In this document: positions 1 to 64,000 of the stretch, one piece after another | Layout of the letters: each line of letters starts with the position of its first letter | Position numbering within the stretch: position 1 is the first letter of the stretch | NCBI RefSeq assembly: GCF_002242685.1 | Contig: NZ_NBIM01000001.1 | Location: forward strand, 124,001-188,000 | Length of the DNA: 64,000 nt | Origin: Oceanimonas doudoroffii | GTDB lineage: Bacteria; Pseudomonadota; Gammaproteobacteria; Enterobacterales; Aeromonadaceae | Reading direction: 5' to 3' | Position numbers and translations under genes: made by a program | The notes under the pieces: generated by a model | Told to the model about the DNA's origin: nothing | Database searches by the model: none | The model's input: the letters and a program-made list of their open reading frames with translations, nothing else

Positions 1-182
1 CGTTGATCGGTTTCGCTCAGTGCCCCGGCCATGGCCCCCAGGCTAAGGGTCACCGCCGCCGGCACCTGCTCCAGCCACCAGCCCGCCAGCAGCAGGCTGG
101 CCATCGCCAGCAACACCTTGAGGGCGAAGAAAAAATGACCATCGGTAAAGAGGCGTCGCAGCCACTGGCTGGCAGGGGACAT
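1..182 (-). CDS. FUSC/YccS-family inner membrane protein, N-terminal fragment
   Basis: Only the first 60 codons are inside the window; the frame stays open to base 1. The start is the ATG at 182. The protein opens with a basic stretch (MSPASQWLRRLF), then a hydrophobic segment rich in Ala and Leu, then VTLSLGAMAGALSETDQ. That last stretch resembles the early region of E. coli YccS, where a first membrane helix is followed by a similar 'LTLGMVAAALTDLDDR' pattern. The family consists of aromatic-acid or fusaric-acid resistance-type membrane proteins of mostly unknown substrate. It lies 110 bp downstream of the Lrp-type regulator and on the same strand. The family call rests on a short match, so the exact subfamily is uncertain. 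Confidence 0.6.
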   Translation of the reverse strand, partial: MSPASQWLRRLFTDGHFFFALKVLLAMASLLLAGWWLEQVPAAVTLSLGAMAGALSETDQ

Positions 183-291
183 GGCGTGTCTCGGTAATAA
201 AGGGGGCTCTGCCGATAATACTCGACCGTGGGCCGGGGCGCATGCACTGCGGCACTTGGTGGGCGTTTTTTGCCTGATTCAGCGGGCCGAA

Positions 292-765
292 CTAGTCATG
301 GTCACCGATGGGCACCTCGGTGGTGTATTTCATGTTATCGAGCAGCAGGTAGCTTTCCGCCGAGGCGACGTTATCCATGCTGAGTATTTTCTCGCTGAGA
401 AAGTCGGAATAGCTCTCCAGGCTGGGGGCCACGATTTTCAGGATCACGTCCTTGTCGCCGGCGATGGCCCAGCATTCGGTCATCAGGCGGTAGTGCCGAA
501 TCTGTTCCCTGAACGCTGCTTTCGATTCCTGGCTGACATCCCGCACCTTGATGATCACCACGGCGTGCACGGTCAGCCCGAGCTTGCGGTGATCCAGCAG
601 GGCGACGTAATGATGAATATAGCCCTCCTGCTCCAGCCGCTTTACCCGGCGGTGGCATTGGGAAGGAGACAGGTTGACCAGCTCCGAGAGCTGGGCGTTG
701 GAGAAGGTGGCGTCCTGTTGCAGCAGTCGCAGAATTGTCAGATCAAATTTGTCGAGAGCATTCAT
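292..765 (-). CDS. Lrp/AsnC-family transcriptional regulator
   Basis: This 157-residue protein has the standard Lrp layout. An N-terminal winged helix-turn-helix (LDKFDLTILRLLQQDATFS, then SPSQCHRRVKRLEQEGYI) is followed by a C-terminal RAM-type ligand-binding domain containing the AIAGDKDVILKIVAPSLES stretch. The start is placed at the ATG at 765 because AAGGA sits at a normal distance upstream; an ATG at 774 is too close to it. Lrp-type proteins usually sense an amino acid and control its uptake or breakdown. The gene is the last of a same-strand block containing amidohydrolase, cyclodeaminase, amidase and symporter genes, so local control of that block is a reasonable inference. The actual effector cannot be read from the sequence. 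Confidence 0.9.
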   Translation of the reverse strand: MNALDKFDLTILRLLQQDATFSNAQLSELVNLSPSQCHRRVKRLEQEGYIHHYVALLDHRKLGLTVHAVVIIKVRDVSQESKAAFREQIRHYRLMTECWAIAGDKDVILKIVAPSLESYSDFLSEKILSMDNVASAESYLLLDNMKYTTEVPIGDHD

Positions 766-869
766 CGGGCCCATATCCTTAACAGTATGCCGCGCCCCGA
801 ACGGCGCTGCCCGCGCAGTGTATCTCACGGGTACCGGCCCGTCAGCGCCGGCACCTTGAAAATGCGAGC

Positions 870-2260
870 TCAGAAGGTGCGAGACCAGGTCAGGTACAAC
901 CGATTCACGTCCTTGCGTTCCAGCATGGCCGATCCTACCGGGTTGGCCGTGCGGTTAATGTTATCCAGTTCGCCCCGGGAGCGGTGAATGCTGTTGAGCC
1001 AGCTCAGGCTCAGCCCCTGCAGCGGGCCGGAAAAACGATAGCTGAGCATATTGGTCAGCTCAACGCGTCGAAAACCGGTGTAGCCACGGGCATGGTCGGA
1101 GTACCAGACACCGCCATTCCAGCTCAGCCCAGGCAGGCCCAGGTTGCCAAAGTCGGCGTTGCCGAGCAGGCTGACCGCGTCTTCGTCCTCCAGGCCGTAC
1201 CAGATCCAGGCGTACTGGAGATCCAGGCGTACTGGCTGCTGGTATCCCACAGCCGAAACTCGTTGGCCACCAGGTTATGGTTCCAGTCGTCACCCCTAAC
1301 GCTGGAATAGTTCAGGGTCAGGCTGTAATCGGCCCAGCGGTAGCCGGCGCTGAGCTCGTAGTAGCGGGCATCCAGCGGGCCGGCTTCCGCCAGGGCGTAG
1401 TCGTGACCGCCGATATTGCCAAGGGGCACGCCGTCGTCTTCATAGAGGCTGCCGCTGTCTTTCATGGTGCCGTAGGTGGCCCTGAGCTGCACGGCCTGGT
1501 GACCTTGCAACGAATGCCGGTAGCCGATCCTGGCCTTGTGCTCGCGAATGTAGTCTTCGGCTTCGGCCTCGGCCAGCTCCAGCTTGAGGCCATTGTCTAC
1601 CTCATAGCTGCCGCCGTAGTAGCGCAGTGCATCTACCTTGTCGCCACTGTAGGTGCGCAGGTCGTCGCCCCAGTTGTCGGCATCGCGCTGGCTCATCTTG
1701 TACAGTTCGGTGTAATACAGCCGGAGTGCGCCGATGTCGGCGTTCAGATCAAAACCAACCGAGGTGGCAGGCTGAATACGGCTCAGGCTGTCCTGATAGA
1801 TGGCGGACTGGCGCGCCTTTTTGCCGCCGCCGGCGTGCAGGCGAAAGCCGTCGCCTTGGTAGCGAGTACCGATATAGGCGGTCTGGGTACCGAACAGGGT
1901 ATCGGGCTTGAAGCCGTTGGCGGCGGTGGCGCCCGGCAGGTTGGTGACATTGTCGGCCCGGGAGCCGATATGAATGTCTTCTACCCCGGCCAGGCCATAT
2001 TCGAACTGAATCCAGTCACCGAGGTAACCGCTTTTGTAGTCCGCGAACAGGCCATGTACCCACTCATCGCGCTCAGCCCCCCAGATGCGCGTATCGATGG
2101 CATCGGCAGACTCGTTGAAATAGACGTTCTTGTAGGTCAGGGTCAGCTCATCGCCTTCGGTGAAAAGGGTGGCCCGGGACTGACCGGATATCAGCAGGGC
2201 GAGCAGGGAGGCGGACAGGGCCGTGCGTTGTGCGGCTTGCGATTTGAGTGTGACGATCAT
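870..2260 (-). pseudogene. OprD-family outer membrane porin, disrupted by a 17-bp duplication
   Basis: The reading frame from the ATG at 2260 (AAGGAA upstream) gives a signal peptide ending near SGQSRA, followed by beta-barrel sequence typical of the OprD family (FNADYKSGYLGDW-like start, many aromatic girdle residues). Around 1235-1202 the frame shifts and the remaining barrel, ending in the C-terminal phenylalanine typical of outer membrane proteins (LTWSRTF), is read in another frame down to 870. The break coincides with a perfect tandem duplication of 17 bp. Deleting one copy restores the continuous reading DTSSQYAWIWYGLEDED. OprD relatives let amino acids and small carboxylates through the outer membrane. 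As written, the product loses its C-terminal strands and should not insert. A sequencing or assembly error, or reversible slippage, is also possible. Confidence 0.85.
1202..1235. repeat. Perfect 17-bp tandem duplication inside the porin gene
   Basis: AGATCCAGGCGTACTGG occurs at 1202-1218 and again directly at 1219-1235 with no mismatch. Seventeen is not a multiple of three, so the second copy shifts the porin frame. The codons on either side match a single uninterrupted OprD-like sequence when one copy is removed. Confidence 0.95.
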
Positions 2261-2449
2261 GGTAAATTCCTTTGTTACCAGAAGGTGTTTTCGTGGTGAA
2301 AGGACGAGCAAGCCCTCGCCAGCCTGGGGAGACTGGGCGGCGTTGCCTTCATCCTTGAAGTGACGCTTTTTAAAGGTTCGAGTCGTTCGGGCCCGGTGGC
2401 TCCGCTGATTGAGAAGGCGAAGCCATGAACCCCATGGCTTCGCTGGTGG

Positions 2450-3772
2450 TTACCGGTGCTGGCTGGTGTAATCCAGTACCAGGGCGGTCATGGCGCTGAC
2501 GCCGATGGGCAATACCCCTTCATCCGGATTGAATTTCGGTGAATGGTTGGGGTAGGCCAGGGGTTGCCCCTCGGGGCGGGTGCCCAGGAAGATATACATG
2601 CTGGGGACTTCGCCGGCGAAAAAGGCAAAGTCCTCCGACGCCATGCTGCGTCTGGCTTCGCGAAAGTTGTCGCCGGCCAGCCGCCGCAGCGTGGGCGTCA
2701 TGGCTCTGGTCAGCTCGGTGTCGTTGATGGTGGCCGGGTAGCCTTCGGTGATGGTCACCTCGGCGGTGGCCCCCGCGCTTTCGGCAATGTTCACCGCGGT
2801 GCGTTCCATGCGTTCATGGATCTCCTGGCGGGTGGCATTGTCAAAGGTGCGAATGGTGCCTTCCATGACGACCTGATCGGGCACGATGTTACCGCGCACG
2901 CCCCCCTTGATGACGCCCACGGAGATCACCGAGGGCGTCTGGGTGGCGTCCAGCTGCCGGGCCGGTATGGCCTGCAGTCCCATCACCACCTGACTCGCGG
3001 TCACGATGGGATCGATGCCGTTCCAGGGCATGCCCCCATGGGTCTGCTTGCCCTTGATGGTGATGTTGAACTGATCGGAAGACGCCAGCTGTCCCTGGGT
3101 ACGTACCGAGATCTCGCCCAGGGGCGAGGTCATGACGTGCAGACCAAACATGGCGTCCGGCTTGATATCGGCGAAGAGCCCTTCCTTCAGCATCAGTGCG
3201 GCGCCACCTTCCTCGCCGGCGGGCGCGCCTTCCTCGGCGGGCTGGAACACGAAGATCACGGTGCCGGCCAGCTCCTTCTGCATTTCCGCCAGCACCTGGG
3301 CGGCGCCCATCAGTATGGCCACGTGCATGTCATGGCCACAGGCATGGGCCACCCCCACCTCTTCACCGTTGAACTGGGCGCGCACCGTGGAGGCATAGGA
3401 CAGCCCGGTGTCTTCGGTCACCGGCAGGGCATCCATGTCGGCGCGCAGCGCCACCACGGGGCCCGGTTTGGCTCCTTTGAGCACGCCCACCACACCGGTA
3501 TGGGCGATGTCGGTGCGCACCTCCATGCCGAGGGCCTTGAGGTGGTCCGCCACCAGGCCGGCGGTGCGGAACTCCCGATTGCCGAGCTCAGGATGCTGGT
3601 GAATATCCCGCCGCCAGGACACCACCTGAGGCGTGAGCTGCTCTATGCGTTGCTGAACGCCCTCGGGCAGGGCATGGTGGTCGTTTGCCATGCCCGGCAG
3701 GGGCAGGGCGAGCACACCGCTCAGGACCAGGGCCAGGGTGGCGCGTTTGAAGGACGGGATTACTTTCATCAT
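2450..3772 (-). CDS. Exported M20-family amidohydrolase (hippuricase/aminoacylase-like)
   Basis: The 440-residue protein begins with a clear signal peptide (MMKVIPSFKRATLALVLSG, cleavage near PGMA-NDH), so it probably acts in the periplasm. The mature part has the M20/hippurate hydrolase pattern: WRRDIHQHPELGNREF, the metal-ligand stretch RADMDALP, HACGHDMHVAILMGAA, FQPAEEGAPAGEEGG with the catalytic glutamate, and a late GLHVMTSPLGEI segment leading into the dimerisation domain. These enzymes hydrolyse N-acyl or amide bonds of amino acid derivatives. A second ATG at 3769 is as good a start as the first, because AAGGAG lies just upstream of both. It is followed 24 bp upstream by the cyclodeaminase gene. 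The substrate is unknown. Confidence 0.9.
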   Translation of the reverse strand: MMKVIPSFKRATLALVLSGVLALPLPGMANDHHALPEGVQQRIEQLTPQVVSWRRDIHQHPELGNREFRTAGLVADHLKALGMEVRTDIAHTGVVGVLKGAKPGPVVALRADMDALPVTEDTGLSYASTVRAQFNGEEVGVAHACGHDMHVAILMGAAQVLAEMQKELAGTVIFVFQPAEEGAPAGEEGGAALMLKEGLFADIKPDAMFGLHVMTSPLGEISVRTQGQLASSDQFNITIKGKQTHGGMPWNGIDPIVTASQVVMGLQAIPARQLDATQTPSVISVGVIKGGVRGNIVPDQVVMEGTIRTFDNATRQEIHERMERTAVNIAESAGATAEVTITEGYPATINDTELTRAMTPTLRRLAGDNFREARRSMASEDFAFFAGEVPSMYIFLGTRPEGQPLAYPNHSPKFNPDEGVLPIGVSAMTALVLDYTSQHR

Positions 3773-3796
3773 GAACTCCTTGAATGACGGTCGGGA

Positions 3797-4846
3797 TCAG
3801 GCCGCCTTGCGCAGACGGGCGCGTTGCTTGCCGCCCCGGGTCAGGGTGAACAGGTCACGCGGGTCGTCCAGATTCGGCACCAGCTCAATGAAACTGCCGA
3901 TGCCGTCCGCTTCTGCCAGATCGAACAGCAGGCGCAGGGCGGAATAATCTTCCAGGGCGAAGCCGACCGAGTCAAAAATTGTGATCTCTTCTGCACTGGT
4001 GCGCCCGGAACGGTTGTCGGCGATCAGCCGCCACATTTCGGTTACCGGGTGATCCGCGGCCAGCTGCTGAATGTCGCCTTCTATACGGGTTTGCGGCTCG
4101 AATTCCACAAAGATGCTGCCCTGGCGCAGAATGTCGGCGTGGATTTCGGTTTTGCCGGGGCAGTCGCCGCCCACCGCGTTGATGTGCATGCCCGGGCTCA
4201 CCATGTTCGGGGTAAGGATGGTGGCCAGTCGCTTGTCGGCGGTGACGGTGGTGACGGTATCGGCGCCATCGCAGGCCTCCTTGGCGGAGCGGCAGTGCAC
4301 CAGGCGCAGGCCTTCAACCCCGGACAGGTTCTCGATGAACTTGGCGGTGGCGGTGGGCTCCACGTCATAGCAGCGGACTTCCTCGATGCCCAGCACCTTG
4401 TGGAAGGCCAGGGCCTGGAATTCGCTCTGGGAGCCGTTGCCGATCAGCGCCATCACCCTGGCGTCGGGGCGGGCCATGTACCTGGCGGCCATGACCGAGG
4501 TGGCGGCGGTGCGAATGGCGGTGGTCAGGGTCAGCTCGGAGAGCAGCACCGGGTAGCCGGTGGCCACGTCGGCCAGCACACCAAAGGCCATCACGGTGGG
4601 CAGGTTGTGGTCGAGGTTGTCCGGGTGGCCGTTGACGTATTTGAAGGCGTACTGGTGCTGGTCGGACACCGGCATCAGTTCGATCACACCGATGTCGCTG
4701 TGGCTGGCCAGGCGGGCGGATTTTTCAAAGTCGTTCCAGCGGCGGTAGTCCTGCTCCAGGTAGGCCACCATTTTTTCTATCAGGGTTTCCACCCCGGTCT
4801 GGCTGATATAGTCACTCAGGCTGCCAACATCGATAAAGCGGGTCAT
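3797..4846 (-). CDS. Ornithine cyclodeaminase/mu-crystallin family protein
   Basis: The 349-residue protein fits the OCD/mu-crystallin family: a substrate and dimer region (YAFKYVNGHPDN, LSELTLTTAIRTAATSVMAARYMAR) and then a Rossmann NAD-binding part with VMALIGNGSQSEFQALAF, VRCYDVEPTATAKF, TVTTVTADK and INAVGGDCPGKTEI. Members convert ornithine to proline with ammonia release, or reduce cyclic imines. The SELTLTTAIRTAA segment supports a true bacterial ornithine cyclodeaminase. It lies between the M20 amidohydrolase and the amidase on the same strand, which fits a catabolic operon in which amide hydrolysis feeds an amino acid to this enzyme. That link is inference. Confidence 0.9.
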   Translation of the reverse strand: MTRFIDVGSLSDYISQTGVETLIEKMVAYLEQDYRRWNDFEKSARLASHSDIGVIELMPVSDQHQYAFKYVNGHPDNLDHNLPTVMAFGVLADVATGYPVLLSELTLTTAIRTAATSVMAARYMARPDARVMALIGNGSQSEFQALAFHKVLGIEEVRCYDVEPTATAKFIENLSGVEGLRLVHCRSAKEACDGADTVTTVTADKRLATILTPNMVSPGMHINAVGGDCPGKTEIHADILRQGSIFVEFEPQTRIEGDIQQLAADHPVTEMWRLIADNRSGRTSAEEITIFDSVGFALEDYSALRLLFDLAEADGIGSFIELVPNLDDPRDLFTLTRGGKQRARLRKAA

Positions 4847-4889
4847 GATTTTTCCTATCTATAAACAAGTGTAACAAGGACATGTGTGT

Positions 4890-6308
4890 TTAATGGGCAA
4901 TAACGCCCTGTTGCCAGAGTGCCTGGCTCAGGGTGCCGCAGTGGTCTTCAATGGCCTGCGCTCCCTGCAGGCAAAGCGCGTCATCCAGGGGCGCACCCAC
5001 CAGCTGAACGCCCATCGGCACTCCCTGGTGTAAACCGGTAGGCACGGCGGCGGCAGGCAGCCCCAGGGCGTTGATCATCAGCAAAAAGCGCTGGGCGCGT
5101 AGCATGCGGGGGATCTGATTCGGCTCGCGCATATCCAGATCATTGGCAAAAGCGGGCTCGGCCGAGACCGGCATCAGTATCAGATCGTACTGCTCCAGCA
5201 GCTGGCTCCAGGCCCGGCGAATGCGGTTACGCTCCATCAGGGCCTGCATGGTGCCGGTCAGTGTCGGCGTGCCGAAAAATGCCCGGTAGGCATCGACCAC
5301 CTGCACCACCTCGGCGGAGCCATGGCGTTCCAGCTCGTCACGCTGCAGGGCATCCACCTCCGCCAGGGTGATGCAGCCCCAGATATTTGACGCTTGCCGG
5401 GCATCGGGCAGGGTGACGGCTTCGACCCGGTGACCGGCGGACTGCAGCGCCGCTTTGGCCTGCTCCATGGCGGCGAGCACGGGGGCGGACACCCCTTCGC
5501 CGAAAGGATCGGCCTGGTAGGCGATACGCAGCACGCCACCCTTGCCTCGGCCGCTGTCCCGGGCAGGAGACCAGTCGCCGTCAAAGGCGCTGTAGCGCGC
5601 CATGGAGGCCAGCCCCAGGCGCACGTCTGCCACCGAACGGGCGATAGGGCCCTGCACCGACAACAGCTGGGACATGGGCGGCCGGCCCCCGGTGGCGCTG
5701 GGATTGCCGTTGGCAATGCGGCCAAATGAAGGACGGATGGTGCTGACGCCACAGCAGTAGGCCGGATGACGCAGGGAGCCGCCCATGTCGTTGCCGTGGG
5801 CGATGCAGCCGATGCCCGCCGCCACCGCCGCGGCCGCCGCGCCGGAAGATCCTCCCGGGGTGACGTCCGGATTCCAGGGATTGAGCGACACGCCGTGCAG
5901 CGGGTTGGAGGTAAACCAGCGAATGCTGAACTCCGGAGTGTTGGTCAGGCCAATCACGATGGCGCCGTCCTGGCGAAGGTTGGCAATGACGGGGGCATCG
6001 TCGGTGGCCATGTTGTTCCGGTAGGCCGGCACGCCGTCGGAGTTGGCCTGGCCCGCCAGATCCATGTTGATCTTGGTGGTCACCGGTACCCCGAACAGCG
6101 GCGGCAGTGCATCCCCGGGCCGGCGTTGACGATCCAGCCGGCGGGCCTCGGCCAGGCTTTGTTCGTGCAGGGGCACCACCACGGCATTGATCCGCGGGTT
6201 GACCTCGTCCAGTCGTGTCAGGTGGCTCTGCACCACCTGTTCGCAGCTGACGTCGCCGTCCTTGATCCGCCGGGCGGTTTCGACGGCACTCCATTTCCAG
6301 ATAGTCAT
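4890..6308 (-). CDS. Amidase-signature-family amidase
   Basis: This 472-residue enzyme carries the amidase signature with its Ser-cisSer-Lys triad. The lysine lies in VTTKINMDLAG (about residue 80). The two serines lie in the Gly/Ser/Ala-rich stretch PGGSSGAAAAAVAAGIG and the following GNDMGGSLRHPAYCCG. The family hydrolyses carboxylic amides, including aryl and peptide amides and carbamoyl compounds. The sequence does not show the GatA-specific context, because no gatB or gatC is nearby, so a catabolic amidase is more likely than a tRNA amidotransferase subunit. It lies 43 bp upstream of the cyclodeaminase gene and 54 bp downstream of the symporter, all on the minus strand. Confidence 0.88.
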   Translation of the reverse strand: MTIWKWSAVETARRIKDGDVSCEQVVQSHLTRLDEVNPRINAVVVPLHEQSLAEARRLDRQRRPGDALPPLFGVPVTTKINMDLAGQANSDGVPAYRNNMATDDAPVIANLRQDGAIVIGLTNTPEFSIRWFTSNPLHGVSLNPWNPDVTPGGSSGAAAAAVAAGIGCIAHGNDMGGSLRHPAYCCGVSTIRPSFGRIANGNPSATGGRPPMSQLLSVQGPIARSVADVRLGLASMARYSAFDGDWSPARDSGRGKGGVLRIAYQADPFGEGVSAPVLAAMEQAKAALQSAGHRVEAVTLPDARQASNIWGCITLAEVDALQRDELERHGSAEVVQVVDAYRAFFGTPTLTGTMQALMERNRIRRAWSQLLEQYDLILMPVSAEPAFANDLDMREPNQIPRMLRAQRFLLMINALGLPAAAVPTGLHQGVPMGVQLVGAPLDDALCLQGAQAIEDHCGTLSQALWQQGVIAH

Positions 6309-6362
6309 AGTCGGGTTCCTTTCTTCAAGATGGCGAATGAGGGGGAAATGCCTCTGAGCGGG

Positions 6363-7885
6363 TTATTTCCGAAGGGGGCTGAGCCTGGAGGCCGTGTGCC
6401 CGGACCCGGGTTCGTGGTTCCTGCTGGCCACATGCTCCAGAAAGCGGCGGCGTTCGTCGCGGATCACGGACGACAGCATGATCAGGCCGATGATGTTGGG
6501 AATGCAGATCAGCACCACCAGGGTGTCCATCAGGTTGACGATAAGATCCAGCTTGAGCAGGGCGCCGGCCACGGTCAGGGTCAGGAAGATAGCCAGATAC
6601 AGGCCGCGCACCAGGCGGTGGTTGCCGAACAGCATGCTGCTGGCCTTGAGGCCGTAATAGCAGGCCACCAGTATGGTGGAAAAGCCGAACAGCAGCAGGC
6701 ACACCGCCAGCACCACCGGGAACCAGGGCAGCACGGTCTCATAGGCCGCCGAGGTCAGCGCCACACCGCTGAGCCCTTCCTGGGTGTAGGTGCCGGTGAC
6801 AATAATGACCAGGGCGGTCATGGTGCAGATGATCACGGTGTCGATAAAGGGCTCCAGCAGCGCCACATAACCTTCCGCCGCCGGGTAACGGGTCTTGGCG
6901 GTGGCGTGGGCGATGGCGGCGGTGCCCATGCCGGCTTCGCTGGAGGTCATGGCGCGAATAAAGCCCTGGGTCATGGCCCCCCAGATGCCGCCGGAAACGC
7001 TGTCGAGGCTGAAGGCAGAGTCGACGATGATGCCAAAGGCGGCGGGAATGCGGTCGTAGTTGACGAACAGCACCATCAATGAGGCCGAGACATAGATAAT
7101 GCCCATCAGCGGCACCAGCTTTTCGGTGGTACGGCCAATACTTTGCATGCCCCCGGAGACGATAATGCCCACCATGAGTGCAATCAGGCCGCCGAACAAC
7201 CAGCCGTTGCGGCCGAGAAAGGCCTGTTCACCCCCGGTCACGCTGACTACCTGAGCATAAATCTGGTTGACCTGGTACATGTTGGTGGAGACGAAGGTGG
7301 CGAGCGTGATCGCCAGGGCGATAAAGCCGGCCAGAAACAGGCCCAACCTGGGCAGCCCCTTGTCGGCAAAACCACGGCGAATGTAATGCATGGGGCCACC
7401 GGAGACGGTGCCATCGTCATGGACGGTGCGGTATTTCACTCCCAGGGTGCATTCGGCAAACTTGGTGGCCATGCCGAGGCAGCCGGCCACTATCATCCAG
7501 AACACGGCACCGGGGCCGCCAATGGCGATGGCGATGGCCACGCCGGAGATATTGCCCAGCCCCACGGTGACCGACAGCGCCGAGGTCAGCGCCTGAAAAT
7601 GGGTGACTTCTCCGGGGGCCCGGGGATCGTTGAAATCCCCGCGCACCAGGCGCCAGGCCAGCCCAGGGAGCCGAACTGCAAAAAACCGAAACGAATGGTA
7701 CAGAACAGGGCCCCGCCGATCAGCCACAGTACGATAACGGGAATGGATGAGGCGCCGAGGGGAATGCTGTAAAACACCACGCTCATCAACTGGTCAATGA
7801 GGCCGCTCAGACTGACGCCCGGCTCGTCGGTGGCGGCTTGTGCCAGGGTTGGCAGCAGCAAGGCGGCCCAGATGACAGTTTTCAT
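6363..7885 (-). pseudogene. AGCS-family sodium:alanine/glycine symporter, frameshifted in a homopolymer
   Basis: The ATG at 7885 (GGGAGAG upstream) starts a protein with a hydrophobic N-terminus and the first AGCS segment FYSIPLGASSIPVIVLWLIGG, reading up to IRFGF. The rest of the family sequence (RLPGLAWRLVRGDFNDP, GEVTHFQALTSALSVTVGLGN, GLNISGVAIAIAIGGPG and about ten membrane segments) continues one frame over, to the stop at 6363. The switch falls in a run of six A at 7680-7685 (T on the coding strand). One extra base would give RFGF-FAVRLPGLAW, which lines up residue by residue with the family. AGCS proteins import small neutral amino acids with sodium. The break may be real or a homopolymer sequencing error. 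Confidence 0.85.
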
Positions 7886-8224
7886 CGTTCTCTCCCTATT
7901 ATTCCTTTCGATGCCGTTCCCTCCTGCAAGGGACGGGGTCCATGGTCGCATCAGCACAATGTGACGCTTCGATGAAAAAATAATAACAAAGCCGTCATGT
8001 CGAAATTTCGCGTAAAGAGGACTCAGGCGGGCTGATTTTGACAAACCGTTTCATTCTTGGCGGTGAAGGTAAAATATTTGTGCATGAAAGGCGGGGCCGG
8101 TAACAAAGTGGCCCTTGTACAAGCCCGGGGCAGGCCATGAAAAAAGGGACGAACCGTGAGGGGGCAGAAACGACGAAGGCGCCGTGAGGCGCCTTCGAAG
8201 GGGGTTGCGGTGAGCCCGAAGCGA
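7886..8224. other. 339-bp gene-free stretch between the symporter and yccA
   Basis: No protein with recognisable features is encoded here. The left part is the upstream region of the symporter and is locally AT-rich around 7970-7990, where a promoter could lie, but I see no convincing -35/-10 pair. The right part contains the hairpin described at 8174-8197 just past the yccA stop codon. Confidence 0.6.
8174..8197 (-). terminator. Hairpin after yccA, possible terminator
   Basis: CGAAGGCGCC (8174-8183) and its exact complement (8188-8197) enclose a GTGA loop. Read on the minus strand it follows the yccA stop by about 28 bp. Only a weak T-rich tail follows, so termination strength is uncertain. 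Confidence 0.55.
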
Positions 8225-8884
8225 TCAGTCGCGGCTCATGCCCAGCAGTTGCAGCAGGCTCAGGAAGATGTTGAAGATGGACACATACAGGGTCACGGTG
8301 GCGGAGATGTAGTTCTGCTCGCCGCCGTGAATGATGGCGCTGGTCTGCATCAGAATGGCGCCGGAAGAAAACAGAATAAACAGGGCGCTCAGGGCCAGGC
8401 TTAGGGCCGGCAGGGCCAGGAAGATATTGGCCACAAAGCCCACCAGGATCACCACAAAGCCGGCCATCATCATGCCGCCGAGAAAGGACATGTCCTTCTT
8501 GGTGGTCAGCACATAGGCGGACAGCGCCAGGAAGGTGAGGGCGGTACCGCCCAGGGCCAGCATCACGGTTTCGGTGCCGGAGCTGGTGTTCAGGTAGTAG
8601 TTGAGAATGGGGCCAATGGTGTAGCCGGTAAAGGCGGTAAAGGCAAAGATAAACAGCAGGCCCAGGCCGCTGTTGCGGTTGCGCTCGGTGAGGAACATCA
8701 GGCCGTAAAAGCCCACCAGGGTAATAATCAGGCCCGGATGGGGCAGGTTCATCATGGCGCTGACGCCGGCGGACAGGGCGGCGACCACCAGGGTCATGCC
8801 CAGCAGCATATAGGTATTGCGCAGTACCTTGTTGGTTTCCAGCGCACCACCATGGGTACGTGAAAGGGTGTTGTTATAACGCAT
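8225..8884 (-). CDS. yccA: Bax inhibitor-1 family membrane protein YccA
   Basis: The 219-residue protein has the same length as E. coli YccA and matches it throughout: [14 protein letters not shown] near the start, [76 protein letters not shown] and the C-terminal [16 protein letters not shown] followed by SRD. It should form seven membrane segments in the inner membrane. In E. coli YccA interacts with and modulates the FtsH protease. An AGGAG site precedes the ATG at 8884. It is monocistronic in this window, with a tRNA gene divergently placed upstream. Confidence 0.95.
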
Positions 8885-9039
8885 GATCCAGACTCCTTGG
8901 CTATCTGACTCAAAATGACGTGAATGAAGTTGTATCTATTCTGGACATGATATGACCCGGTTGTCGAGTCTTCCGTTTCGCCCCTGTGAAGCCCATTGGC
9001 GGATTCTTGCCCATTTGAGCCGCAAATGGCATTTATCGG

Positions 9040-9068
9040 TTTACAAGGTGCGGCGGCCTCAGTAGTAT
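9040..9068 (+). promoter_or_regulatory. Sigma-70 promoter of tRNA-Ser
   Basis: TTTACA at 9040-9045 and TAGTAT at 9063-9068 are separated by 17 bp and lie just upstream of the tRNA. The sequence between the -10 box and the tRNA is GC-rich (GGCGCCC), as is usual for stringently controlled stable RNA promoters. Confidence 0.75.
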
Positions 9069-9080
9069 TGGCGCCCGTCA

Positions 9081-9171
9081 GGAGGGGTGGCAGAGTGGTT
9101 GAATGCACCGGTCTTGAAAACCGGCGTGGGTTTATAGCCCACCGTGGGTTCAAATCCCACCTCCTCCGCCA
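9081..9171 (+). tRNA. tRNA-Ser (anticodon UGA)
   Basis: The 91-nt sequence folds as a class II tRNA. It has an acceptor stem GGAGGGG/CTCCTCC (one G-U pair), a D-arm, an anticodon stem CCGGT/ACCGG around TTGAAAA with anticodon TGA, a long variable arm (GTGGG TTTATAG CCCAC), a T-arm with GGTTCAAATCC and an encoded CCA at 9169-9171. The long variable arm and the discriminator G are serine features. It has its own promoter and terminator and does not appear to carry an integrated element at its 3' end. Confidence 0.97.
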
Positions 9172-9178
9172 GACACCG

Positions 9179-9209
9179 AAAAGCCCGCTGCATTAGCAGC
9201 GGGCTTTTT
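9179..9209 (+). terminator. Rho-independent terminator of tRNA-Ser
   Basis: An 11-bp stem (AAGCCCGCTGC at 9181-9191 with its complement at 9196-9206) closes an ATTA loop and is followed by a run of T. It begins 8 bp after the tRNA CCA end. Confidence 0.92.
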
Positions 9210-9246
9210 GCATTCTATTCATTGCACTAGGCCGCCGGAGTTTGCC

Positions 9247-9888
9247 ATGGAGATATTGCTCGACCATGCCGAGTTTTGCGTGATCAACAAGCCCGCCGGC
9301 ATCGGCATGCACCAGGAAGGCGATGAGCCCGGCCTGGTGCGCCTGCTCGGTGAACAACTGCAGCAATCGTTTTATCCGGTGCACCGGCTCGACAAGATGA
9401 CCACGGGCGCGCTGCTGCTGGCGCGCACCGCCGAGGCCAACCGTGTGCTCAGCGCCCAATTTGCCGCACGCACCACCACCAAGCGCTATCTGGCGTTGTC
9501 CGATCGCAAACCCGTCAAAAAGCAGGGCTGGGTGAAAGGGGGCATGGAGAAGACCCGCAATGGCAGCTGGAAACTGACCCGGGGCGAGACCAACCCGGCG
9601 GTTACCCACTTCTACAGCACCTCGCTGGCGCCGGGGCTGAGGGGCTTTATGCTGCAGCCCCACACCGGTCGTACTCATCAGTTGCGGGTGGCGCTGAAAA
9701 GCCTGGGCTGTCCCATACTGGGGGACGATCGCTACGGTGGTAGCCCCGCCGACCGGGGCTATCTGCACGCCTGGCGGCTGGCCTTTGACTGGCAGGGCGA
9801 GCGCATTGAGGTCACGGCCCCCGCCACCGAGGGGGAGTTGTTTGCGCACTGGTACACGGCTCTTGCCCAGTGGGCAGACAAGCTTTAA
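9247..9888 (+). CDS. RluA-family pseudouridine synthase
   Basis: The 213-residue protein contains the RluA-type catalytic motif PVHRLDKMTTGALLLA, where the aspartate attacks the uridine. Other family blocks are CVINKPAGIGMH at the start, TKRYLAL, MLQPHTGRTHQLRVALKSLGCPILGDDRYG and a closing HAWRLAFDW. There is no S4 domain, and the protein is shorter than RluA, RluC or TruC. It looks like the small Rlu subfamily found in gammaproteobacteria (TIGR01621-type, from memory). The start is the ATG at 9247, preceded by CGGAG; an upstream in-frame ATG lies in the tRNA terminator and is not credible. Its stop codon lies in what looks like the target site of the next repeat element. The RNA target is unknown. 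Confidence 0.88.
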   Translation: MEILLDHAEFCVINKPAGIGMHQEGDEPGLVRLLGEQLQQSFYPVHRLDKMTTGALLLARTAEANRVLSAQFAARTTTKRYLALSDRKPVKKQGWVKGGMEKTRNGSWKLTRGETNPAVTHFYSTSLAPGLRGFMLQPHTGRTHQLRVALKSLGCPILGDDRYGGSPADRGYLHAWRLAFDWQGERIEVTAPATEGELFAHWYTALAQWADKL

Positions 9889-9890
9889 GC

Positions 9891-10213
9891 CTGTCTCTTG
9901 GGCAAAAATCGCTGAGAACCAATCGCCATGCGAAGCAGCAGTGCGGTTGCGCTCCGCCGACACGCTTCAAGCACCTCCCCGTGTCGCTCGGCACATGCCA
10001 TCCATTGCATGTGACGGTCGGCTTCGGCAATCCCCACCGCTGCTTCGGGCAACTTCGGCGCTGCCTGGAAGCGGTCAGTCAGCACCGAGTGCGCCAGGGA
10101 TGGCGCAGGGGAGCCTACAGGGAAGTATTCACGGCGTGCCGGAGAAGCAGTGCGCTTTGTTCGACGAAAACGCACGGTACCGCAAGCGACGAAAACTTGT
10201 GACCAAGAGACAG
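9891..10213. mobile_element. 323-bp non-coding element with IS50/Tn5-like inverted ends (MITE candidate)
   Basis: The left end reads CTGTCTCTTGGGCAAAAAT and the right end, on the other strand, CTGTCTCTTGGTCACAAGT. The first 11 bases are identical, and the match extends two bases beyond the element on each side. The right end agrees with the Tn5/IS50 outside end at 15 of 19 positions. The 9 bases left of the element, GCTTTAAGC, fit the Tn5 target preference GNTYWRANC exactly. The 9 on the right, GCGATTAGC, match at 6 of 9, as an aged duplication might. No transposase is encoded; the interior has only unconvincing frames. I read it as a miniature, non-autonomous IS4-superfamily element. The remaining 145 bp up to the next gene show nothing else. 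Confidence 0.7.
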
Positions 10214-10358
10214 GCGATTAGCCATCAGCTGCTCGATATGGTTTGCAGGCACGACACCGTATCAGCACTTCACGTTTCCCGCTTTCCGCTGTTCTTCCTG
10301 CAACCAAAGCATCCTTGATGCGGTCTCAATGGCGACTGCCATCAACAGGAGAGTCGTT

Positions 10359-11048
10359 ATGCGCTACTGGATCATGGGGGGCGGCGGCATTGGCCGGGCG
10401 CTGGCGGCGGCCTGCCTTGAGCGGGGCGACGAGGTCATGCTGTTCAGCCGTACCAACCCGGGCATTGACGGGGTTGGATGGCATGCCCTCGACAACACCG
10501 ATGAAGACGCCATGGGAGCACTGTGCGCCGGGCTGACCTTGCCGAACAGGGTGATCAACACCGTGGGCATGTTGCACAGCGATTGCTGGCAGCCGGAAAA
10601 GCGCATCGAGCAACTGACCGAACATGCCCTGCTGGATCACCTGCGGGTCAATACCTGGCCCACCCTGGCGCTGGCGCGATTGCTGTCGGCACGCATGGAA
10701 CGGCGACAGCCCCTGCTGCTGGCGGCCCTGTCGGCCAGGGTGGGCAGCACCAGCGACAACCGCGGCGGCGGCTGGTACAGCTACCGTATCAGCAAGGCGG
10801 CGCTCAACATGGCCATCAAAAACCTTGGGGTGGAGTGGGCCAGGCGTTTTCCCCTGGCCTGCGTGGTGGGGCTGCACCCGGGCACGGTGGCCACCAACCT
10901 CTCCGCGCCCTTTCGCGCCGGCCTGCCCGAGGGGCAGTTGCAGACCCCGGCGCAGGCGGCCGAGCACCTGCTGGCGGTGCTCGACGGCATCACGCCAGCG
11001 CAGTCGGGCCGGTTGTTCGCCTGGGACGGCCGGGAAATTCAACCCTGA
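10359..11048 (+). CDS. Short-chain dehydrogenase/reductase (CsgA/C-factor-like)
   Basis: This 229-residue protein is an SDR with a short N-terminus. MRYWIMGGGGIGRALAAACL is the glycine-rich dinucleotide-binding loop, VINTVGMLH corresponds to the NNAG position (altered to NTVG), LSARVGS supplies the catalytic serine, and YSYRISKAALNM is the YxxxK active site. VVGLHPGTVATNLSAPF follows, as in the C-factor/YdaD-type SDRs. The start at 10359 has AGGAGA just upstream. The substrate is unknown; such proteins are often oxidoreductases of small carbonyl compounds. It stands alone, facing the convergent cra gene with only 4 bp between the two stop codons. Confidence 0.85.
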   Translation: MRYWIMGGGGIGRALAAACLERGDEVMLFSRTNPGIDGVGWHALDNTDEDAMGALCAGLTLPNRVINTVGMLHSDCWQPEKRIEQLTEHALLDHLRVNTWPTLALARLLSARMERRQPLLLAALSARVGSTSDNRGGGWYSYRISKAALNMAIKNLGVEWARRFPLACVVGLHPGTVATNLSAPFRAGLPEGQLQTPAQAAEHLLAVLDGITPAQSGRLFAWDGREIQP

Positions 11049-11052
11049 GGCG

Positions 11053-12042
11053 TCAGCGCGGCCGGTAACGCTGGCGCAGCAGGCGCGGCACCGCGTAATG
11101 CCCGCTGCGATAATGACCGCGCACCGCGTCCAGGGTCAGGGACATTACCTTTTCCGCCACCAGGTGGTGATCCTGGGCCATGGTATTCACCGGCGTGGCA
11201 AGAAAGTCCAGCAGCCGGTGATCACCAAAGGTGGCCAGCCGCAGCGACGCAGGCAGGGCACCCAGATGCTGGTGAAGGAAGTCCATCACCCCTTCCAGCA
11301 GTACAAAGGCGGTGGTGACGATGGCCAGGGGCGACTGCCAGTCGGTGTCGACCTGTTGCTCCAACAGGGCGCGGGCGCAGTGGCGGTCAAACTGTTCGAC
11401 ATGACTAATCTCAAATGACGCCCCCAGCTCGGTGGCGGCATCGCGAAAGCCGCGCTCCCGTTCCTGGCTGATGCTGAGCCCGGGGGCGGCACCGATCAGC
11501 CAGGCCCGCTCCGGCGAAGGGCCCACCAGGGTGCGGGTCAGGCGGGCGCAGGCTTCGGCGTTTTCACTGCTGACCGAGGCCAGGCTGTGAGGCAGGGGCC
11601 GATCCAGGCCCACCACCGGCAACTCCCGGTTCAGCCGGCAATAGAAGTCATCGCTCACCGTCAGGCAGCTCGCCACCATGAGCGCATCCACCCGCCTGGC
11701 CTTCAACATCAGGGCCAGCTCCCGTTCGGTCTGGGGATCATCATCGGAGCAGGTGATCAGCAGCTGAAAGCCATGGTGCCGGGCCTGGCGCTCCAGCAAC
11801 CGGGCCAGGGTGGCGTAACTGGGGTTGGCCAGATCCGGCACCACCAGCCCCAGGGTACGGGACAGGCCGCCGCGCAGGGCCGCGGCCTGACGATCGGGCT
11901 CGAAATTGTGGGCCCGTACCACCGCCATCACCTTGTCCTGGGTGCGCTGGCTGATGCGATACTGCTCGGCCTTGCCGTTGATCACGCAGCTGGCGGTGGT
12001 GCGGGACACCCCGGCCAGGCGCGCAATTTCGTCCAGTTTCAT
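11053..12042 (-). CDS. cra: Catabolite repressor/activator Cra (FruR), LacI family
   Basis: The 329-residue regulator begins MKLDEIARLAGVSRTTASCV, nearly identical to E. coli Cra, followed by INGKAEQYRISQRTQDKVMAVV completing the HTH and hinge. The effector domain has GLVVPDLANPSYATLARLLERQAR, QLLITCSDDDPQTE, GLDRPL, FLLEGVMDF-type and ATFGDHRLLDFL segments. E. coli Cra responds to fructose 1-phosphate or 1,6-bisphosphate. The ATG at 12042 is chosen because it begins the conserved HTH and has GAGG upstream. The gene is divergent from fruBKA with a Cra-like operator in the 172-bp gap, the usual arrangement for a local fru repressor. Confidence 0.93.
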   Translation of the reverse strand: MKLDEIARLAGVSRTTASCVINGKAEQYRISQRTQDKVMAVVRAHNFEPDRQAAALRGGLSRTLGLVVPDLANPSYATLARLLERQARHHGFQLLITCSDDDPQTERELALMLKARRVDALMVASCLTVSDDFYCRLNRELPVVGLDRPLPHSLASVSSENAEACARLTRTLVGPSPERAWLIGAAPGLSISQERERGFRDAATELGASFEISHVEQFDRHCARALLEQQVDTDWQSPLAIVTTAFVLLEGVMDFLHQHLGALPASLRLATFGDHRLLDFLATPVNTMAQDHHLVAEKVMSLTLDAVRGHYRSGHYAVPRLLRQRYRPR

Positions 12043-12116
12043 TTCTCGCCTCATCACTGAAAGTGTGCACCGGATCATATCATTGCACAGTGCCGGTGCA
12101 GGAAGCTTGCTCGACA

Positions 12117-12134
12117 TGCTAAAACGATTCAGCA
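12117..12134 (-). promoter_or_regulatory. Cra (FruR) operator in the cra-fruB intergenic region
   Basis: Read on the minus strand the site is TGCTGAATCGTTTTAGCA, an 18-bp imperfect palindrome. It matches the known Cra core TGAATCGWTTCA at all but one or two positions. It lies about 80 bp upstream of the fruB start and 75 bp upstream of cra, so it could repress both. Confidence 0.8.
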
Positions 12135-12214
12135 TTATTTTAACAGTTTCGGCTCGTGGTTTTAACCAACGTAATCTAGGGTGTTTGTATCCCGAATTAT
12201 CAGCAGGTGATGTC

Positions 12215-15070
12215 ATGCTCTCTCTGACCACACAGGACGTAAAAATGGGCCAGACCCTGGCCGACAAGCAGGCAGTCATTTCGGCACTGGCCGAGTGGCT
12301 GGAGCAGGATGGCAACGTGGCCGCCGGTTATGCCGATGGCATGCTGGCGCGGGAAGCCCAGACCGCCACCTACCTGGGACAGGGCATTGCCATTCCCCAC
12401 GGCACCCAGGAGTGCCGGCACCTGGTAAAGCAAACCGGTATCAAGGCGTTGCACCTGCCCGACGGGGTGGACTGGGGCGACGGTGAAAAGGCCTATCTGG
12501 TGCTGGGCATCGCCGCCGGATCCGACGAACATCTGGAGCTGCTGCGCCGCCTTGCCCGTGCCCTGTCCCGGGATGATTTGGCTGAGCAGGTACGCCGGGC
12601 CGAAAGCCGTCAGGACATACTGCGGCTGCTGCAGGGCGAGGAAGAATCCTCGCAGGCGCCGGTGCTGGGCTGGCGTCGGGAGTGGATGCGCACCGGCGTC
12701 GAGGCCACCTCTCTTGCTGCGCTGCAACGGGCGGCCTGCGAGCTGCTGAATGCCGACGACACAGAACGTCAGGCATTGCAGGCCAGCAGCCTGCACCTGG
12801 GTCAGGGCTGGTGGCTGAGCCAGGCCCCGGCCAGCGGCGAGCCCAGGGCCGCGCTGGTGACCACCACCGGTTTTGAGCATTCGGGCCAGCCGGTGCGGGC
12901 GCTGCTGGCACTGGCGGTCAACGGCAACGGTCACCGGCCCTTGCTGGCCCAGCTGGCCGACTGGCTGCTGGCCGACAAGGGACAAGCGCTGGCGGCCATG
13001 GCCGATAGCACCGCCCTGCACACCGCCCTGGCCCGGGGTCCTCATGCCCCCGGCGAAGATGGCCTGGCCGACAATCAGCGCCTGGTGGTGGTACGCAATC
13101 ATCAGGGACTACATGCCCGCCCGGGTGCCATGATGGTGCAGATTGCCAAGCAGTTCGAGGCCGACATTCGAGTGCGCAACCTGGATGGTGACGGCCATGA
13201 CGTCAACGGTAAAAGCCTGATGAAGCTCATCGGCCTGGGCGTGCGCCCCGGCCATCAGCTGTTGCTTACTGCAGAAGGGCCCGACGCCGCCGCGGCGCTG
13301 GAGCAACTGGTGACCGCCATTAATGAAGGACTGGGTGAAGACGTGATGCCGGTTGCCGCCGGCCCGACCCTGGTGCATCAGGTACAGGACATAGCCCCCG
13401 ATACCGAAATGCGTGGCGTGGGGGCCTCGCCGGGCACCGCCATCGGCCCGCTGTTTGTCGAGGTGCCGGTGCACTTTGACTACCCCGATACCGCCTGCGA
13501 TGCCGGTGCCGAGCAACGGCGGCTGAAGGCCGCCCTGGCACAGGCCGATACAGATCTGGCGGCCGCCGCCGAGGCCACTCACGAGCCCCAGGCGCGGGAT
13601 ATTCTCTCCATGCACCGGGAATTGCTGGGCGATCCGGCGCTGGCCGAAGGCGCCCAGGCCCGGCTGCAGCGAGGCGCCTCGGCCCCCGCCGCCTGGTGGT
13701 CGGAAATCGACTCCGCCGCCACGCGGCAGGCGGCCAGCCCCAACGCCATGCTGGCGGAGCGGGCCGCCGACATTCGCGATATCGGCCGCCGGGTCATGGC
13801 CATTCTGTGCGACACACCGCTGCCGCAAACCCCGAACGCCCCCTATATCTGGGTAGCGGAAGACATAGGCCCGTCGGATGTGGTGAACATGAACGCCGAG
13901 TTGGTACTGGGGCTGGTGACCGCCGGAGGGGGGCCTTCTTCTCACAGCGCCATACTGGCCCGATCACTGGGCATTCCCGCGTTGGTGGCCATGGGCGGCG
14001 CCGTCATGGGCCTGAAATCCGGTACGCAAGCCATTCTTAACGGCGACGCCGGCACCCTGCATGTGGCCCCGACCAACCGAGTGCTGGAGCAGGCCAAAGC
14101 CCGCCAGGCGCAGGAGCGGCAACTGGCCGAGCAGGCCTGGGAACATCGTAACCAGGCCGCCGTTACCACCGACGGCCATCGCCTGGAGGTAGGCGCCAAC
14201 CTGGGTGACACCGCCAAAACCGCCGCCGCCGTAGAAAGCGGGGCGGAAGGCGTGGGCCTGCTGCGCACCGAGTTTGTGTTTATGGGCCGAAGCCAGGCGC
14301 CGGATCTGGCGCAGCAGCAGGCCGAGTACGACAAGGCATTTACCGTCCTTAATGGCCGGCCGCTGGTGGCCCGTACCCTGGACGTGGGCGGCGACAAGCC
14401 GTTGCCCTACTGGCCGGTGCCCAAAGAGGACAATCCCTTTCTCGGCGTGCGCGGCATTCGCCTGTGCATGCAGCAGCCCGAGCTGCTGGAAACCCAGCTG
14501 CGCGCCCTGCTGACCGCCGCCGGCGATCGGCCGCTACGCATCATGTTTCCCATGGTGGCCGACTGGTCCGAGTGGCGCTTTGCCAAAGAGATGTTTGAGC
14601 GGGTGCAGGCCGAGGTACAGGCCGCCGACGTGCAGCTGGGTATCATGGTGGAAGTACCGTCCGCCGCCCTCAATGCCCAATTGTTTGCGCAAGACGCCGA
14701 CTTTTTCAGCATTGGCACCAATGATCTGACCCAATACACCCTGGCCGCGGATCGGGGTAACGGCGAGCTGGCGGCGTTGTCCGACGGCCTGCATCCGGCG
14801 GTGCTGCGGCTGATCGCCATGACGGTAGAAGCCGCCCATGCCCAGGGCAAATGGGTGGGCGTATGCGGCGAGTTGGGGGCGGATCCCCAGGCGCTGCCGC
14901 TGCTGCTGGGGCTGGGAGTGGATGAGGTCTCGGTCAGCCCGGGCCGGGTACCCCTGGTCAAGGCCCGGGTGCGCGAGTGCAGCCTGGCCCGTTGCAAGGA
15001 TTTGGCCGCGAAGGCCCTTCGTGCCCGGGACGCCCAGACCGTCCGGGCCCTGACAGGAGAAATTCAATGA
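12215..15070 (+). CDS. fruB: Fructose PTS multiphosphoryl transfer protein, EIIA-HPr-EI fusion
   Basis: The 951-residue protein carries all cytoplasmic steps of the fructose phosphotransferase chain. Residues 1-145 are an EIIA-Fru domain with the phospho-histidine in GIAIPHGT (His62). Residues 150-280 are the degenerate middle domain also found in E. coli FruB. Residues 286-375 are HPr with VRNHQGLHARPGA (His299). Residues 395-951 are enzyme I with GGGPSSHSAILARSLGIPAL (His576), the PEP-binding barrel and the catalytic cysteine in GVCGELGADP. Enteric FruB lacks the EI part; this full fusion is the Pseudomonas/Xanthomonas type. AGGTGA precedes the ATG at 12215. The stop overlaps the fruK start (ATGA), so the operon is translationally coupled. 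Confidence 0.95.
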   Translation: MLSLTTQDVKMGQTLADKQAVISALAEWLEQDGNVAAGYADGMLAREAQTATYLGQGIAIPHGTQECRHLVKQTGIKALHLPDGVDWGDGEKAYLVLGIAAGSDEHLELLRRLARALSRDDLAEQVRRAESRQDILRLLQGEEESSQAPVLGWRREWMRTGVEATSLAALQRAACELLNADDTERQALQASSLHLGQGWWLSQAPASGEPRAALVTTTGFEHSGQPVRALLALAVNGNGHRPLLAQLADWLLADKGQALAAMADSTALHTALARGPHAPGEDGLADNQRLVVVRNHQGLHARPGAMMVQIAKQFEADIRVRNLDGDGHDVNGKSLMKLIGLGVRPGHQLLLTAEGPDAAAALEQLVTAINEGLGEDVMPVAAGPTLVHQVQDIAPDTEMRGVGASPGTAIGPLFVEVPVHFDYPDTACDAGAEQRRLKAALAQADTDLAAAAEATHEPQARDILSMHRELLGDPALAEGAQARLQRGASAPAAWWSEIDSAATRQAASPNAMLAERAADIRDIGRRVMAILCDTPLPQTPNAPYIWVAEDIGPSDVVNMNAELVLGLVTAGGGPSSHSAILARSLGIPALVAMGGAVMGLKSGTQAILNGDAGTLHVAPTNRVLEQAKARQAQERQLAEQAWEHRNQAAVTTDGHRLEVGANLGDTAKTAAAVESGAEGVGLLRTEFVFMGRSQAPDLAQQQAEYDKAFTVLNGRPLVARTLDVGGDKPLPYWPVPKEDNPFLGVRGIRLCMQQPELLETQLRALLTAAGDRPLRIMFPMVADWSEWRFAKEMFERVQAEVQAADVQLGIMVEVPSAALNAQLFAQDADFFSIGTNDLTQYTLAADRGNGELAALSDGLHPAVLRLIAMTVEAAHAQGKWVGVCGELGADPQALPLLLGLGVDEVSVSPGRVPLVKARVRECSLARCKDLAAKALRARDAQTVRALTGEIQ

Positions 15071-16017
15071 GCATGCTAACCCTGACCCTGAACCCGGCGC
15101 TGGATCTCACCGTGTCGCTGGAGCAACTCAAGGCCGGCCACGTCAACATCGCCAAATCTGGGCATCTGGGGGCGGCGGGCAAGGGCATCAATGTGGCCCG
15201 GGCGCTGGCGGATCTGGGGCACAAGCCCCGGGCCAGCGGCTTTCTCGGGCTGAATAACGATGCTTCCTTTCGTGCCCTGTTTGGCCGGCACGGCATTGGC
15301 GACGATTTCGTCCGCCTGCCCGGTGATACTCGGGTCAATGTGAAAATCAGCGAGGCGGAAGGCCGGGTAACCGACATCAACCTGCCCGGACTCAGGGTAG
15401 GGGAGGGCGACTGGACCCGGCTGCTGGCCCGACTCGAGTCGCTGGCAGACGATTTTGAGTACCTGGTGGTGGCGGGCAGCCTGCCTCCCGGGGTCAGCCC
15501 GGCGCAGTTGGAAGGCATGATTGAAATGTGGCGCGAGCGGGGCAAAACGGTCTGGCTGGACGCCAGCGGCGAGGCACTGCGGGCCGGCATTCGCGGCCGG
15601 CCCGCCCTGATCAAGCCCAATCTGGAAGAGCTGGAAGGCCTGGTGGGCCAGCCGGTCGACAGCGATGAGGCCCTGATCGGCTGTGCGCTTACCCTGCGGC
15701 AGCGGGGCATCGAACAGGTGGTGGTGTCGGCTGGTGCCGACGGCGTCTGCTGGTTTGGCCCCAATGGCGCCTGGCGCGCACGGGTGCCCAGGGTCAAGGT
15801 GGTGAGCACGGTGGGCGCCGGCGACTCCCTGGTGGCGGGACTTTGTGCCGGCATGGTGGAAGGCCTGAACGAACCCGACAACCTGCGCCGCGCCGTGGCC
15901 CTGTCATTGATGGCGGTCACCCAGATAGGCGTGGGTATCTACGATCAGAAGGCCTTTGCCGCCTTTCAGCGGAACATTGAGATTGAACCCATTGCTCGTC
16001 AGGGAGCGGACACATGA
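15067..16017 (+). CDS. fruK: 1-phosphofructokinase FruK
   Basis: The 316-residue protein is a PfkB-family kinase converting fructose 1-phosphate to fructose 1,6-bisphosphate. Family landmarks are TLNPALDLTVSL at the N-terminus, GAAGKGINVARALADLG, VVAGSLPPG, LIKPNLEELEGL and the anion-hole and catalytic-base motif VSTVGAGDSLVAGL near the C-terminus. AGGAG lies upstream of the ATG at 15067. It overlaps fruB by 4 bp upstream and fruA by 4 bp downstream (ATGA at both ends). Its substrate is the product of FruA transport, so the three genes form one complete uptake and activation route. Confidence 0.95.
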   Translation: MSMLTLTLNPALDLTVSLEQLKAGHVNIAKSGHLGAAGKGINVARALADLGHKPRASGFLGLNNDASFRALFGRHGIGDDFVRLPGDTRVNVKISEAEGRVTDINLPGLRVGEGDWTRLLARLESLADDFEYLVVAGSLPPGVSPAQLEGMIEMWRERGKTVWLDASGEALRAGIRGRPALIKPNLEELEGLVGQPVDSDEALIGCALTLRQRGIEQVVVSAGADGVCWFGPNGAWRARVPRVKVVSTVGAGDSLVAGLCAGMVEGLNEPDNLRRAVALSLMAVTQIGVGIYDQKAFAAFQRNIEIEPIARQGADT

Positions 16018-17780
16018 AAGCGCTGATCCTTACCGCCTGTCCCAGCGGCATGGCAAGCAGTTACATGGCGGCCCGCGTGCTGGCGCACGCCGCCGAGCAG
16101 CAAGGCTGGCAGGTGGCCGTGGAATGCCACAGTCAGCTTGAGCCGGTAACGCCCTTTACCCCGGCACAGATCGCCGAGGCCGAGCTGGTGCTGGTGGCCG
16201 CCGCCGGGCCGGCCTCGAACCTGTCCCGCTTTGCCGGCAAGCCCGGCTTTGTGGGGGAGATTCAGCCGGCGCTGAACGATCCCAAGGCCTGGTTGCAACG
16301 GGCGGCGCAGCAGGCGGCGCCGCTGCCTGTAGACGGGCCCTTCGAGGCGCACAGCGAAAACCGGGTCCGGCTGGTGGCGATCACCGCCTGTCCCACTGGG
16401 GTGGCGCACACCTTCATGTCGGCCGAGGCGCTGACCGAAACCGCCCAGGGACTGGGTCATCATATCAAGGTGGAAACGCAAGGCTCGGTGGGGGCCCAGA
16501 ATGCCCTGACCGCCGACGACATTGCCGCCGCCGACTGCGTGATTGTGGCCGCCGATATCGAGGTCAACCTGGCCCGTTTCAACGGCAAGCGGCTGTATCG
16601 TACCAGTACCGGGCAGGCGTTAAAAAAGCCACAGCACACCATTGAAACCGCCCTGCGCGAGGCAAAGACCTGGCAGCAGCAAAGCGGCGGTGTGGCTTTG
16701 AGCGCCGAGGCTGACAAAAAGGAGCCGGGTCCTTACCAGCACCTGCTCACCGGGGTGTCCTTTATGCTGCCCATGGTGGTGGCCGGGGGCCTTATCATTG
16801 CACTGTCGTTTATTTTCGGCATCGAGGCGTTCAAGGAAGAGGGCACGCTGGCGGCGGCGCTGATGCAGATAGGTGGCGGCTCGGCCTTTGCCCTGATGAT
16901 TCCGGTGCTGTCGGGCTACATTGCCTATTCCATTGCCGACCGGCCGGGCATTGCCCCGGGCATGATCGGTGGCATGCTGGCCAGCAGCCTGGGGGCCGGT
17001 TTTATCGGCGGCATCATCTCCGGCTTTCTCGCCGGTTACAGCGCCCGCCTGCTGGCCCGGCGAGTTCCCATGCCCAAAAGCCTGGAGTCGCTCAAGCCGA
17101 TATTGATTATTCCGCTGTTCGCCAGCCTGTTTACCGGCCTGGTGATGATCTATGTGGTGGGCGGTCCGGTGGCCACCATCATGGCGGTGATGACCGACTT
17201 TCTCAATAACATGGGCTCGGCCAACGCCGTGCTGTTGGGCATCATTATTGGTGCCATGATGTGCTTTGACATGGGCGGCCCGGTCAACAAGGCGGCCTAT
17301 GCCTTTTCCGTGGGGCTGCTGGCTTCGCAAACCTATGGCCCCATGGCGGCGGCCATGGCGGCGGGCATGGTGCCGGCCATTGGCATGGGCATTGCCACCT
17401 TTCTGGCCCGGCGCAAGTTCAACCCCAATGAGCAGGAGGCGGGCAAGGCATCCTTTGTGCTGGGATTGTGTTTTATTTCCGAAGGAGCCATTCCCTTTGC
17501 GGCGCGGGATCCGCTTCGCGTGATCCCCAGCTGCATGGCCGGCGGCGCCCTGACCGGTGCCCTGTCGATGCTGTTCGGGGCCAAACTGCTGGCACCCCAT
17601 GGCGGCGTGTTCGTGTTGTTTATTCCCAACGCCATTGAGCAACTGGGCTGGTATGTGCTGGCCATTGCCGCGGGCTCGGTGCTGACCGGCGTGGTGTATT
17701 CGGTGCTCAAGCGCAGTGATGCCCAGATGCTGACGGCCGGCGGTCAGGCGGGGCCGGCAGCCGTAGGTACCGGTCGCTGA
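16014..17780 (+). CDS. fruA: Fructose-specific PTS enzyme EIIB'BC
   Basis: The 588-residue permease has a tandem EIIB arrangement as in E. coli FruA: a first B-like domain with TACPSGMASSYMA (Cys9) and a second, catalytic-looking B domain with ITACPTGVAHTFMSAEAL (Cys126). An EIIC membrane domain starts near residue 240 (YQHLLTGVSFMLPMVVAGGL). GGPVNKAAYAF, AAAMAAGMVPAIGMG and FISEGAIPFAARDPLRVIP are characteristic EIIC-Fru sequences. It takes the phosphate from FruB and imports fructose as fructose 1-phosphate through the inner membrane. A strong terminator follows, closing the fruBKA operon. Confidence 0.95.
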   Translation: MKALILTACPSGMASSYMAARVLAHAAEQQGWQVAVECHSQLEPVTPFTPAQIAEAELVLVAAAGPASNLSRFAGKPGFVGEIQPALNDPKAWLQRAAQQAAPLPVDGPFEAHSENRVRLVAITACPTGVAHTFMSAEALTETAQGLGHHIKVETQGSVGAQNALTADDIAAADCVIVAADIEVNLARFNGKRLYRTSTGQALKKPQHTIETALREAKTWQQQSGGVALSAEADKKEPGPYQHLLTGVSFMLPMVVAGGLIIALSFIFGIEAFKEEGTLAAALMQIGGGSAFALMIPVLSGYIAYSIADRPGIAPGMIGGMLASSLGAGFIGGIISGFLAGYSARLLARRVPMPKSLESLKPILIIPLFASLFTGLVMIYVVGGPVATIMAVMTDFLNNMGSANAVLLGIIIGAMMCFDMGGPVNKAAYAFSVGLLASQTYGPMAAAMAAGMVPAIGMGIATFLARRKFNPNEQEAGKASFVLGLCFISEGAIPFAARDPLRVIPSCMAGGALTGALSMLFGAKLLAPHGGVFVLFIPNAIEQLGWYVLAIAAGSVLTGVVYSVLKRSDAQMLTAGGQAGPAAVGTGR

Positions 17781-17811
17781 CCTTTCCAGAACAGATCGTG
17801 TTAAATGCAGG

Positions 17812-17843
17812 ATTAAACCCACTTTTGTGGGTTTAATTTTTGC
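17812..17843 (+). terminator. Rho-independent terminator of fruBKA
   Basis: ATTAAACCCAC (17812-17822) pairs with GTGGGTTTAAT (17827-17837) around a TTTT loop, followed by further T. It begins 31 bp after the fruA stop codon. Confidence 0.88.
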
Positions 17844-17972
17844 TTTTTTTGTTTTTTCTGGTTTTTTATTCCGCTATTTGTGAATTTTTGAAGATTCTCA
17901 CGTTATTAGCTGCTACCCTTGCGCACCTCGATTGCGACCCCGTTTGGGACTTTGAATAAGGAGTATTCATTC

Positions 17973-19274
17973 ATGAATGCGAGTGAAAAAAAGCTGTCGC
18001 TCACCACCCGAGTGCTGGTGGGCATGGCCCTGGGGGTGCTGGCCGGCTTTGTTATCCGCACCCTGTTTGCCGACGCCGCCCTGGTTCAGGAATATCTGGT
18101 CAACGGCCTGTTCATGGTCGGCGGCAAAATTTTTATCGCCAGCCTCAACATGCTGGTAGTACCGCTGATCTTTGTCTCCTTGGTATGCGGCACCAGCTCC
18201 CTGAAAGACATCTCCACCCTGGGACGGCTGGGGGGCAAGACCCTGGCGTTCTACCTGTTCACCACCGCCGTGGCCATTTCCCTGGCTCTGCTGATGGGGG
18301 AGCTGTTCAAGCCCGGTGAAGGGGCGGATCTGGCGACCTCCAGCACCTTTGCCGCCCGCGAGGCGCCGTCGTTGGCCGAGGTGATCATTAATATGTTCCC
18401 CACCAACCCCATCAACGCCATGGCCCAGGGCAATACCCTGCAGATCATCGTGTTTGCCGTGCTGTTTGGCATTGCCATCAGCCTGGCGGGCAAGTCCGGG
18501 GAACGGGTAGCGGCACTGTTTGTGGATCTGAACGAAGTGATCATGAAGCTGGTGGCGCTGCTGATGAACCTGGCCCCCTACGGCGTGTTCTGCCTGATGG
18601 CCCAGCTGTTCACCAGCCTGGGGCTGGATGCCATTCTTAATCTGATTGAGTATTTCCTGGTGCTGGCGGGCACCCTGCTGCTGCATGCCCTGGTGACCTA
18701 CTCCACCCTGTTCCGGGTGTTCACCGGCCTGAGCCCGATCACCTTTCTCAAAAAGATGGAAGACGCAGTCATGTTTGCCTTTTCCACCGCGTCATCCAAC
18801 GCCACCATACCGGTGACCCTGGAAACCACCACTCGGCGCATGGGTGTGGAAAACCGGGTAGCCTCCTTTACCGTGCCCCTGGGTGCCACCATCAACATGG
18901 ACGGCACTGCCATCATGCAGGGGGTGGCCACCGCCTTTATCGCCCAGGCGTTCAACATTGATCTGACCTTTGGCGATTACCTGATGGTGATCATGACCGC
19001 TACACTGGCCTCCATTGGTACCGCTGGTGTACCCGGGGTGGGCATGGTGATGCTGGCCATGGTGCTGAACCAGGTGGGGCTGCCGGTGGAAGGCATTGCA
19101 CTGATCATCGGTGTGGATCGTCTGCTCGACATGATACGTACCGCCGTCAACATTACCGGCGACGCCGTGGTCACCTGCATTGTGGGCAAGAGCGAAGGCG
19201 CCATGAACGTGAGCCGCTTTCACGATCCCCATGCCGGTGAAAAGGAAGAAGACGTCCATTTCACCAAGGAATAA
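17973..19274 (+). CDS. Sodium:dicarboxylate (DAACS-family) symporter
   Basis: This 433-residue membrane protein belongs to the glutamate/aspartate/dicarboxylate symporter family. It has the TRVLVGMALGVLAGFVI opening helix, LNMLVVPLIFVSLVCG, the re-entrant serine-rich hairpin FAFSTASSNATIPVTLE, VPLGATINMDGTAIMQGVA (the NMDGT sodium site), a second hairpin TASIGTAGVPGVGMVML-like stretch and DRLLDMIRTAVNITGDAV. The last segment contains the DxxxTxxNxxGD pattern that binds acidic amino acids. The start at 17973 has AAGGAG nine bases upstream; a longer frame begins without a site. It is probably a glutamate/aspartate or C4-dicarboxylate importer. Monocistronic, with a terminator shared with convergent ribA. 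Confidence 0.9.
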   Translation: MNASEKKLSLTTRVLVGMALGVLAGFVIRTLFADAALVQEYLVNGLFMVGGKIFIASLNMLVVPLIFVSLVCGTSSLKDISTLGRLGGKTLAFYLFTTAVAISLALLMGELFKPGEGADLATSSTFAAREAPSLAEVIINMFPTNPINAMAQGNTLQIIVFAVLFGIAISLAGKSGERVAALFVDLNEVIMKLVALLMNLAPYGVFCLMAQLFTSLGLDAILNLIEYFLVLAGTLLLHALVTYSTLFRVFTGLSPITFLKKMEDAVMFAFSTASSNATIPVTLETTTRRMGVENRVASFTVPLGATINMDGTAIMQGVATAFIAQAFNIDLTFGDYLMVIMTATLASIGTAGVPGVGMVMLAMVLNQVGLPVEGIALIIGVDRLLDMIRTAVNITGDAVVTCIVGKSEGAMNVSRFHDPHAGEKEEDVHFTKE

Positions 19275-19289
19275 GGCTCGAACACGGAT

Positions 19290-19322
19290 AAAAAAATACC
19301 GGCCAAGGGCCGGTATTTTTTA
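19290..19322. terminator. Bidirectional terminator between the symporter and ribA
   Basis: A long A-rich arm leading into ATACCGGCC pairs with GGCCGGTAT and a T run across a short loop. Both flanks are A/T runs, so it can serve the plus-strand symporter and the minus-strand ribA, which end on either side of it. Confidence 0.9.
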
Positions 19323-19335
19323 TTGGGGCGGGCGG

Positions 19336-19935
19336 TCAGTCCTTGTCTTTCAGCATATGACCCAACTTGCCGGCCTTGGTATTGAGGTAATGCTCGTTGA
19401 ACGGGTTGCGGCCTTCCTGCAGCGGCAGGCGCTCGGCTACCTTGATGCCGAAGTTTTCCATCGCCTTGACCTTGCGCGGGTTGTTGGTCATCAGGTGAAG
19501 CTCGCCCACGCCCAGGCTGTGCAGCATGTCGGCACAGATGGTGTAGTCGCGCATGTCGGCGGCAAAGCCCAGCTCGACATTCGCTTCCACCGTATCCTTG
19601 CCCTGATCCTGCAGGTGATAGGCGTGAATTTTGTTCAGCAGGCCAATCCCCCGGCCTTCCTGGCGCACATACAACAGTACGCCGCGACCTTCCTTGGCAA
19701 TGCGCTCCAGCGCCGCCTGCAGTTGAAAGCCGCAGTCACAGCGCAGACTGAACAGGGCATCGCCGGTCAGGCATTCGGAATGAATGCGGGCCAGCACAGG
19801 TTCGCCGTTGTCGACATCCCCCATTACCAGGGCGGCATGATCCTTGCCTGTTCCCTTTTCTTCAAAACCGACCAGGGTAAAGGTGCCCCAGGGAGTGGGC
19901 AACTTGGAGTTTGCCATTCGGGTAACACTGCTCAT
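19336..19935 (-). CDS. ribA: GTP cyclohydrolase II
   Basis: The 199-residue enzyme opens the imidazole ring of GTP in the first step of riboflavin synthesis. It shows the zinc-binding set [18 protein letters not shown], in which the three cysteines bind the metal, followed by [21 protein letters not shown] and a C-terminal [15 protein letters not shown], as in E. coli RibA (196 residues). There is no fused RibB domain. The ATG at 19935 is preferred because it gives the family length and has AGGAAG upstream; a longer frame would add a poorly coded extension. It is divergent from cmk. No FMN riboswitch is visible in the gap. Confidence 0.95.
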
Positions 19936-20047
19936 GGCCTTCCTCTTGAAACAGCACATCAATAAAAAATGCCGGCTATTGTAAAGCGGATGGAGCGACA
20001 GGTATAGGTTCAATCGTATTGGCGGCTTTGTTAATTGTTTGTAATGC

Positions 20048-20076
20048 CTGTCTTTGTGGTGTGAGTCGGTTATAAT
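20048..20076 (+). promoter_or_regulatory. Probable sigma-70 promoter of cmk/rpsA
   Basis: A perfect TATAAT at 20071-20076 has a weak -35 candidate CTGTCT at 20048-20053, spaced 17 bp. It lies 64 bp upstream of the cmk start. The -35 box matches the consensus at only three of six positions, so this is a likely rather than certain promoter. Confidence 0.5.
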
Positions 20077-20139
20077 GCCGCCCGCGCGATGCCTGCCTCA
20101 AAGGCAGTGTATCCGAACTCATGTTTCACTGGAGGATGT

Positions 20140-20820
20140 ATGTCTGAACAAGCTCCCGTCATCACCGTGGATGGCCCGGGCGGTGCCGGCAAGGGAACCC
20201 TTTGCCAGCTGCTGGCGGAACAACTGGAATGGCACCTGCTCGACTCCGGTGCCATTTACCGGGTGTTGGCACTGGCAGCCCTGCACCACAACGTGGCCCT
20301 GGATGACGAAGCGGGGCTGATGCCCCTGGCAGCGCACCTGGACGTGCAGTTTCCGACAACGGGCGGCGACATTCGTGTGATCCTGGAAGGGGAAGATGTG
20401 TCCCGCGATATTCGTACTCAGCAAGTGGCCGACGCGGCCAGCAAGGTCGCGGCGTTTCCCCGTGTGCGCGAGGCGCTGCTGCGCCGTCAGCGCGCCTTTC
20501 GCGCCAGGCCCGGGCTGATTGCCGACGGTCGTGACATGGGCACCGTGGTGTTTCCGGATGCCGAGGTCAAGATTTTCCTCGACGCCAGTGCCGAAGAGCG
20601 TGCCAGTCGACGCCTCAAGCAGTTGCAAGAAAAGGGGTTTGATGTTAGTTTTGACCGCCTTTTAAGCGAAATTCGAGAGCGCGACGACCGGGATCGTAAC
20701 CGGGCCGTGGCGCCGCTCAAGGCGGCCGATGACGCCCTGGTGATTGACTCCACCGAACTGACCATCACCCAGGTGCTGGACAGGGTACTGAGTCATACTA
20801 AGGTTAAACTTGGTCGTTAA
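20140..20820 (+). CDS. cmk: Cytidylate kinase
   Basis: The 226-residue enzyme phosphorylates CMP and dCMP with ATP. It begins [20 protein letters not shown] with the P-loop, then shows the CMP-binding [10 protein letters not shown] and [29 protein letters not shown] blocks and [24 protein letters not shown]. The LID-type arginine-rich [21 protein letters not shown] follows. Length and order match E. coli Cmk. GGAGG is close upstream of the ATG. It directly precedes rpsA, the conserved gammaproteobacterial cmk-rpsA-ihfB order. Confidence 0.96.
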
Positions 20821-20834
20821 GCCATTTGGCAATG

Positions 20835-20897
20835 CCGCCCTCAGGGAAGCCGGGCGGAATGTGTTAGTCACCCCACGAGCGCCGGATTGCCCCGTGG
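20835..20897 (+). promoter_or_regulatory. rpsA leader with two hairpins (possible S1 autoregulation site)
   Basis: Between cmk and rpsA, CCGCCC (20835-20840) pairs with GGGCGG (20852-20857), and CCACG (20873-20877) pairs with CGTGG (20893-20897). The loops contain GGGAA and CGGAT sequences. No normal Shine-Dalgarno box precedes the rpsA ATG; the region before it is A/T-rich. In E. coli a structured, SD-less leader with GGA loops gives efficient translation and autogenous repression by S1, and this leader has the same character. Confidence 0.55.
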
Positions 20898-20927
20898 ATG
20901 TTCAACTTAACAGTGTATTCATTAAAC

Positions 20928-22598
20928 ATGACTGAATCTTTTGCTCAACTCTTTGAAGAGTCTCTGAAAGAACTCGAAACCCGTCCGGGCTCCATCGTCA
21001 AGGGCACCGTTGTTGCCATTGAAAACGGCATCGTGCTGGTTGACGCCGGTCTGAAGTCCGAGTCTGCCATTCCCGCCGAGCAGTTCAAGAACGCCCAGGG
21101 CGAGCTGGAAATCAGCGTTGGCGACGAAGTAGACGTAGCGCTGGACGCCGTGGAAGACGGCTTCGGCGAGACTCAGCTGTCCCGTGAAAAAGCCAAGCGC
21201 CACGAAGCCTGGCTGCAGCTGGAAAAGGCCTACGAAGACGAAGAAACCGTGACCGGCGTGATCAACGGCAAGGTCAAGGGTGGTTTCACCGTAGAAGTGA
21301 ACAGCATCCGCGCCTTCCTGCCCGGTTCCCTGGTAGACGTGCGTCCGGTTCGCGACACCACTCACCTGGAAGGCAAAGAGCTTGAGTTCAAGGTCATCAA
21401 GCTGGACCAGAAGCGCAACAACGTTGTGGTTTCCCGTCGTGCCGTGATCGAAACCGAAAACAGCGCCGAGCGCGAGCAGCTGCTGGAAAACCTGCAGGAA
21501 GGCCAGGAAGTCAAGGGTATCGTCAAGAACCTGACCGACTACGGTGCCTTCGTAGATCTGGGTGGCGTAGACGGCCTGCTGCACATCACCGACATGGCCT
21601 GGAAGCGCGTTAAGCATCCTTCCGAGATCGTGAACGTGGGCGACGAGATCAACGTTAAAGTCCTGAAGTTCGACCGCGAGCGCACCCGTGTGTCTCTGGG
21701 CCTGAAGCAGCTGGGCGAAGATCCGTGGGTAGATATTGCCAACCGTTACCCGGAAGGCACCCGTCTGGCCGGCCGCGTAACCAACCTGACCGACTACGGC
21801 TGCTTCGTTGAAATCGAAGAAGGCGTTGAAGGCCTGGTGCACGTGTCCGAAATGGACTGGACCAACAAGAACATTCACCCGTCCAAGGTTGTTTCCGTTG
21901 GTGACAACGTGGAAGTGATGGTTCTGGATATCGACGAAGAGCGTCGTCGTATCTCCCTGGGTCTGAAGCAGTGCAAATCCAACCCTTGGCAGCAGTTCGC
22001 CGAAACCCACAACAAGGGTGACCGCGTATCTGGCAAGATCAAGTCCATCACCGACTTCGGTATCTTCATTGGTCTGGAAGGCGGCATCGACGGTCTGGTT
22101 CACCTCTCCGACATCTCCTGGAACGCCAACGGTGACGAAGCCGTTCGTGAATTCAAGAAGGGCGACGAGATCGAAGCCGTTGTTCTGCAGGTCGATCCGG
22201 AGCGTGAGCGCATCAGCCTGGGCGTGAAGCAAATCGACGAAGATCCCTTCAATAAGTACCTGTCTGACAACAAGAAAGGTGCTATCGTTAAGGGTACCAT
22301 CACCGCCGTTGACGCCAAGGGTGCCGTGGTTGAGCTGGAAGAAGGCGTGGAAGGTTACATCCGCGTTGCCGACATCTCCCGCGACCGCATCGAAGACGCC
22401 TCCACCGTGCTGAACGCCGGTGAAGAAATTGAAGCTCGCTTCATGGGCATCGATCGCAAGAACCGCACCGTCAGCCTGTCCATCCGCGCGAAGGACGAAG
22501 CTGAAGAGAAGGCTGCCATCGACACCCTGAACCAGCAGCAAGAAGAAGTTGGTCTGAGTGCCATGGCCGAAGCATTCAAGGCGGCGAAAGGCGAATAA
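20928..22598 (+). CDS. rpsA: 30S ribosomal protein S1
   Basis: The 556-residue protein starts [21 protein letters not shown] and contains six S1 RNA-binding repeats. The third and fourth carry the clearest pattern ([34 protein letters not shown] and the [20 protein letters not shown] region). The length is that of gammaproteobacterial S1. It unwinds and docks mRNA on the 30S subunit. Codon use is strongly biased to C-ending and highly expressed codons, unlike the genes around it. The start at 20928 matches the conserved N-terminus even though no clear Shine-Dalgarno precedes it. Confidence 0.97.
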
Positions 22599-22613
22599 GC
22601 CTGTCCGAATTGA

Positions 22614-22643
22614 AACAAGGGGGCCTTCGCGGCCCCTTTTTAT
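22614..22643 (+). terminator. Rho-independent terminator after rpsA
   Basis: A G/C-rich stem (GGGGGCC against GGCCCC) around a TTCG-type loop is followed by a T run at 22637-22643, starting about 15 bp after the rpsA stop. It would separate rpsA from ihfB. Confidence 0.88.
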
Positions 22644-22665
22644 TTGGTGTTCCGGAGACAGTAGC

Positions 22666-22947
22666 ATGACAAAATCCGACCTGATTGAACGTATGGCGGA
22701 ACAATACGCGCACCTTTCCGCCAAGGAAGTGGAAAACGCCATCAAGGAAATTCTGGAGCAAATGGCGTCGACCCTGCAATCGGGTGATCGCATTGAAATT
22801 CGCGGTTTCGGCAGTTTTTCCCTGCATTACCGTGCCCCCCGCCTGGGACGGAATCCCAAGACCGGAGAAAAGGTGGAGCTTAACGGTAAATACGTGCCCC
22901 ATTTCAAGCCAGGCAAGGAGCTGCGGGAACGGGTAAACCCGGCGTAG
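22666..22947 (+). CDS. ihfB: Integration host factor beta subunit
   Basis: The 93-residue DNA-bending protein begins [27 protein letters not shown]. It carries the HU/IHF family arm [33 protein letters not shown], with the RNPKTG turn whose proline intercalates into DNA, and ends in [14 protein letters not shown]. The N-terminus and the arm identify it as IhfB rather than HU or IhfA. It partners IhfA from elsewhere in the genome. CCGGAG precedes the start. It sits in the usual rpsA-ihfB-lapA order. Confidence 0.95.
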
Positions 22948-23035
22948 CTTCACTTTTCCGCCGGCCGCGGTGGCGTCCCCCCGGCTTTTTCGGGATAATG
23001 CCGTTTACTCAAAATCAGGATGTTGAGAGGGTAAG

Positions 23036-23323
23036 GTGAAAATAATTTTTGGCCTGATAATTCTGGCTGTCCTTTTTGCGGTAGGGCTGACTTTGGGCTC
23101 CCAGAATGACCAGCTGGTGCATGTCAATTATTTGCTGGCCCAGGGAGACTACCGACTGTCTTCTTTGCTGGCGATTATTTTTGTAGCCGGATTTGCCTTG
23201 GGTTGGCTTGTTTTTGGCCTGGTTATGCTGCGTCTTAAAATGACCAACAAGGGACTGCACAAAAAGGTTGAGCGTCAGCAACGGGAACTGGAAGAGCTCA
23301 GGGCGCTGCCGGTTAAGGACTGA
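23036..23323 (+). CDS. lapA: LapA (YciS) membrane protein of LPS assembly
   Basis: The 95-residue protein has two membrane segments: LIILAVLFAVGLTLGSQND, then a second from ALAIIFVAGFALGWLVFGL-type sequence. They flank a short loop with the family pattern QNDQLVHVNYLLAQG, and a basic coiled tail (KKVERQQRELEELRAL) follows. Translation starts at a GTG with GAGGGTAAG just upstream. LapA and LapB act together in E. coli, with FtsH, to keep LpxC and lipopolysaccharide synthesis balanced. The next gene, lapB, starts 8 bp after its stop. Confidence 0.92.
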   Translation: MKIIFGLIILAVLFAVGLTLGSQNDQLVHVNYLLAQGDYRLSSLLAIIFVAGFALGWLVFGLVMLRLKMTNKGLHKKVERQQRELEELRALPVKD

Positions 23324-23331
23324 CGAACTTC

Positions 23332-24501
23332 ATGCTGGAATTGCTGTTTCTGCTGCTTCCGGTGGCAGCAGCCTATGGCTGGTATATGGGACGCCGAGGC
23401 GTTCGCCAGGATGCACAGAAACAATCCAGCCAATTCTCCCGGCACTATGTTGCCGGGTTGAATTTTCTGCTTTCCGACGAGCCCGACAAGGCCGTCGATC
23501 TCTTTATTCAGTTGCTGCAGGTTGACAGCGAAACCATTGAAACCCACCTGGCGCTGGGAAACCTGTTCCGTACCCGTGGCGAAGTAGACCGAGCCATTCG
23601 TATTCATCAAAATTTGATCGCCCGTACCAACCTGTCTCTCGAGCAACGCCATTTAGCCATGCTGGAGCTGGCCCGAGATTTCTTTGCCGCCGGTCTGCTG
23701 GATCGCGCCGAGCAAATCCTGACTGAACTCAAAGACGACCCCGATTACGAGCAGGAAGCCCTTGAGCTGCTGATGACCCTCTATCAGCAGCTGCGTGACT
23801 GGGAACAGGCCATTGCCGTGGCTGCCCGTCTGAAAAAGCGCCAGGGCAGCAAGGTGTTGGTGCCCATGGGGCATTTTTATTGCGAACTGGCGGAGCAGAA
23901 GTGGCGCCGGCAGGATGAAAAGGGCGCGGCGACCGATTTCAGAAAGGCGCTGAAGGCCGATGCCGGCTGTGTGCGTGCCAATATCAGGCTGGCGGCGCTG
24001 CTGATGGGGCAGGCCCAGTGGGCCCAGGCCGCCGCCTGCCTGGAGCAGGTGGTGGCGCAGGATGCGGACTTTATCAGTGAGGTGCTGCCCGATTTGCAGC
24101 GTTGTCATCGGCAGCTGGATCAGGATGACGCCTTTACCGCCCTGCTGGAGCAATGGGTTGCGTCCGGCACTGGGGCCAGCGCCGTGCTGATGCTGGCAGA
24201 CCGCGTGGCCGAGCGGGAAAGTCAGGTCAATGCCGAACAGCTGGTGTTGTCTCACCTGCAGCGTCACCCCACCATGAAAGGGTTCTACCGGCTGATGTCC
24301 TACCATGCCGCCAATGCCGAACAGGGCAGGGCGCGGGCCAGCCTGGAAATGCTCAGGGCACTGGTGGCCGAGCAGATCAAGGCCAAGCCCAGCCACCGTT
24401 GCGGCCAGTGTGGTTTTTCGGCTCACAGCCTGTTTTGGCAATGTCCGTCCTGCCGGCAGTGGGGCACCATCAAGCCGGTGCGCGGCCTCGACGGCGAGTA
24501 A
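23332..24501 (+). CDS. lapB: LapB (YciM) TPR protein controlling LPS synthesis
   Basis: The 389-residue protein has an N-terminal membrane anchor ([21 protein letters not shown]) and a run of TPR repeats (about residues 35-340, for example [27 protein letters not shown]). It ends in a rubredoxin-like metal site with two cysteine pairs, CGQCGF and CPSCRQW, near the C-terminus. This is the exact LapB layout. In E. coli it bridges FtsH and LpxC to trigger LpxC degradation and is part of the LPS assembly machinery. It is co-transcribed with lapA. The pyrF start lies 53 bp further on. Confidence 0.95.
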
Positions 24502-24554
24502 ATTACGACAGGGGTTATGACTCCTCACCCCTCACAAAAAAGAAAAGGTATTTC

Positions 24555-25268
24555 ATGCAAACAACACGCAATGGCGATCCCAAGGTATTGATAGCACTCG
24601 ACTTTGCCGACGAGCAACAGGCGCTGGCGTTGGTGGCGCAGCTGGATCCGGCGCAGTGCCGACTCAAGGTAGGCAAGGAGATGTTTACCCTGTTCGGCCC
24701 TGAATTTGTGCGCACCCTGGTGGCGAAAGGGTTTGATGTGTTTCTGGATCTCAAGTTTCACGATATTCCCAACACCGTCGCCAAGGCGGTGGCCGCCGCC
24801 GCGGAGCTGGGCGTGTGGATGGTGAATGTGCACGCCAGTGGTGGCAGCCGTATGATGGAAGCGGCAAAGGCGGCCCTGGCACCCTACGGTGACAGGGCGC
24901 CGCTGCTGATTGCAGTAACCGTGCTGACCAGCATGACCGCCGAAGAGTTGAATCAGACCGGTGTGCTGCGTTCTCCCGCCGAGCAGGTGCTGGCGCTGGC
25001 GCGGTTGACCCAACAGGCCGGCCTGGACGGTGTGGTGTGCTCCGCCCAAGAAGCCAGCCTGCTGAAGAGCGAGCTGGGCCCGGACTTTAAACTGGTCACC
25101 CCGGGCATTCGGCCTGCGGGCAGTGATGCCGGCGATCAACGCCGTATCATGACTCCGGAGCTGGCGTTAAAGGCGGGCAGTGACTATCTGGTGATTGGCC
25201 GCCCCATTACTCAGGCCGAGGATCCCGCGGCGGCCCTGAGTGCTATTAACGCCAGCCTGCATGGCTGA
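24555..25268 (+). CDS. pyrF: Orotidine 5'-phosphate decarboxylase
   Basis: The 237-residue enzyme converts OMP to UMP, the last step of pyrimidine synthesis. It contains [16 protein letters not shown], the [10 protein letters not shown] lysine motif, the catalytic [16 protein letters not shown] with its Asp-x-Lys-x-x-Asp set, the phosphate-binding LVTPGIRP and [15 protein letters not shown] near the end. The ATG at 24555 gives the standard gammaproteobacterial length. The stop overlaps the next gene by 8 bp, so the two are likely coupled. Confidence 0.95.
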
Positions 25269-25491
25269 GCCGCTATCACCCGGCCTGGATCAGGCCGGGT
25301 TGCTGCGTATTATTCGCAAACCCATGCCCTATGGTAAGTACCGTGGTCAGCCGTTGTTACGGCTCCCTCTGGCTTACTTGTGTTGGATGGAGCGCAAGGG
25401 CTGGCCGGCAGGCGGCCTGGGCGCCGAATTGGCGCTGGTGTATGAGCTCAAGCACAATGGCCTGGATCAATCGCTTTATGCTCTGCTTTAG
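25261..25491 (+). CDS. DUF3820-family small protein
   Basis: A 76-residue protein whose start (ATG at 25261) overlaps the pyrF end by 8 bp. The core [30 protein letters not shown] is typical of the DUF3820 family, from memory also called QSregVF_b after a Pseudomonas protein linked to quorum-sensing-regulated virulence. Many bacteria carry it downstream of unrelated housekeeping genes. No catalytic motif is visible; the function is unknown. The convergent hns gene and a shared terminator follow. Confidence 0.8.
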
Positions 25492-25592
25492 GCGGGGTCA
25501 CATTTATTTGTGATTGGCAGCGGTTACGTCAGATATTGGCTCAATATGAGTCTTGTGCATTAAAACCAATTTCTTTATACGATTTAAATAAA

Positions 25593-25622
25593 TAAAAAAA
25601 CGGGGCCTGAGGCCCCGTTTTC
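25593..25622. terminator. Bidirectional terminator between DUF3820 gene and hns
   Basis: AAAACGGGGCC and GGCCCCGTTTT enclose a short TGA loop (centre near 25609), with a run of A on the left and T on the right. It can stop both the plus-strand pyrF-DUF3820 transcript and the minus-strand hns transcript. Confidence 0.92.
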
Positions 25623-25637
25623 ACACCAATCTGTGAA

Positions 25638-26045
25638 TCACTGATTGATCAGGAACTGCTCCAGAGAGCCGCCATTTTCAATGGCTTTCTTGATCACGGC
25701 GGGCTGGCGACCCTGGCCGGTCCAGGTTTTATATTCGCCATTTTCATCGGTGTAGGCATATTTGGCCGGGCGCTTGCTGCGCGGTGCGCTGGCTTTCTTG
25801 GCCGGCTCGGCGACTTCCATCAGATCGCTGATATCAATGCCATCGGCAGCCAGCATGTCGACGTATTCCTTGAGCTTGCGCTCTTTCTGTTCGGCCTTGG
25901 CTTTCTCTTCGGCTTCGGCTTCGCGGCGCTCTTCCACCACCATGGTCAATTTGCTCAGAGCTTCTTCCAGTTGCTCCATGGTCATCTCACGGCCGGCGGC
26001 ACGCAGGCTGCGAATATTCAGTAGAGTTTTCAGGAAATCGGTCAT
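25638..26045 (-). CDS. hns: H-NS nucleoid-associated protein
   Basis: The 135-residue protein has the H-NS layout: an N-terminal oligomerisation domain (LKTLLNIRSLRAAGREMTMEQLEEALSKL and following charged coil), a linker rich in Lys and Ala (AEPAKKASAPRSKRP) and a C-terminal DNA-binding domain ending KYAYTDENGEYKTWTGQGRQP. The TWTGQGRQP part holds the AT-hook-like QGR that enters the minor groove. It would silence AT-rich acquired DNA such as the glycan cluster at 54400-61130 in this window. The upstream region is strongly AT-rich, as usual for hns promoters, but I do not assign precise boxes. Confidence 0.95.
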   Translation of the reverse strand: MTDFLKTLLNIRSLRAAGREMTMEQLEEALSKLTMVVEERREAEAEEKAKAEQKERKLKEYVDMLAADGIDISDLMEVAEPAKKASAPRSKRPAKYAYTDENGEYKTWTGQGRQPAVIKKAIENGGSLEQFLINQ

Positions 26046-26384
26046 CTGTTACACCTGTTGTTTAAGTATATTTGTTTTTAATAATTTAAATTTACAGGCT
26101 GATTGCCGGTGTTGCAAGTAAATTGATTTATGTCCTGTTTTTAATGATGTCATTCGAGAAAAAATAAGAGGAAGCTGTTATTAATATGCTCGCATAATGC
26201 AACTATATTTGCGTGATGATTTTCATATTATGCAAGTGCTTTCTCACTTTTAAACTAACCCTCTCAGCGGCCGGAACCTGAGGACAGGGTATGATGACCG
26301 GCAGCCGCTTTTTCAAGCGGATTAATGCACATGATATAGACAAATGTATTGATTTTTTGTTTTTCGGCAGTAAAATCCGCCAAC

Positions 26385-26563
26385 TTACCTGCGTAGAGGC
26401 GCAGCGCTTATCAGTACATCGGGGCAGGGTGATGCCGTTTATCCCGATGGAAAGGAAGCGTTGCCGAAGTGTTCGGCTCTATCAAGAGCCAGGCGCTGGG
26501 ATCAGTACCGAAAGGGCTGATACTGTCACGACTCCCGAGTCGTGATGCGCTACTGCTGGGAAA
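26385..26563 (+). promoter_or_regulatory. Lysine riboswitch (L box)
   Basis: In order, this leader has the conserved L-box blocks: GTAGAGGCGC (26392-26401), TCAGTACAT (26411-26419), GGAAAGGAAGCGTTGCCGAAG (26449-26469, given here only as a described block), AGGCGCTGGGATCAGTA, then CTGTCACGACTCCCGAGTCGTGATGCG with a short hairpin, and the closing CTACTGCTGGG. The order and spacing match the B. subtilis lysC leader. P1 can pair GTAG near 26392 with CTAC near 26551. It lies about 70 bp upstream of a NhaC-type transporter. I could not identify a clear terminator or sequestered start downstream, so the on/off mechanism is open. The rest of 26046-26631 shows an AT-rich hns-side region only. Confidence 0.88.
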
Positions 26564-26631
26564 GAAAGGACGTGACAGTGTCGGTTTCCTGCTCCTGGTG
26601 GTTTTTTGTAACTCAAGATTCAGGTGCTGCT

Positions 26632-28185
26632 GTGGACACTCATCCTTTTATTCAAAGTATTTGGTCGCTATTCCCTCCCGTGCTTGCCATAGTGCTGGCC
26701 ATCGTTACTCGTCGCGTTTTGCTTTCCCTCGGCCTGGGCATTGTTCTGGCAGCGTTGTTGTTGCTGCAATTCCAGCCGGTCGCCGCCTTTACTCATCTCG
26801 CCGGCAAGGTATTTAACCTGTTCTGGGACGAGGGTGCCGTTAATGAATGGAATGTCAATATTCTGTTATTTTTGTTATTGCTAGGCTGTATTATCAGCAT
26901 GCTCAGCCGAGCCGGCGCCACCCATGCCTTTGCCGAATGGGCGCAGGCGCGCATTAAAAGCCGGCGACAGGCCAAGGTCATGACCGGCCTGCTGGTGTTT
27001 GTCTTCTTTATCGATGATTACTTTCACAGCCTGTCGGTGGGCACCATTTGCCGGCCGGTAACCGATCGTTTCGGTATTTCCCGGGCCAAGCTGGCGTATT
27101 TGCTGGATTCTACCGCGGCCCCCATTTGCGTGCTGATGCCGATATCGTCCTGGGGCGCCTATATTATCGCCCTGATCGGCGGCATTTTGGCGAGCTACGG
27201 CCTGACTGGTCAAAGCCCCCTGGCGGCTTTTTTGACCATGGGAGCCATGAATTTCTACGCCATCTTTACCCTGCTGATGGTGATTCTGGTGATCAAGGGG
27301 GGGTGGGATCTGGGGCCGATGCGTCGCCACGAGCGCCGAGCGCTGGACGGCGAGCTTTATGATGCCGACAAGGGCACCCCCCCCGGTGTGCACGATCACG
27401 AGAGAAGCGGTGGCCGAGTGTCAGACCTGTTGTTTGCCATTGGTGGCCTGACGCTGGTCACCCTGGCCGGCTTGATATGGACCGGAGCCCAGGCCCTGAG
27501 CGAGGCGGGGCAGGCGTTCAGCCTGCTGGGCGCGCTGGAAAACACCAACGTGGGTCGTTCTCTGGTGAGCGGCGGCATTGCCGGCGTGTTGATCTGCGCC
27601 CTGGCGCTGGTGCGTGAGCGCACTTCGGCACGGGACTGGCTGCACACCCTGGCGGTGGGCATCAAGGGTATGCTGCCAGCCATTTACATTCTGTTGTTCG
27701 CCTGGACCATTGCCGGCCTTATCAGCGAGCTGGAAACCGGCAAATACCTGGCGTCACTGGTGCAGCAAAACCTGCCCTTGTATCTGCTGCCGGCCATTCT
27801 CTTTGTGCTGGCCGGCATCATGGCATTCGCCACCGGTACCAGCTGGGGCACCTTTGGCGTAATGCTGCCCATCGCCGCCGACATGACCATGGCCATTGAT
27901 GCCCAGATGTTGCTGCCCGGCATGGCGGCGGTGATGGCCGGTGCCGTCTTTGGCGACCACTGCTCGCCCATTTCCGACACCACCATACTGTCTTCCACCG
28001 GTGCCTCCTGCCATCACATCGATCATGTGGTGACCCAGCTGCCCTATGCCCTTTCCATGGCCGTGGTCAGCATAACCGGCTTTCTGGCACTGGGGGTGAC
28101 CGGCAGCCTGCTGGCGGGATTTGCGGCGGCGGCAATGGGCTTTGTGCTGGTACTGGGAGTCTGGGCGGCGGTTCGGCGCGGCTGA
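26632..28185 (+). CDS. NhaC-family transporter, probable lysine permease (LysW-type)
   Basis: The 517-residue protein starts at a GTG (26632) with AGGTG upstream; longer frames run back into the riboswitch and are not credible. It has about ten to twelve membrane segments and NhaC/TRAP-like blocks: FIDDYFHSLSVGTICRPVTDRF, DSTAAPICVLMPISSWGAYI, TGTSWGTFGVMLPIAADM and GDHCSPISDTTILSSTGASCHHIDHV. The last two are the signature of NhaC-family exchangers. The lysine riboswitch in front means expression falls when lysine is plentiful. In gammaproteobacteria riboswitch-linked NhaC members have been proposed as lysine importers, and that is the most likely role here. A pure Na+/H+ antiporter is the alternative. 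Confidence 0.88.
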   Translation: MDTHPFIQSIWSLFPPVLAIVLAIVTRRVLLSLGLGIVLAALLLLQFQPVAAFTHLAGKVFNLFWDEGAVNEWNVNILLFLLLLGCIISMLSRAGATHAFAEWAQARIKSRRQAKVMTGLLVFVFFIDDYFHSLSVGTICRPVTDRFGISRAKLAYLLDSTAAPICVLMPISSWGAYIIALIGGILASYGLTGQSPLAAFLTMGAMNFYAIFTLLMVILVIKGGWDLGPMRRHERRALDGELYDADKGTPPGVHDHERSGGRVSDLLFAIGGLTLVTLAGLIWTGAQALSEAGQAFSLLGALENTNVGRSLVSGGIAGVLICALALVRERTSARDWLHTLAVGIKGMLPAIYILLFAWTIAGLISELETGKYLASLVQQNLPLYLLPAILFVLAGIMAFATGTSWGTFGVMLPIAADMTMAIDAQMLLPGMAAVMAGAVFGDHCSPISDTTILSSTGASCHHIDHVVTQLPYALSMAVVSITGFLALGVTGSLLAGFAAAAMGFVLVLGVWAAVRRG

Positions 28186-28224
28186 CCGCCGTAAAGGCGC
28201 AGAGGAAAGAGGAAAGGGCGATGT

Positions 28225-29451
28225 TCAGTCGCCCTCGGCATCCAGGGCCAGGCTCCAGTGCACGGCCTCTTCATAGCACCGGGCACTGGTGTGCTGATCC
28301 ATGTCGATAAAGTTCAGCCGCTTCTGCAGCAGGGACCAGTTGGCCCGCTCATGATCGTGCACTACCCCCAGCAGAAACCCCAGGGTTCCCTTGCGCTCCA
28401 GCAAGGCCTGTTGCACCTGCTCGCTTACCGTCAGGTTGGGCAGCACCTCTTCCATGGTCTGATCCAGCAGCACATCCAGCAGGGAAAACAGGCCGCATAA
28501 AAATGCGTCTTCGGCCAGCTCCGGCTTTATGTTGGTGGCCATCAGCTCGCACCACCTGGCCCGAATCATGGCATGACGATACAGCTCCTGGCTTTTGCCC
28601 TTACTGATGTAGGCGGTCATCACCATGGCGGTGAATTGTTTCAGTTGCTTTTGCCCGAGGTAGACCAGGGCACTGCGCAGCTTGTCGATGCCGGAGGCCT
28701 TGTATCCCAGGTGCTGGTTATTGATGTAACGCAGCAGGTTGTAGGTGAGAGGCAAGTCCCGCATAAACAGCTCGGTCACCCTGTCGTAGTCAACGGTAGA
28801 CTCCGTTACGGCGGCCATCAGATCAAAGGCGGTTCTTTCATCCGTGGTCAGCAGGCGGCGCTGAACCACCTGGGGCTGCTGAAAGTAATAGCCCTGAAAA
28901 TACTGAAAGCCGAGCTTGCGTGCGGCCTCAAATTCTTCCCGGGTTTCCACTTTTTCGGCAATAAACTGCAGTGACGTATGGGGCCGGCAGGTATTAATAA
29001 GGCGCTTGCATTCCTCCAGCGGCAGTTCGCGCAAGTCCAGCTTGATAAAGTCCAGATAGGGAAAAAAGTCATGCCAGGCTTCATGTGGAATATGATCGTC
29101 CAGGGCGACTTTCATGCCCATGGCCTTGAGATCCTGCACGCATGCCAGCAACTGAGGCGTGGGGGTCGCGTCTTCAAGGATCTCAATTACGATATTGTAA
29201 TGCCGAAAACTCTCGGCCAGCCCTTCGTGCAGCAGGGTATCGGGAAAGTTTACAAAACACATGGCCGGGCCCACCAGATCTTCAATCTTCTGGCTGAGGA
29301 ATTGTTCGGCCATTAGCCGGCGGGTGGCCTGTTCGGCTCCGATGTTGGGAAAACGATTGTCAAGCCCCTGGCGAAACAGCAGCTCATAGCCGAGGGGTTT
29401 GCCATGAACGTCGAGAATGGCCTGTTTGGCGACAAAACTGTAATTTTCCAT
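28225..29451 (-). CDS. EAL-HDOD signalling protein
   Basis: The 408-residue protein joins an EAL domain (about residues 1-200) to an HDOD domain (about 205-385). The EAL part keeps several signature residues: GYELLFR at the EAL position, VNFPDTLL, IEILED, DDHIPHEAW in place of the usual DDFG loop, FIKLDLREL, IAEKVETREEF and QGYYF. Because the DDFG loop is altered, whether it still hydrolyses cyclic di-GMP is unclear. The HDOD part has VYLGQKQLKQF and LFSLLDVLLDQTMEEVL. The architecture is that of V. cholerae CdgJ and B. subtilis YuxH. It stands alone between convergent nhaC and fadL. A role in surface or motility switching is plausible given the glycan cluster, but that is inference. Confidence 0.85.
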   Translation of the reverse strand: MENYSFVAKQAILDVHGKPLGYELLFRQGLDNRFPNIGAEQATRRLMAEQFLSQKIEDLVGPAMCFVNFPDTLLHEGLAESFRHYNIVIEILEDATPTPQLLACVQDLKAMGMKVALDDHIPHEAWHDFFPYLDFIKLDLRELPLEECKRLINTCRPHTSLQFIAEKVETREEFEAARKLGFQYFQGYYFQQPQVVQRRLLTTDERTAFDLMAAVTESTVDYDRVTELFMRDLPLTYNLLRYINNQHLGYKASGIDKLRSALVYLGQKQLKQFTAMVMTAYISKGKSQELYRHAMIRARWCELMATNIKPELAEDAFLCGLFSLLDVLLDQTMEEVLPNLTVSEQVQQALLERKGTLGFLLGVVHDHERANWSLLQKRLNFIDMDQHTSARCYEEAVHWSLALDAEGD

Positions 29452-29561
29452 GTAGACACCGCGTAAGAACCTGATTTATTAATATACAGGAAGCATATGA
29501 AACTCACCAAGCCTTGTCAGGTTCGAAACCTGTCAGGGCGCCGTGATGCTTGCTGTCCTTT

Positions 29562-30854
29562 TTAAAAGCGGTAATTCATTTGCAGCCCCAGCAGCCAGGC
29601 ATCGCCACCCGAGCTGAATTGATAGGGGCTTTCATTGACTTCCACCTTGCCGCCATTGAGAAAGGCCAGGGCACCGTCCAGGCTCAGCGCGTCATTCACC
29701 CTATAGGTGGCGCCCAGGGTATACCAGGTGCGATCCACGTCCGGAATGGAAATGCTACGGGTGGCCGCCGGTACCGGTGACTGATCGTAGGCCAGGCCGC
29801 CGCGCAGCGTCCAGTCGGGGGAGAGCTCATGGGTGACCCCGGCGCTGATGCGCCAGCTGTTTTTGAATTTCTCATCCTTCTGGAACAGGGTGTCGCCATC
29901 CTGGCCCAGGGCGCGTAGTTCCTTAAAGCTGCTCCATTCGGTCCACATCAGACCATAGTGCAGGGCCCACTCGGGATGAACCCGGTGAAAGCCGGAAAGC
30001 TCGGCAATGGCCGGCAGGGTTAAATCGAGTTTGCCGGGAATGGTCTGGCTGCTGGTGCCAACAGGCAGGCCGGGGACGACGGCGGGTTTGGCACTGGAAT
30101 AATCCCCTTCCAGGGTTAGCTCAATTTCCGATCGGTAAGTTAGCGCCCAGCGGTTATGTTCGTTCGCTTCCAGCAGCAGGCCGATATTCCAGCCATAGCC
30201 CCAGTCATCACCGGACAGTCGCACAAACTCGGACTTGGGCTCCAAGCCCAACCCGGGATTGCTCACGGCCACCAGACCGGTATGACGAATCAACTCGGCA
30301 TCCGCGTAGACCGCATTAAAGCCGGCACCGAGTGATAGATGCTTGTTCATTCGGTAGGCGAGGCTGGGGTTGAAGTTTATGGTGGTCAGCGAGGTTTTGC
30401 CCGCCACCGGCCCGGCATAGTGGTTGTCCTGAAAGGTGGTGGACAGGCCGTAATTGGTAAAGGCGCCAACGCCCGCCGCCCACCGTGCGTTAATGGGCTG
30501 CACATAATAGAAAAAAGGCACCACGGCATCATCGGCGATATCGTCAGACTGAGTTGGCAGATCGGCGCTGGCGGCGCCGGCGGCCTGTGGCGGCGTTGGT
30601 TTGCCTTCCACATCCACTTCCGGGTTGACGTAGACCGCCCCGGCCGACAGTGCCGGGCGCTCAAACAGGGTCATGGCCGCCGGGTTGCGGCCGAGCACGG
30701 CGGCGTTGTCGGCGGCGGCCCCTTCACCGGCGTAGGCCCGGCCCAGGCCACTGGTGCTTTGCTCCGCCAGCTGAAAGGCGGCGGCCTGGGCCTGGCCGGT
30801 CATGCTCGCCAGTCCGCCGGCGAGTAAGGTCAGTGTCAGCGTTTTCTGGTTCAT
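29562..30854 (-). CDS. fadL: Long-chain fatty acid outer membrane transporter FadL
   Basis: The 430-residue protein has a signal peptide (MNQKTLTLTLLAGGLASMTGQAQA-A, about 24 residues). Its mature start FQLAEQSTSGLGRAYAGEGAAADN matches E. coli FadL closely, and this stretch forms the hatch. Barrel landmarks include RNPAAMTLFERPALSAGAVYVNP, WGYGWNIGLLLE, ALTYRSEIELTLEGDY and NESPYQFSSGGDAWLLGLQMNYRF with the C-terminal Phe. It lets long-chain fatty acids diffuse across the outer membrane, feeding the fadIJ route at 34143-37564. Two ATGs (30857 and 30854) follow GAGGG; either is possible. A putP-side terminator lies upstream. Confidence 0.93.
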   Translation of the reverse strand: MNQKTLTLTLLAGGLASMTGQAQAAAFQLAEQSTSGLGRAYAGEGAAADNAAVLGRNPAAMTLFERPALSAGAVYVNPEVDVEGKPTPPQAAGAASADLPTQSDDIADDAVVPFFYYVQPINARWAAGVGAFTNYGLSTTFQDNHYAGPVAGKTSLTTINFNPSLAYRMNKHLSLGAGFNAVYADAELIRHTGLVAVSNPGLGLEPKSEFVRLSGDDWGYGWNIGLLLEANEHNRWALTYRSEIELTLEGDYSSAKPAVVPGLPVGTSSQTIPGKLDLTLPAIAELSGFHRVHPEWALHYGLMWTEWSSFKELRALGQDGDTLFQKDEKFKNSWRISAGVTHELSPDWTLRGGLAYDQSPVPAATRSISIPDVDRTWYTLGATYRVNDALSLDGALAFLNGGKVEVNESPYQFSSGGDAWLLGLQMNYRF

Positions 30855-30974
30855 CATCACCCTCTTTGCTGGTGGAAACACAATGGCGCGACAACCCAAC
30901 GCGACCGGCCTGAAAAAGCAGCGCTGCTGCTTGGCAGATTAGGTAAGCGCGGGGTAAATGTAAAACGGCTGTTT

Positions 30975-31006
30975 ACAAAAAAAGGGGCCATACGGCCCCT
31001 TTTGTG
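30975..31006 (-). terminator. Rho-independent terminator downstream of putP
   Basis: On the minus strand, ACAAAAGGGGCC pairs with GGCCCCTTTTTTT around a GTAT-type loop, starting about 15 bp after the putP stop at 31021. The long T run makes it a strong terminator separating putP from fadL. Confidence 0.92.
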
Positions 31007-31020
31007 AGGGTCATCAAGGC

Positions 31021-32484
31021 TTACAGCTCGGACTCCATACGGCGAAAGGCCAGGGTAACCGATTTGGACGGCTCCTTGTCCTTGCGGCTGACCAGGATAC
31101 AGGCCAGGGCACAGATGATAAATCCGGGCACGATTTCGTAGAGATCGAACAGGCCGCCTTCCAGCTGCTTCCAGCCGATCACGGTGAGTGCCCCCAGCAC
31201 AATGCCGGCCAGGGCGCCGTTACGGGTCAGGCGCGGCCAGAATACCGACAGAATGATCACCGGCCCAAAGGCGGCGCCAAAGCCGGCCCAGGCGTAGCTC
31301 ACCAGGCCCAGCACCGTGGTTTGCGGATCCAGGGCGATCAACATGGCGGCCACCGCCACGGCCAGCACCGCGAAGCGGCCCACCCACACCAGTTCATTGT
31401 CGCTGGCATGAGGGCGAAGCCAGCGCTTGTAGAAGTCTTCGGTCAGGGCGGACGAGCACACCAGCAACTGGGAGTCGATGGTACTCATGATGGCCGACAT
31501 GATGGCGGCGATCAGCAGGCCGGCCACCCAGGGGTTGAACACGGCGTTGGACAACGCCAGGAACACGGTCTCCGGGTTAGCCAGCGGCGCATCGGCAAAA
31601 TACACCGCACCCGCCAGGCCCACGCCCAGGGCACCGATCAGCGACAGCACCATCCAGCTCATGGCAATGCGCCGTGACAGCGGCACCGAGCGGGGAGAGT
31701 CAATGGCCATAAAGCGCGCCAGAATGTGCGGCTGGCCAAAATAGCCCAGGCCCCAGGCCATCAGGCTGAGCCCGCCAAACAGCGAGAAGTCGTGGAACAG
31801 TTCCAGCTTGTGGGCATCCATGGCGGTCAGGGTGGTCATGGTCTGCTCCATGCCACCCAGCTCGTTCATCACTGCCCAGGGCATGGCGATCAGGGCGATC
31901 AGCATCAAAATGCCCTGAAAAAAGTCGGTCCAGGACACCGCCAGAAACCCACCCATAAAGGTGTAGGCGACGATCACACTGCCACCCACCAGCAGGGCGG
32001 TGAGGTAGGGCAGGCCAAAGACCTGTTCAAACAGAATGGCGCCGCCCACCAGGCCGGAAGAGGTGTAGAACACAAAAAACACCAGTATGGTCAGCGCCGA
32101 GATCACGCGAATAAGGCCGCTGCGGTCGTCCAGCCTGTTCTCCAGAAAGTCGGGCAGGGTGAGGGAGTCGTTGGCCTGCTCGGTATAGACCCGCAGCCGC
32201 TTGGCCACAAACAGCCAGTTGAGCCAGGCGCCGACCACCAGGCCAATGCCTATCCAGGCCTGGTTCAGGCCGTGCAGGTAAACGGCACCGGGCAGGCCCA
32301 GCAGTAGCCAGCCGCTCATGTCCGAGGCGCCCACGCTGAGTGCCGCCACGCTCGGTCCCAGGCGGCGGCCACCGAGAATATAGTCACTGAGTGAACTGGT
32401 GGCCTTGTAGGCCACCACACCGATCAACATGGTCAGCACCAGGTAGCCGACAAAGGTGATAAGAATGGGGAGTTCAATGGTCAT
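31021..32484 (-). CDS. putP: Sodium/proline symporter PutP
   Basis: The 487-residue SSS-family symporter has the PutP sequence throughout: SDYILGGRRLGPSVAALSVGASDMSGWLLLGLPGA, the sodium-site helices, GGFLAVSWTDFFQGILML, GYFGQPHILARFMAI, SAIMSTIDSQLLVCSSALTEDFY and a C-terminal VPGFIICALACILV. The start is the ATG at 32484 with a CAGGAAT element upstream; the longer frame adds seven residues without support. It takes up proline for nutrition or osmoprotection. The position next to a FadL gene and far from putA shows no operon partner. Confidence 0.94.
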   Translation of the reverse strand: MTIELPILITFVGYLVLTMLIGVVAYKATSSLSDYILGGRRLGPSVAALSVGASDMSGWLLLGLPGAVYLHGLNQAWIGIGLVVGAWLNWLFVAKRLRVYTEQANDSLTLPDFLENRLDDRSGLIRVISALTILVFFVFYTSSGLVGGAILFEQVFGLPYLTALLVGGSVIVAYTFMGGFLAVSWTDFFQGILMLIALIAMPWAVMNELGGMEQTMTTLTAMDAHKLELFHDFSLFGGLSLMAWGLGYFGQPHILARFMAIDSPRSVPLSRRIAMSWMVLSLIGALGVGLAGAVYFADAPLANPETVFLALSNAVFNPWVAGLLIAAIMSAIMSTIDSQLLVCSSALTEDFYKRWLRPHASDNELVWVGRFAVLAVAVAAMLIALDPQTTVLGLVSYAWAGFGAAFGPVIILSVFWPRLTRNGALAGIVLGALTVIGWKQLEGGLFDLYEIVPGFIICALACILVSRKDKEPSKSVTLAFRRMESEL

Positions 32485-32642
32485 AGCACATTCCTGTTGT
32501 TGCAAACAGCATTGGAGGCTTCCGTTCGAGAAGGGGTCAGAATGTTACACCAAAAGCGGCACAACTCTTATAGTAGTCTGGCCTCGAACGGCACGAGCAT
32601 TGAAAAATGTGAGTGTGGTGTGGGGTTTGCGCGAAGCAAGAT

Positions 32643-32669
32643 GAAGCGCCAGCGGCTGGCCGGCGCTTC
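32643..32669 (-). terminator. Hairpin after the DUF3379 gene
   Basis: GAAGCGCC at 32643-32650 pairs with GGCGCTTC at 32662-32669, 8 bp past the stop codon of the anti-sigma-like gene. The tail on the minus strand is only mildly T-rich, so it may be a weak or factor-assisted terminator. Confidence 0.5.
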
Positions 32670-32677
32670 GCCTGTAT

Positions 32678-33406
32678 TCAGATGGCCTTTTCCAGTGATG
32701 CCTTGACCTTTTGCGCCATGCGGTGCACGTCTTCGCCGCGGTCGCTGACCACCACCAGACGGTTGTAACTCATGGGCATGACTTCGCCGTGCAGGTTGTC
32801 TTCGGTAAAGCGACTTTGTATTTGCAATGGTCGCTCCATGGGCACCAGAAAAACATGCACCCGTTCATGCTCGCCCTGAATCACCAGGTGGGCGGCCGGA
32901 CCGCCGGCAAACATGCAGTGGTTGGCGTAATAGACCTTACCGACCTCCGCCATATCGTGCAGCTGTGTACCATAAGGACGCAGCTTGGCATTGACCGTGG
33001 TGAGGGTCACTTCCTCGTCAATATAGTGAGTAAAGGGCATTTCCCGCATAACATGATGCAGGGCCACCTGGGACACCGAGGGGGGGCCGGCCGCAGCCTG
33101 GGGCGAAAAGGTCACAAAGCGGGTGGCAAACCCCAGGGCAAAGGCCACCGAAGCGGCCATGGCCAAATGTCGCCAGCCCGGCAGCGGGCGGCTTTCCGGC
33201 TGGCGTAGCAGGTGCGATAGCATCAGTTTGTCGGGCAGGCTTGGCGGCACAGGCTCGTCCAGGGCGCGGGCAAGCTTGTGGTTAAAGCCTTTCATGTCTT
33301 CCAGAAACTGGCGGTTGCCGGCATGGGCGGAAGACGCACGTAAAAACTCCGGGCTTTTGTCATCGGGATCCGCGTAGGCCCGGCGGCGGAACTCCAGATC
33401 ATCCAT
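32678..33406 (-). CDS. DUF3379 membrane protein, likely anti-sigma factor
   Basis: This 242-residue protein begins MDDLEFRRRAYADPDDKSPEF and has a cytoplasmic N-terminal part of about 90 residues. One membrane segment (LAMAASVAFALGFATRFVTF) is followed by a periplasmic domain. The architecture, and translational overlap (8 bp) with the ECF sigma factor gene directly upstream, fit an anti-sigma factor of the DUF3379 family seen next to ECF sigma factors in Vibrio and relatives. The signal it senses is unknown. The ATG at 33406 has AGAGGT upstream. Confidence 0.8.
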   Translation of the reverse strand: MDDLEFRRRAYADPDDKSPEFLRASSAHAGNRQFLEDMKGFNHKLARALDEPVPPSLPDKLMLSHLLRQPESRPLPGWRHLAMAASVAFALGFATRFVTFSPQAAAGPPSVSQVALHHVMREMPFTHYIDEEVTLTTVNAKLRPYGTQLHDMAEVGKVYYANHCMFAGGPAAHLVIQGEHERVHVFLVPMERPLQIQSRFTEDNLHGEVMPMSYNRLVVVSDRGEDVHRMAQKVKASLEKAI

Positions 33407-33914
33407 TGCATCGACCTCTTGCTGTCTTGTCTTGCTCAATGGCCTCTCGCAGCTGATTTCGGGCGCGAAAGAGGCGGGTCATTACGGTGTTTTTATTCAA
33501 ATCCAGTATTCCGGCAATTTCTTCTCCACTAAAGCCGCCAATTACCTGCAGCAACAGCGGCTCGCGATATTCGGGGGCCAGCTCGGCAATGTGCCGGCGC
33601 AGCCATTCGTTTTCCATGTTTTGTTCCAGGCCCGGTGCCTTGCGATCGGGCACCGCCGTGGTTTCAATGTCTACCAAATCGAACTGCTTGCGTTCGAACC
33701 GACGGGCATTTTCCCGACGCAATATGGTGATCAGCCAGGCCTTGGCGGCTTTTTCTTCCTTCAAGCTGTCGAGGGCCTTCCAGGCGCGCAGAAAGGTTTC
33801 CTGTACCAGATCTTCCGCCACCTGACGGTCATGGCACAGCCAAAAGGCATAGCGAAACAGATCGCCATGCAGGGCATACACCAAGGCCTCATAGCGCTTT
33901 TGTTTTATCATCAT
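33399..33914 (-). CDS. ECF-type sigma-70 factor
   Basis: A small sigma factor. Region 2 is RYEALVYALHGDLFRYAFWLCHDRQVAEDLVQETFLRAWKALDSL, with a core-binding and -10-recognising DLVQETFLRAW. Region 4 is AELAPEYREPLLLQVIGGFSGEEIAGILDLNKNTVMTRLFRARNQL, with the HTH. The first conserved residue block begins near the ATG at 33914/33911. A longer frame from the ATG at 33971 would add 19 residues (KRKQQGQQ-rich), and neither start has a strong Shine-Dalgarno. Its stop overlaps the DUF3379 start by 8 bp. It should direct RNA polymerase to a small regulon under control of that partner. Confidence 0.87.
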   Translation of the reverse strand: MMIKQKRYEALVYALHGDLFRYAFWLCHDRQVAEDLVQETFLRAWKALDSLKEEKAAKAWLITILRRENARRFERKQFDLVDIETTAVPDRKAPGLEQNMENEWLRRHIAELAPEYREPLLLQVIGGFSGEEIAGILDLNKNTVMTRLFRARNQLREAIEQDKTARGRCNG

Positions 33915-34100
33915 GCTTTTTGAGACCGTTTGCTGCCCCTGTTGCTTTCGCTTAAATACGGAAATCATCACTCAACCCGTGTAGGAGCCTGTTTTCAGTC
34001 TAACCAGTGTTGCTGCCCGTGGCGACCACCTTGTCACCCCGGCCTTGCCAGGTAAAAACGAACGAACCTGTTTGAAACCGGTTTTGCCGTTGCTACTATG

Positions 34101-34119
34101 TTTGAGGTCAGACCTCTTG
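34101..34119 (+). promoter_or_regulatory. FadR-like operator upstream of fadIJ
   Basis: TTTGAGGTCAGACCTCTTG has a perfect GAGGTC-A-GACCTC palindrome and fits the FadR core TGGTCNGACC with two changes per half. It lies 24 bp upstream of the fadI start, close to the likely transcription start. FadR represses fadIJ in E. coli until acyl-CoA binds. Confidence 0.65.
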
Positions 34120-34142
34120 TTGCCACAGGAAAAGGAGCAAGC

Positions 34143-35456
34143 ATGCCGTCGACATTTCCCCTTACCACCCGGCAGGGCGATCGCGTCGCCTTCGTGACCG
34201 GCCTGCGAACCCCCTTTGCCCGCCAGGCCACCGCCCTGAACGGCATTCCGGCGCTGGATCTGGGGTGTATGGTGGTGGCCGAGCTGCTGGCCCGCACGTC
34301 GGTGGCGGCCGGTGACATTGAACAGCTGGTGTTCGGCCAGGTGATCCAGATGCCCAGTGCCCCCAATATTGCCCGGGAGATCGTGCTGGCCACCGAATTG
34401 CCGGTGAGCACCGATGCCTACAGCGTGACCCGGGCCTGCGCCACCAGTTTTCAGGCGGTGTCGAGCCTGGCCGAGTCGATGCTGGCGGGTCGGGTGCAAG
34501 TGGGCATTGCCGGCGGCGCCGATTCCGCCTCGGTGTTGCCCATCGGTGTGTCCCGCGCCTTTGCCGACGCCCTGCTGGCGCTCAGCAAGGCCAGAAGCCT
34601 GACACAAAAGCTGGCCATATTGCGCCGGTTGAAAGTCAGGGATCTGGCGCCGGTGCCGCCGGCCATTGCGGAATATTCTACCGGCCTGACCATGGGCCAG
34701 ACCGCCGAACAAATGGCCAAGAGCCACGGCATTTCCCGCCGGGAGCAGGATGAATTTGCCCTGCGCTCCCACCGGTTGGCCGCCGGCGCCTGGGAGCAGG
34801 GCTGGCTCAACAATGAAGTGATGACCGCCTTTGTGCCGCCGTTTGAGGCTCCCCTGAAGCAGGACAATACCCTGCGGCCCGACTCCACCCTGGACGACTA
34901 CGCCCGGCTCAGGCCCGCCTTTGACAAGCGCCATGGCACCGTAACCGCCGGCAACAGCACGGCACTGACCGATGGCGCCGCCGCCGTGCTGATGATGACC
35001 GAAAGCCGCGCCCGGGCCCTGGGGCTGAAACCCCTGGGCTATTTGCGCAGCCATGCCTATGCCGCCCTTGGCGTGAAGCGCGACATGCTGTTGGGGCCGA
35101 GCTACGCCATTCCCAAGGCCCTGGCACAGGCCGGCTGCACGCTTGCCGATATGGATCTGGTTGATATGCACGAAGCCTTTGCGGCCCAGGCCCTGGCCAA
35201 CCTGCAGTGCCTGGAAAGCCCTACCTTTGCCGAAAACGAGCTGGGGCTGGCGGCGCCGGTGGGCACCGTGGACATGAGTAAATTCAACGTGCTTGGCGGC
35301 TCCCTGGCCTACGGCCATCCCTTTGCCGCCACCGGCGCGCGCATCATCACCCAAACCCTGAATGAGCTGCACCGCCGGGGCGGCGGTCTGGCACTCACCA
35401 CCGCCTGCGCCGCCGGCGGCCTGGGCGTGGCCATGGTACTGGAGGCGGCCCAATGA
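34143..35456 (+). CDS. fadI: 3-ketoacyl-CoA thiolase FadI
   Basis: The 437-residue thiolase (longer than FadA, as FadI is) cleaves 3-ketoacyl-CoA to acetyl-CoA. The acylated cysteine is in [13 protein letters not shown] (Cys99), [11 protein letters not shown] carries the histidine loop, [16 protein letters not shown] is the second thiolase signature, and [16 protein letters not shown] holds the second catalytic cysteine. AGGAG precedes the ATG at 34143. It is coupled to fadJ by a 4-bp overlap. With FadJ it makes up the alternative beta-oxidation complex used in E. coli mainly under anaerobic conditions. Confidence 0.95.
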
Positions 35457-37564
35457 GCGAATCAACCACCTTTACCCTGCACACCGACGACCACATCGGC
35501 ATTATTACCATGGACGTGCCCGGCGAGCGCATGAACACCCTGCGCGCGAGCTTTGCCGACGAATTGCGCACCCTGCTGGCCGACATTCGCGCTCAAGATG
35601 ATATCAAGGGCCTGGTGTTTTGCTCCGGCAAGCCCGACGCCTTTATTGCCGGCGCCGACGTGCATATGCTGGATGACTGCGCGAGTGCCGAAGCAGCCGA
35701 GGCCCTGTCCCGGGCCGGGCAGGCGCTGTTCAATGAACTGGAAGCACTGGATCTGCCGCTGATCGCGGCCATTCACGGCCCCTGCTTGGGGGGAGGGCTG
35801 GAGCTGGCGCTGGCCTGCCACGGCCGAGTGTGTAGCGACGACGACCTCACTCGACTGGGGTTGCCTGAGGTGCAGCTGGGGCTGATTCCCGGTTCCGGTG
35901 GCACCCAGCGCCTGCCCCGGCGGGTGGGACTGGTGAAGGCCCTCGACATGATGCTCACCGGTAAACAGCTCAGACCAAAGCAGGCACTCAAGGCGGGGCT
36001 GGTTGACGATATGGTGCCCCGGAGCATATTGCTGGAGACCGCCATCGCCCTGGCAAAACGGGGCAAGCCTGCCCGGCCCGGCACCAGGGATTTAAAATCC
36101 CTCATGCTGGAAGGCAACCCCCTGGGCCGTAAGGTGGTGTTCGACAAGGCCCTAAGCACCCTCAGGCGCAAAGCCCGGGGCAATTATCCGGCGCCGGAGC
36201 GACTGCTGGAAGTGGTGCGCACCGGTTATGAGCGGGGCATGGCCGAGGGGTTGAAAGCCGAAGCCGAAGCCTTTGGCTTTCTGGTGATGACGCCCGAGTC
36301 GGCCTCGCTGCGCCGACTGTTTTTTGCCACCACCGATATGAAAAAGGAGACCAGCTATCAGGGCGCCGAGCCTGGTCCGGTGGCGCGGGTGGGGGTGTTG
36401 GGCGGTGGCCTGATGGGCGGCGGCATCGCCTATGTGACCGCCACCCGGGCCGGCCTGCCGGTGCGCATCAAAGACATTGATGACAGAGGGATTAATCAGG
36501 CCATGGCCATGGCCCATCGCCTGCTCAATGACAAGGTAAAGAAAAAGCACCTGCGCCGTCCCGAGATGAACCGGCAGTTGGCTCGGCTGACCGGCACCCT
36601 GGACTACAGCGGCTTTAACCGGGCCGATGTGGTGGTGGAGGCGGTGTTTGAAGATTTAAAGATCAAACGTCGTATGGTGCGGGAAGTGCAAAAACACGGT
36701 CCCGCCCACGGGGTGTTTGCCAGCAATACCTCGTCATTGCCCATTCACCGCATTGCCGAAGGGGCTGAGCGGCCCGAACGGGTGGTGGGGCTGCATTATT
36801 TCAGCCCGGTAGACAAAATGCCCCTGGCCGAGATCATTCCCCATGCCGGCACCAGCGCAGGCACGGTGGCCACGGCGCTGAAGCTGGCCCGGGCTCAGGG
36901 CAAAACCCCCATAGTGGTAAAAGACAGCGCCGGTTTTTACGTGAATCGCATTCTGGCTCCCTATATCAACGAGGCGATTCGGCTGCTGCTGGAAGGCGAG
37001 CCCGTCGAGGCCATTGACCGGGCGCTGGTGGACTACGGCTTTCCGGTAGGGCCCCTGACCCTGCTTGATGAAGTGGGCATCGACGTGGCCGCCAACATTG
37101 CCCCCGTGCTGGAAGAGGAGCTGGGCAGCCGTTTCAGGGCGCCGGCCGCCTTTGGCAAACTGCTGGAAGACAAGCGTCTCGGCAAGAAAAACGGCCGGGG
37201 TTTCTACGCCTTTGACAAAAAAGGCAAACCGGCGGATCCCGGGCTCTATCACCTGCTGGAGCTGACGCCCCAGGCTCGGCTGCCGGCCCGGGACATGGCC
37301 GAACGCTGCGTATTGTTGATGCTGAATGAGGCGGCACTGGCCCTGAGCGAGGGCGTGGTGGCCTCGCCCCGGGATGGCGACATTGGCGCCGTGTTTGGCA
37401 TTGGTTTTCCGCCCTTTACCGGTGGTCCCTTTCATTACCTGCACCAGCAGGGCATCGACACCATGGTCGCCAGAATGGAGGAATATGTGCGCAAATACGG
37501 CGAACGCTTTACCCCCTGCGCGCCGCTCAGGCAAATGGCCGAGCAAGGGGAGAGTTATTACTGA
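35453..37564 (+). CDS. fadJ: Fatty acid oxidation complex alpha subunit FadJ
   Basis: The 703-residue multifunctional enzyme has an N-terminal enoyl-CoA hydratase domain (about 1-190, with [18 protein letters not shown] and [15 protein letters not shown]) and a linker. A 3-hydroxyacyl-CoA dehydrogenase domain starts near residue 305 ([19 protein letters not shown], an NAD-binding GxGxxG) and continues with [10 protein letters not shown] and [16 protein letters not shown]-terminal helical domains end in [12 protein letters not shown]. FadJ is distinguished from FadB by its pairing with fadI and its length. The start overlaps fadI (ATGA). No terminator is evident before the htpG promoter. Confidence 0.95.
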
Positions 37565-37624
37565 GCAGGGGCGGCGTGATTCCTGAAATGACGCCGAACC
37601 CTTGTATTGTTTTTGTCTTTCCCC

Positions 37625-37652
37625 CTTGAAAACGGCCCGGTCATCCCCATCT
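37625..37652 (+). promoter_or_regulatory. Sigma-32 heat-shock promoter of htpG
   Basis: CTTGAAA at 37625-37631 and CCCCATCT at 37645-37652 are separated by 13 bp and lie 31 bp upstream of the htpG start. Both boxes match the RpoH consensus (CTTGAAA, CCCCATNT) at every position. Confidence 0.93.
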
Positions 37653-37683
37653 TTCTCGCTGTAGGTTAAACCAAGCAAGGAAC

Positions 37684-39606
37684 ATGATGATGACCGAAGC
37701 CGTGCATACCGAAACCCATGGTTTTCAAACCGAAGTCAAGCAGCTGCTGAGCCTGATGGCCCACAGCCTGTACTCCAACAAAGAAGTGTTTTTGCGTGAG
37801 CTGGTGTCCAACGCCGCCGATGCTGCCGACAAACTGCGCTTCAAGGCGCTGTCTGACAGCGACCTGTTCGAGAGCGACGGCAACCTGCGGGTGCGCCTGG
37901 TCATCGACAAGGACAACAAAACCCTGACCATTTCCGACAACGGCATTGGCATGACCCGCGACGAGGTGATCGAGCACCTGGGTACCATTGCCAAGTCGGG
38001 TACCAAGGCCTTCTTCAGCCAGCTGTCTGGCGATCAGGCCAAGGACTCTCAGCTGATCGGTCAGTTTGGTGTGGGCTTCTACTCCGCCTTTATCGTGGCC
38101 GACAAGGTCACCGTGCTGACCCGGGCCGCCGGCGAAGCCACTGATCGCGGCGTGCGCTGGGAATCCGACGGTGACGGCAGCTTCACCGTGGCCGACATCG
38201 AGAAAACCGGCCGCGGCACCGACGTTATTCTGCACCTGCGCGAAGAAGAGCTTGAGTTCCTCGACGACTGGCGCCTGCGCAGCATTGTGGGCAAGTATTC
38301 CGATCACATCAGCATTGCCGTGGAAATGTGGAAAGACGGCGATCCCGAGCAGACCGATGAAGACGGCAAGGTCACCGCGCCGGCCACCGAAGGTCAGTGG
38401 GAGCAGGTGAACAAGGCTACCGCCCTGTGGACCCGCGCCAAGGGTGAGGTGAGCGATGAGGAATACCAGGAGTTCTACAAGCACATCTCCCACGACTGGC
38501 AGGACGCCCTGGCCTGGAGCCACAACAAGGTGGAAGGCAACCAGGAGTACACCAGCCTGCTCTATGTGCCCGCCAAGGCGCCCTTTGATCTGTACAACCG
38601 CGATCAGAGCCACGGCCTCAAGCTGTATGTGCAGCGGGTGTTCATCATGGACGACGCCGAGCAGTTCATGCCCACCTACCTGCGCTTTGTGAAGGGCGTG
38701 CTCGACTCCAACGATCTGCCGCTGAACGTGTCTCGCGAAATTCTGCAGGACAACAAGGTAACCGCCCAGCTGCGCAAGGCCTGCACCAAGCGGGTGCTGT
38801 CCATGCTGGAGCAGATGGCCAAGAACGACGCCGAAAAATACCAGGGCTTCTGGAAAGAGTTCGGCAACGTGCTGAAAGAAGGCCCGGCGGAAGACTTCGC
38901 CAACCGTGAGCAGATTGCCGGCCTGTTGCGCTTTGCCAGCACCCATAACGACGCCGATGCCCAGACCGTGTCGCTGGAGGACTACCTCGAGCGCATGAAG
39001 GAAGGCCAGGACAAGATCTACTACATCACCGCCGACAGCTACGCCGCCGCCAGCCACAGCCCGCACCTGGAAATTTTCCGCAAGAAGGGCATTGAAGTGC
39101 TGCTGATGTGGGAGCGGGTGGACGAGTGGCTGATGAACCACCTGAGCGAGTTCAAGGACAAGCAGTTTGTGTCCGTGACCAAGGGTGAGCTGGATCTGGG
39201 TGAGCTGGACGACGAAGAAACCAAGAAGGCCCAGGAAGAAGCGAAGGAAGCCCTCAAGCCGCTGCTGGAGCGGGTGAAAACCGCCCTGGGTGACGAGGTG
39301 AAGGAAGTGCGCCTGACCCACCGCCTGACCAGCACCCCGTCTTGCGTGGTGGCCGGCGAGCACGACATGAGCACCCAGATGATCAAGCTGATGCGCGCCG
39401 CCGGCCAGCCGGTGCCCGAGCAGAAATACATTCTGGAGCTGAACCCCGAGCACAGCCTGGTGAAAAAACTGGAAAGCCTGGGCGAGGGTGAGCAGTTCAA
39501 CGAATGGTCCCAGCTGCTGCTGGAGCAGGCCCAGCTTGCCGAGCAGGGCGGACTGAAAGACCCCGCCGCCTTTGTGGCCCGGGTAAACCGCCTGCTGCTC
39601 GACTGA
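37684..39606 (+). CDS. htpG: Chaperone HtpG (Hsp90)
   Basis: The 640-residue Hsp90 has the ATP-binding N-domain with [46 protein letters not shown] and [18 protein letters not shown], a middle domain with the catalytic-loop arginine ([10 protein letters not shown]) and a dimerising C-domain. Three consecutive ATGs at 37684, 37687 and 37690 follow a CAAGGAAC site; the first is given, but any may be used. It folds stress-damaged client proteins together with DnaK. The sigma-32 promoter upstream shows heat-shock control. Confidence 0.97.
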
Positions 39607-39626
39607 TCAGCATAATGCCATAAACG

Positions 39627-39656
39627 CAAAACCCGGCCTGGTGCCGGGTTTTTTCG
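39627..39656. terminator. Terminator after htpG, also downstream of kpsC
   Basis: ACCCGGC pairs with GCCGGGT around CTGGT and is flanked by A on the left and TTTTTT on the right. htpG ends 20 bp before it, and the convergent kpsC gene ends 45 bp after it, so it can stop both. Confidence 0.85.
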
Positions 39657-39700
39657 TTATGCCTTGTGACGTCCACGCAGGCGGGGGAAAGGAGACGGGC

Positions 39701-41830
39701 TCAGCCTGTTAACGCTTCCCATAAAAAACGTGCCTTGCGCAAGCGGCGGTGTAGCAGTCGCAGCAGGGCGCTTTTTGGCTCGCGTTGGCTTTCACGTTCC
39801 CTGGCCAGCTGGCGCGCCATGCGCAACGGCGTGCTGTAAAGCCCGGTTTTGTAATCCACATAGGTGGGATACCAGGCGTAGGTGGCATATATCAGGGCAG
39901 GCAAAGACAGGGCACGCCCCCGGCGGGAAACCGGATATATATCCGTGGTCAGCCCCCAGCCGGCATAAAACGGCTGGCCCCAGACCGTGACCGGCTTGCC
40001 ACGAACAAGCGCCTCCAGCCCGGTTAAAGACGTGAGCACATGCACGTTATCGCAGGCATTCAGGCAGTCGACAATACCGGCCTCGGTTTCCACCCGATCT
40101 ACACACGCTGCCAGCACGCTCTCCGGCACCTGGCCCTTGCGGCTGCCGCTCACCACATCCGGGTGCGGCTTGAACACGATAAAGGAATCGGGATGAGCAG
40201 CCCGCACCGCTTTCAGCAAGGCGGCGTTACCGGCCACGAACGGGCTGCCCAGTTGCACCGAGGCATCGTCATCCACCTGACCGGGCACCAGGATGACCGG
40301 GTGACCGCCGGCCTGCGCCCGCCAGTCAAGCTGGCGGCGCGTACCTACGTTGTATTTGGTCAGCGACTGCTCACGAAAATACGTTAACAGCCGCTTGCCC
40401 AGCTCAATCTCCAGGGCAGAAAAGTCATGATGCTTTAAATAATGTTCAATGGCACTCGGCGTGCGCGGATCGTAATACATGCCCACAGGATCAATGACCA
40501 GGGATCCCGGCCGGCGAAGATCCGAGCCCAGCCCCACCGAGCGTAAAAAGCCGTCTTCCATGCGCCACACCGGCAATGAGCAGGCGGCTGCCTGTTGCTC
40601 GAATTTGCGACCCCATACCAGCACGGCATTATTGTCATTCCCGCTCCCCATTTTGTCATTCCGCGAAGGAACGTCATCCTCGCGCAGGCGGGGACGGGAA
40701 TCCATGGCCTTTTCAGCCCCCACCGAACTGTCAGGCACAACGCCGTTGTCCGGAATACGATCAACCAAGGTTACTTTGTTTGCATACCGCCGTAGAAAAC
40801 GCGGGGAAAAACGTCGCCGCCATAGCGAAAACCCTACCGCATACAGCTCATTCACCGGCGGCACCGGTGCGCGTTGTGCCAGGATCAAATCCAGCAGTTC
40901 TTCAAGCTCGCAACGCTCGCCGGTTACCGGATCCAGGTAGCGGCAATAACGCAAATACGCTGCTGCCAGTAGCTGCGGTACCGTGCGCGGTTCACCCCGG
41001 CGCGGTACGGTAATGCGATCGTCGGTTACCCCCCAGCCCGCATAAAAAGGCGCGCCAAAGCACACCACCGGCTTGCCGGCCAGCAGCGCCTCAAAGCCCA
41101 GCTGAGAGGTCACGGTATACACCCTGTCCACTTTCGCCATCAGCGCAAAGGGATTCACACTGTCGGCCAACAGCAACACATCGGGTTCGGCAGCATGGGT
41201 TAAGTAGCCCTGTTTTTTCCCAAGCAGCACATCCGGGTGGGTGCGCACAATAATCTGGGCGCTAGGGTTCTCGGCCCTGGCGGCAGCCAGCATATTGGTA
41301 AATGACGCTTCACTGGCCAACCCCAGCCGTACCGACTGATCGCCTTTGGTCTGATCAATCACCAGCACCCTGGGGCGGGCGCTGTTCAGCCTGTCTGCCA
41401 CGGCCGTTGGCAGGGTATTACCGGCATAACAGTTGTATTTGGTAATGCCATGCTCAACCAGATCATGGCGCAGCGTCTCGGCACGTTGCTGCCAGCCATT
41501 ATTCCACCAGTCCAGGTTTTGCAGCATGTGCTCAAGGGCATTTGGGCAAGTGGCATCGTAATACACGCCCACCTCATCCACGATCAGAGACAATCGGTGG
41601 CCGCCATTGGCCGGATGGCCGATATAGCCCACAAAACCATCTTCCAGCTGCCAGAAGGGCAGGGCACGCCACTCAGCCAGGTTGCGCGCCCGCCCGGTGT
41701 TGGGTTTCATACCCCAGCCCACCACCGCCGCTGGGCTGTTGCCGGGCATCAGCCCAAGCGAGTGAGGCGCCAGCAAAGCATTAAGCACCCGGCGCTGGCG
41801 CCAGATGCCGTAAGAGGTGGTTAACAGCAT
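39701..41830 (-). CDS. kpsC: KpsC-type capsule beta-Kdo transferase
   Basis: The 709-residue protein has the two-domain arrangement of E. coli KpsC, which adds the Kdo linker to a phospholipid acceptor of ABC-exported capsules. The first half starts MLLTTSYGIWRQRRVL, with QLEDGFVGYIG, THPDVLLGKKQGY and VYTVTSQLGFEALLAGKPVVCFG. The second half has LPVWRMEDGFLRSVGLGSD, IVFKPHPDVVSGSRKG and HVLTSLTGLEALVRGKPVTVWG. The start is put at 41830, where alignment with KpsC begins, rather than at an ATG at 41914 inside pgi. About 30 residues rich in Asp, Asn and Arg are inserted between the halves; see the repeat at 40631. It is the last gene of the glycan cluster. Confidence 0.88.
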   Translation of the reverse strand: MLLTTSYGIWRQRRVLNALLAPHSLGLMPGNSPAAVVGWGMKPNTGRARNLAEWRALPFWQLEDGFVGYIGHPANGGHRLSLIVDEVGVYYDATCPNALEHMLQNLDWWNNGWQQRAETLRHDLVEHGITKYNCYAGNTLPTAVADRLNSARPRVLVIDQTKGDQSVRLGLASEASFTNMLAAARAENPSAQIIVRTHPDVLLGKKQGYLTHAAEPDVLLLADSVNPFALMAKVDRVYTVTSQLGFEALLAGKPVVCFGAPFYAGWGVTDDRITVPRRGEPRTVPQLLAAAYLRYCRYLDPVTGERCELEELLDLILAQRAPVPPVNELYAVGFSLWRRRFSPRFLRRYANKVTLVDRIPDNGVVPDSSVGAEKAMDSRPRLREDDVPSRNDKMGSGNDNNAVLVWGRKFEQQAAACSLPVWRMEDGFLRSVGLGSDLRRPGSLVIDPVGMYYDPRTPSAIEHYLKHHDFSALEIELGKRLLTYFREQSLTKYNVGTRRQLDWRAQAGGHPVILVPGQVDDDASVQLGSPFVAGNAALLKAVRAAHPDSFIVFKPHPDVVSGSRKGQVPESVLAACVDRVETEAGIVDCLNACDNVHVLTSLTGLEALVRGKPVTVWGQPFYAGWGLTTDIYPVSRRGRALSLPALIYATYAWYPTYVDYKTGLYSTPLRMARQLARERESQREPKSALLRLLHRRLRKARFLWEALTG
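40631..40708. repeat. Short palindromic repeat lying in frame inside kpsC
   Basis: The stretch has the inverted 7-mers ATTCCCG (40637-40643) and CGGGAAT (40695-40701), an internal TTCC/GGAA hairpin (40659-40671) and GTCATCC-like blocks. The coding-strand product is MDSRPRLREDD followed by SRNDKMGSGND. Such palindromic elements are normally intergenic in bacteria and give similar peptides when read through. Here the frame stays open and the insertion falls between the two KpsC glycosyltransferase domains, where the E. coli protein has a much shorter linker. Confidence 0.7.
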
Positions 41831-41861
41831 AAAGTGCTTAAGCTCATGAGTAGGCCCCTTT

Positions 41862-43499
41862 TTACTTCCGCCACTCAAAAATCTGCTGAACCAGCTGTTG
41901 TGTCGCCGGATCATGCGCAGCGGCGTCGGTTTTACCCATAAGCGTATCCACCAGCCCGCTGGCGAGTTTTTTGCCTAGCTCCACGCCCCATTGATCGAAG
42001 CTGTTCACGCCCCACAGTACACCCTGCACAAAGGTTTTGTGCTCATACATGGCGATCAGGCTGCCCAGGGTATGGGGTGTGAGTTCCTTGCACAAAATCA
42101 CGGTGCTGGGGCGGTTGCCCGGCATGACCTTGCTAGGCAGCAGCTCGGCAATGCTCTGCTCGCTTAAGCCCTCTGCTCTCAGCTCGGCTTCAACATCAGC
42201 CGCTGACTTGCCAAATGCTAGCGCCTCGGCCTGGGCCAGCATATTGGCCAGCAGCTTGTGGCGGTGAGCGGGAAAGTCGTAAGGCGAATTCACAAAGCCG
42301 ATAAACTCGGCCGGCACCACTGCGGTGCCCTGGTGCAGCAACTGAAAAAATGCATGCTGGCTGTTGGAGCCCACATCGCCCCACACAATGGGGCCGGTAG
42401 CTGAACTTACTTGCTCACCGCTCAGGGTGACCGACTTGCCGTTCGACTCCATGTTCAGCTGCTGCAAAAAGGCTGGAAAACGGTGCATCAGCTGGCTGTA
42501 GGGGAACACGCCTTCGCTGGCGTGGCCAAGCACGTTGTGGTTCCACACCGTAAGCAGCGCCAGCAATACCGGAATGTTTTGCTCAAAGGGCATGGTGCGC
42601 AGGTGCTCATCCATGGCGTGGGCGCCGGCCAGCAGTTCCTCAAAGCGCTCAAAGCCTATGGCCAGTGCAATGGGCAGGCCAATGGCCGACCACAGTGAAA
42701 AACGCCCGCCCACCCAGCTCCAGAACTCGAACATATTTTCGGCAGCAATACCAAACTCCACCACCTTGCGCTGGTTGGTGGATACCGCCACAAAATGCTG
42801 CTGCACCAGGCCAGGGTTGCCACAGGCATTCAGCAGCCACTGGCGGGCCGCCATGGCGTTGGACATGGTTTCATCGGTGCCAAAGCTTTTGGATGACGCC
42901 ACAAACAGGGTAGTGGCCGGATTAAGCCTGGCCAGGGTGGTGGCCAGGTGTGCGGGGTCAATATTCGACACAAAATGGGCGCGAATACCGGTGGTGCAAT
43001 AGGGCGCCAATGCCTCGCACACCATCGCCGGCCCTAGATCGGAGCCGCCAATGCCTATATTCACCACATCTTTAATCGGCTGACCGGTGTAACCCCGCCA
43101 GTCGCCGTTATGCACCCGCTGGCAAAAGCGGCGCATTTTGGCAAGCTCGGCATGTACGGCGGGAATAATGTTAACGCCATTATGTTCAAGCACGGCACCG
43201 GCTGGCATGCGCAATGCGGTGTGTAGCACCGCACGCTGCTCGCTGGGGTTAAAACAGTTATCGGCAAACAGGCCGGCAATGGCTTTAGGCAGGTTCAGTT
43301 GCCGGGCCAGCTCGCATAGCTGAGCCAGGGTTGTGGTGCACACCTGCTGGCGGGAAATATCCACCAGCAGGCTCTGCCCAAAATGAAAGGTCAGCTGTTG
43401 TGCCCGCTGGCTGTTTTGCTGAAAACGTTTGGCCAGGGGGGGGAGGTGCTGGGCGCTGTGCTGCAGCGCCGCAAACAGAGGGAGTGTAGATAACGGCAC
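41862..43499 (-). CDS. pgi: Glucose-6-phosphate isomerase
   Basis: The 545-residue enzyme interconverts glucose and fructose 6-phosphates. The first signature is VNIGIGGSDLGPAMVCEAL, with the substrate loop SKSFGTDETMSNA. The catalytic glutamate is in EFGIAAENMFEFWSWVGGRFSLWSAIG, and the active-site MESNGKSVTLSG and the C-terminal GVNSFDQWGVELGKKLA are all present. A GTG at 43499 with CGGAG upstream is taken as the start; longer ATG frames overlap galU. Within the glycan cluster it links central metabolism to the sugar-nucleotide supply made by galU. Confidence 0.93.
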   Translation of the reverse strand: MPLSTLPLFAALQHSAQHLPPLAKRFQQNSQRAQQLTFHFGQSLLVDISRQQVCTTTLAQLCELARQLNLPKAIAGLFADNCFNPSEQRAVLHTALRMPAGAVLEHNGVNIIPAVHAELAKMRRFCQRVHNGDWRGYTGQPIKDVVNIGIGGSDLGPAMVCEALAPYCTTGIRAHFVSNIDPAHLATTLARLNPATTLFVASSKSFGTDETMSNAMAARQWLLNACGNPGLVQQHFVAVSTNQRKVVEFGIAAENMFEFWSWVGGRFSLWSAIGLPIALAIGFERFEELLAGAHAMDEHLRTMPFEQNIPVLLALLTVWNHNVLGHASEGVFPYSQLMHRFPAFLQQLNMESNGKSVTLSGEQVSSATGPIVWGDVGSNSQHAFFQLLHQGTAVVPAEFIGFVNSPYDFPAHRHKLLANMLAQAEALAFGKSAADVEAELRAEGLSEQSIAELLPSKVMPGNRPSTVILCKELTPHTLGSLIAMYEHKTFVQGVLWGVNSFDQWGVELGKKLASGLVDTLMGKTDAAAHDPATQQLVQQIFEWRK

Positions 43500-43512
43500 A
43501 GTTGCTCCGTGA

Positions 43513-44424
43513 TTATTCGCCAGCGGCAAAGGGCAACACCTTGGCGCCGGTGTAACCGGCCAGCAGCCTGGCGAAGTCTTCACCCAGCCCGGGGTGGCGC
43601 AGGGCATATTCCACATTGGCCTTCATATAGCCCAGCTTGCTGCCGCAGTCGTGGCTTTTTCCCACCATGCGATAGGCGTCTACCCGCTCTTGTTGCATCA
43701 GCTCGGCAATGGCATCGGTAAGCTGAATTTCATCCCCGGCGCCGGGAGGCGTTTTTTCAAGCAGCGGCCAGATGGCCTGGCTCAGCACATAGCGGCCTAC
43801 TACGGCCAGATTGGACGGAGCCTCTTCCGGAGCCGGCTTTTCCACAATGCCGGTCATGGGCTTGCTTTGATCCACGGCCACCTCATGGCCCATGCAATCC
43901 ACTACGCCATACTGGCTGACCAGCTGCTCCGGCACCGGCTCCACCATAATCTGGCTGTTGCCTGCTGCTTCAAAGCGCTCACGCATACGGGCCAGGTTGT
44001 CTTGCGCCAGATTGCAGGCGGCATCGTCTATCAGTACATCGGGCAATATCACAGCGAAAGGTTCGTCACCCACCATGGGGCGGGCGCACAACACGGCGTG
44101 GCCCAGGCCTTTGGCGGCGCCCTGGCGCACATGCATAATGGTGACGTCGGCGGGGCAAATGCTGCGCACTTCTTCCAGCAGCTGGCGCTTTACCCGTTTT
44201 TCCAGCGTGGCCTCCAGCTCAAAGCTGGTGTCAAAGTGGTTTTCAATGGAGTTTTTACTGGAGTGGGTAACCAGCACAATTTCCTTGAAGCCGGCGGCCA
44301 CCACCTCACTCACCACATACTGAATAAGCGGCTTGTCTACGATGGGCAGCATTTCCTTGGGAATGGCCTTGGTGGCGGGCAGCATGCGGGTGCCGAGGCC
44401 GGCAACTGGAATGATGGCTTTCAT
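43513..44424 (-). CDS. galU: UTP-glucose-1-phosphate uridylyltransferase
   Basis: The 303-residue enzyme makes UDP-glucose from UTP and glucose 1-phosphate. The N-terminal nucleotidyltransferase signature [25 protein letters not shown] is complete, followed by ILPDVLIDD (UTP/Mg binding) and [15 protein letters not shown]. The protein ends in the QEYAL-type tail. With Ugd (53213-54388) it supplies UDP-glucuronate to the polysaccharide. It sits 13 bp upstream of pgi and 36 bp downstream of the glycosyltransferase gene before it. Confidence 0.95.
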
Positions 44425-44460
44425 GTTTTGTTTTTATCCCTTTGTATTGTTATAGCTTGG

Positions 44461-45402
44461 TTACGAATAAGGGCGTTGTAATAAGCGCGCGGCATTGTTA
44501 CACATTTTTTTTCGCTCTTCTTTATTTTCACTTAACCGCAAAATGGCATTCACCCAGGCTTGCTGATCCATGGGCAGTAATAGTCCATTGTATGGGTGCC
44601 GGATGACAGAACGATAAATCGGATGATCCGCATAAATACCCACGGCGCCAGCCTGAGTAATATCAAAAAACTTGGTGGGCGCCCGGGCGGCGTTAAAACG
44701 GTTATTCAGCAGTGGCACCAGACCAATGGTGCGGCCCGGGCGAGCCAGCAAGGCCTGGTAGGCTGGCCAGCTCATGGGGTGCAGCACATGTACCCGGGGC
44801 AGGGCGGCATACTGCCTGCGCACTCTATGGTTTCCGATTAGCTCCACGCTCAGGTTGGCATCCTGTGCCAGCACCTGTTCAAACACCGGATACAACCACG
44901 CAAACTCCGCCCCGTGAGACGCCGAGCCATGATAAAACAGCGTTTTTTGTGGCGTTGAGTGCGCATAGGGTGACTGTGGCTGCAGCACCAGTGGCGACCA
45001 CTCGGCATACTTCTTCGCCAGAAATGGTGTGGAGACCCACAGCTCGGCCCCCATGCGCTGCAGCCAGCGTTTATGCCGCCGGGCCAGCAGCCAGAGCTTG
45101 TAACGATAGCGCAGCGGCAAACCGGCATGGGCACGCGGATCGAACAGATCGTCGTCCATAAAAAACGCCAGCTGGCCCAGCTGTGCGCGGTTGTTCTCCA
45201 CCCATTGTCGCCAGGCTGGGGTGAGGTAACGCACAAATACCAGTCCTGCCAGTGGCGTAGTCAGTGGTGGGCATGGTGCGCTTAAATCGACCTCTGTTAT
45301 GGATGAGCTCGTAGCCGCCAACCAAGGGCGGACAAAAAAATCGGTGGACGGGTTGGCGCCCTGCTGCACCACCAGGGTAGTGGCCGGCGTTACCACGGCC
45401 AC
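44461..45402 (-). CDS. Glycosyltransferase, GT-B-like
   Basis: A 313-residue protein with a degenerate N-terminal half (LVFVRYLTPAWRQWV, DDDLFDPRAHAGLP) and a C-terminal part typical of nucleotide-sugar GT-B enzymes: KTLFYHGSASHGAEFAW, ELIGNHRVRRQYAALPRVHVLHPMSW, APTKFFDITQAGAVGIYADHPIYRSVI and NGLLLPMD. The start ATG at 45402 overlaps the preceding GT2 gene by 13 bp. It probably adds one sugar to the polysaccharide repeat. The donor and acceptor are unknown. It may be shorter than usual GT4 enzymes. Confidence 0.7.
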   Translation of the reverse strand: MAVVTPATTLVVQQGANPSTDFFVRPWLAATSSSITEVDLSAPCPPLTTPLAGLVFVRYLTPAWRQWVENNRAQLGQLAFFMDDDLFDPRAHAGLPLRYRYKLWLLARRHKRWLQRMGAELWVSTPFLAKKYAEWSPLVLQPQSPYAHSTPQKTLFYHGSASHGAEFAWLYPVFEQVLAQDANLSVELIGNHRVRRQYAALPRVHVLHPMSWPAYQALLARPGRTIGLVPLLNNRFNAARAPTKFFDITQAGAVGIYADHPIYRSVIRHPYNGLLLPMDQQAWVNAILRLSENKEERKKMCNNAARLLQRPYS

Positions 45403-47483
45403 TCCACCCGGGGGATTTTACCCAGCCGGAAGTCGGGCTGGGAATAGTTGAGGTTGGGGTTATAAAACGGATCCCGCTCAATAATGTGGCCCCAGCGGCT
45501 GCGCATATATTGTGTTTCACCTTTTGCCCGGGCCTGTTTTTCCGCCGAGTCATCTTTGCCGCGAGATATCGACTCGTGGTGGTAAAGCTCGGCATAAGGC
45601 GTGTAAATCACGCGAAGCCCGGCTTCTCTGACTCGCAGACAATAATCTACATCGTTAAAGGCTACAGGCAGGTGGGTTTCGTTAAGTCCTTTCAGCTGCT
45701 GATACAGCGCTTTGTGAGTCACCAGGCAGGCAGCGGTAACCGCCGACAAGTCCTGAGCCAGCACAGCCCGGTGCATATAACCGGGATCGTTTTCTTCCAG
45801 TATGCCGTGCAAATGGGTGGCGCAACCGCCGGGGCCCAACACGTCGCCGGCGTGCTGAATTCTGCCATCACTGAAGTACAGGCGGGCGCCTACTACTCCC
45901 ACGCCTGGTTGCAGCAGGCGCGATACCATTTCTTCCAGCCAGTCGGGGCTTATCACTTCGGTATCGTTGTTCAGCAAACAAATCACATCGCCACTGGCGT
46001 GCGCCACCGCGAAATTGTTAATGGCTGAAAAGTTAAACGGCTTGTCATAGCGCAGCACTTTTACATTGTGGTGGCGGGATATCTGCTCAAAATACGCCAG
46101 GGTTGCAGGCGCACTGCTTTGGTTGTCTACCACCAGCAGCTCGTAGTTGGGCCAGGTGGTTTTTTGCAGCAGGCTGTCTACACAGGTTTGCAGATAGTGC
46201 AGCGCATCGCGGGTGGGCACCACAATGGAGACTTTGGGCAAGGCCTGCGGCAACGCATAACGCACTCTTAAATAATTCCCCTGCTCACACACGGTGGCGG
46301 CTACCTGATGGCGCTGAAAATACTGTTCCAGGGCAGAACGCTCCGTCGTTGAGCTCTCGGCCGCACCATAGTGAAACAGTACGGCAGGAATATGACAGAC
46401 CGCGCTGTCCTTCAGGTGTACAGTCGATTCCAGCATCAGCTCATAGGGCGAGTTAAAGCCACAGGTGGCCAGGGCCCGGGTCAGCACATGGCCGCGCAGG
46501 GCAAAGGCCGATCCCACAAAGCCGGCGCTGCGGGCCAGTTCTGGCGACCAGTCGGGTTTGAACTGCGGGTTTTCCCGTGCGTTATGCAGCCAGTAGTCGT
46601 GATCCGAATAGATAAAGGCAATATTCGGCTTGCGTGCCTCTGCGGCCAGCCAGGCCAGCGCCCAGGGTGCCATGCGGGTGCCAGCCTGCAGCAGCAACAC
46701 CCAGTGGTTATCGGGCCAGTGTGTTTCCGCCAGTGCCTCAACCGCGATGGGTTCGGCATGTTTGAACAGCGATACCCAGTCATGCTTTTGCTGCGCAGTC
46801 AGCAACACCTTGCACGCTGCCGGTGCGATTTCCAGTTGCTGCTGCAGCGAATTCAGGGTTTGTTGCACGATGGCAGGCGAGGCGGCCTGGCGAGCGTCTA
46901 TGACTACCTCAAACATGACACCGGTAAACGCCTGTTTTTTTACCGCGCGTTTCAGGCGTCGGGCAACGGCCGGAGTAAAATGCTCGCTCTGTTCAATCCA
47001 CCGAGCGTAGGAAGGTGAGGCTGTGTAATAACGGCTCTTGCCAATCAGTGCATACGCCGAATAAGGAGCGCGCAGCATGGCGAGCGGATGCAAACCCAGT
47101 ACACGCCGTTGTGCCGGGGTGGCGGTGGTATAGGTGTTATACAGCCGGCGCCACATCAAATAACGAGCGGTGGCCAAGTTTGTACGAGTTACGGTGACGG
47201 TATCAAGCCCGCCGGCAGGCCCCATGCTTTTTACTTCCAGCCACATCTGTTTTGCAGCAGTCAGCCTAATCAGTTCATACAACTTGCCCTTGAGGGTTAT
47301 GGGCATATCAAGAACAAGAAGCTTGCCATGCACCGGCTCTATAACGAGCCTGGCTTCCAGTTCGGGGCCATCATACTGCAACTGACCACTAACCAGTATC
47401 CAGCCCGAGCCGTCGAGATTGCTTGTGTTCAGCTCAATGCGCTGCATTGAGCTGGTTATTGCTTGTTGAGCTACCGGCATCAT
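45390..47483 (-). CDS. Glycosyltransferase, GT2, two-domain
   Basis: The 697-residue protein carries a C-terminal GT2 catalytic domain from about residue 415. It begins PKVSIVVPTRDALHYLQTCV, then KPFNFSAINNFAV, the metal site LLNNDTEVISPDWLEEM, GFYNDVDYCLRVREAG-like acceptor region (here AFNDVDYCLRVREAGL) and a final YHHESISRG. A middle region around residues 190-340 looks like a second, degenerate GT-A (VLLLQAGTRMAPWAL, IYSDHDYW). The N-terminal 90 residues form a beta-rich region without assigned function. The stop codon of the upstream methyltransferase gene lies just before its ATG. It is likely a chain-elongating transferase. Confidence 0.8.
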   Translation of the reverse strand: MMPVAQQAITSSMQRIELNTSNLDGSGWILVSGQLQYDGPELEARLVIEPVHGKLLVLDMPITLKGKLYELIRLTAAKQMWLEVKSMGPAGGLDTVTVTRTNLATARYLMWRRLYNTYTTATPAQRRVLGLHPLAMLRAPYSAYALIGKSRYYTASPSYARWIEQSEHFTPAVARRLKRAVKKQAFTGVMFEVVIDARQAASPAIVQQTLNSLQQQLEIAPAACKVLLTAQQKHDWVSLFKHAEPIAVEALAETHWPDNHWVLLLQAGTRMAPWALAWLAAEARKPNIAFIYSDHDYWLHNARENPQFKPDWSPELARSAGFVGSAFALRGHVLTRALATCGFNSPYELMLESTVHLKDSAVCHIPAVLFHYGAAESSTTERSALEQYFQRHQVAATVCEQGNYLRVRYALPQALPKVSIVVPTRDALHYLQTCVDSLLQKTTWPNYELLVVDNQSSAPATLAYFEQISRHHNVKVLRYDKPFNFSAINNFAVAHASGDVICLLNNDTEVISPDWLEEMVSRLLQPGVGVVGARLYFSDGRIQHAGDVLGPGGCATHLHGILEENDPGYMHRAVLAQDLSAVTAACLVTHKALYQQLKGLNETHLPVAFNDVDYCLRVREAGLRVIYTPYAELYHHESISRGKDDSAEKQARAKGETQYMRSRWGHIIERDPFYNPNLNYSQPDFRLGKIPRVEWPW

Positions 47484-47484
47484 G

Positions 47485-48960
47485 TCAGCTTCGTAACCGC
47501 TTTAAACCCTGAACAAGTTGAGAGCTCAGACCAGCAGCCTTGGGGCGTGAGGTGGAGAGATGCGCTAGTGGAATGCGGGCATCATTGATAACCAGGCCGA
47601 ACTCAATGCCGTGCTCCAGCCAGTTTGCAGGCAGTTCAAAGCTAAAACCACAGGGATGTTCCTGCCAAAACATAGGGGCGGCTTCGGTGTTGCCGAACAC
47701 GGCGTTCAGTACGTCTTTTCTGGCTCTATCCGGAGTAAATAAGCGAGCTGCCTCTTCCGGCCCGGTGACATAAAGAAGGTAGCTGGCTTGCAGATATTCT
47801 TTGGTTATTGCCCAGCCGGCAACACGAATGGTGCCTGCACTGGTATGTAAAGCACCATTGCCAGGGGAGTCCAGATGCCATTGGATCAATGGTTTGAGTT
47901 CTTTTTTAAGTTGTTTGGCAACCTGAACATACTCGCCGGTAAAAGCCGTTTGCTCCTTTTTTAGATGTTTTTCATACTGCCTGGCTTTGCTGGTGGCTGT
48001 TTGTGCTTTGGTAAGCGGTGTGCTGGCATTCCACGACACTTCAACCGGAAAGTAGCCCAGTGCTTGCAGTGCATCCTTTATTTGCTGGTGAAACTCGGCA
48101 GGTACGTAAGAGTCAAGTGCAAAGTCACGGAACCCGGCCTGGTTGCTCCACAGTTGTACCAGCTCGATTGCCATACCCTGCTCCAATACCTTCCGGGTTG
48201 TTTTGTCTATGGTAGCGGTAGTAAAGCCCTCGCTGACCAAAGCACGCAGCTCATCGGATACATTGAGCTTGCCCTGGCTGATCTGCAGGTAGGTGCGATC
48301 GCCAGAAATAACCGGAATACCGGGTTTTCCGCCGAACATGCGCCGGCAAATAGTGGACTTGCCTGATCCTGGTTCCTGGATGAGTAGCCATGCATAGGGC
48401 TTGAGCTTGCGCACATGCACCACATAACGTTGCAGCGGATCACCGGCTTGCATTACGCTGTGGCCAATTACCTTCCAGGCATAGTCTTTGAGAATGTGGC
48501 CCAGCTTGATACGGGTAGGAAAAAAACGCTCGTCAATGGCGCGCTGTACTTTAACCCATTCATTCTGCGTTCCCGGTGCCATGCTGATCTCCAGTACCAG
48601 CAGGCCATCATCGGTCAGCAGGCTCATCAGCCGGTGGATGAGCGCTTCCTGATCTTCGGCATAATGCAGGGCAGAAAGCAGGGTGATAACATCAAAACGG
48701 CCATCAGGCAGTGTATCCCAGGACTGGTTAACAAACTCCGCATCAGGAAAACGCACTCTGGCCTTGCCAATGGCATCTGCCGATTTATCCATGCCCACTA
48801 CCTGACTGGCACCTTCAAACAGGGCATAGCCACAGAAAAAACCTTCGTTACAGCCTACATCCAGAAAACGCTTGCCAGACAGAGGGGGCAGGCGTAACGC
48901 GGCCAGTTTTTGTGATGAGGCCGAACCGCCCTTAACGCCGGGAAATGATTGATACTGCAT
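47485..48960 (-). CDS. Fusion: SAM methyltransferase plus P-loop NTPase plus beta domain
   Basis: The 491-residue protein has three parts. Residues 25-175 are a class I methyltransferase: motif I FLDVGCNEGFFCGYALFEGA, VGMDKSADAIGKARVRF, LLSALHYAED and LVLEISMA. Residues 185-310 carry a P-loop, WLLIQEPGSGKSTICRRMFG (GKST at 200-203, without the usual leading Gly), with VISGDRTYLQ following; this resembles a small-molecule kinase or ATPase. Residues 345-480 are beta-rich (GTIRVAGWAITKEY, CGFSFELPANWL). I know no characterised protein with this exact fusion. WbdD of O-antigen synthesis also joins a methyltransferase to a kinase, but its kinase is a protein-kinase fold. Capping the glycan chain is a fair guess. 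Confidence 0.7.
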   Translation of the reverse strand: MQYQSFPGVKGGSASSQKLAALRLPPLSGKRFLDVGCNEGFFCGYALFEGASQVVGMDKSADAIGKARVRFPDAEFVNQSWDTLPDGRFDVITLLSALHYAEDQEALIHRLMSLLTDDGLLVLEISMAPGTQNEWVKVQRAIDERFFPTRIKLGHILKDYAWKVIGHSVMQAGDPLQRYVVHVRKLKPYAWLLIQEPGSGKSTICRRMFGGKPGIPVISGDRTYLQISQGKLNVSDELRALVSEGFTTATIDKTTRKVLEQGMAIELVQLWSNQAGFRDFALDSYVPAEFHQQIKDALQALGYFPVEVSWNASTPLTKAQTATSKARQYEKHLKKEQTAFTGEYVQVAKQLKKELKPLIQWHLDSPGNGALHTSAGTIRVAGWAITKEYLQASYLLYVTGPEEAARLFTPDRARKDVLNAVFGNTEAAPMFWQEHPCGFSFELPANWLEHGIEFGLVINDARIPLAHLSTSRPKAAGLSSQLVQGLKRLRS

Positions 48961-49005
48961 TAGCTCTTCTCATATTAAAATTATTGTTACGCTACTCAAT
49001 CATAA

Positions 49006-50676
49006 TCAGCTGGTGCGTCTGTTTTCGGCTTGACCAAACCGGAGATAATGTAACAGAGGATTAAATCCTTCCGCTTTTACATCAGGGTTTAGCAATAAGT
49101 AGGTGGCGCTATCAAAGTTGGGGCCGGGGTTGCGGCCTTCAAAGCCACCAAACCTGAGATAGTGGAGAGCTGGGTTCTTGCGAAATTTCTTGTCATTTGC
49201 TACATCCGGGTACTGCGCAAGATACCACTTTGCATCGAAAAGTGATGAGTTATACAAGTCGGCAAGTTTTCTTTTGAGTGCTTTTTGTTCTGCTCGTTTT
49301 TGAAATTGTTGTTTCAGCACAGAAACTTTCTCATTGCTGGCACTTTGAGAAACAGCAGGTGTATCTGAGACTGCCGGCTGATGATCTTTCTGTGCAGATG
49401 AAATAAAGTAATTTTCAAACTCTTCCTGAACAGAAAACAACTGCTCCAGCAACAGCTGGTTTTCTTGCTGTAGCTCATTCTGTTCGTTTTTGGCCTGGTT
49501 AAGTACTTGCTGCTGGCTATTCAGTTGCTCCTGCTGTTGGGTGATTTTACTGTAAAGCTCCTGTTGTTCTTTATTGTAAGCCTGCTGCTGTTGTTGATGC
49601 TGAGCACGCTGCTTTTCATACTCCAGTGTGCGTGACTCCAGCGCTTCTTGCACGGTAAACAACTGCTCCAGTAGCTGCTGATTTTCCTGCTGCAGTTCAT
49701 CCTGTTTTTGCCTGGTCTGATTATGTACTTGTTGCAGGCCGTTCAGTTGCTCCTGTTGCTGTTGATGCTGAGCACGCTGCTTTTCATGCTCCAGTGTGCG
49801 TGACTCCAGTGCTTCCTGCACGGCAAATAACTGCTCCAGCAACAGCTGATTTTCCTGCTGCAGCTCATCCTGTTTTTGCCTGGTCTGGTTATGTGCTTGT
49901 TGCAGGCTGTTCAGTTGCTCCTGCAACCGGGTGTTTTGGCTTTGCCACTCTTGTTTTTCCTGGCTATAAGCCTGCCTTTCCTGTTCAGCAAGTTGCTGCT
50001 GATGATGAGCTTTCTCTTTAAGTTCATTCAAAAGCACCTGATTTATGGCTTGTTTTTCCAGTAATCCGGGCAGTTGCTGTTGCACAGAAATGGCATTTTG
50101 ATAATGAGTGACCAGTTGATTTATATCCACCGGCAGCAAGGAGTGCTCGGGGGAGTGTTCTGCCAGCGGCTGAGACAGGGCTGCCAGCTGCTGGCCCAGG
50201 GTTTGCAGTGCTGGTGCCTGGCTTTGAATTGCATAAGCCAGCAGCTGGTAGAAAGGATCCGGCTTTGCTTCAGCACGGAGTGACTCGTTACAGTTAACCG
50301 TCAATTCCGGCCAGCGGTTGGCACACGCATCTGCAAATGCTCGAGGGGATGAAAAAACCTCGACAAAATTAGCCAGCAAAACCCGGGTTCGGTGTTGTTT
50401 GTAAAAGCGAATTAACTGGCTGGCGTTTTGTTGCCAGGTGACCAGTGCCTGCTCAATGACAAAGCCCTGTTCAGTGGCTTGCTGCAGGACCCATTCCAGG
50501 GGGGCGTAAAGTACAATGGCGTTAGCTGCATTATTTTCAAGCAGCTCGCCTGCATGGTTTAGTGCCTGTTCGTTTTCAAGAGCCAGTATTTCAGTTGGGG
50601 AAATGTTTGCCTGCAGTAACAGGGTTGTAGCCTCATCCCTGTCACAAAAAGCCGAAGTGCCTAACAATATATTCAT
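49006..50676 (-). CDS. Long coiled-coil protein with tandem repeats and a C-terminal PDV module
   Basis: The 556-residue protein has an alpha-beta N-terminal part (MNILLGTSAFCDRDEATTLLL, about 1-140, P-loop-nucleotidyltransferase-like but without clear motifs). A coiled coil from about 205 to 424, rich in Gln and Glu, contains three copies of a 56-residue unit (starting near 253, 309 and 383, the last after an 18-residue insert). The C-terminal region, about 478-556, reads SSLFDAKWYLAQYPDV and FDSATYLLLNPDV, each followed by NPALHYLRFGGFEGRNPGP-type sequence. This last module recurs in the next glycosyltransferase. It has no membrane segment. I propose a scaffold or ruler function; no homologous function is known to me. 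Confidence 0.6.
   Translation of the reverse strand: MNILLGTSAFCDRDEATTLLLQANISPTEILALENEQALNHAGELLENNAANAIVLYAPLEWVLQQATEQGFVIEQALVTWQQNASQLIRFYKQHRTRVLLANFVEVFSSPRAFADACANRWPELTVNCNESLRAEAKPDPFYQLLAYAIQSQAPALQTLGQQLAALSQPLAEHSPEHSLLPVDINQLVTHYQNAISVQQQLPGLLEKQAINQVLLNELKEKAHHQQQLAEQERQAYSQEKQEWQSQNTRLQEQLNSLQQAHNQTRQKQDELQQENQLLLEQLFAVQEALESRTLEHEKQRAQHQQQQEQLNGLQQVHNQTRQKQDELQQENQQLLEQLFTVQEALESRTLEYEKQRAQHQQQQQAYNKEQQELYSKITQQQEQLNSQQQVLNQAKNEQNELQQENQLLLEQLFSVQEEFENYFISSAQKDHQPAVSDTPAVSQSASNEKVSVLKQQFQKRAEQKALKRKLADLYNSSLFDAKWYLAQYPDVANDKKFRKNPALHYLRFGGFEGRNPGPNFDSATYLLLNPDVKAEGFNPLLHYLRFGQAENRRTS
49413..49920 (-). repeat. Tandem 168-bp DNA repeats encoding the coiled coil
   Basis: Unit starts lie near 49920, 49752 and 49530 on the coding strand (residues 253, 309 and 383). 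The first two copies are adjacent, exactly 56 codons apart and very similar at DNA level. The third is more diverged and is separated by an extra 54 bp. Each unit encodes a block with NQTRQKQDELQQENQ and EQLF.VQEALESRT. Units in whole codons can be gained or lost without frame damage. Confidence 0.85.
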
Positions 50677-50694
50677 GTGTACTCCTGAGAATTC

Positions 50695-53220
50695 TTAATT
50701 CTGGCAAACTTTATTTTTATTAAATACATGATGCGTGGTGGCTGTTTCTGATGAGCTGACCTGCTGATACACATCCAGGTACTGCTCTGCCATTTGGCGT
50801 GTGTTTGAGAGCCTGCCATCGTATTGCTGCCAGCAGCGTACGGCGTCTGCTTTTTGCTGCCATTCGCCGGGTTGGCTTGCCAGCGTCAGCAGGTGGCTTA
50901 GTTCGGCAACATTGGCATGACGCAATAGCCAGCCTGCGCCGCTGCTGGTAATGCGCTCACCCACGGCGCCGGTATTCATACCCACAACGGGGATGCCGCA
51001 CGCCCAGAGTTCGGTAAGCGTATGGCACCAGGTTTCGGGCCAAATGGAGAGCACAGCCCCCAGATGAGGCCTGATTTCGGCTATTTTCCGCGAAAATTCC
51101 TCTCGCCGGTATTTGCCGTGACAAATAACATGAGCCGGCATCCGCAAGCCAGGGGCCAGATCTCCCAAAAGATGTATTTGCAATGATTCCGGAGGCATTT
51201 TTTCTGCCAGAGCCTGTATTAACCTTCCGCCTTTTGCTTTCGACAGGCTGCCTGGCACCACCAGCCGCAGCGGCTCATCGTCACCGGTGCAAACGGCCAG
51301 TTGCTGCAGGGCCGCAAAGTCACGACCATGGGGTATGACCCTGAACAGCTTGTTTGCCAGGGCAGGGTAACGCTGCACCAGCAGGTTACGGGCAAACCCG
51401 GTGGTGGTAATAAAGGCATTGCATAATGAGAGCGCCAGTTCAAACGCCGATTGCCAGGCATGGATCTGGCCGTGTTTGAGATGGTTAAAGCTGTTCTCTG
51501 GCCACAGCTCGTGTTGACAATGGCCTTGCCCGGCCGTGCAGCGTGCGGCACAGAACTGCTGCCTGTCATCCAGTAACTTGACGGTTGGGCACAGAGTATA
51601 GAAGTCGTGAAAAGAGAAGATACTGGGTATGCCCAGGTGAGCAGTCACCTCGAGTAACCCCAGGCTGTGCCAGGCGATATGGCGTATATGCACAAGCTCT
51701 ATCGACCATTGCATCAGCCAGTTTGCGACTACTGCATCATATTCTTCGCTTTTGTGCGGTAACGCCCTGACTGGCTCGGCCAGTATATGGTTGTTGATTT
51801 CGGTATAAACACCATCGGCAAAATGTTCCAGCGTAATACGCTGTCCATTGCAGTGCAGCACCAGCGCTTCCACCTCGGGTGCCAGCGCCTGCATCAGATC
51901 CTGATTGGTCTGGGGGGTGCCACCGGTGCGTGTTGAAATAACATAAAGCACCCGTGGCCGGATTTGGGCATGAGAGCCGGCAAACTGCCTTAGTACGGTT
52001 CCCACCCGGCTGCGTGCTTGTTGCAGTGCGGGGGCGGCAAACGCCTGACGTACCTGCTCGGTGTAGTGTGGGTAACGGGCATCCACAACGGCACGGCCTG
52101 CCTGCAGCAGGGCCTCTTTTGCGGTACCAAAGCTGGCCGAGCGTTGATGAGCAATATAGGTACTGTCATCAATCAGATGCAGCCAGGCCTGAGCACCGGC
52201 ACGCATGCAAAAGTCGTTTTCTTCTCCATAACCCCGCGGAAAGGCCTGTTCATCAAAGCAGCCAATATCATCAAGGCAGCTGCGGCGAATATACATGCAA
52301 AAGCCGTTGCCGGTAGGCACTGCTGGCAAGTAATGACCGGATGCCTGTGCAATGGCACGGGCACACTCGGCAAGGCTGGTGCCCTGTGGCAGTGGATTAA
52401 CGCCGGGGGCAGGGACTGAAAATGCCCCCGCGTTATTGGAAAAAGGGGTGACAGTTGCCACTCTGGGATGGGAGCAGGCGGCCCAGCGCAGCCGTTGCAC
52501 CCAGCCGGCAGAAACGCAGGTGTCGGAATTTAACAGAATGACATCGGCTTGCCCGGCCAGTGCGATACCTTCGTTCACCGTATGGGTATAGCCCTTGTTA
52601 TGAGCGTGAGTGAACACCTCAAAACCCGGCACGGTTTTATATTTCTTGAGCAATGGAACAATGGCCGCTTCTGTGCTGGCATCGTTAATCACCAACACCC
52701 GGCAGCCGGAAGGGGTATAAGCCCGCACCGACTCCAGGCACGCTTCAACCGCTGTGGCGGCATTGAATACCGGAATAATAATCACTGGCCAGCCGGCTGT
52801 GGAAAGGCGTGCCAGCCTGGCATGGTCTGCCTCGCTGTGGGTTGAGGAAGACGCCAGGCTCCACCACCATGGAGCGCTGCCCCACTGCAGTTTGGGGGTG
52901 GCCCCCTGTGCCTTGCCAACCTGCAGATAGTGCAACAGTGGCGCCATGTTGGCCGATGCTGCACCGGGTTGCTGCTCCAGGTAGTAGCCGGTATCAAACG
53001 CCGGCCCCGGCTCCCGGCCTTCTCGCCAGCCGTGCAGCAGGTAGTGGCGCACGGGGCTCATGCCTGCCGCTGCAACATCGGGATTTTGCAGCAAATACCA
53101 TTCGGCGTTGAACAGGCCACTGTGGCAAAGCAGCCGTTCTTCTGCACCCTGTTTGGCGTTGGCTGCCCTGGCCTTGCCCGGCAGCAAGCGGGCTGCCTGC
53201 TGAGCGAGGTATTTAATCAC
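50695..53220 (-). CDS. Glycosyltransferase fusion: PDV module, GT2, GT-B
   Basis: About 841 residues. Residues 35-105 are the PDV module: [32 protein letters not shown] and [15 protein letters not shown]. The GT2 domain (about 145-400) has [21 protein letters not shown], the DxD-like [29 protein letters not shown] and [16 protein letters not shown]. The GT-B part (about 430-825) has [48 protein letters not shown] and [23 protein letters not shown] at 53220, overlapping ugd by 8 bp, is chosen; an ATG at 53259 would overlap ugd by 47 bp and has no better site. The two catalytic units probably add two sugars in turn. Confidence 0.75.
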
Positions 53221-54388
53221 TGCCAAACAGATCCCGGGTATATACCTTGCTGGCCACATCCTGCAACTGCTCGGTCATGCGGTTGGCCAGGATCACATCC
53301 GCCGTTTGCTTGAACTCGTCAAGATGGGTGATCACACGAGAGTGGAAAAACTCGGGCTGGTGCAGCTCGGGCTCATATACCACCACCTCAATGCCTTTGC
53401 CTTTAAGGCGCTTCATAATGCCCTGAATGGCAGAGGCGCGAAAGTTGTCTGACCCGGATTTCATCACCAGGCGGTAGACACCCACAACCCGAGGGTTACG
53501 CTTGATAACCGATTCGGCAATAAAATCCTTGCGGGTGCGGTTGGCATCCACAATGGCCTGGATCATGTTGTTGGGCACATCCTGATAATTGGCCAGCAAC
53601 TGCTTGGTGTCTTTGGGAAGGCAATAACCACCGTAGCCAAAACTGGGGTTGTTGTAGTGGCTGCCAATGCGAGGATCCAGCCCGACCCCTTCAATAATCT
53701 GGCGGCTGTTAAGGCCGTGGCTTTCGGCATAGCTGTCTAGCTCGTTGAAGTAGGCCACCCGCATGGCCAGGTAGGTATTGGAAAACAGCTTGATGGCTTC
53801 GGCCTCGGTGCTGTCGGTAAACAGCACCGGCACATTCTGCCTGATGGCGCCCTGCTGCAGCAGGGTGGCAAACTGCTCGGCGCGTTCACTGCGTTCACCC
53901 ACAATAATGCGGCTGGGGTAGAGGTTATCGTAAAGGGCCTTGCCTTCACGCAAAAACTCGGGGGAAAAGATAATATTATCCGTGCCAAATTTTTCTTTCA
54001 CCGACACGGTGTAACCCACAGGCACCGTGGATTTGATAACCATCACGGCGTTGGGGTTTACCGACATAACCTGATCGATCACCGATTCCACACTTTTAGT
54101 GTTGAAGTAATTGGTTTCGGGATCATAGTCGGTAGGGGTGGCAATAATTACGAAATCTGCCTCACGATAAGCCTGCTCTGCATCCAGGGTTGCCGTGAAG
54201 TCCAGTGCTTTGTTGGCAAGGAAGTCACTGATTTCCTTGTCTTCTATCGGTGAGATTTTGTCGTTCAGTAATTGTACCTTCTCCGGTACTATATCGGCGG
54301 CAATAACTTTATTATGTTGTGCCAGCAGCATGGCGTTGGATAAGCCAACATAGCCGGTGCCGGCAATGGTTATGTTTAAGTGAGACAC
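53213..54388 (-). CDS. ugd: UDP-glucose 6-dehydrogenase
   Basis: The 391-residue enzyme oxidises UDP-glucose to UDP-glucuronate. It begins [22 protein letters not shown] (GxGxxG), continues with [30 protein letters not shown] and [20 protein letters not shown], and reaches the catalytic cysteine in [38 protein letters not shown] follows near the C-terminus. It is the short, single-enzyme form common in capsule loci. With galU, also in this cluster, UDP-GlcA becomes available as a glycan building block. Confidence 0.95.
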
Positions 54389-54413
54389 TAATAACCCCGA
54401 AATTTAATGCTGT

Positions 54414-55544
54414 TTATTCAAAGAAGGTTGTGACCGCGTTGCTGACTTTAATTACTTCATCATGGGTCATGTTGAAGTAAAGTGGTAAGCGAATAAGCCT
54501 TTCACTTTCACTCGTGGTGTTTTCATCTTTCCCTATGAATTTGCTATATTTTTTGCCGGCTTCGGCATTGTGTAGAGGTATGTAATGAAATACTGCCATT
54601 ACACCTTGGGACTTTAAGAAGTTAAGTAACATTGTTCTTTGTTTTAAACGTTTTACTTTAATATAAAACATGTGTGCATTGTGCTTGCAGTTCATTGGTA
54701 TGCTAGGGGCTTCAATGCAGCCTTTTTTGACTAGAGGCTCTAATTGGTCTTTGTAATGACTCCAAAGAGAAAGGCGTTTTTCATTTATTTTTTCTGCATG
54801 TTCTAGTTGTGCCCATAAATATGCTGACTGTAACTCAGAAGGTAAGAAGCTGCTGCCAATATCAACCCAGCTGTACTTGTCTACCATTCCACGAAAGAAC
54901 AGGCTTCTGTTGGTTCCTTTCTCTCTTATTATTTCAGCTCGTTGTGCTAATTTTTCATCGTTGATAATCAGCAAACCACCTTCACCACCGCTAGTATAAT
55001 TTTTTGTCTCATGAAAGCTAAAGGCTCCCAAGTGACCAAAAGTGCCTAGTGGCCTATTCTTGTAAGTGGACATCATTCCTTGAGCCGCATCTTCTACTAC
55101 AAATAAGCCATATTTATTTGCCAGATCCATGATTTTTTCCATTTCGCACCCGACTCCAGCATAATGAACGGGTACTAACACCTTAGTTCTATCAGTTATT
55201 GCAGCTTCAATCTTTGTTTCGTCAATGTTCATTGTATCTTTGCGGATATCTACAAAAATAATTTTTGCGCCACGTAATACAAAAGCATTAGCCGTACTTA
55301 CAAAGGTGTAGCTGGGCATGATTACTTCATCCCCAGGTTGAATGTCGAATAATATGGCTGCCATCTCAAGCGCAGCTGTGCAAGATGGTGTTAGTAATGC
55401 TTTTTTACATCCAAGTTTTTCTTCAAACCAACTCTGGCACCTTTTACCAAAGTGGCCATCACCAGAAAGTTTGGGGCTATTGATTGCTTCAATTATATAA
55501 CCCTGCTCAGCTCCAGTGACTGGAGGCTTGTTAAAGTTTATCAT
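54414..55544 (-). CDS. wecE: dTDP-4-amino-4,6-dideoxygalactose transaminase
   Basis: The 376-residue PLP-dependent sugar aminotransferase (DegT/DnrJ/EryC1 family) matches WecE/RffA: INFNKPPVTGAEQGYI, CKKALLTPSCTAALEMAAIL, GDEVIMPSYTFVSTANAFVLRGAKIIFVDI, EDAAQGMMSTYKNRPLGTFGHLGAFSFHETKNYTSGGEGG (the PLP lysine is in the ETKN stretch) and FHYIPLHNA. It would convert dTDP-4-keto-6-deoxyglucose to dTDP-Fuc4N, with the keto sugar coming from rfbA and an rfbB expected beyond the window. The gene is AT-rich like its right-hand neighbours. It is followed directly by a formyltransferase, which suggests the amine is formylated. Confidence 0.92.
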   Translation of the reverse strand: MINFNKPPVTGAEQGYIIEAINSPKLSGDGHFGKRCQSWFEEKLGCKKALLTPSCTAALEMAAILFDIQPGDEVIMPSYTFVSTANAFVLRGAKIIFVDIRKDTMNIDETKIEAAITDRTKVLVPVHYAGVGCEMEKIMDLANKYGLFVVEDAAQGMMSTYKNRPLGTFGHLGAFSFHETKNYTSGGEGGLLIINDEKLAQRAEIIREKGTNRSLFFRGMVDKYSWVDIGSSFLPSELQSAYLWAQLEHAEKINEKRLSLWSHYKDQLEPLVKKGCIEAPSIPMNCKHNAHMFYIKVKRLKQRTMLLNFLKSQGVMAVFHYIPLHNAEAGKKYSKFIGKDENTTSESERLIRLPLYFNMTHDEVIKVSNAVTTFFE

Positions 55545-55545
55545 T

Positions 55546-56421
55546 TTATTTAAACCGGCTCCTGAAATTTACTTTTGATAGGTTTGATTCTGAAAAGTCA
55601 ATGGATGTTAACTCCAGCAAGCCCTCACCGCAGATGACAATAGGATTTCTATTTTTCATGAAGATTACTTTACCTATATGACGTTCTCTATCTTCCACTT
55701 GAACATCTTCAGTGACTTCTACATCATCGATCATCAAAACTTGTGTATTTAGCTTTGTTCTTGCTCGCCCATATGGATAACCCACGGCATCTACAAATCT
55801 TTTAATTTTTTCTGCTTTCCACTTCCAGTTTATGAAGTAGTCTTCTTCATCAAGCCATATGCTGTAAGTAGAATCTGATTCCTGCTGTTGTTTAGGTTTT
55901 AATTTCCCAGTCAGTAAACTCGTGAAGACGAAGATAACTAACTCTGAATATATATATGATATTTTATTTATTGCATCACTTATTTTTATAGGGTAGGTTA
56001 TTTTAATCGATTTTTGACCAATTATATCCCCTCTATCATAATCCTCATTAGCAAGTAATGCGGTTACTCCGATCTCTTTTTCTCCATTTACAAGCATATT
56101 AACCAAAGGTGCAAAGCCTCGATATCTTGGTAGTAGCGAATCGTGAAGTACAATAAGGTTATCAGACTCGTTGATTAACCAGCGCCAGCCTATTGCAAAT
56201 TTGTAGGAAACATCAGGAAGGGATGAGGTGTTTTTCCTTTTTGATACTTGAATGTTGGATGATGAGCATAAAGATAAAATTTCATTATAATGATCATTTG
56301 TAACTGAAGTATCTTCGTCAGTTACGACATATGCAATATGTTTGCAGCCAAAATGATTAATAAATGAGTTCAAGACACTTAGGCCTTTAAAACCCATGAT
56401 GTAAAAACCTATTTTCATCAT
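55546..56421 (-). CDS. Sugar N-formyltransferase (methionyl-tRNA formyltransferase fold)
   Basis: The 291-residue protein shows the N10-formyltetrahydrofolate transferase core: GWRWLINESDNLIVLHDSLLPRYRGFAPLVNML, the HxSLLPxxxG formyl-transfer motif, and DYDRGDIIGQKSIKI with the catalytic aspartate. The N-terminal 70 residues differ from Fmt. A C-terminal domain of about 90 residues includes FVDAVGYPYGRARTKL and resembles the sugar-binding part of formyltransferases acting on dTDP-4-amino sugars. It begins with ATGATG at 56421 and sits just upstream of wecE, so dTDP-Fuc4NFo is the likely product. 173 bp of AT-rich sequence without a gene precede it. Confidence 0.85.
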   Translation of the reverse strand: MMKIGFYIMGFKGLSVLNSFINHFGCKHIAYVVTDEDTSVTNDHYNEILSLCSSSNIQVSKRKNTSSLPDVSYKFAIGWRWLINESDNLIVLHDSLLPRYRGFAPLVNMLVNGEKEIGVTALLANEDYDRGDIIGQKSIKITYPIKISDAINKISYIYSELVIFVFTSLLTGKLKPKQQQESDSTYSIWLDEEDYFINWKWKAEKIKRFVDAVGYPYGRARTKLNTQVLMIDDVEVTEDVQVEDRERHIGKVIFMKNRNPIVICGEGLLELTSIDFSESNLSKVNFRSRFK

Positions 56422-56594
56422 TTAATCCAAGCTTTATATGATAAAGAGTTGAGCTAACTTTACTAAATAGAACTAGTTTTAAAGCGTAGTTTGTGCCTAA
56501 GCATAATTTGAGGGGCGCGGTATCATCATTACGATGAGATTAAGTAACCGATAGTATCTTGGTTGATTATAGAATGTTGTGTAGTTTTTGTTGG

Positions 56595-58247
56595 TTATTT
56601 TATTCTGTTAGTGCCAAACGCTATTACTTTTTTGAGGTAGTGCCCCCATTCGCCTGCGACATTCGCTGGTGAAAACTTAGATATTGACGAAAGTGCTTGA
56701 TATTTTGATTGAGAAAGAAAGTCTCTGCTAGAGCATAACTTTCTTACAATGTTAGTCATTTCGTCATTGGATGAGTACGTCGTATCAACTGGTGCAATTC
56801 CAGCAGAATCTGCATAGTCTGAAGAAAGCACAGCTAAGCCGTCAGCCATGGCTGTACTAACACCTTGATTCCCACCAGTCATTCCAGGTATTACAAATAC
56901 GCAGTCGCAGGCTTTAAAAACCGATCTAAGGTTGTTGACAAAATTAAGGTTTATTATTCTTCGTTGTTCAACGTATTTGATAAGGTGAGGGACCTTGTTT
57001 GTAATTGGCTCTAGTGAGCTTTGTCCAACCAAAACCCAGATTAAATTTGAATTATCCTCAAATAGTTTGCAAAACGCTTCTATATCTTCACTTCCTAATG
57101 ATTTTTCAAATATTTTAGATATTCTGTCACCATGCAATGGAGTGACAAATACCACATCATTAATGTTTTGAGTAAAGAAATAGTCGCCTTTAGCTCCGTC
57201 TGGTAAATATATGTCAAATATTGGGGTGATTGGTTCAATCAAACAGTTGTATTTTTTCTTTACCATTCTTTCGTAAAAAACATCTTGTTTGCATAATATG
57301 CCATCGATGTTTCCTTTTGGATCATTGCCTACTGCCATCGGGAAAAAAGCGATAGGGTAATGTTTGTATAAAACTTGTCGGTAAAATTTACTTTCAAAAG
57401 CATCGCCTATGAATAATATGATACTAGGAGAGAAGTTATTAACCCAAGATATAAACTCTTTTGTGATTGTTCCGTCTTCTACCCCTGTCGCACACCCACA
57501 ATAAAAGTTATCAATGTTATTGCTAGTTTTGAGCCAGTTTTGTTGATGCATTTCAACGCGACGTTTATCTAGTGTTCTAACATCATAACCAAAAATATTA
57601 AAAGTGCTCTCGCCTGAAAGTGCGAATCCCACGTCAAATTTTTCATCGTTAGAGTTATAGTTGAATAGGGTTTTTATAATTGAAAAAGTTAAGTTATAGT
57701 GAGCCCCAAGAGGATTGGGTGAGAATATTGATCCTACAACTAAAATTCTCTTTTTATGACTTTCTCTATTTTTCTCTCTATACGTAAAAAAAGCTTCATT
57801 GTGTGTAATTTCCTCAATTCTTTGGAGGGTGTAGGCCTCTAGAGGTATATTGTTGATGTTATCTATTGGCTCTATGTTTGATATTTTTCTGTTGGCTAAG
57901 AATAAGAAGTAGTATATTTTTCTTAGGGTTTCGAAATCTTTTTCTAAGAAAGTTTTGTTTATTATTTCTTTAGCTTTCAACTCGCATTTTTCAGTGTTTA
58001 AAAAGGTTGATATTACTAATTTTTCGAATGAGGTTAATATATTTGAATGTAATATCAGGTCAAAGTTTTTAGTGAAAAAATCTTTGTGCTCAGTTATGAG
58101 ATTGAATGCGTCAACTTTTGTTGTCTTACTGGACTTAATTAAAGAGATTATTGCAATGATGTAATGATTGATTTCAGCTGTCTGGTTTTTTGCTATAAAA
58201 ATCAAATCATTGATTATTTTATGAATGTTTGGCTCTTGCGGTTTCAT
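56595..58247 (-). CDS. Unknown 550-residue protein, GT-B-like C-terminal part
   Basis: I do not recognise this protein. The N-terminal 160 residues are helical, charged and AT-rich in coding (Lys, Asn and Ile abundant). From about residue 165 there are features seen in GT-B glycosyltransferases: RILVVGSIFSPNPLGAHYN, FDVGFALSGE, SIILFIGDAFESKFYRQVLYKHYP, NDVVFVTPLHGDRISKIF, LIWVLVGQSSLEP and IPGMTGGNQGVSTAMADGLAVLSSDYADSAGIAP. The last stretch is reminiscent of the donor-binding end of GT-B enzymes. It sits in the AT-rich part of the glycan cluster, so a transferase acting on the glycan is likely. Its partner and donor are unknown. Confidence 0.5.
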   Translation of the reverse strand: MKPQEPNIHKIINDLIFIAKNQTAEINHYIIAIISLIKSSKTTKVDAFNLITEHKDFFTKNFDLILHSNILTSFEKLVISTFLNTEKCELKAKEIINKTFLEKDFETLRKIYYFLFLANRKISNIEPIDNINNIPLEAYTLQRIEEITHNEAFFTYREKNRESHKKRILVVGSIFSPNPLGAHYNLTFSIIKTLFNYNSNDEKFDVGFALSGESTFNIFGYDVRTLDKRRVEMHQQNWLKTSNNIDNFYCGCATGVEDGTITKEFISWVNNFSPSIILFIGDAFESKFYRQVLYKHYPIAFFPMAVGNDPKGNIDGILCKQDVFYERMVKKKYNCLIEPITPIFDIYLPDGAKGDYFFTQNINDVVFVTPLHGDRISKIFEKSLGSEDIEAFCKLFEDNSNLIWVLVGQSSLEPITNKVPHLIKYVEQRRIINLNFVNNLRSVFKACDCVFVIPGMTGGNQGVSTAMADGLAVLSSDYADSAGIAPVDTTYSSNDEMTNIVRKLCSSRDFLSQSKYQALSSISKFSPANVAGEWGHYLKKVIAFGTNRIK

Positions 58248-58255
58248 TTTGAAAT

Positions 58256-58900
58256 TTACAACCTGTCTTTATTATATTCGCTAGGCATTCTTCTATCCCA
58301 GTTGACTCCGCGTTTAATAACTGATGCAGGGAAACCTGCAATGGCGATGTTTTGTTCTAAAAATGCTTTTGTTACAACAGCGTAGCTACCCACAATGCAA
58401 TTATCTGGAATCGATGAGCCTTTGAGGAACTTTACATCCTCACCGACCCATACATGATTCCCGATTAATATATCTCTAGGTATATTTATTGCTTTGTCTG
58501 TAGCAATGTCTATAACGGAATGACCATCTGAAGTCCGCATTTTTATTCCCCATGAAAACAGACAGTCATCACCAATTGTGCACTTTTCATCTCCGTCATT
58601 CATTTGTATTTCCATGCCGCCACAACTAAAGCTGTTTCCGATGACGAAACTTTGATTATTTCCTCGGATGGAAGTGAATTTTAAGTTGTTAATATTTTTC
58701 TGTGTCTCACCAATGTAAAAGGTTTTGTTGTTACCCTTTAAATTTAAGAATAAGTTACTGATCGATTTTGCTTTAGAGATTCTTATTTTATTATTGTTGC
58801 CATATATATGGATCCTTGATAAAGAAAAAGGGGTTCCTTCTTCAATATGGATAAGGTTATTCTCGCCTTCATTAATTATCTGTATGCCTTTGTACTCCAT
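58256..58900 (-). CDS. Left-handed beta-helix (hexapeptide) acyltransferase
   Basis: The 214-residue protein has a run of hexapeptide-type turns, with an IHIYGNNNKIRISKAK-like start and a transferase-typical C-terminal part: KCTIGDDCLFSWGIKMRTSDGHSVID, IPRDILIGNHVWVGEDVKFLKGSSIPDNCIVGSYAVVTK and IAGFPASVIKRGVNWDR. This is the form of maltose or galactoside O-acetyltransferases found in polysaccharide clusters. It would place an acetyl or other acyl group on a sugar. It lies between two putative transferase genes, 8 and 10 bp away. Confidence 0.75.
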   Translation of the reverse strand: MEYKGIQIINEGENNLIHIEEGTPFSLSRIHIYGNNNKIRISKAKSISNLFLNLKGNNKTFYIGETQKNINNLKFTSIRGNNQSFVIGNSFSCGGMEIQMNDGDEKCTIGDDCLFSWGIKMRTSDGHSVIDIATDKAINIPRDILIGNHVWVGEDVKFLKGSSIPDNCIVGSYAVVTKAFLEQNIAIAGFPASVIKRGVNWDRRMPSEYNKDRL

Positions 58901-58910
58901 TTATATATCC

Positions 58911-61124
58911 TTAACTTAGCGAAAACAACTCTGATAGTGCTGCTTTGTGAATAGAGTAGTTTGATGCTGTAATTAACGAGTTTCGTTTTAGGTGTTTTAT
59001 GTTTTCAGCGGAAAGTAATGAATCAAAGTGAGCGGCTTCGATGTTGCCAAATGGATTAACGAGAAATCCATTTTTATTATTGAACATGTATTCAAGTATG
59101 CCGCCGTATTTTGTGCTAATAGTGAAAGTACCGCAGGCCATCGCTTCCAGACCAGTCCTTCCAAATGCTTGGTAGTCAGACAAATCGATAAAGCAATCTG
59201 ATTTCTGTAATACTGAAGCAACACCAGGCCTAGTTAGCTCACCATTGTTTTTATATTTAAACTGACGCTCCAGTTTCTGAAATAGCGGATCTTCCTCGGC
59301 ACACCCAAATATTTCAATATGCACTTTTTCACCAAAGCGATCATGCAAATTTTTCAGTAATCGCATGGTACGCTCAGCCCCTCTGCGTGGTGTTTTAGGT
59401 CTAATCATTGCTGAGATGACTATTTTATCTTCAAGACCTGCACGTTTCTTTGCCAGTGGATCAGGTTTATATACATCATGGTCAATACTCGGCGATACCT
59501 TGCGGACATGTACACCATGTTCTTCATACACTTTCTGGCAGATCCAGTCTGTTTTGGCGAACAGTATCGCATTTGGTACTAAGGTATAAGAGTCCCGAGC
59601 CTCTTGCCACTCAGGAGTGCCGGGCTCAGAAAATAACGGTTCATAATCCTGCACATAGTAAGCAGGCTGAATGCCTGGGTTGGCACTTACCACTTCTTTA
59701 ACCAGCTTCATCGAGGTGTAAATAGTACCTACGATTACGTCAAATTTTTTTGAGAGTTCACCCAGTTCATGGTGCTCAAAGCCAAGGAACAAGTCTTCTA
59801 CAACATCAATATCTTCATATTTTTTAATAAACTTGGGTCGGTGTTTTTTAGGTACTGCAATTTTAGCCCGTACGCCAATGCGTCTCATACCCATGGTTTC
59901 CTGTACAATAGAGTGCACGCCACCACCACCGCCAGATACCGGTAACAAAAATAAAATTCTGTTTAGTAAAGGATCCTTAACAGACTTACTAAATGACTTT
60001 GTTAAAGACTGTTGAACCTGCCCGCGTATGTCATTGAATATGTCCATATCACGAATTTTGCCAGCCAGTTTATTTACTTTTTCTTTTCCATGTTTTGCTT
60101 TAAGCGCATCCGAACCTATTTTTGATAGTTTTTTTCTTTTTTCATGACCAAAACTTTTGGACTTGGCATGAAATACATAAGTGTCATCACAAATGGCTAG
60201 TTTGAACCCTGCTTCCGCAACCCTTATACAATAATCATTTTCTTCGCCATAACCAGTGGGGAAGGTATCTTCATCCAGCAAGCCAACCTTTTCAAAAGCG
60301 GCTTTGCTAATCATAAAACAAAAGCCGTTTACAAAAGGAACTTGAGGGTAGTGATGATTGCTGGCATTGCGAACCAGTAAAGCCATATCATCCGCGGTCC
60401 AGCCATTAGGTAATTCATTCACTGCAAACTGATTATTCTCATCCAGCAGGTTGGGCACATTCTGCCAACTGGCTGCATTGGATAAAGGACCAACTACACC
60501 TAGCTCTGTACTGGATTTAAAACAGCGTACCAGGCCACTAAGCCAGCCTTTAGTTACGATAGTGTCGCTGTTCAGGGTAACGATATAGTCACCCTTGCAC
60601 TGCCGCAGGCCCACATTCACCGTAGGGGTATAACCTCTATTATGCTCATTTTCAGTTAGAACAAACATGGGCTTGTTTTTGCAATATGCCCTCAGCCACT
60701 CCGTTGTGGGTGTTTCAGAGCCATCATTAACAATATATACGTTAACGTTAAACCCGTCGGTGTTGCGTTCTATTGCTTCCAAACATCGCTGTACATCATC
60801 CAGCGCATTATAAACGGGGATAACTATATCAATAGTGTATTTTTCACTATTAATCCCATACAGATTGGCTGGTGAATTGGATGCGGGTAGTACTAATTTA
60901 GGCTGGTTTGTACTATTATTTTTTTGGGGTGGCAGGAGTTTTGATTGTGCCAGCTTTACATTGAAGTTAATAATTTTATGCAGCTCTGGTGACTGTTTTA
61001 GGACTTTCTGAAATAGATTGATGGCCTGCTGGTAATCGCCGGACTTTAATGCGGAGTTACCTTGTGCGAGATATGTTTTATCTTCGGTATTTGAAGCTGG
61101 TTGTGTTCTTGTATTATCTTTCAT
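58911..61124 (-). CDS. TPR-GT2-GT-B glycosyltransferase fusion
   Basis: The 737-residue protein has an N-terminal TPR (YLAQGNSALKSGDYQQAINLFQKVLKQSPE, about 18-48). The GT2 domain (about 96-350) has IDIVIPVYNALDDVQRCLEAI, NDGSETPTTEW, the DxD-like TLNSDTIVTKGW and GYGEENDYCIRVAEAG. The GT-B part (about 390-737) has FLLPVSGGGGGVHSIVQETMG, KFDVIVGTIYTSM, YYVQDYEPLFSEPG, VSPSIDHDVYKPD and DYQAFGRTGLEAMACGTFTI. The GT2 part is clearly related in sequence to that of the 50695 gene. A rhamnosyltransferase-like role is suggested by the EDYEPLF-type region, but the linkage is unknown. Confidence 0.75.
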   Translation of the reverse strand: MKDNTRTQPASNTEDKTYLAQGNSALKSGDYQQAINLFQKVLKQSPELHKIINFNVKLAQSKLLPPQKNNSTNQPKLVLPASNSPANLYGINSEKYTIDIVIPVYNALDDVQRCLEAIERNTDGFNVNVYIVNDGSETPTTEWLRAYCKNKPMFVLTENEHNRGYTPTVNVGLRQCKGDYIVTLNSDTIVTKGWLSGLVRCFKSSTELGVVGPLSNAASWQNVPNLLDENNQFAVNELPNGWTADDMALLVRNASNHHYPQVPFVNGFCFMISKAAFEKVGLLDEDTFPTGYGEENDYCIRVAEAGFKLAICDDTYVFHAKSKSFGHEKRKKLSKIGSDALKAKHGKEKVNKLAGKIRDMDIFNDIRGQVQQSLTKSFSKSVKDPLLNRILFLLPVSGGGGGVHSIVQETMGMRRIGVRAKIAVPKKHRPKFIKKYEDIDVVEDLFLGFEHHELGELSKKFDVIVGTIYTSMKLVKEVVSANPGIQPAYYVQDYEPLFSEPGTPEWQEARDSYTLVPNAILFAKTDWICQKVYEEHGVHVRKVSPSIDHDVYKPDPLAKKRAGLEDKIVISAMIRPKTPRRGAERTMRLLKNLHDRFGEKVHIEIFGCAEEDPLFQKLERQFKYKNNGELTRPGVASVLQKSDCFIDLSDYQAFGRTGLEAMACGTFTISTKYGGILEYMFNNKNGFLVNPFGNIEAAHFDSLLSAENIKHLKRNSLITASNYSIHKAALSELFSLS

Positions 61125-61147
61125 TTTTTATCCAACGGTTTTATTAT

Positions 61148-62998
61148 TTAAGTTGCTTGAGTGGAGAGCTCAAAATCTATCAGGTAGACTGGCTTTGCTA
61201 TGTCTGCATGCCCTATATCATGGTCTGGCTGTTCGTTGCTTTGAATAAACAAGCTTAATGTTTCTTCCTGCTGCCAACGTGGTTTGTCTATTACCGGCTC
61301 CGCCAAGCCTAGTGGTTCATTGTGAATAATTTGCTGGTTTTTCGGGCTGTAATCGTATTCTGGTGCCTTCAGATACAGCGTTGTCATTCGGTCTGCAGTC
61401 AAATCTCCCCGGTAGATAACGAATACATTATCATTGCTGTCGATAACAATGTCTGGGCGGGATATCGGAATGCGCAGCGTGCCGCCGCCACATAGATTAA
61501 ATGGCATGGTACGATTGGAAATAATTTGATGTTTCCATTTTTTACCGTTGAACCACAGATGCTGATATTGCACTATACCTTCGGCATCGTTGGCATAAAA
61601 CACAATATGTGGCCGGTTATGGCTGTCTACCGCCATGCTGCACTGGTTAATCAGGTTGCTGGCCGGAGATACAGGCCATATTACCTCGGCATTCACCTGA
61701 GTCATGGGTAGCTGAAAGGGCTTCAGGTTGGATGAATGCCAGCTGTTGCCGTTATCAAAAGACTGGGCGTAGCAAATGTTCAGGTTGTTTATCTGCTGCT
61801 CTTCACCAATGGCATGAGTGCGCCAGACAAAGCTTAAATGTAAGTTGCCATTATGGTCTCGTACCGGATGGTTCCAGTAAGCATTGCTGGTCCAGGGATG
61901 GTTGGCTGCACCGGATAAAATGGCTGTGTCCGAGTCTTTCCAGCATTGCTCTGCTTCATGGTATTGCTTGATAAAGGCTGAGCCTTTTTGGTGATTACCA
62001 TCACGATATAACAACTGCAACGGCGCTTTTTCGGATGGCATTAAAAAGGCCGGGTAGGTGACTTTGCTTTCCCGCTCGCCGGTCATGGCCACTTCATCAC
62101 TCCAGTTTGCTATGCACTCCGGTGCCAGGCTGCGGCGATACTTCAACTGGCTGCCATGGTGGTCATAGCTGATATGGATGTAGCCGTCTCTGTCCATGCC
62201 CAGGCTGATGCTGTTATGGGCATCCTTAATGTTGTAATCCCCCTTTATGTCGCTCTGCAGCAGCTCGTTGTTGTTCAGATTCCGCTGTATTACTCGCAGG
62301 GTATGCTGGTCTACATAAAAGGCGGTGTACTGCCAGCCATTGTGGCTGAAAATGCCATGATGGCGAAATATTACCGTGTTCACGGTGTTACCGGCCCAGG
62401 CATCACCCAGCGCCACCTGGCCGATGGTTTTTACAGTAAAACCTGGCTTGTCAATGGTGTTACATTGGCTCCAGGCACTATTTATACCCAGTTGAGCCAG
62501 TTGCTGGTACCAACGTGCCTGGCCGAGCACCTGATTCTCCACAATCGAGCCAGCCGAGGCCGCCTTGTCGAAGTGCTGCCTGGCTTTCTGCATATGGCTC
62601 AGAGCGGCTCTGGCTCTGGCCAGGCTGTTGAAAGCCCCGGATATCAGAATGCGTACCGTATTTCTGTTTTTCCGGGGCAGCTCACTTAGCAACGCCCTTG
62701 CCGTATCGAGCTCACCCAGCTGAAAATGGGCAACAGCCTTAAAGCTTGTTAACTCAATATGTTGAGGGTGGTGTTTAAGCAGTGCTGCATCCAGTTTTGC
62801 CAGTGCCTGCCAGTCGCCGGCATGCCAGAGCAAGATGGCTTGCAGGTAAAGCTGTGGTTCATTGGGAAGCAGGTTTCCTTCCGTGGTGGTTGCCAGGGCT
62901 GTGGAGTTATACCGCCGCAGAGCCACCTGGTGTGGTTTTTTTTGCCTGCGTTTTTTTTTGTTCTTTCCTGGCTTTTGGCTTTTGCTCACTTCAGACAT
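61148..62998 (-). CDS. BNR-repeat protein with TPR-like N-terminus
   Basis: The 616-residue protein has a strongly basic start (KSQKPGKNKKKRRQKK), then TPR-like repeats (QLYLQAILLWHAGDWQALAKLDAALLKHHPQHIELTSFKAVAHFQLGELDTARALLSEL, about 45-110; read in parts). From about 210 it has a BNR-type beta-propeller: GIFSHNGWQYTAFYVDQ, SLGMDRDGYIHISYDHHG, NLHLSFVWRTH, SMAVDSHNRPHIVFYANDAEG and RPDIVIDSNDNVFVIYRGD. From memory, propellers of this kind (BNR_4) occur in some polysaccharide lyases. There is no signal peptide. It lies between rfbC and the TPR-GT gene. A glycan-cleaving or glycan-binding role is possible but unproven. Confidence 0.6.
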   Translation of the reverse strand: MSEVSKSQKPGKNKKKRRQKKPHQVALRRYNSTALATTTEGNLLPNEPQLYLQAILLWHAGDWQALAKLDAALLKHHPQHIELTSFKAVAHFQLGELDTARALLSELPRKNRNTVRILISGAFNSLARARAALSHMQKARQHFDKAASAGSIVENQVLGQARWYQQLAQLGINSAWSQCNTIDKPGFTVKTIGQVALGDAWAGNTVNTVIFRHHGIFSHNGWQYTAFYVDQHTLRVIQRNLNNNELLQSDIKGDYNIKDAHNSISLGMDRDGYIHISYDHHGSQLKYRRSLAPECIANWSDEVAMTGERESKVTYPAFLMPSEKAPLQLLYRDGNHQKGSAFIKQYHEAEQCWKDSDTAILSGAANHPWTSNAYWNHPVRDHNGNLHLSFVWRTHAIGEEQQINNLNICYAQSFDNGNSWHSSNLKPFQLPMTQVNAEVIWPVSPASNLINQCSMAVDSHNRPHIVFYANDAEGIVQYQHLWFNGKKWKHQIISNRTMPFNLCGGGTLRIPISRPDIVIDSNDNVFVIYRGDLTADRMTTLYLKAPEYDYSPKNQQIIHNEPLGLAEPVIDKPRWQQEETLSLFIQSNEQPDHDIGHADIAKPVYLIDFELSTQAT

Positions 62999-63014
62999 GC
63001 TGTGCTCCGGCCAT

Positions 63015-63560
63015 TTAAAAGGTAGGACACTGGCCCAGAGTCAGGGCGTCGGCATCCTTGGCGGACAATTGCGGAGCCGTTCCGGCTATCAGTGGCCAGT
63101 TAATGGCCAGTGAATCATCGTTCCAGGCCAGGGAATATTCATCACCGGGTTTATAGTAATCGGTACACTTGTACTGAAACTCGGCTTCTTCACTGGTTAC
63201 ATAAAAGCCATGGGCAAAACCCGGTGGCACCCACAGCATCTGCTTGTTGTGCTCACTTAGTAATACGCCAACCCAATGGCCAAAGGTGGGTGAGTGTTTA
63301 CGCATGTCTACTGCCACATCAAACACTTCACCTCGGGTTACCCGCACCAGCTTGCCCTGAGGTTTCTCCAGCTGGTAGTGCAGGCCGCGCAGAATGCCCT
63401 GTTTGGATTTGCTGTGGTTGTCTTGCACAAACTGTACCTTGCCACAGTGTTGTTCAAACTCGCTCTGCCGAAAGGTCTCCATAAAAAAGCCGCGTTCGTC
63501 ACCAAAGACTTTTGGCGTCAGCAGAACCACATCGGGAATGGCAAGGGGTTGATATTCCAT
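63015..63560 (-). CDS. rfbC: dTDP-4-dehydrorhamnose 3,5-epimerase
   Basis: The 181-residue cupin epimerase shows IPDVVLLTPKVFGDERGFFMETF, FVQDNHSKSKQGILRGLHYQLEKPQGKLVRVTRGEVFDVAVD (the catalytic histidine is in LHYQ), and FAHGFYVTSEEAEFQYKCTDYYKPGDEYSLAWNDD. Its length is typical. The ATG at 63560 has GGAGAG upstream and starts one base after the rfbA stop codon, so the two genes are coupled. It converts dTDP-4-keto-6-deoxyglucose into dTDP-4-keto-rhamnose. RfbD and RfbB are not seen inside the window. Confidence 0.95.
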   Translation of the reverse strand: MEYQPLAIPDVVLLTPKVFGDERGFFMETFRQSEFEQHCGKVQFVQDNHSKSKQGILRGLHYQLEKPQGKLVRVTRGEVFDVAVDMRKHSPTFGHWVGVLLSEHNKQMLWVPPGFAHGFYVTSEEAEFQYKCTDYYKPGDEYSLAWNDDSLAINWPLIAGTAPQLSAKDADALTLGQCPTF

Positions 63561-63561
63561 T

Positions 63562-64000
63562 TCACTCTCCTTCAGCGTCGAGCAGGTGCAGCAAATACTG
63601 GCCATAGTGGGTTTTGTAGAGAGATTCGCCACGGTGATGCAGTTCCTGATCGCTGATCCAGCCATTGCGCCAGCCAATTTCTTCCAGACAGGCAATTTTC
63701 AGGCCCTGGCGGTGCTCTATGGTTTTCACATAGCTGCTGGCTTCCAGCAGGGAGTCGTGGGTGCCGGTATCCAGCCACGAAAAGCCTCGGCCCAGCCGCT
63801 CTACCCTGAGGTCGCCCCGTTGCAGATAGGCGTTGTTTATGCTGGTAATTTCCAGCTCGCCCCGGGCAGAAGGCTTAACGGTCTTGGCAATGTTGACCAC
63901 GTCGTTATCGTAAAAATACAGGCCGGTTACCGCATAACTGCTTTTGGGCTTTGCCGGTTTTTCTTCAATGCTGATGGCTTTGCCTTCGGCATCAAATTCC
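63562..64000 (-). CDS. rfbA: Glucose-1-phosphate thymidylyltransferase, C-terminal part
   Basis: Only the C-terminal 145 or so residues are inside the window; the frame continues past the right edge. It reads [35 protein letters not shown], then [42 protein letters not shown] and a tail ending [15 protein letters not shown]. This matches E. coli RfbA block by block. It produces dTDP-glucose, the start of the dTDP-deoxysugars used by rfbC and wecE. It is the most upstream gene of the cluster visible here. Confidence 0.94.

Follow-up and report, generated by a model that had tools for sequence, protein, structure and literature searches.

A KpsC/KpsMT-type capsule locus holding genes for both a candidate glycan capping or tailoring enzyme and a coiled-coil protein lies in the window analysed here, a 64,000-nt stretch of the Oceanimonas doudoroffii genome. 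The enzyme, a methyltransferase/P-loop/GW-domain protein that we call MTPL (491 aa), is encoded at 47485-48960, and the coiled-coil protein, COIL (556 aa), at 49006-50676, both on the minus strand and at the coordinates initially annotated. Given the observed domains, homology, gene order and co-occurrence, the best reading, held tentatively and at somewhat below even confidence, is that MTPL is an optional two-step capping enzyme with a new type of kinase, lying beside a polymerase scaffold, COIL; we infer the catalysis, the reading of the cap and any ruler function. MTPL and COIL are not a fixed pair.

Organization of the capsule locus

The two genes are separated by 45 nt, and a gap of 1 nt separates MTPL from the next glycosyltransferase gene, whose 697-aa GT2 product (45390-47483) is a conserved downstream neighbour. 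It is followed by a conserved gene for a 313-aa glycosyltransferase-like protein (44461-45402), with Pfam GT1 matches below the cut-off. The upstream neighbour is an 854-aa GT2 + GT4 glycosyltransferase that carries a DPV module (50695-53259). The initial annotation had reported kpsC here, correctly: a KpsC-type protein (39701-41914), matching PF05159 (Capsule_synth) over two stretches, is encoded on the same minus strand as all of these genes and marks the downstream end of the locus. Between it and the MTPL/COIL pair lie the two glycosyltransferases, galU and pgi. KpsC-type genes are found in 29 of 75 genomes of the host family, and the locus is of the same kind as the KpsMT/KpsC/KpsS capsule systems. 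Its KpsT has 222 aa and only an ABC_tran domain, with no match to the GW profile described below. The locus also contains rml genes.

Domain architecture of MTPL

MTPL begins with a class I SAM methyltransferase domain (residues 1-186; 48403-48960; Pfam match at residues 20-137), the N-terminal feature of WbdD-type terminators. Residues 187-345 (47926-48402) form a P-loop domain that carries the motifs PGSGKS (Walker A), SGD and LDSYVP. The fusion of a methyltransferase to a P-loop domain, as first described, is borne out by the Pfam match and by a Walker A motif with invariant G200 and K201. A third, C-terminal domain had been missed: a beta-rich GW domain (motif GW..RxDV..CGF) covers residues 366-471 (47548-47865) and shares homology with the stretch that extends the C-terminus of Wzt-like ATPases encoded next to MTPL relatives. 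Structure prediction returns the three domains (pLDDT 93.5), and the model ends in the beta-rich domain and a short helix with no fused coiled coil, unlike WbdD-type terminators. The fold lists for the whole model are filled by methyltransferases, and thus classify neither the P-loop nor the GW domain. A search of viral models gave no match at E ≤ 0.001. Class-wide, MTPL was found in one of 369 genomes, that of the host.

MTPL relatives and export ATPases share the GW domain

In a family centred on Pseudoxanthomonas, MTPL lies 9-82 nt downstream of a Wzt-like export ATPase in 18 of 22 genomes, as measured between matched stretches. The ATPase is directly upstream of MTPL in 17 of the 18 named Pseudoxanthomonas, Luteimonas and Lysobacter loci, and the gene preceding it is an ABC2_membrane gene in 9 of 10 tested. 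All 17 ATPases match the GW HMM, and hhalign pairs the enzyme's domain with that of the ATPases at 97.8% (E 8e-13). These observations support a link of the MTPL family to ABC-exported glycans and, within the Pseudoxanthomonas-centred family, to an ATPase with a homologous extra domain. The domain is also found in some glycosyltransferases; hence, its sharing is not specific to capping. The Pfam Wzt C-terminal family matches none of the 17 ATPases (E 0.01), and the GW profile, run against PDB sequences at E ≤ 1, found no Wzt and only two matches, an amidase (8c4d, E 1.3e-4) and one at chance level.

MTPL is present in 21 of 23 genomes with a closely related extended ATPase, in 1 of 21 with a diverged extended ATPase and in none of 35 with an unextended one. 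Its absence from 20 of the 21 genomes in the diverged class argues against capping. In 10 genomes of that class the first gene downstream matches glycosyltransferase families or no family at all, with no methyltransferase and no kinase in that position. In two other genomes with an extended ATPase, a coil/DPV protein follows the ATPase and no MTPL was found.

The gene slot that MTPL occupies bears on a different role for the enzyme. Among the five host-family genomes that carry COIL but not MTPL, the slot holds an SGNH-domain protein in two, sulfotransferase-like genes in one and nothing in two; in the two sister loci the SGNH protein combines a GW domain with an AlgX-like SGNH domain (PF16822). 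With nothing in the slot in 2 of 10 COIL genomes and other genes there in 3, MTPL is dispensable in these. The SGNH-domain and sulfotransferase-like classes usually decorate internal residues, and MTPL might likewise be a tailoring enzyme of the repeat unit, adding methyl, phosphate or both to internal sugars or side chains with no part in ending the chain. The lack of a reader domain on the window's KpsT fits this as well. Against it stand the tight linkage of MTPL to export ATPases with this extra domain of their own, and the fact that the one-chain methyltransferase-kinase proteins described in the available parts of the literature, WbdD (PMC3482155) and O7 ORF6 (PMC11231755), are terminators. 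Overall, we give tailoring about one chance in three.

COIL and a second coil protein

The initial annotation placed a 556-residue coiled-coil protein next to the enzyme, which holds, but it overlooked a folded head and a conserved C-terminal module. The coil spans residues 196-432 or thereabouts (49381-50091), with three copies of the motif NQxLLEQLFxVQEExE and a single proline; its heptad periodicity is reached by 1 of 1000 composition shuffles. A DNA tandem repeat lies inside it (49585-49924; 168 bp x 2.0, 91% matches; unit of 56 residues, or 8 heptads). The coil was thus rightly said to contain such repeats, but they cover only 340 bp, approximately half of it. The spacings between motifs leave remainders of 0, 1, 3 and 4 mod 7, with one of 5, and fit a continuous coil; as the motif sequences are related to each other, we give this spacing no weight. 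An extended coil inside an ABC-dependent glycan locus is a ruler-type feature, and COIL has it. The C-terminal DPV module (WYLxxYPDV..HYLxxG) occupies residues 464-556 (49009-49287).

Residues 1-174 (50155-50676) form a head with a sulfotransferase fold but without recognisable PAPS-binding motifs. The heads in loci L023, L025, L026, L041 and L044 keep GMHRSGTS and RxPxEVAxSL, which we take to be the PAPS motifs. The window's head begins GTSAFCDRD, and a low-probability alignment (1.7%) places its YAPLEWVLQQA opposite RxPxEVAxSL. Compared as profiles, COIL heads and five heads that are sulfotransferases at the sequence level gave a probability of 1.7%, so that the kinship of the COIL head to sulfotransferases is one of fold. 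COIL as an active sulfotransferase was dropped, the PAPS motifs not having been found in the head.

Outside the window (L003:2405-3850), next to kpsE in the host genome, lies the gene of a second coil protein, in which an FkbM-like head is joined to a coil. All 10 COIL genomes contain this head, as do two others, and in L076, L077 and L080 the protein stands in tandem with COIL after kpsE. With head and coil in one chain, this protein has a more WbdD-like layout than the MTPL/COIL pair, and it could itself be the true terminator and ruler, with MTPL and COIL as accessories. This is less likely than not: the FkbM assignment is weak (the host's protein has no FkbM match, and a relative scores E 0.0028, below the cut-off), and the protein shows no recognisable kinase domain.

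The P-loop domain as a candidate kinase

Across 117 aligned sequences, G200 and K201 of the Walker A motif and D221 of the SGD motif are invariant. At E ≤ 0.01, 36 relatives of the P-loop domain match AAA_33 (18), AAA_17 (6), AAA_18 (6) and Zeta_toxin (4), as well as the general ATPase families AAA_16 (6), AAA_22 (6) and AAA (3). Protein-kinase families are absent from the Pfam matches of these relatives; MTPL lacks the domain of eukaryotic protein-kinase fold that marks WbdD-type terminators. Nor is there a transport family among them, and the sulfotransferase fold, the other unrelated family considered at the outset, turned out to be that of the COIL head. The earlier description of the kinase as a P-loop type therefore agrees with the scores of the relatives, but the window's MTPL itself has no Pfam match to a P-loop family. 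In a PDB profile search, adenylate kinase 9 reaches E 8e-8 only when summed over weak stretches, with unrelated chains at similar E, and a zeta toxin reaches E 0.002; matches mostly fall within the Walker A region, and unrelated chains are interspersed among them.

P-loop kinases usually have a lid arginine. A conserved one was not seen in the 117-sequence alignment, in which R206 is the only arginine listed. Together with the general ATPase matches, the lack of a P-loop match on MTPL itself and the narrow PDB matches, this would suit a domain that binds nucleotide in a regulatory or scaffolding capacity, leaving MTPL a methyltransferase only. The invariant lysine and aspartate argue otherwise, and we regard this alternative as improbable, at perhaps one chance in five. 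With relatives that score to nucleotide-kinase and zeta-toxin families, the domain is instead a candidate kinase, by which the idea of capping gains support.

COIL occurs with and without MTPL

Among the 75 host-family genomes, MTPL is present in five, all of which also have COIL, so the two do co-occur elsewhere, as had been anticipated. COIL is present in 10. The two genes are direct neighbours only in the host genome, one of the five with MTPL. When the host genus is taken alone (16 kpsC genomes), the association between MTPL and COIL has p = 0.09. COIL tracks the 697-aa GT2 protein: all nine genomes with strong GT2 matches also have COIL. Searched across the order, the N-terminal 400 residues of this GT2 protein matched 22 of 345 genomes, strongly only in the host genus.

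An obligate split WbdD, with COIL as the ruler specifically for MTPL, is quite unlikely, since COIL lacks MTPL in 5 of 10 genomes, adjacency is confined to the host and COIL follows the GT2 protein, even if in its favour COIL accompanies MTPL in every MTPL genome of the family, a coil/DPV protein (coil score by a crude composition rule) is directly beside MTPL in 6 of 18 Pseudoxanthomonas/Luteimonas/Lysobacter loci (L023, L025, L026, L027, L044 and L057), and two homologue lists yield seven pairs of MTPL and COIL relatives on equal-sized contigs. This was the model of the initial annotation. Its capping half has gained from the kinase scores and the ATPase linkage, but its split-ruler half is weakened by COIL without MTPL; the exclusive pairing is not supported, in view of the empty slots, the coil/DPV proteins without MTPL and the presence of the second coil protein in every COIL genome.

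Comparison with known systems

The available text on WbdD of E. coli O9a describes a methyltransferase followed by a kinase of eukaryotic protein-kinase fold and a fused coil, acting on an ABC-exported glycan whose Wzt has an extra carbohydrate-binding module; structures are deposited in the PDB (PMC3482155). MTPL resembles it in domain order, in the ABC-exported glycan, in the extra ATPase domain (beside MTPL relatives) and in the nearby coiled coil, but differs in its P-loop and GW domains and in having the coil on a separate protein able to occur alone. MTPL as a WbdD homologue was dropped, as no chain named WbdD is among 40 PDB matches (E 0.1).

In K. pneumoniae O7, the terminator, for which addition of methyl phosphate has been shown, is described as methyltransferase, kinase, Ig-like CBM and coil in that order (PMC11231755, available parts). 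The order methyltransferase, kinase, sandwich-type domain of its ORF6-N is like that of MTPL, and the O7 glycan contains rhamnose while rml genes occur in the window's locus; in contrast, its kinase resembles AmiN and its coil and two GT2 modules are fused, whereas the sequence of MTPL points to a P-loop. In K. pneumoniae O4, polymerisation and termination are likewise on separate proteins, but there a Kdo transferase with a fused coil of its own acts as terminator (same source). Wzt carbohydrate domains are described as reading caps (PMC9445017, available parts), and the ATPases beside MTPL relatives similarly carry an extra C-terminal domain; theirs, however, is related by sequence to the C-terminal domain of MTPL itself, and none of the 17 matches the Wzt C-terminal family of Pfam. 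A 2025 review, in the text available, presumes that, for ABC-dependent capsules, synthesis and export jointly determine chain length, and says that its setting warrants further investigation; the word 'methyl' is absent from that text (PMC12220298). No description of a P-loop kinase-methyltransferase chain terminator was found in the titles and abstract openings of open-licence PMC papers.

Proposed mechanism and implications

In the capping reading of MTPL, the P-loop domain would phosphorylate the terminal sugar, or one close to it, at the non-reducing end of the elongating chain, and the methyltransferase domain would then methylate the product, a methyl phosphate being the simplest outcome; the GW domain may hold the glycan. 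Where Pseudoxanthomonas, Luteimonas and Lysobacter have Wzm/Wzt-like systems, the domain of the same descent on the export ATPase could read the cap. For the KpsMT-type capsule of the window, capping would limit or decorate chains without being needed for export, given that the 222-aa ATPase has no GW domain; this fits the optional presence of MTPL. COIL would be a scaffold associated with the polymerase, its head a degenerate sulfotransferase and its coil built of repeats, and could serve as spacer or ruler for the whole polymerase complex rather than for MTPL alone. A fuller version, in which MTPL writes the cap, the GW domain of the ATPase reads it, KpsMT loci took the writer without the reader, and COIL serves as an interchangeable scaffold to any capping enzyme that occupies the slot, is speculative, with roughly one chance in four.

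For methyl-phosphate chain terminators, the available parts of PMC11231755 and PMC3482155 describe two types of kinase; a P-loop type would be the third and, if true, would flag further uncharacterised loci as capped. Since natural loci exist with MTPL, with another gene in its slot, or with an empty slot, chain-length control is testable between close relatives.

Results

MTPL (47485-48960, -), a methyltransferase/P-loop/GW-domain protein, and COIL (49006-50676, -), a coiled-coil protein ending in a DPV module, were both placed correctly by the initial annotation and lie within a tight minus-strand gene run. This run extends from a GT2/GT4 glycosyltransferase (50695-53259, -) through COIL and MTPL to a 697-aa GT2 glycosyltransferase (45390-47483, -), a glycosyltransferase-like protein (44461-45402, -), galU and pgi (both -, between that gene and kpsC) and kpsC itself (39701-41914, -; PF05159 in Pfam). 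Upstream of the window (contig positions 124001-188000), this strand also has rml genes, one gene for an FkbM-like coil protein, and others that we read as kpsE, kpsT (222 aa), kpsM, kpsD and kpsS. Pfam supports the readings of KpsC and KpsS (PF05159), KpsM (ABC2_membrane), KpsT (ABC_tran) and KpsD (Poly_export), and gives no match for kpsE. Genes at 54414-56421 for a sugar transaminase resembling WecE and for a formyltransferase hint at a formamido-dideoxyhexose in the glycan. The capsule locus also encodes a protein of 616 aa that matches BNR_4 and TPR (61148-62998), and over part of the locus (54001-60000) GC content falls from ~57% to 33-40%, as in transferred cassettes.

Pfam assigns residues 20-137 of MTPL to a methyltransferase domain, and a structure model built from 117 sequences (mean pLDDT 93.5) shows it followed by a P-loop domain of alpha/beta type and, at the C-terminus, a beta-rich (GW) domain. 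Residues G200, K201 and D221 are invariant in 117/117 aligned sequences. By family resemblance, the middle domain looks like a P-loop kinase: a Pfam scan of 36 family members (E ≤ 0.01) returned AAA_33 (18), AAA_17 (6), AAA_18 (6) and zeta toxin (4), and also AAA_16 (6), AAA_22 (6) and AAA (3), with no P-loop Pfam match in the window's MTPL itself. Against the PDB, the P-loop profile matches adenylate kinase 9 (E 8e-8, added up from weak stretches), zeta toxin (E 0.002) and adenylate kinase 8 (E 0.01), mostly over the Walker A region, and unrelated chains reach similar E-values.

Among 75 genomes of the family, own genome counted, MTPL is found in 5 and COIL in 10, and all 5 MTPL genomes are among the 10. 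The COIL matches in G039, G046 and G047 are both weak and incomplete, at 26-30% identity, and at the locus level are coil proteins with a DPV module. With shared ancestry ignored throughout, the association gives Fisher p 1.5e-5 (1.1e-4 with own genome removed), p 0.007 within the 23 genomes of the genus (0.017 with own removed), and p 0.09 among its 16 kpsC genomes. KpsC occurs in 29/75 genomes, including all 10 with COIL; the 697-aa GT2 has 9 matches at E < 1e-60, every one in a COIL genome, and weaker matches in 7 more genomes.

The initial annotation had proposed a WbdD split over two genes, with MTPL as chain terminator and COIL as its ruler. The co-occurrence agrees with this, but COIL occurs without MTPL in 5/10 genomes, and the two are directly adjacent in own genome only (1/5); a GT2/GT4 gene separates them in G041 and G044, and ~9-10 kb in G039 and G047. 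We consider it improbable that COIL serves as a ruler for MTPL specifically, the more so given adjacency in just one genome of five, and treat the claim as one possibility among several. Another candidate terminator is a protein of 481 aa (L003:2405-3850, -, outside the window), which combines an FkbM-like head with a long coil and adjoins kpsE; its head occurs in 12/75 genomes, including all 10 with COIL.

In the 10 COIL genomes, the position before the 697-aa GT2 holds MTPL in 5, a protein with an N-terminal GW domain joined to an AlgX-like SGNH domain in 2 (L073:13289-14656, L074:10034-11455), and sulfotransferase-like genes in 1 (one product of 304 aa that falls just short of the Pfam cut-off, and another of 453 aa assigned by visual inspection). 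It is empty in two close relatives that retain the flanking genes (L072:6835-6860, L081:6374-6716). From these contents and the co-occurrence, we conclude that this slot is variable, that its occupation by MTPL is optional, and that COIL travels with the glycosyltransferase core.

We located MTPL relatives at 67 loci of named genomes. The Oceanisphaera, Zobellella, Oceanimonas, Halomonas and Accumulibacter loci usually have MTPL between GT2/GT4 and the 697-aa GT2, often near kpsC. In Pseudoxanthomonas, Luteimonas and Lysobacter (Xanthomonadaceae), it comes immediately after an ABC ATPase 376-411 aa long (17/18 loci), itself preceded by an ABC-2 membrane protein in 9/10 tested. The C-terminal extension of this ATPase is homologous to the C-terminal domain of MTPL (hhalign 97.8%, E 8e-13), and the GW-domain HMM matches 17/17 ATPases (E 1e-9 to 1.6e-3). 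Some GT2 proteins also carry the domain. Relatives in Desulfovibrio and Mailhella (L049, L050, L053) have no GW match; at the C-terminus they score for a DPV module resembling that of COIL.

Genome G756 contains locus L023; of 395 genomes in its family, 79 have the ATPase (E ≤ 1e-60): 23 close extended, 21 diverged extended and 35 unextended. MTPL (E ≤ 1e-15) occurs in 22 (partial in G772 and G776, weak in G1059), namely 21/23, 1/21 and 0/35 of these classes, respectively; close extended versus unextended gives Fisher p 8e-14, shared ancestry ignored. Over the region they share with the query, unextended ATPases have 49-60% identity to it, and close extended ones, leaving out the query itself, 49-66%. 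Between matched stretches, MTPL lies 9-82 nt downstream of the ATPase in 18/22 genomes and 318 nt in one more; the two are ~12 kb apart in G760, ~3 kb in G1059, and on separate contigs in G772. In a check of 32 loci, extended ATPases run 127-148 residues beyond the ATPase domain and score for GW (15/15), versus 9-33 residues (17/17) and no GW score (0/17) for unextended ones. In G862 and G925, the two close extended cases without MTPL, the place after the ATPase is taken by a coil/DPV protein; these ATPases may be broken, since each has one in-frame stop. The 20 diverged extended ATPase genomes without MTPL count against strict pairing. In 10 of these, the first downstream gene has no methyltransferase or kinase match, and matches glycosyltransferase-type families (6) or no family (4).

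Discussion

For MTPL and COIL, our evidence consists of anatomy and distribution; we infer the chemistry and any length control. WbdD carries a kinase of eukaryotic type, and its coil is fused (PMC3482155). MTPL has neither of these defining features and is thus not classed as WbdD. By analogy, however, it may work like WbdD and the O7 terminator enzymes: MTPL would add phosphate and methyl at the chain tip, its GW domain would hold the glycan, and an ATPase with a related GW domain could read the cap. COIL would act as a polymerase scaffold or spacer. According to PMC12220298, the export signal in KpsMT capsules is a glycolipid end; hence a cap could be optional there, and the optional presence of MTPL agrees with this.
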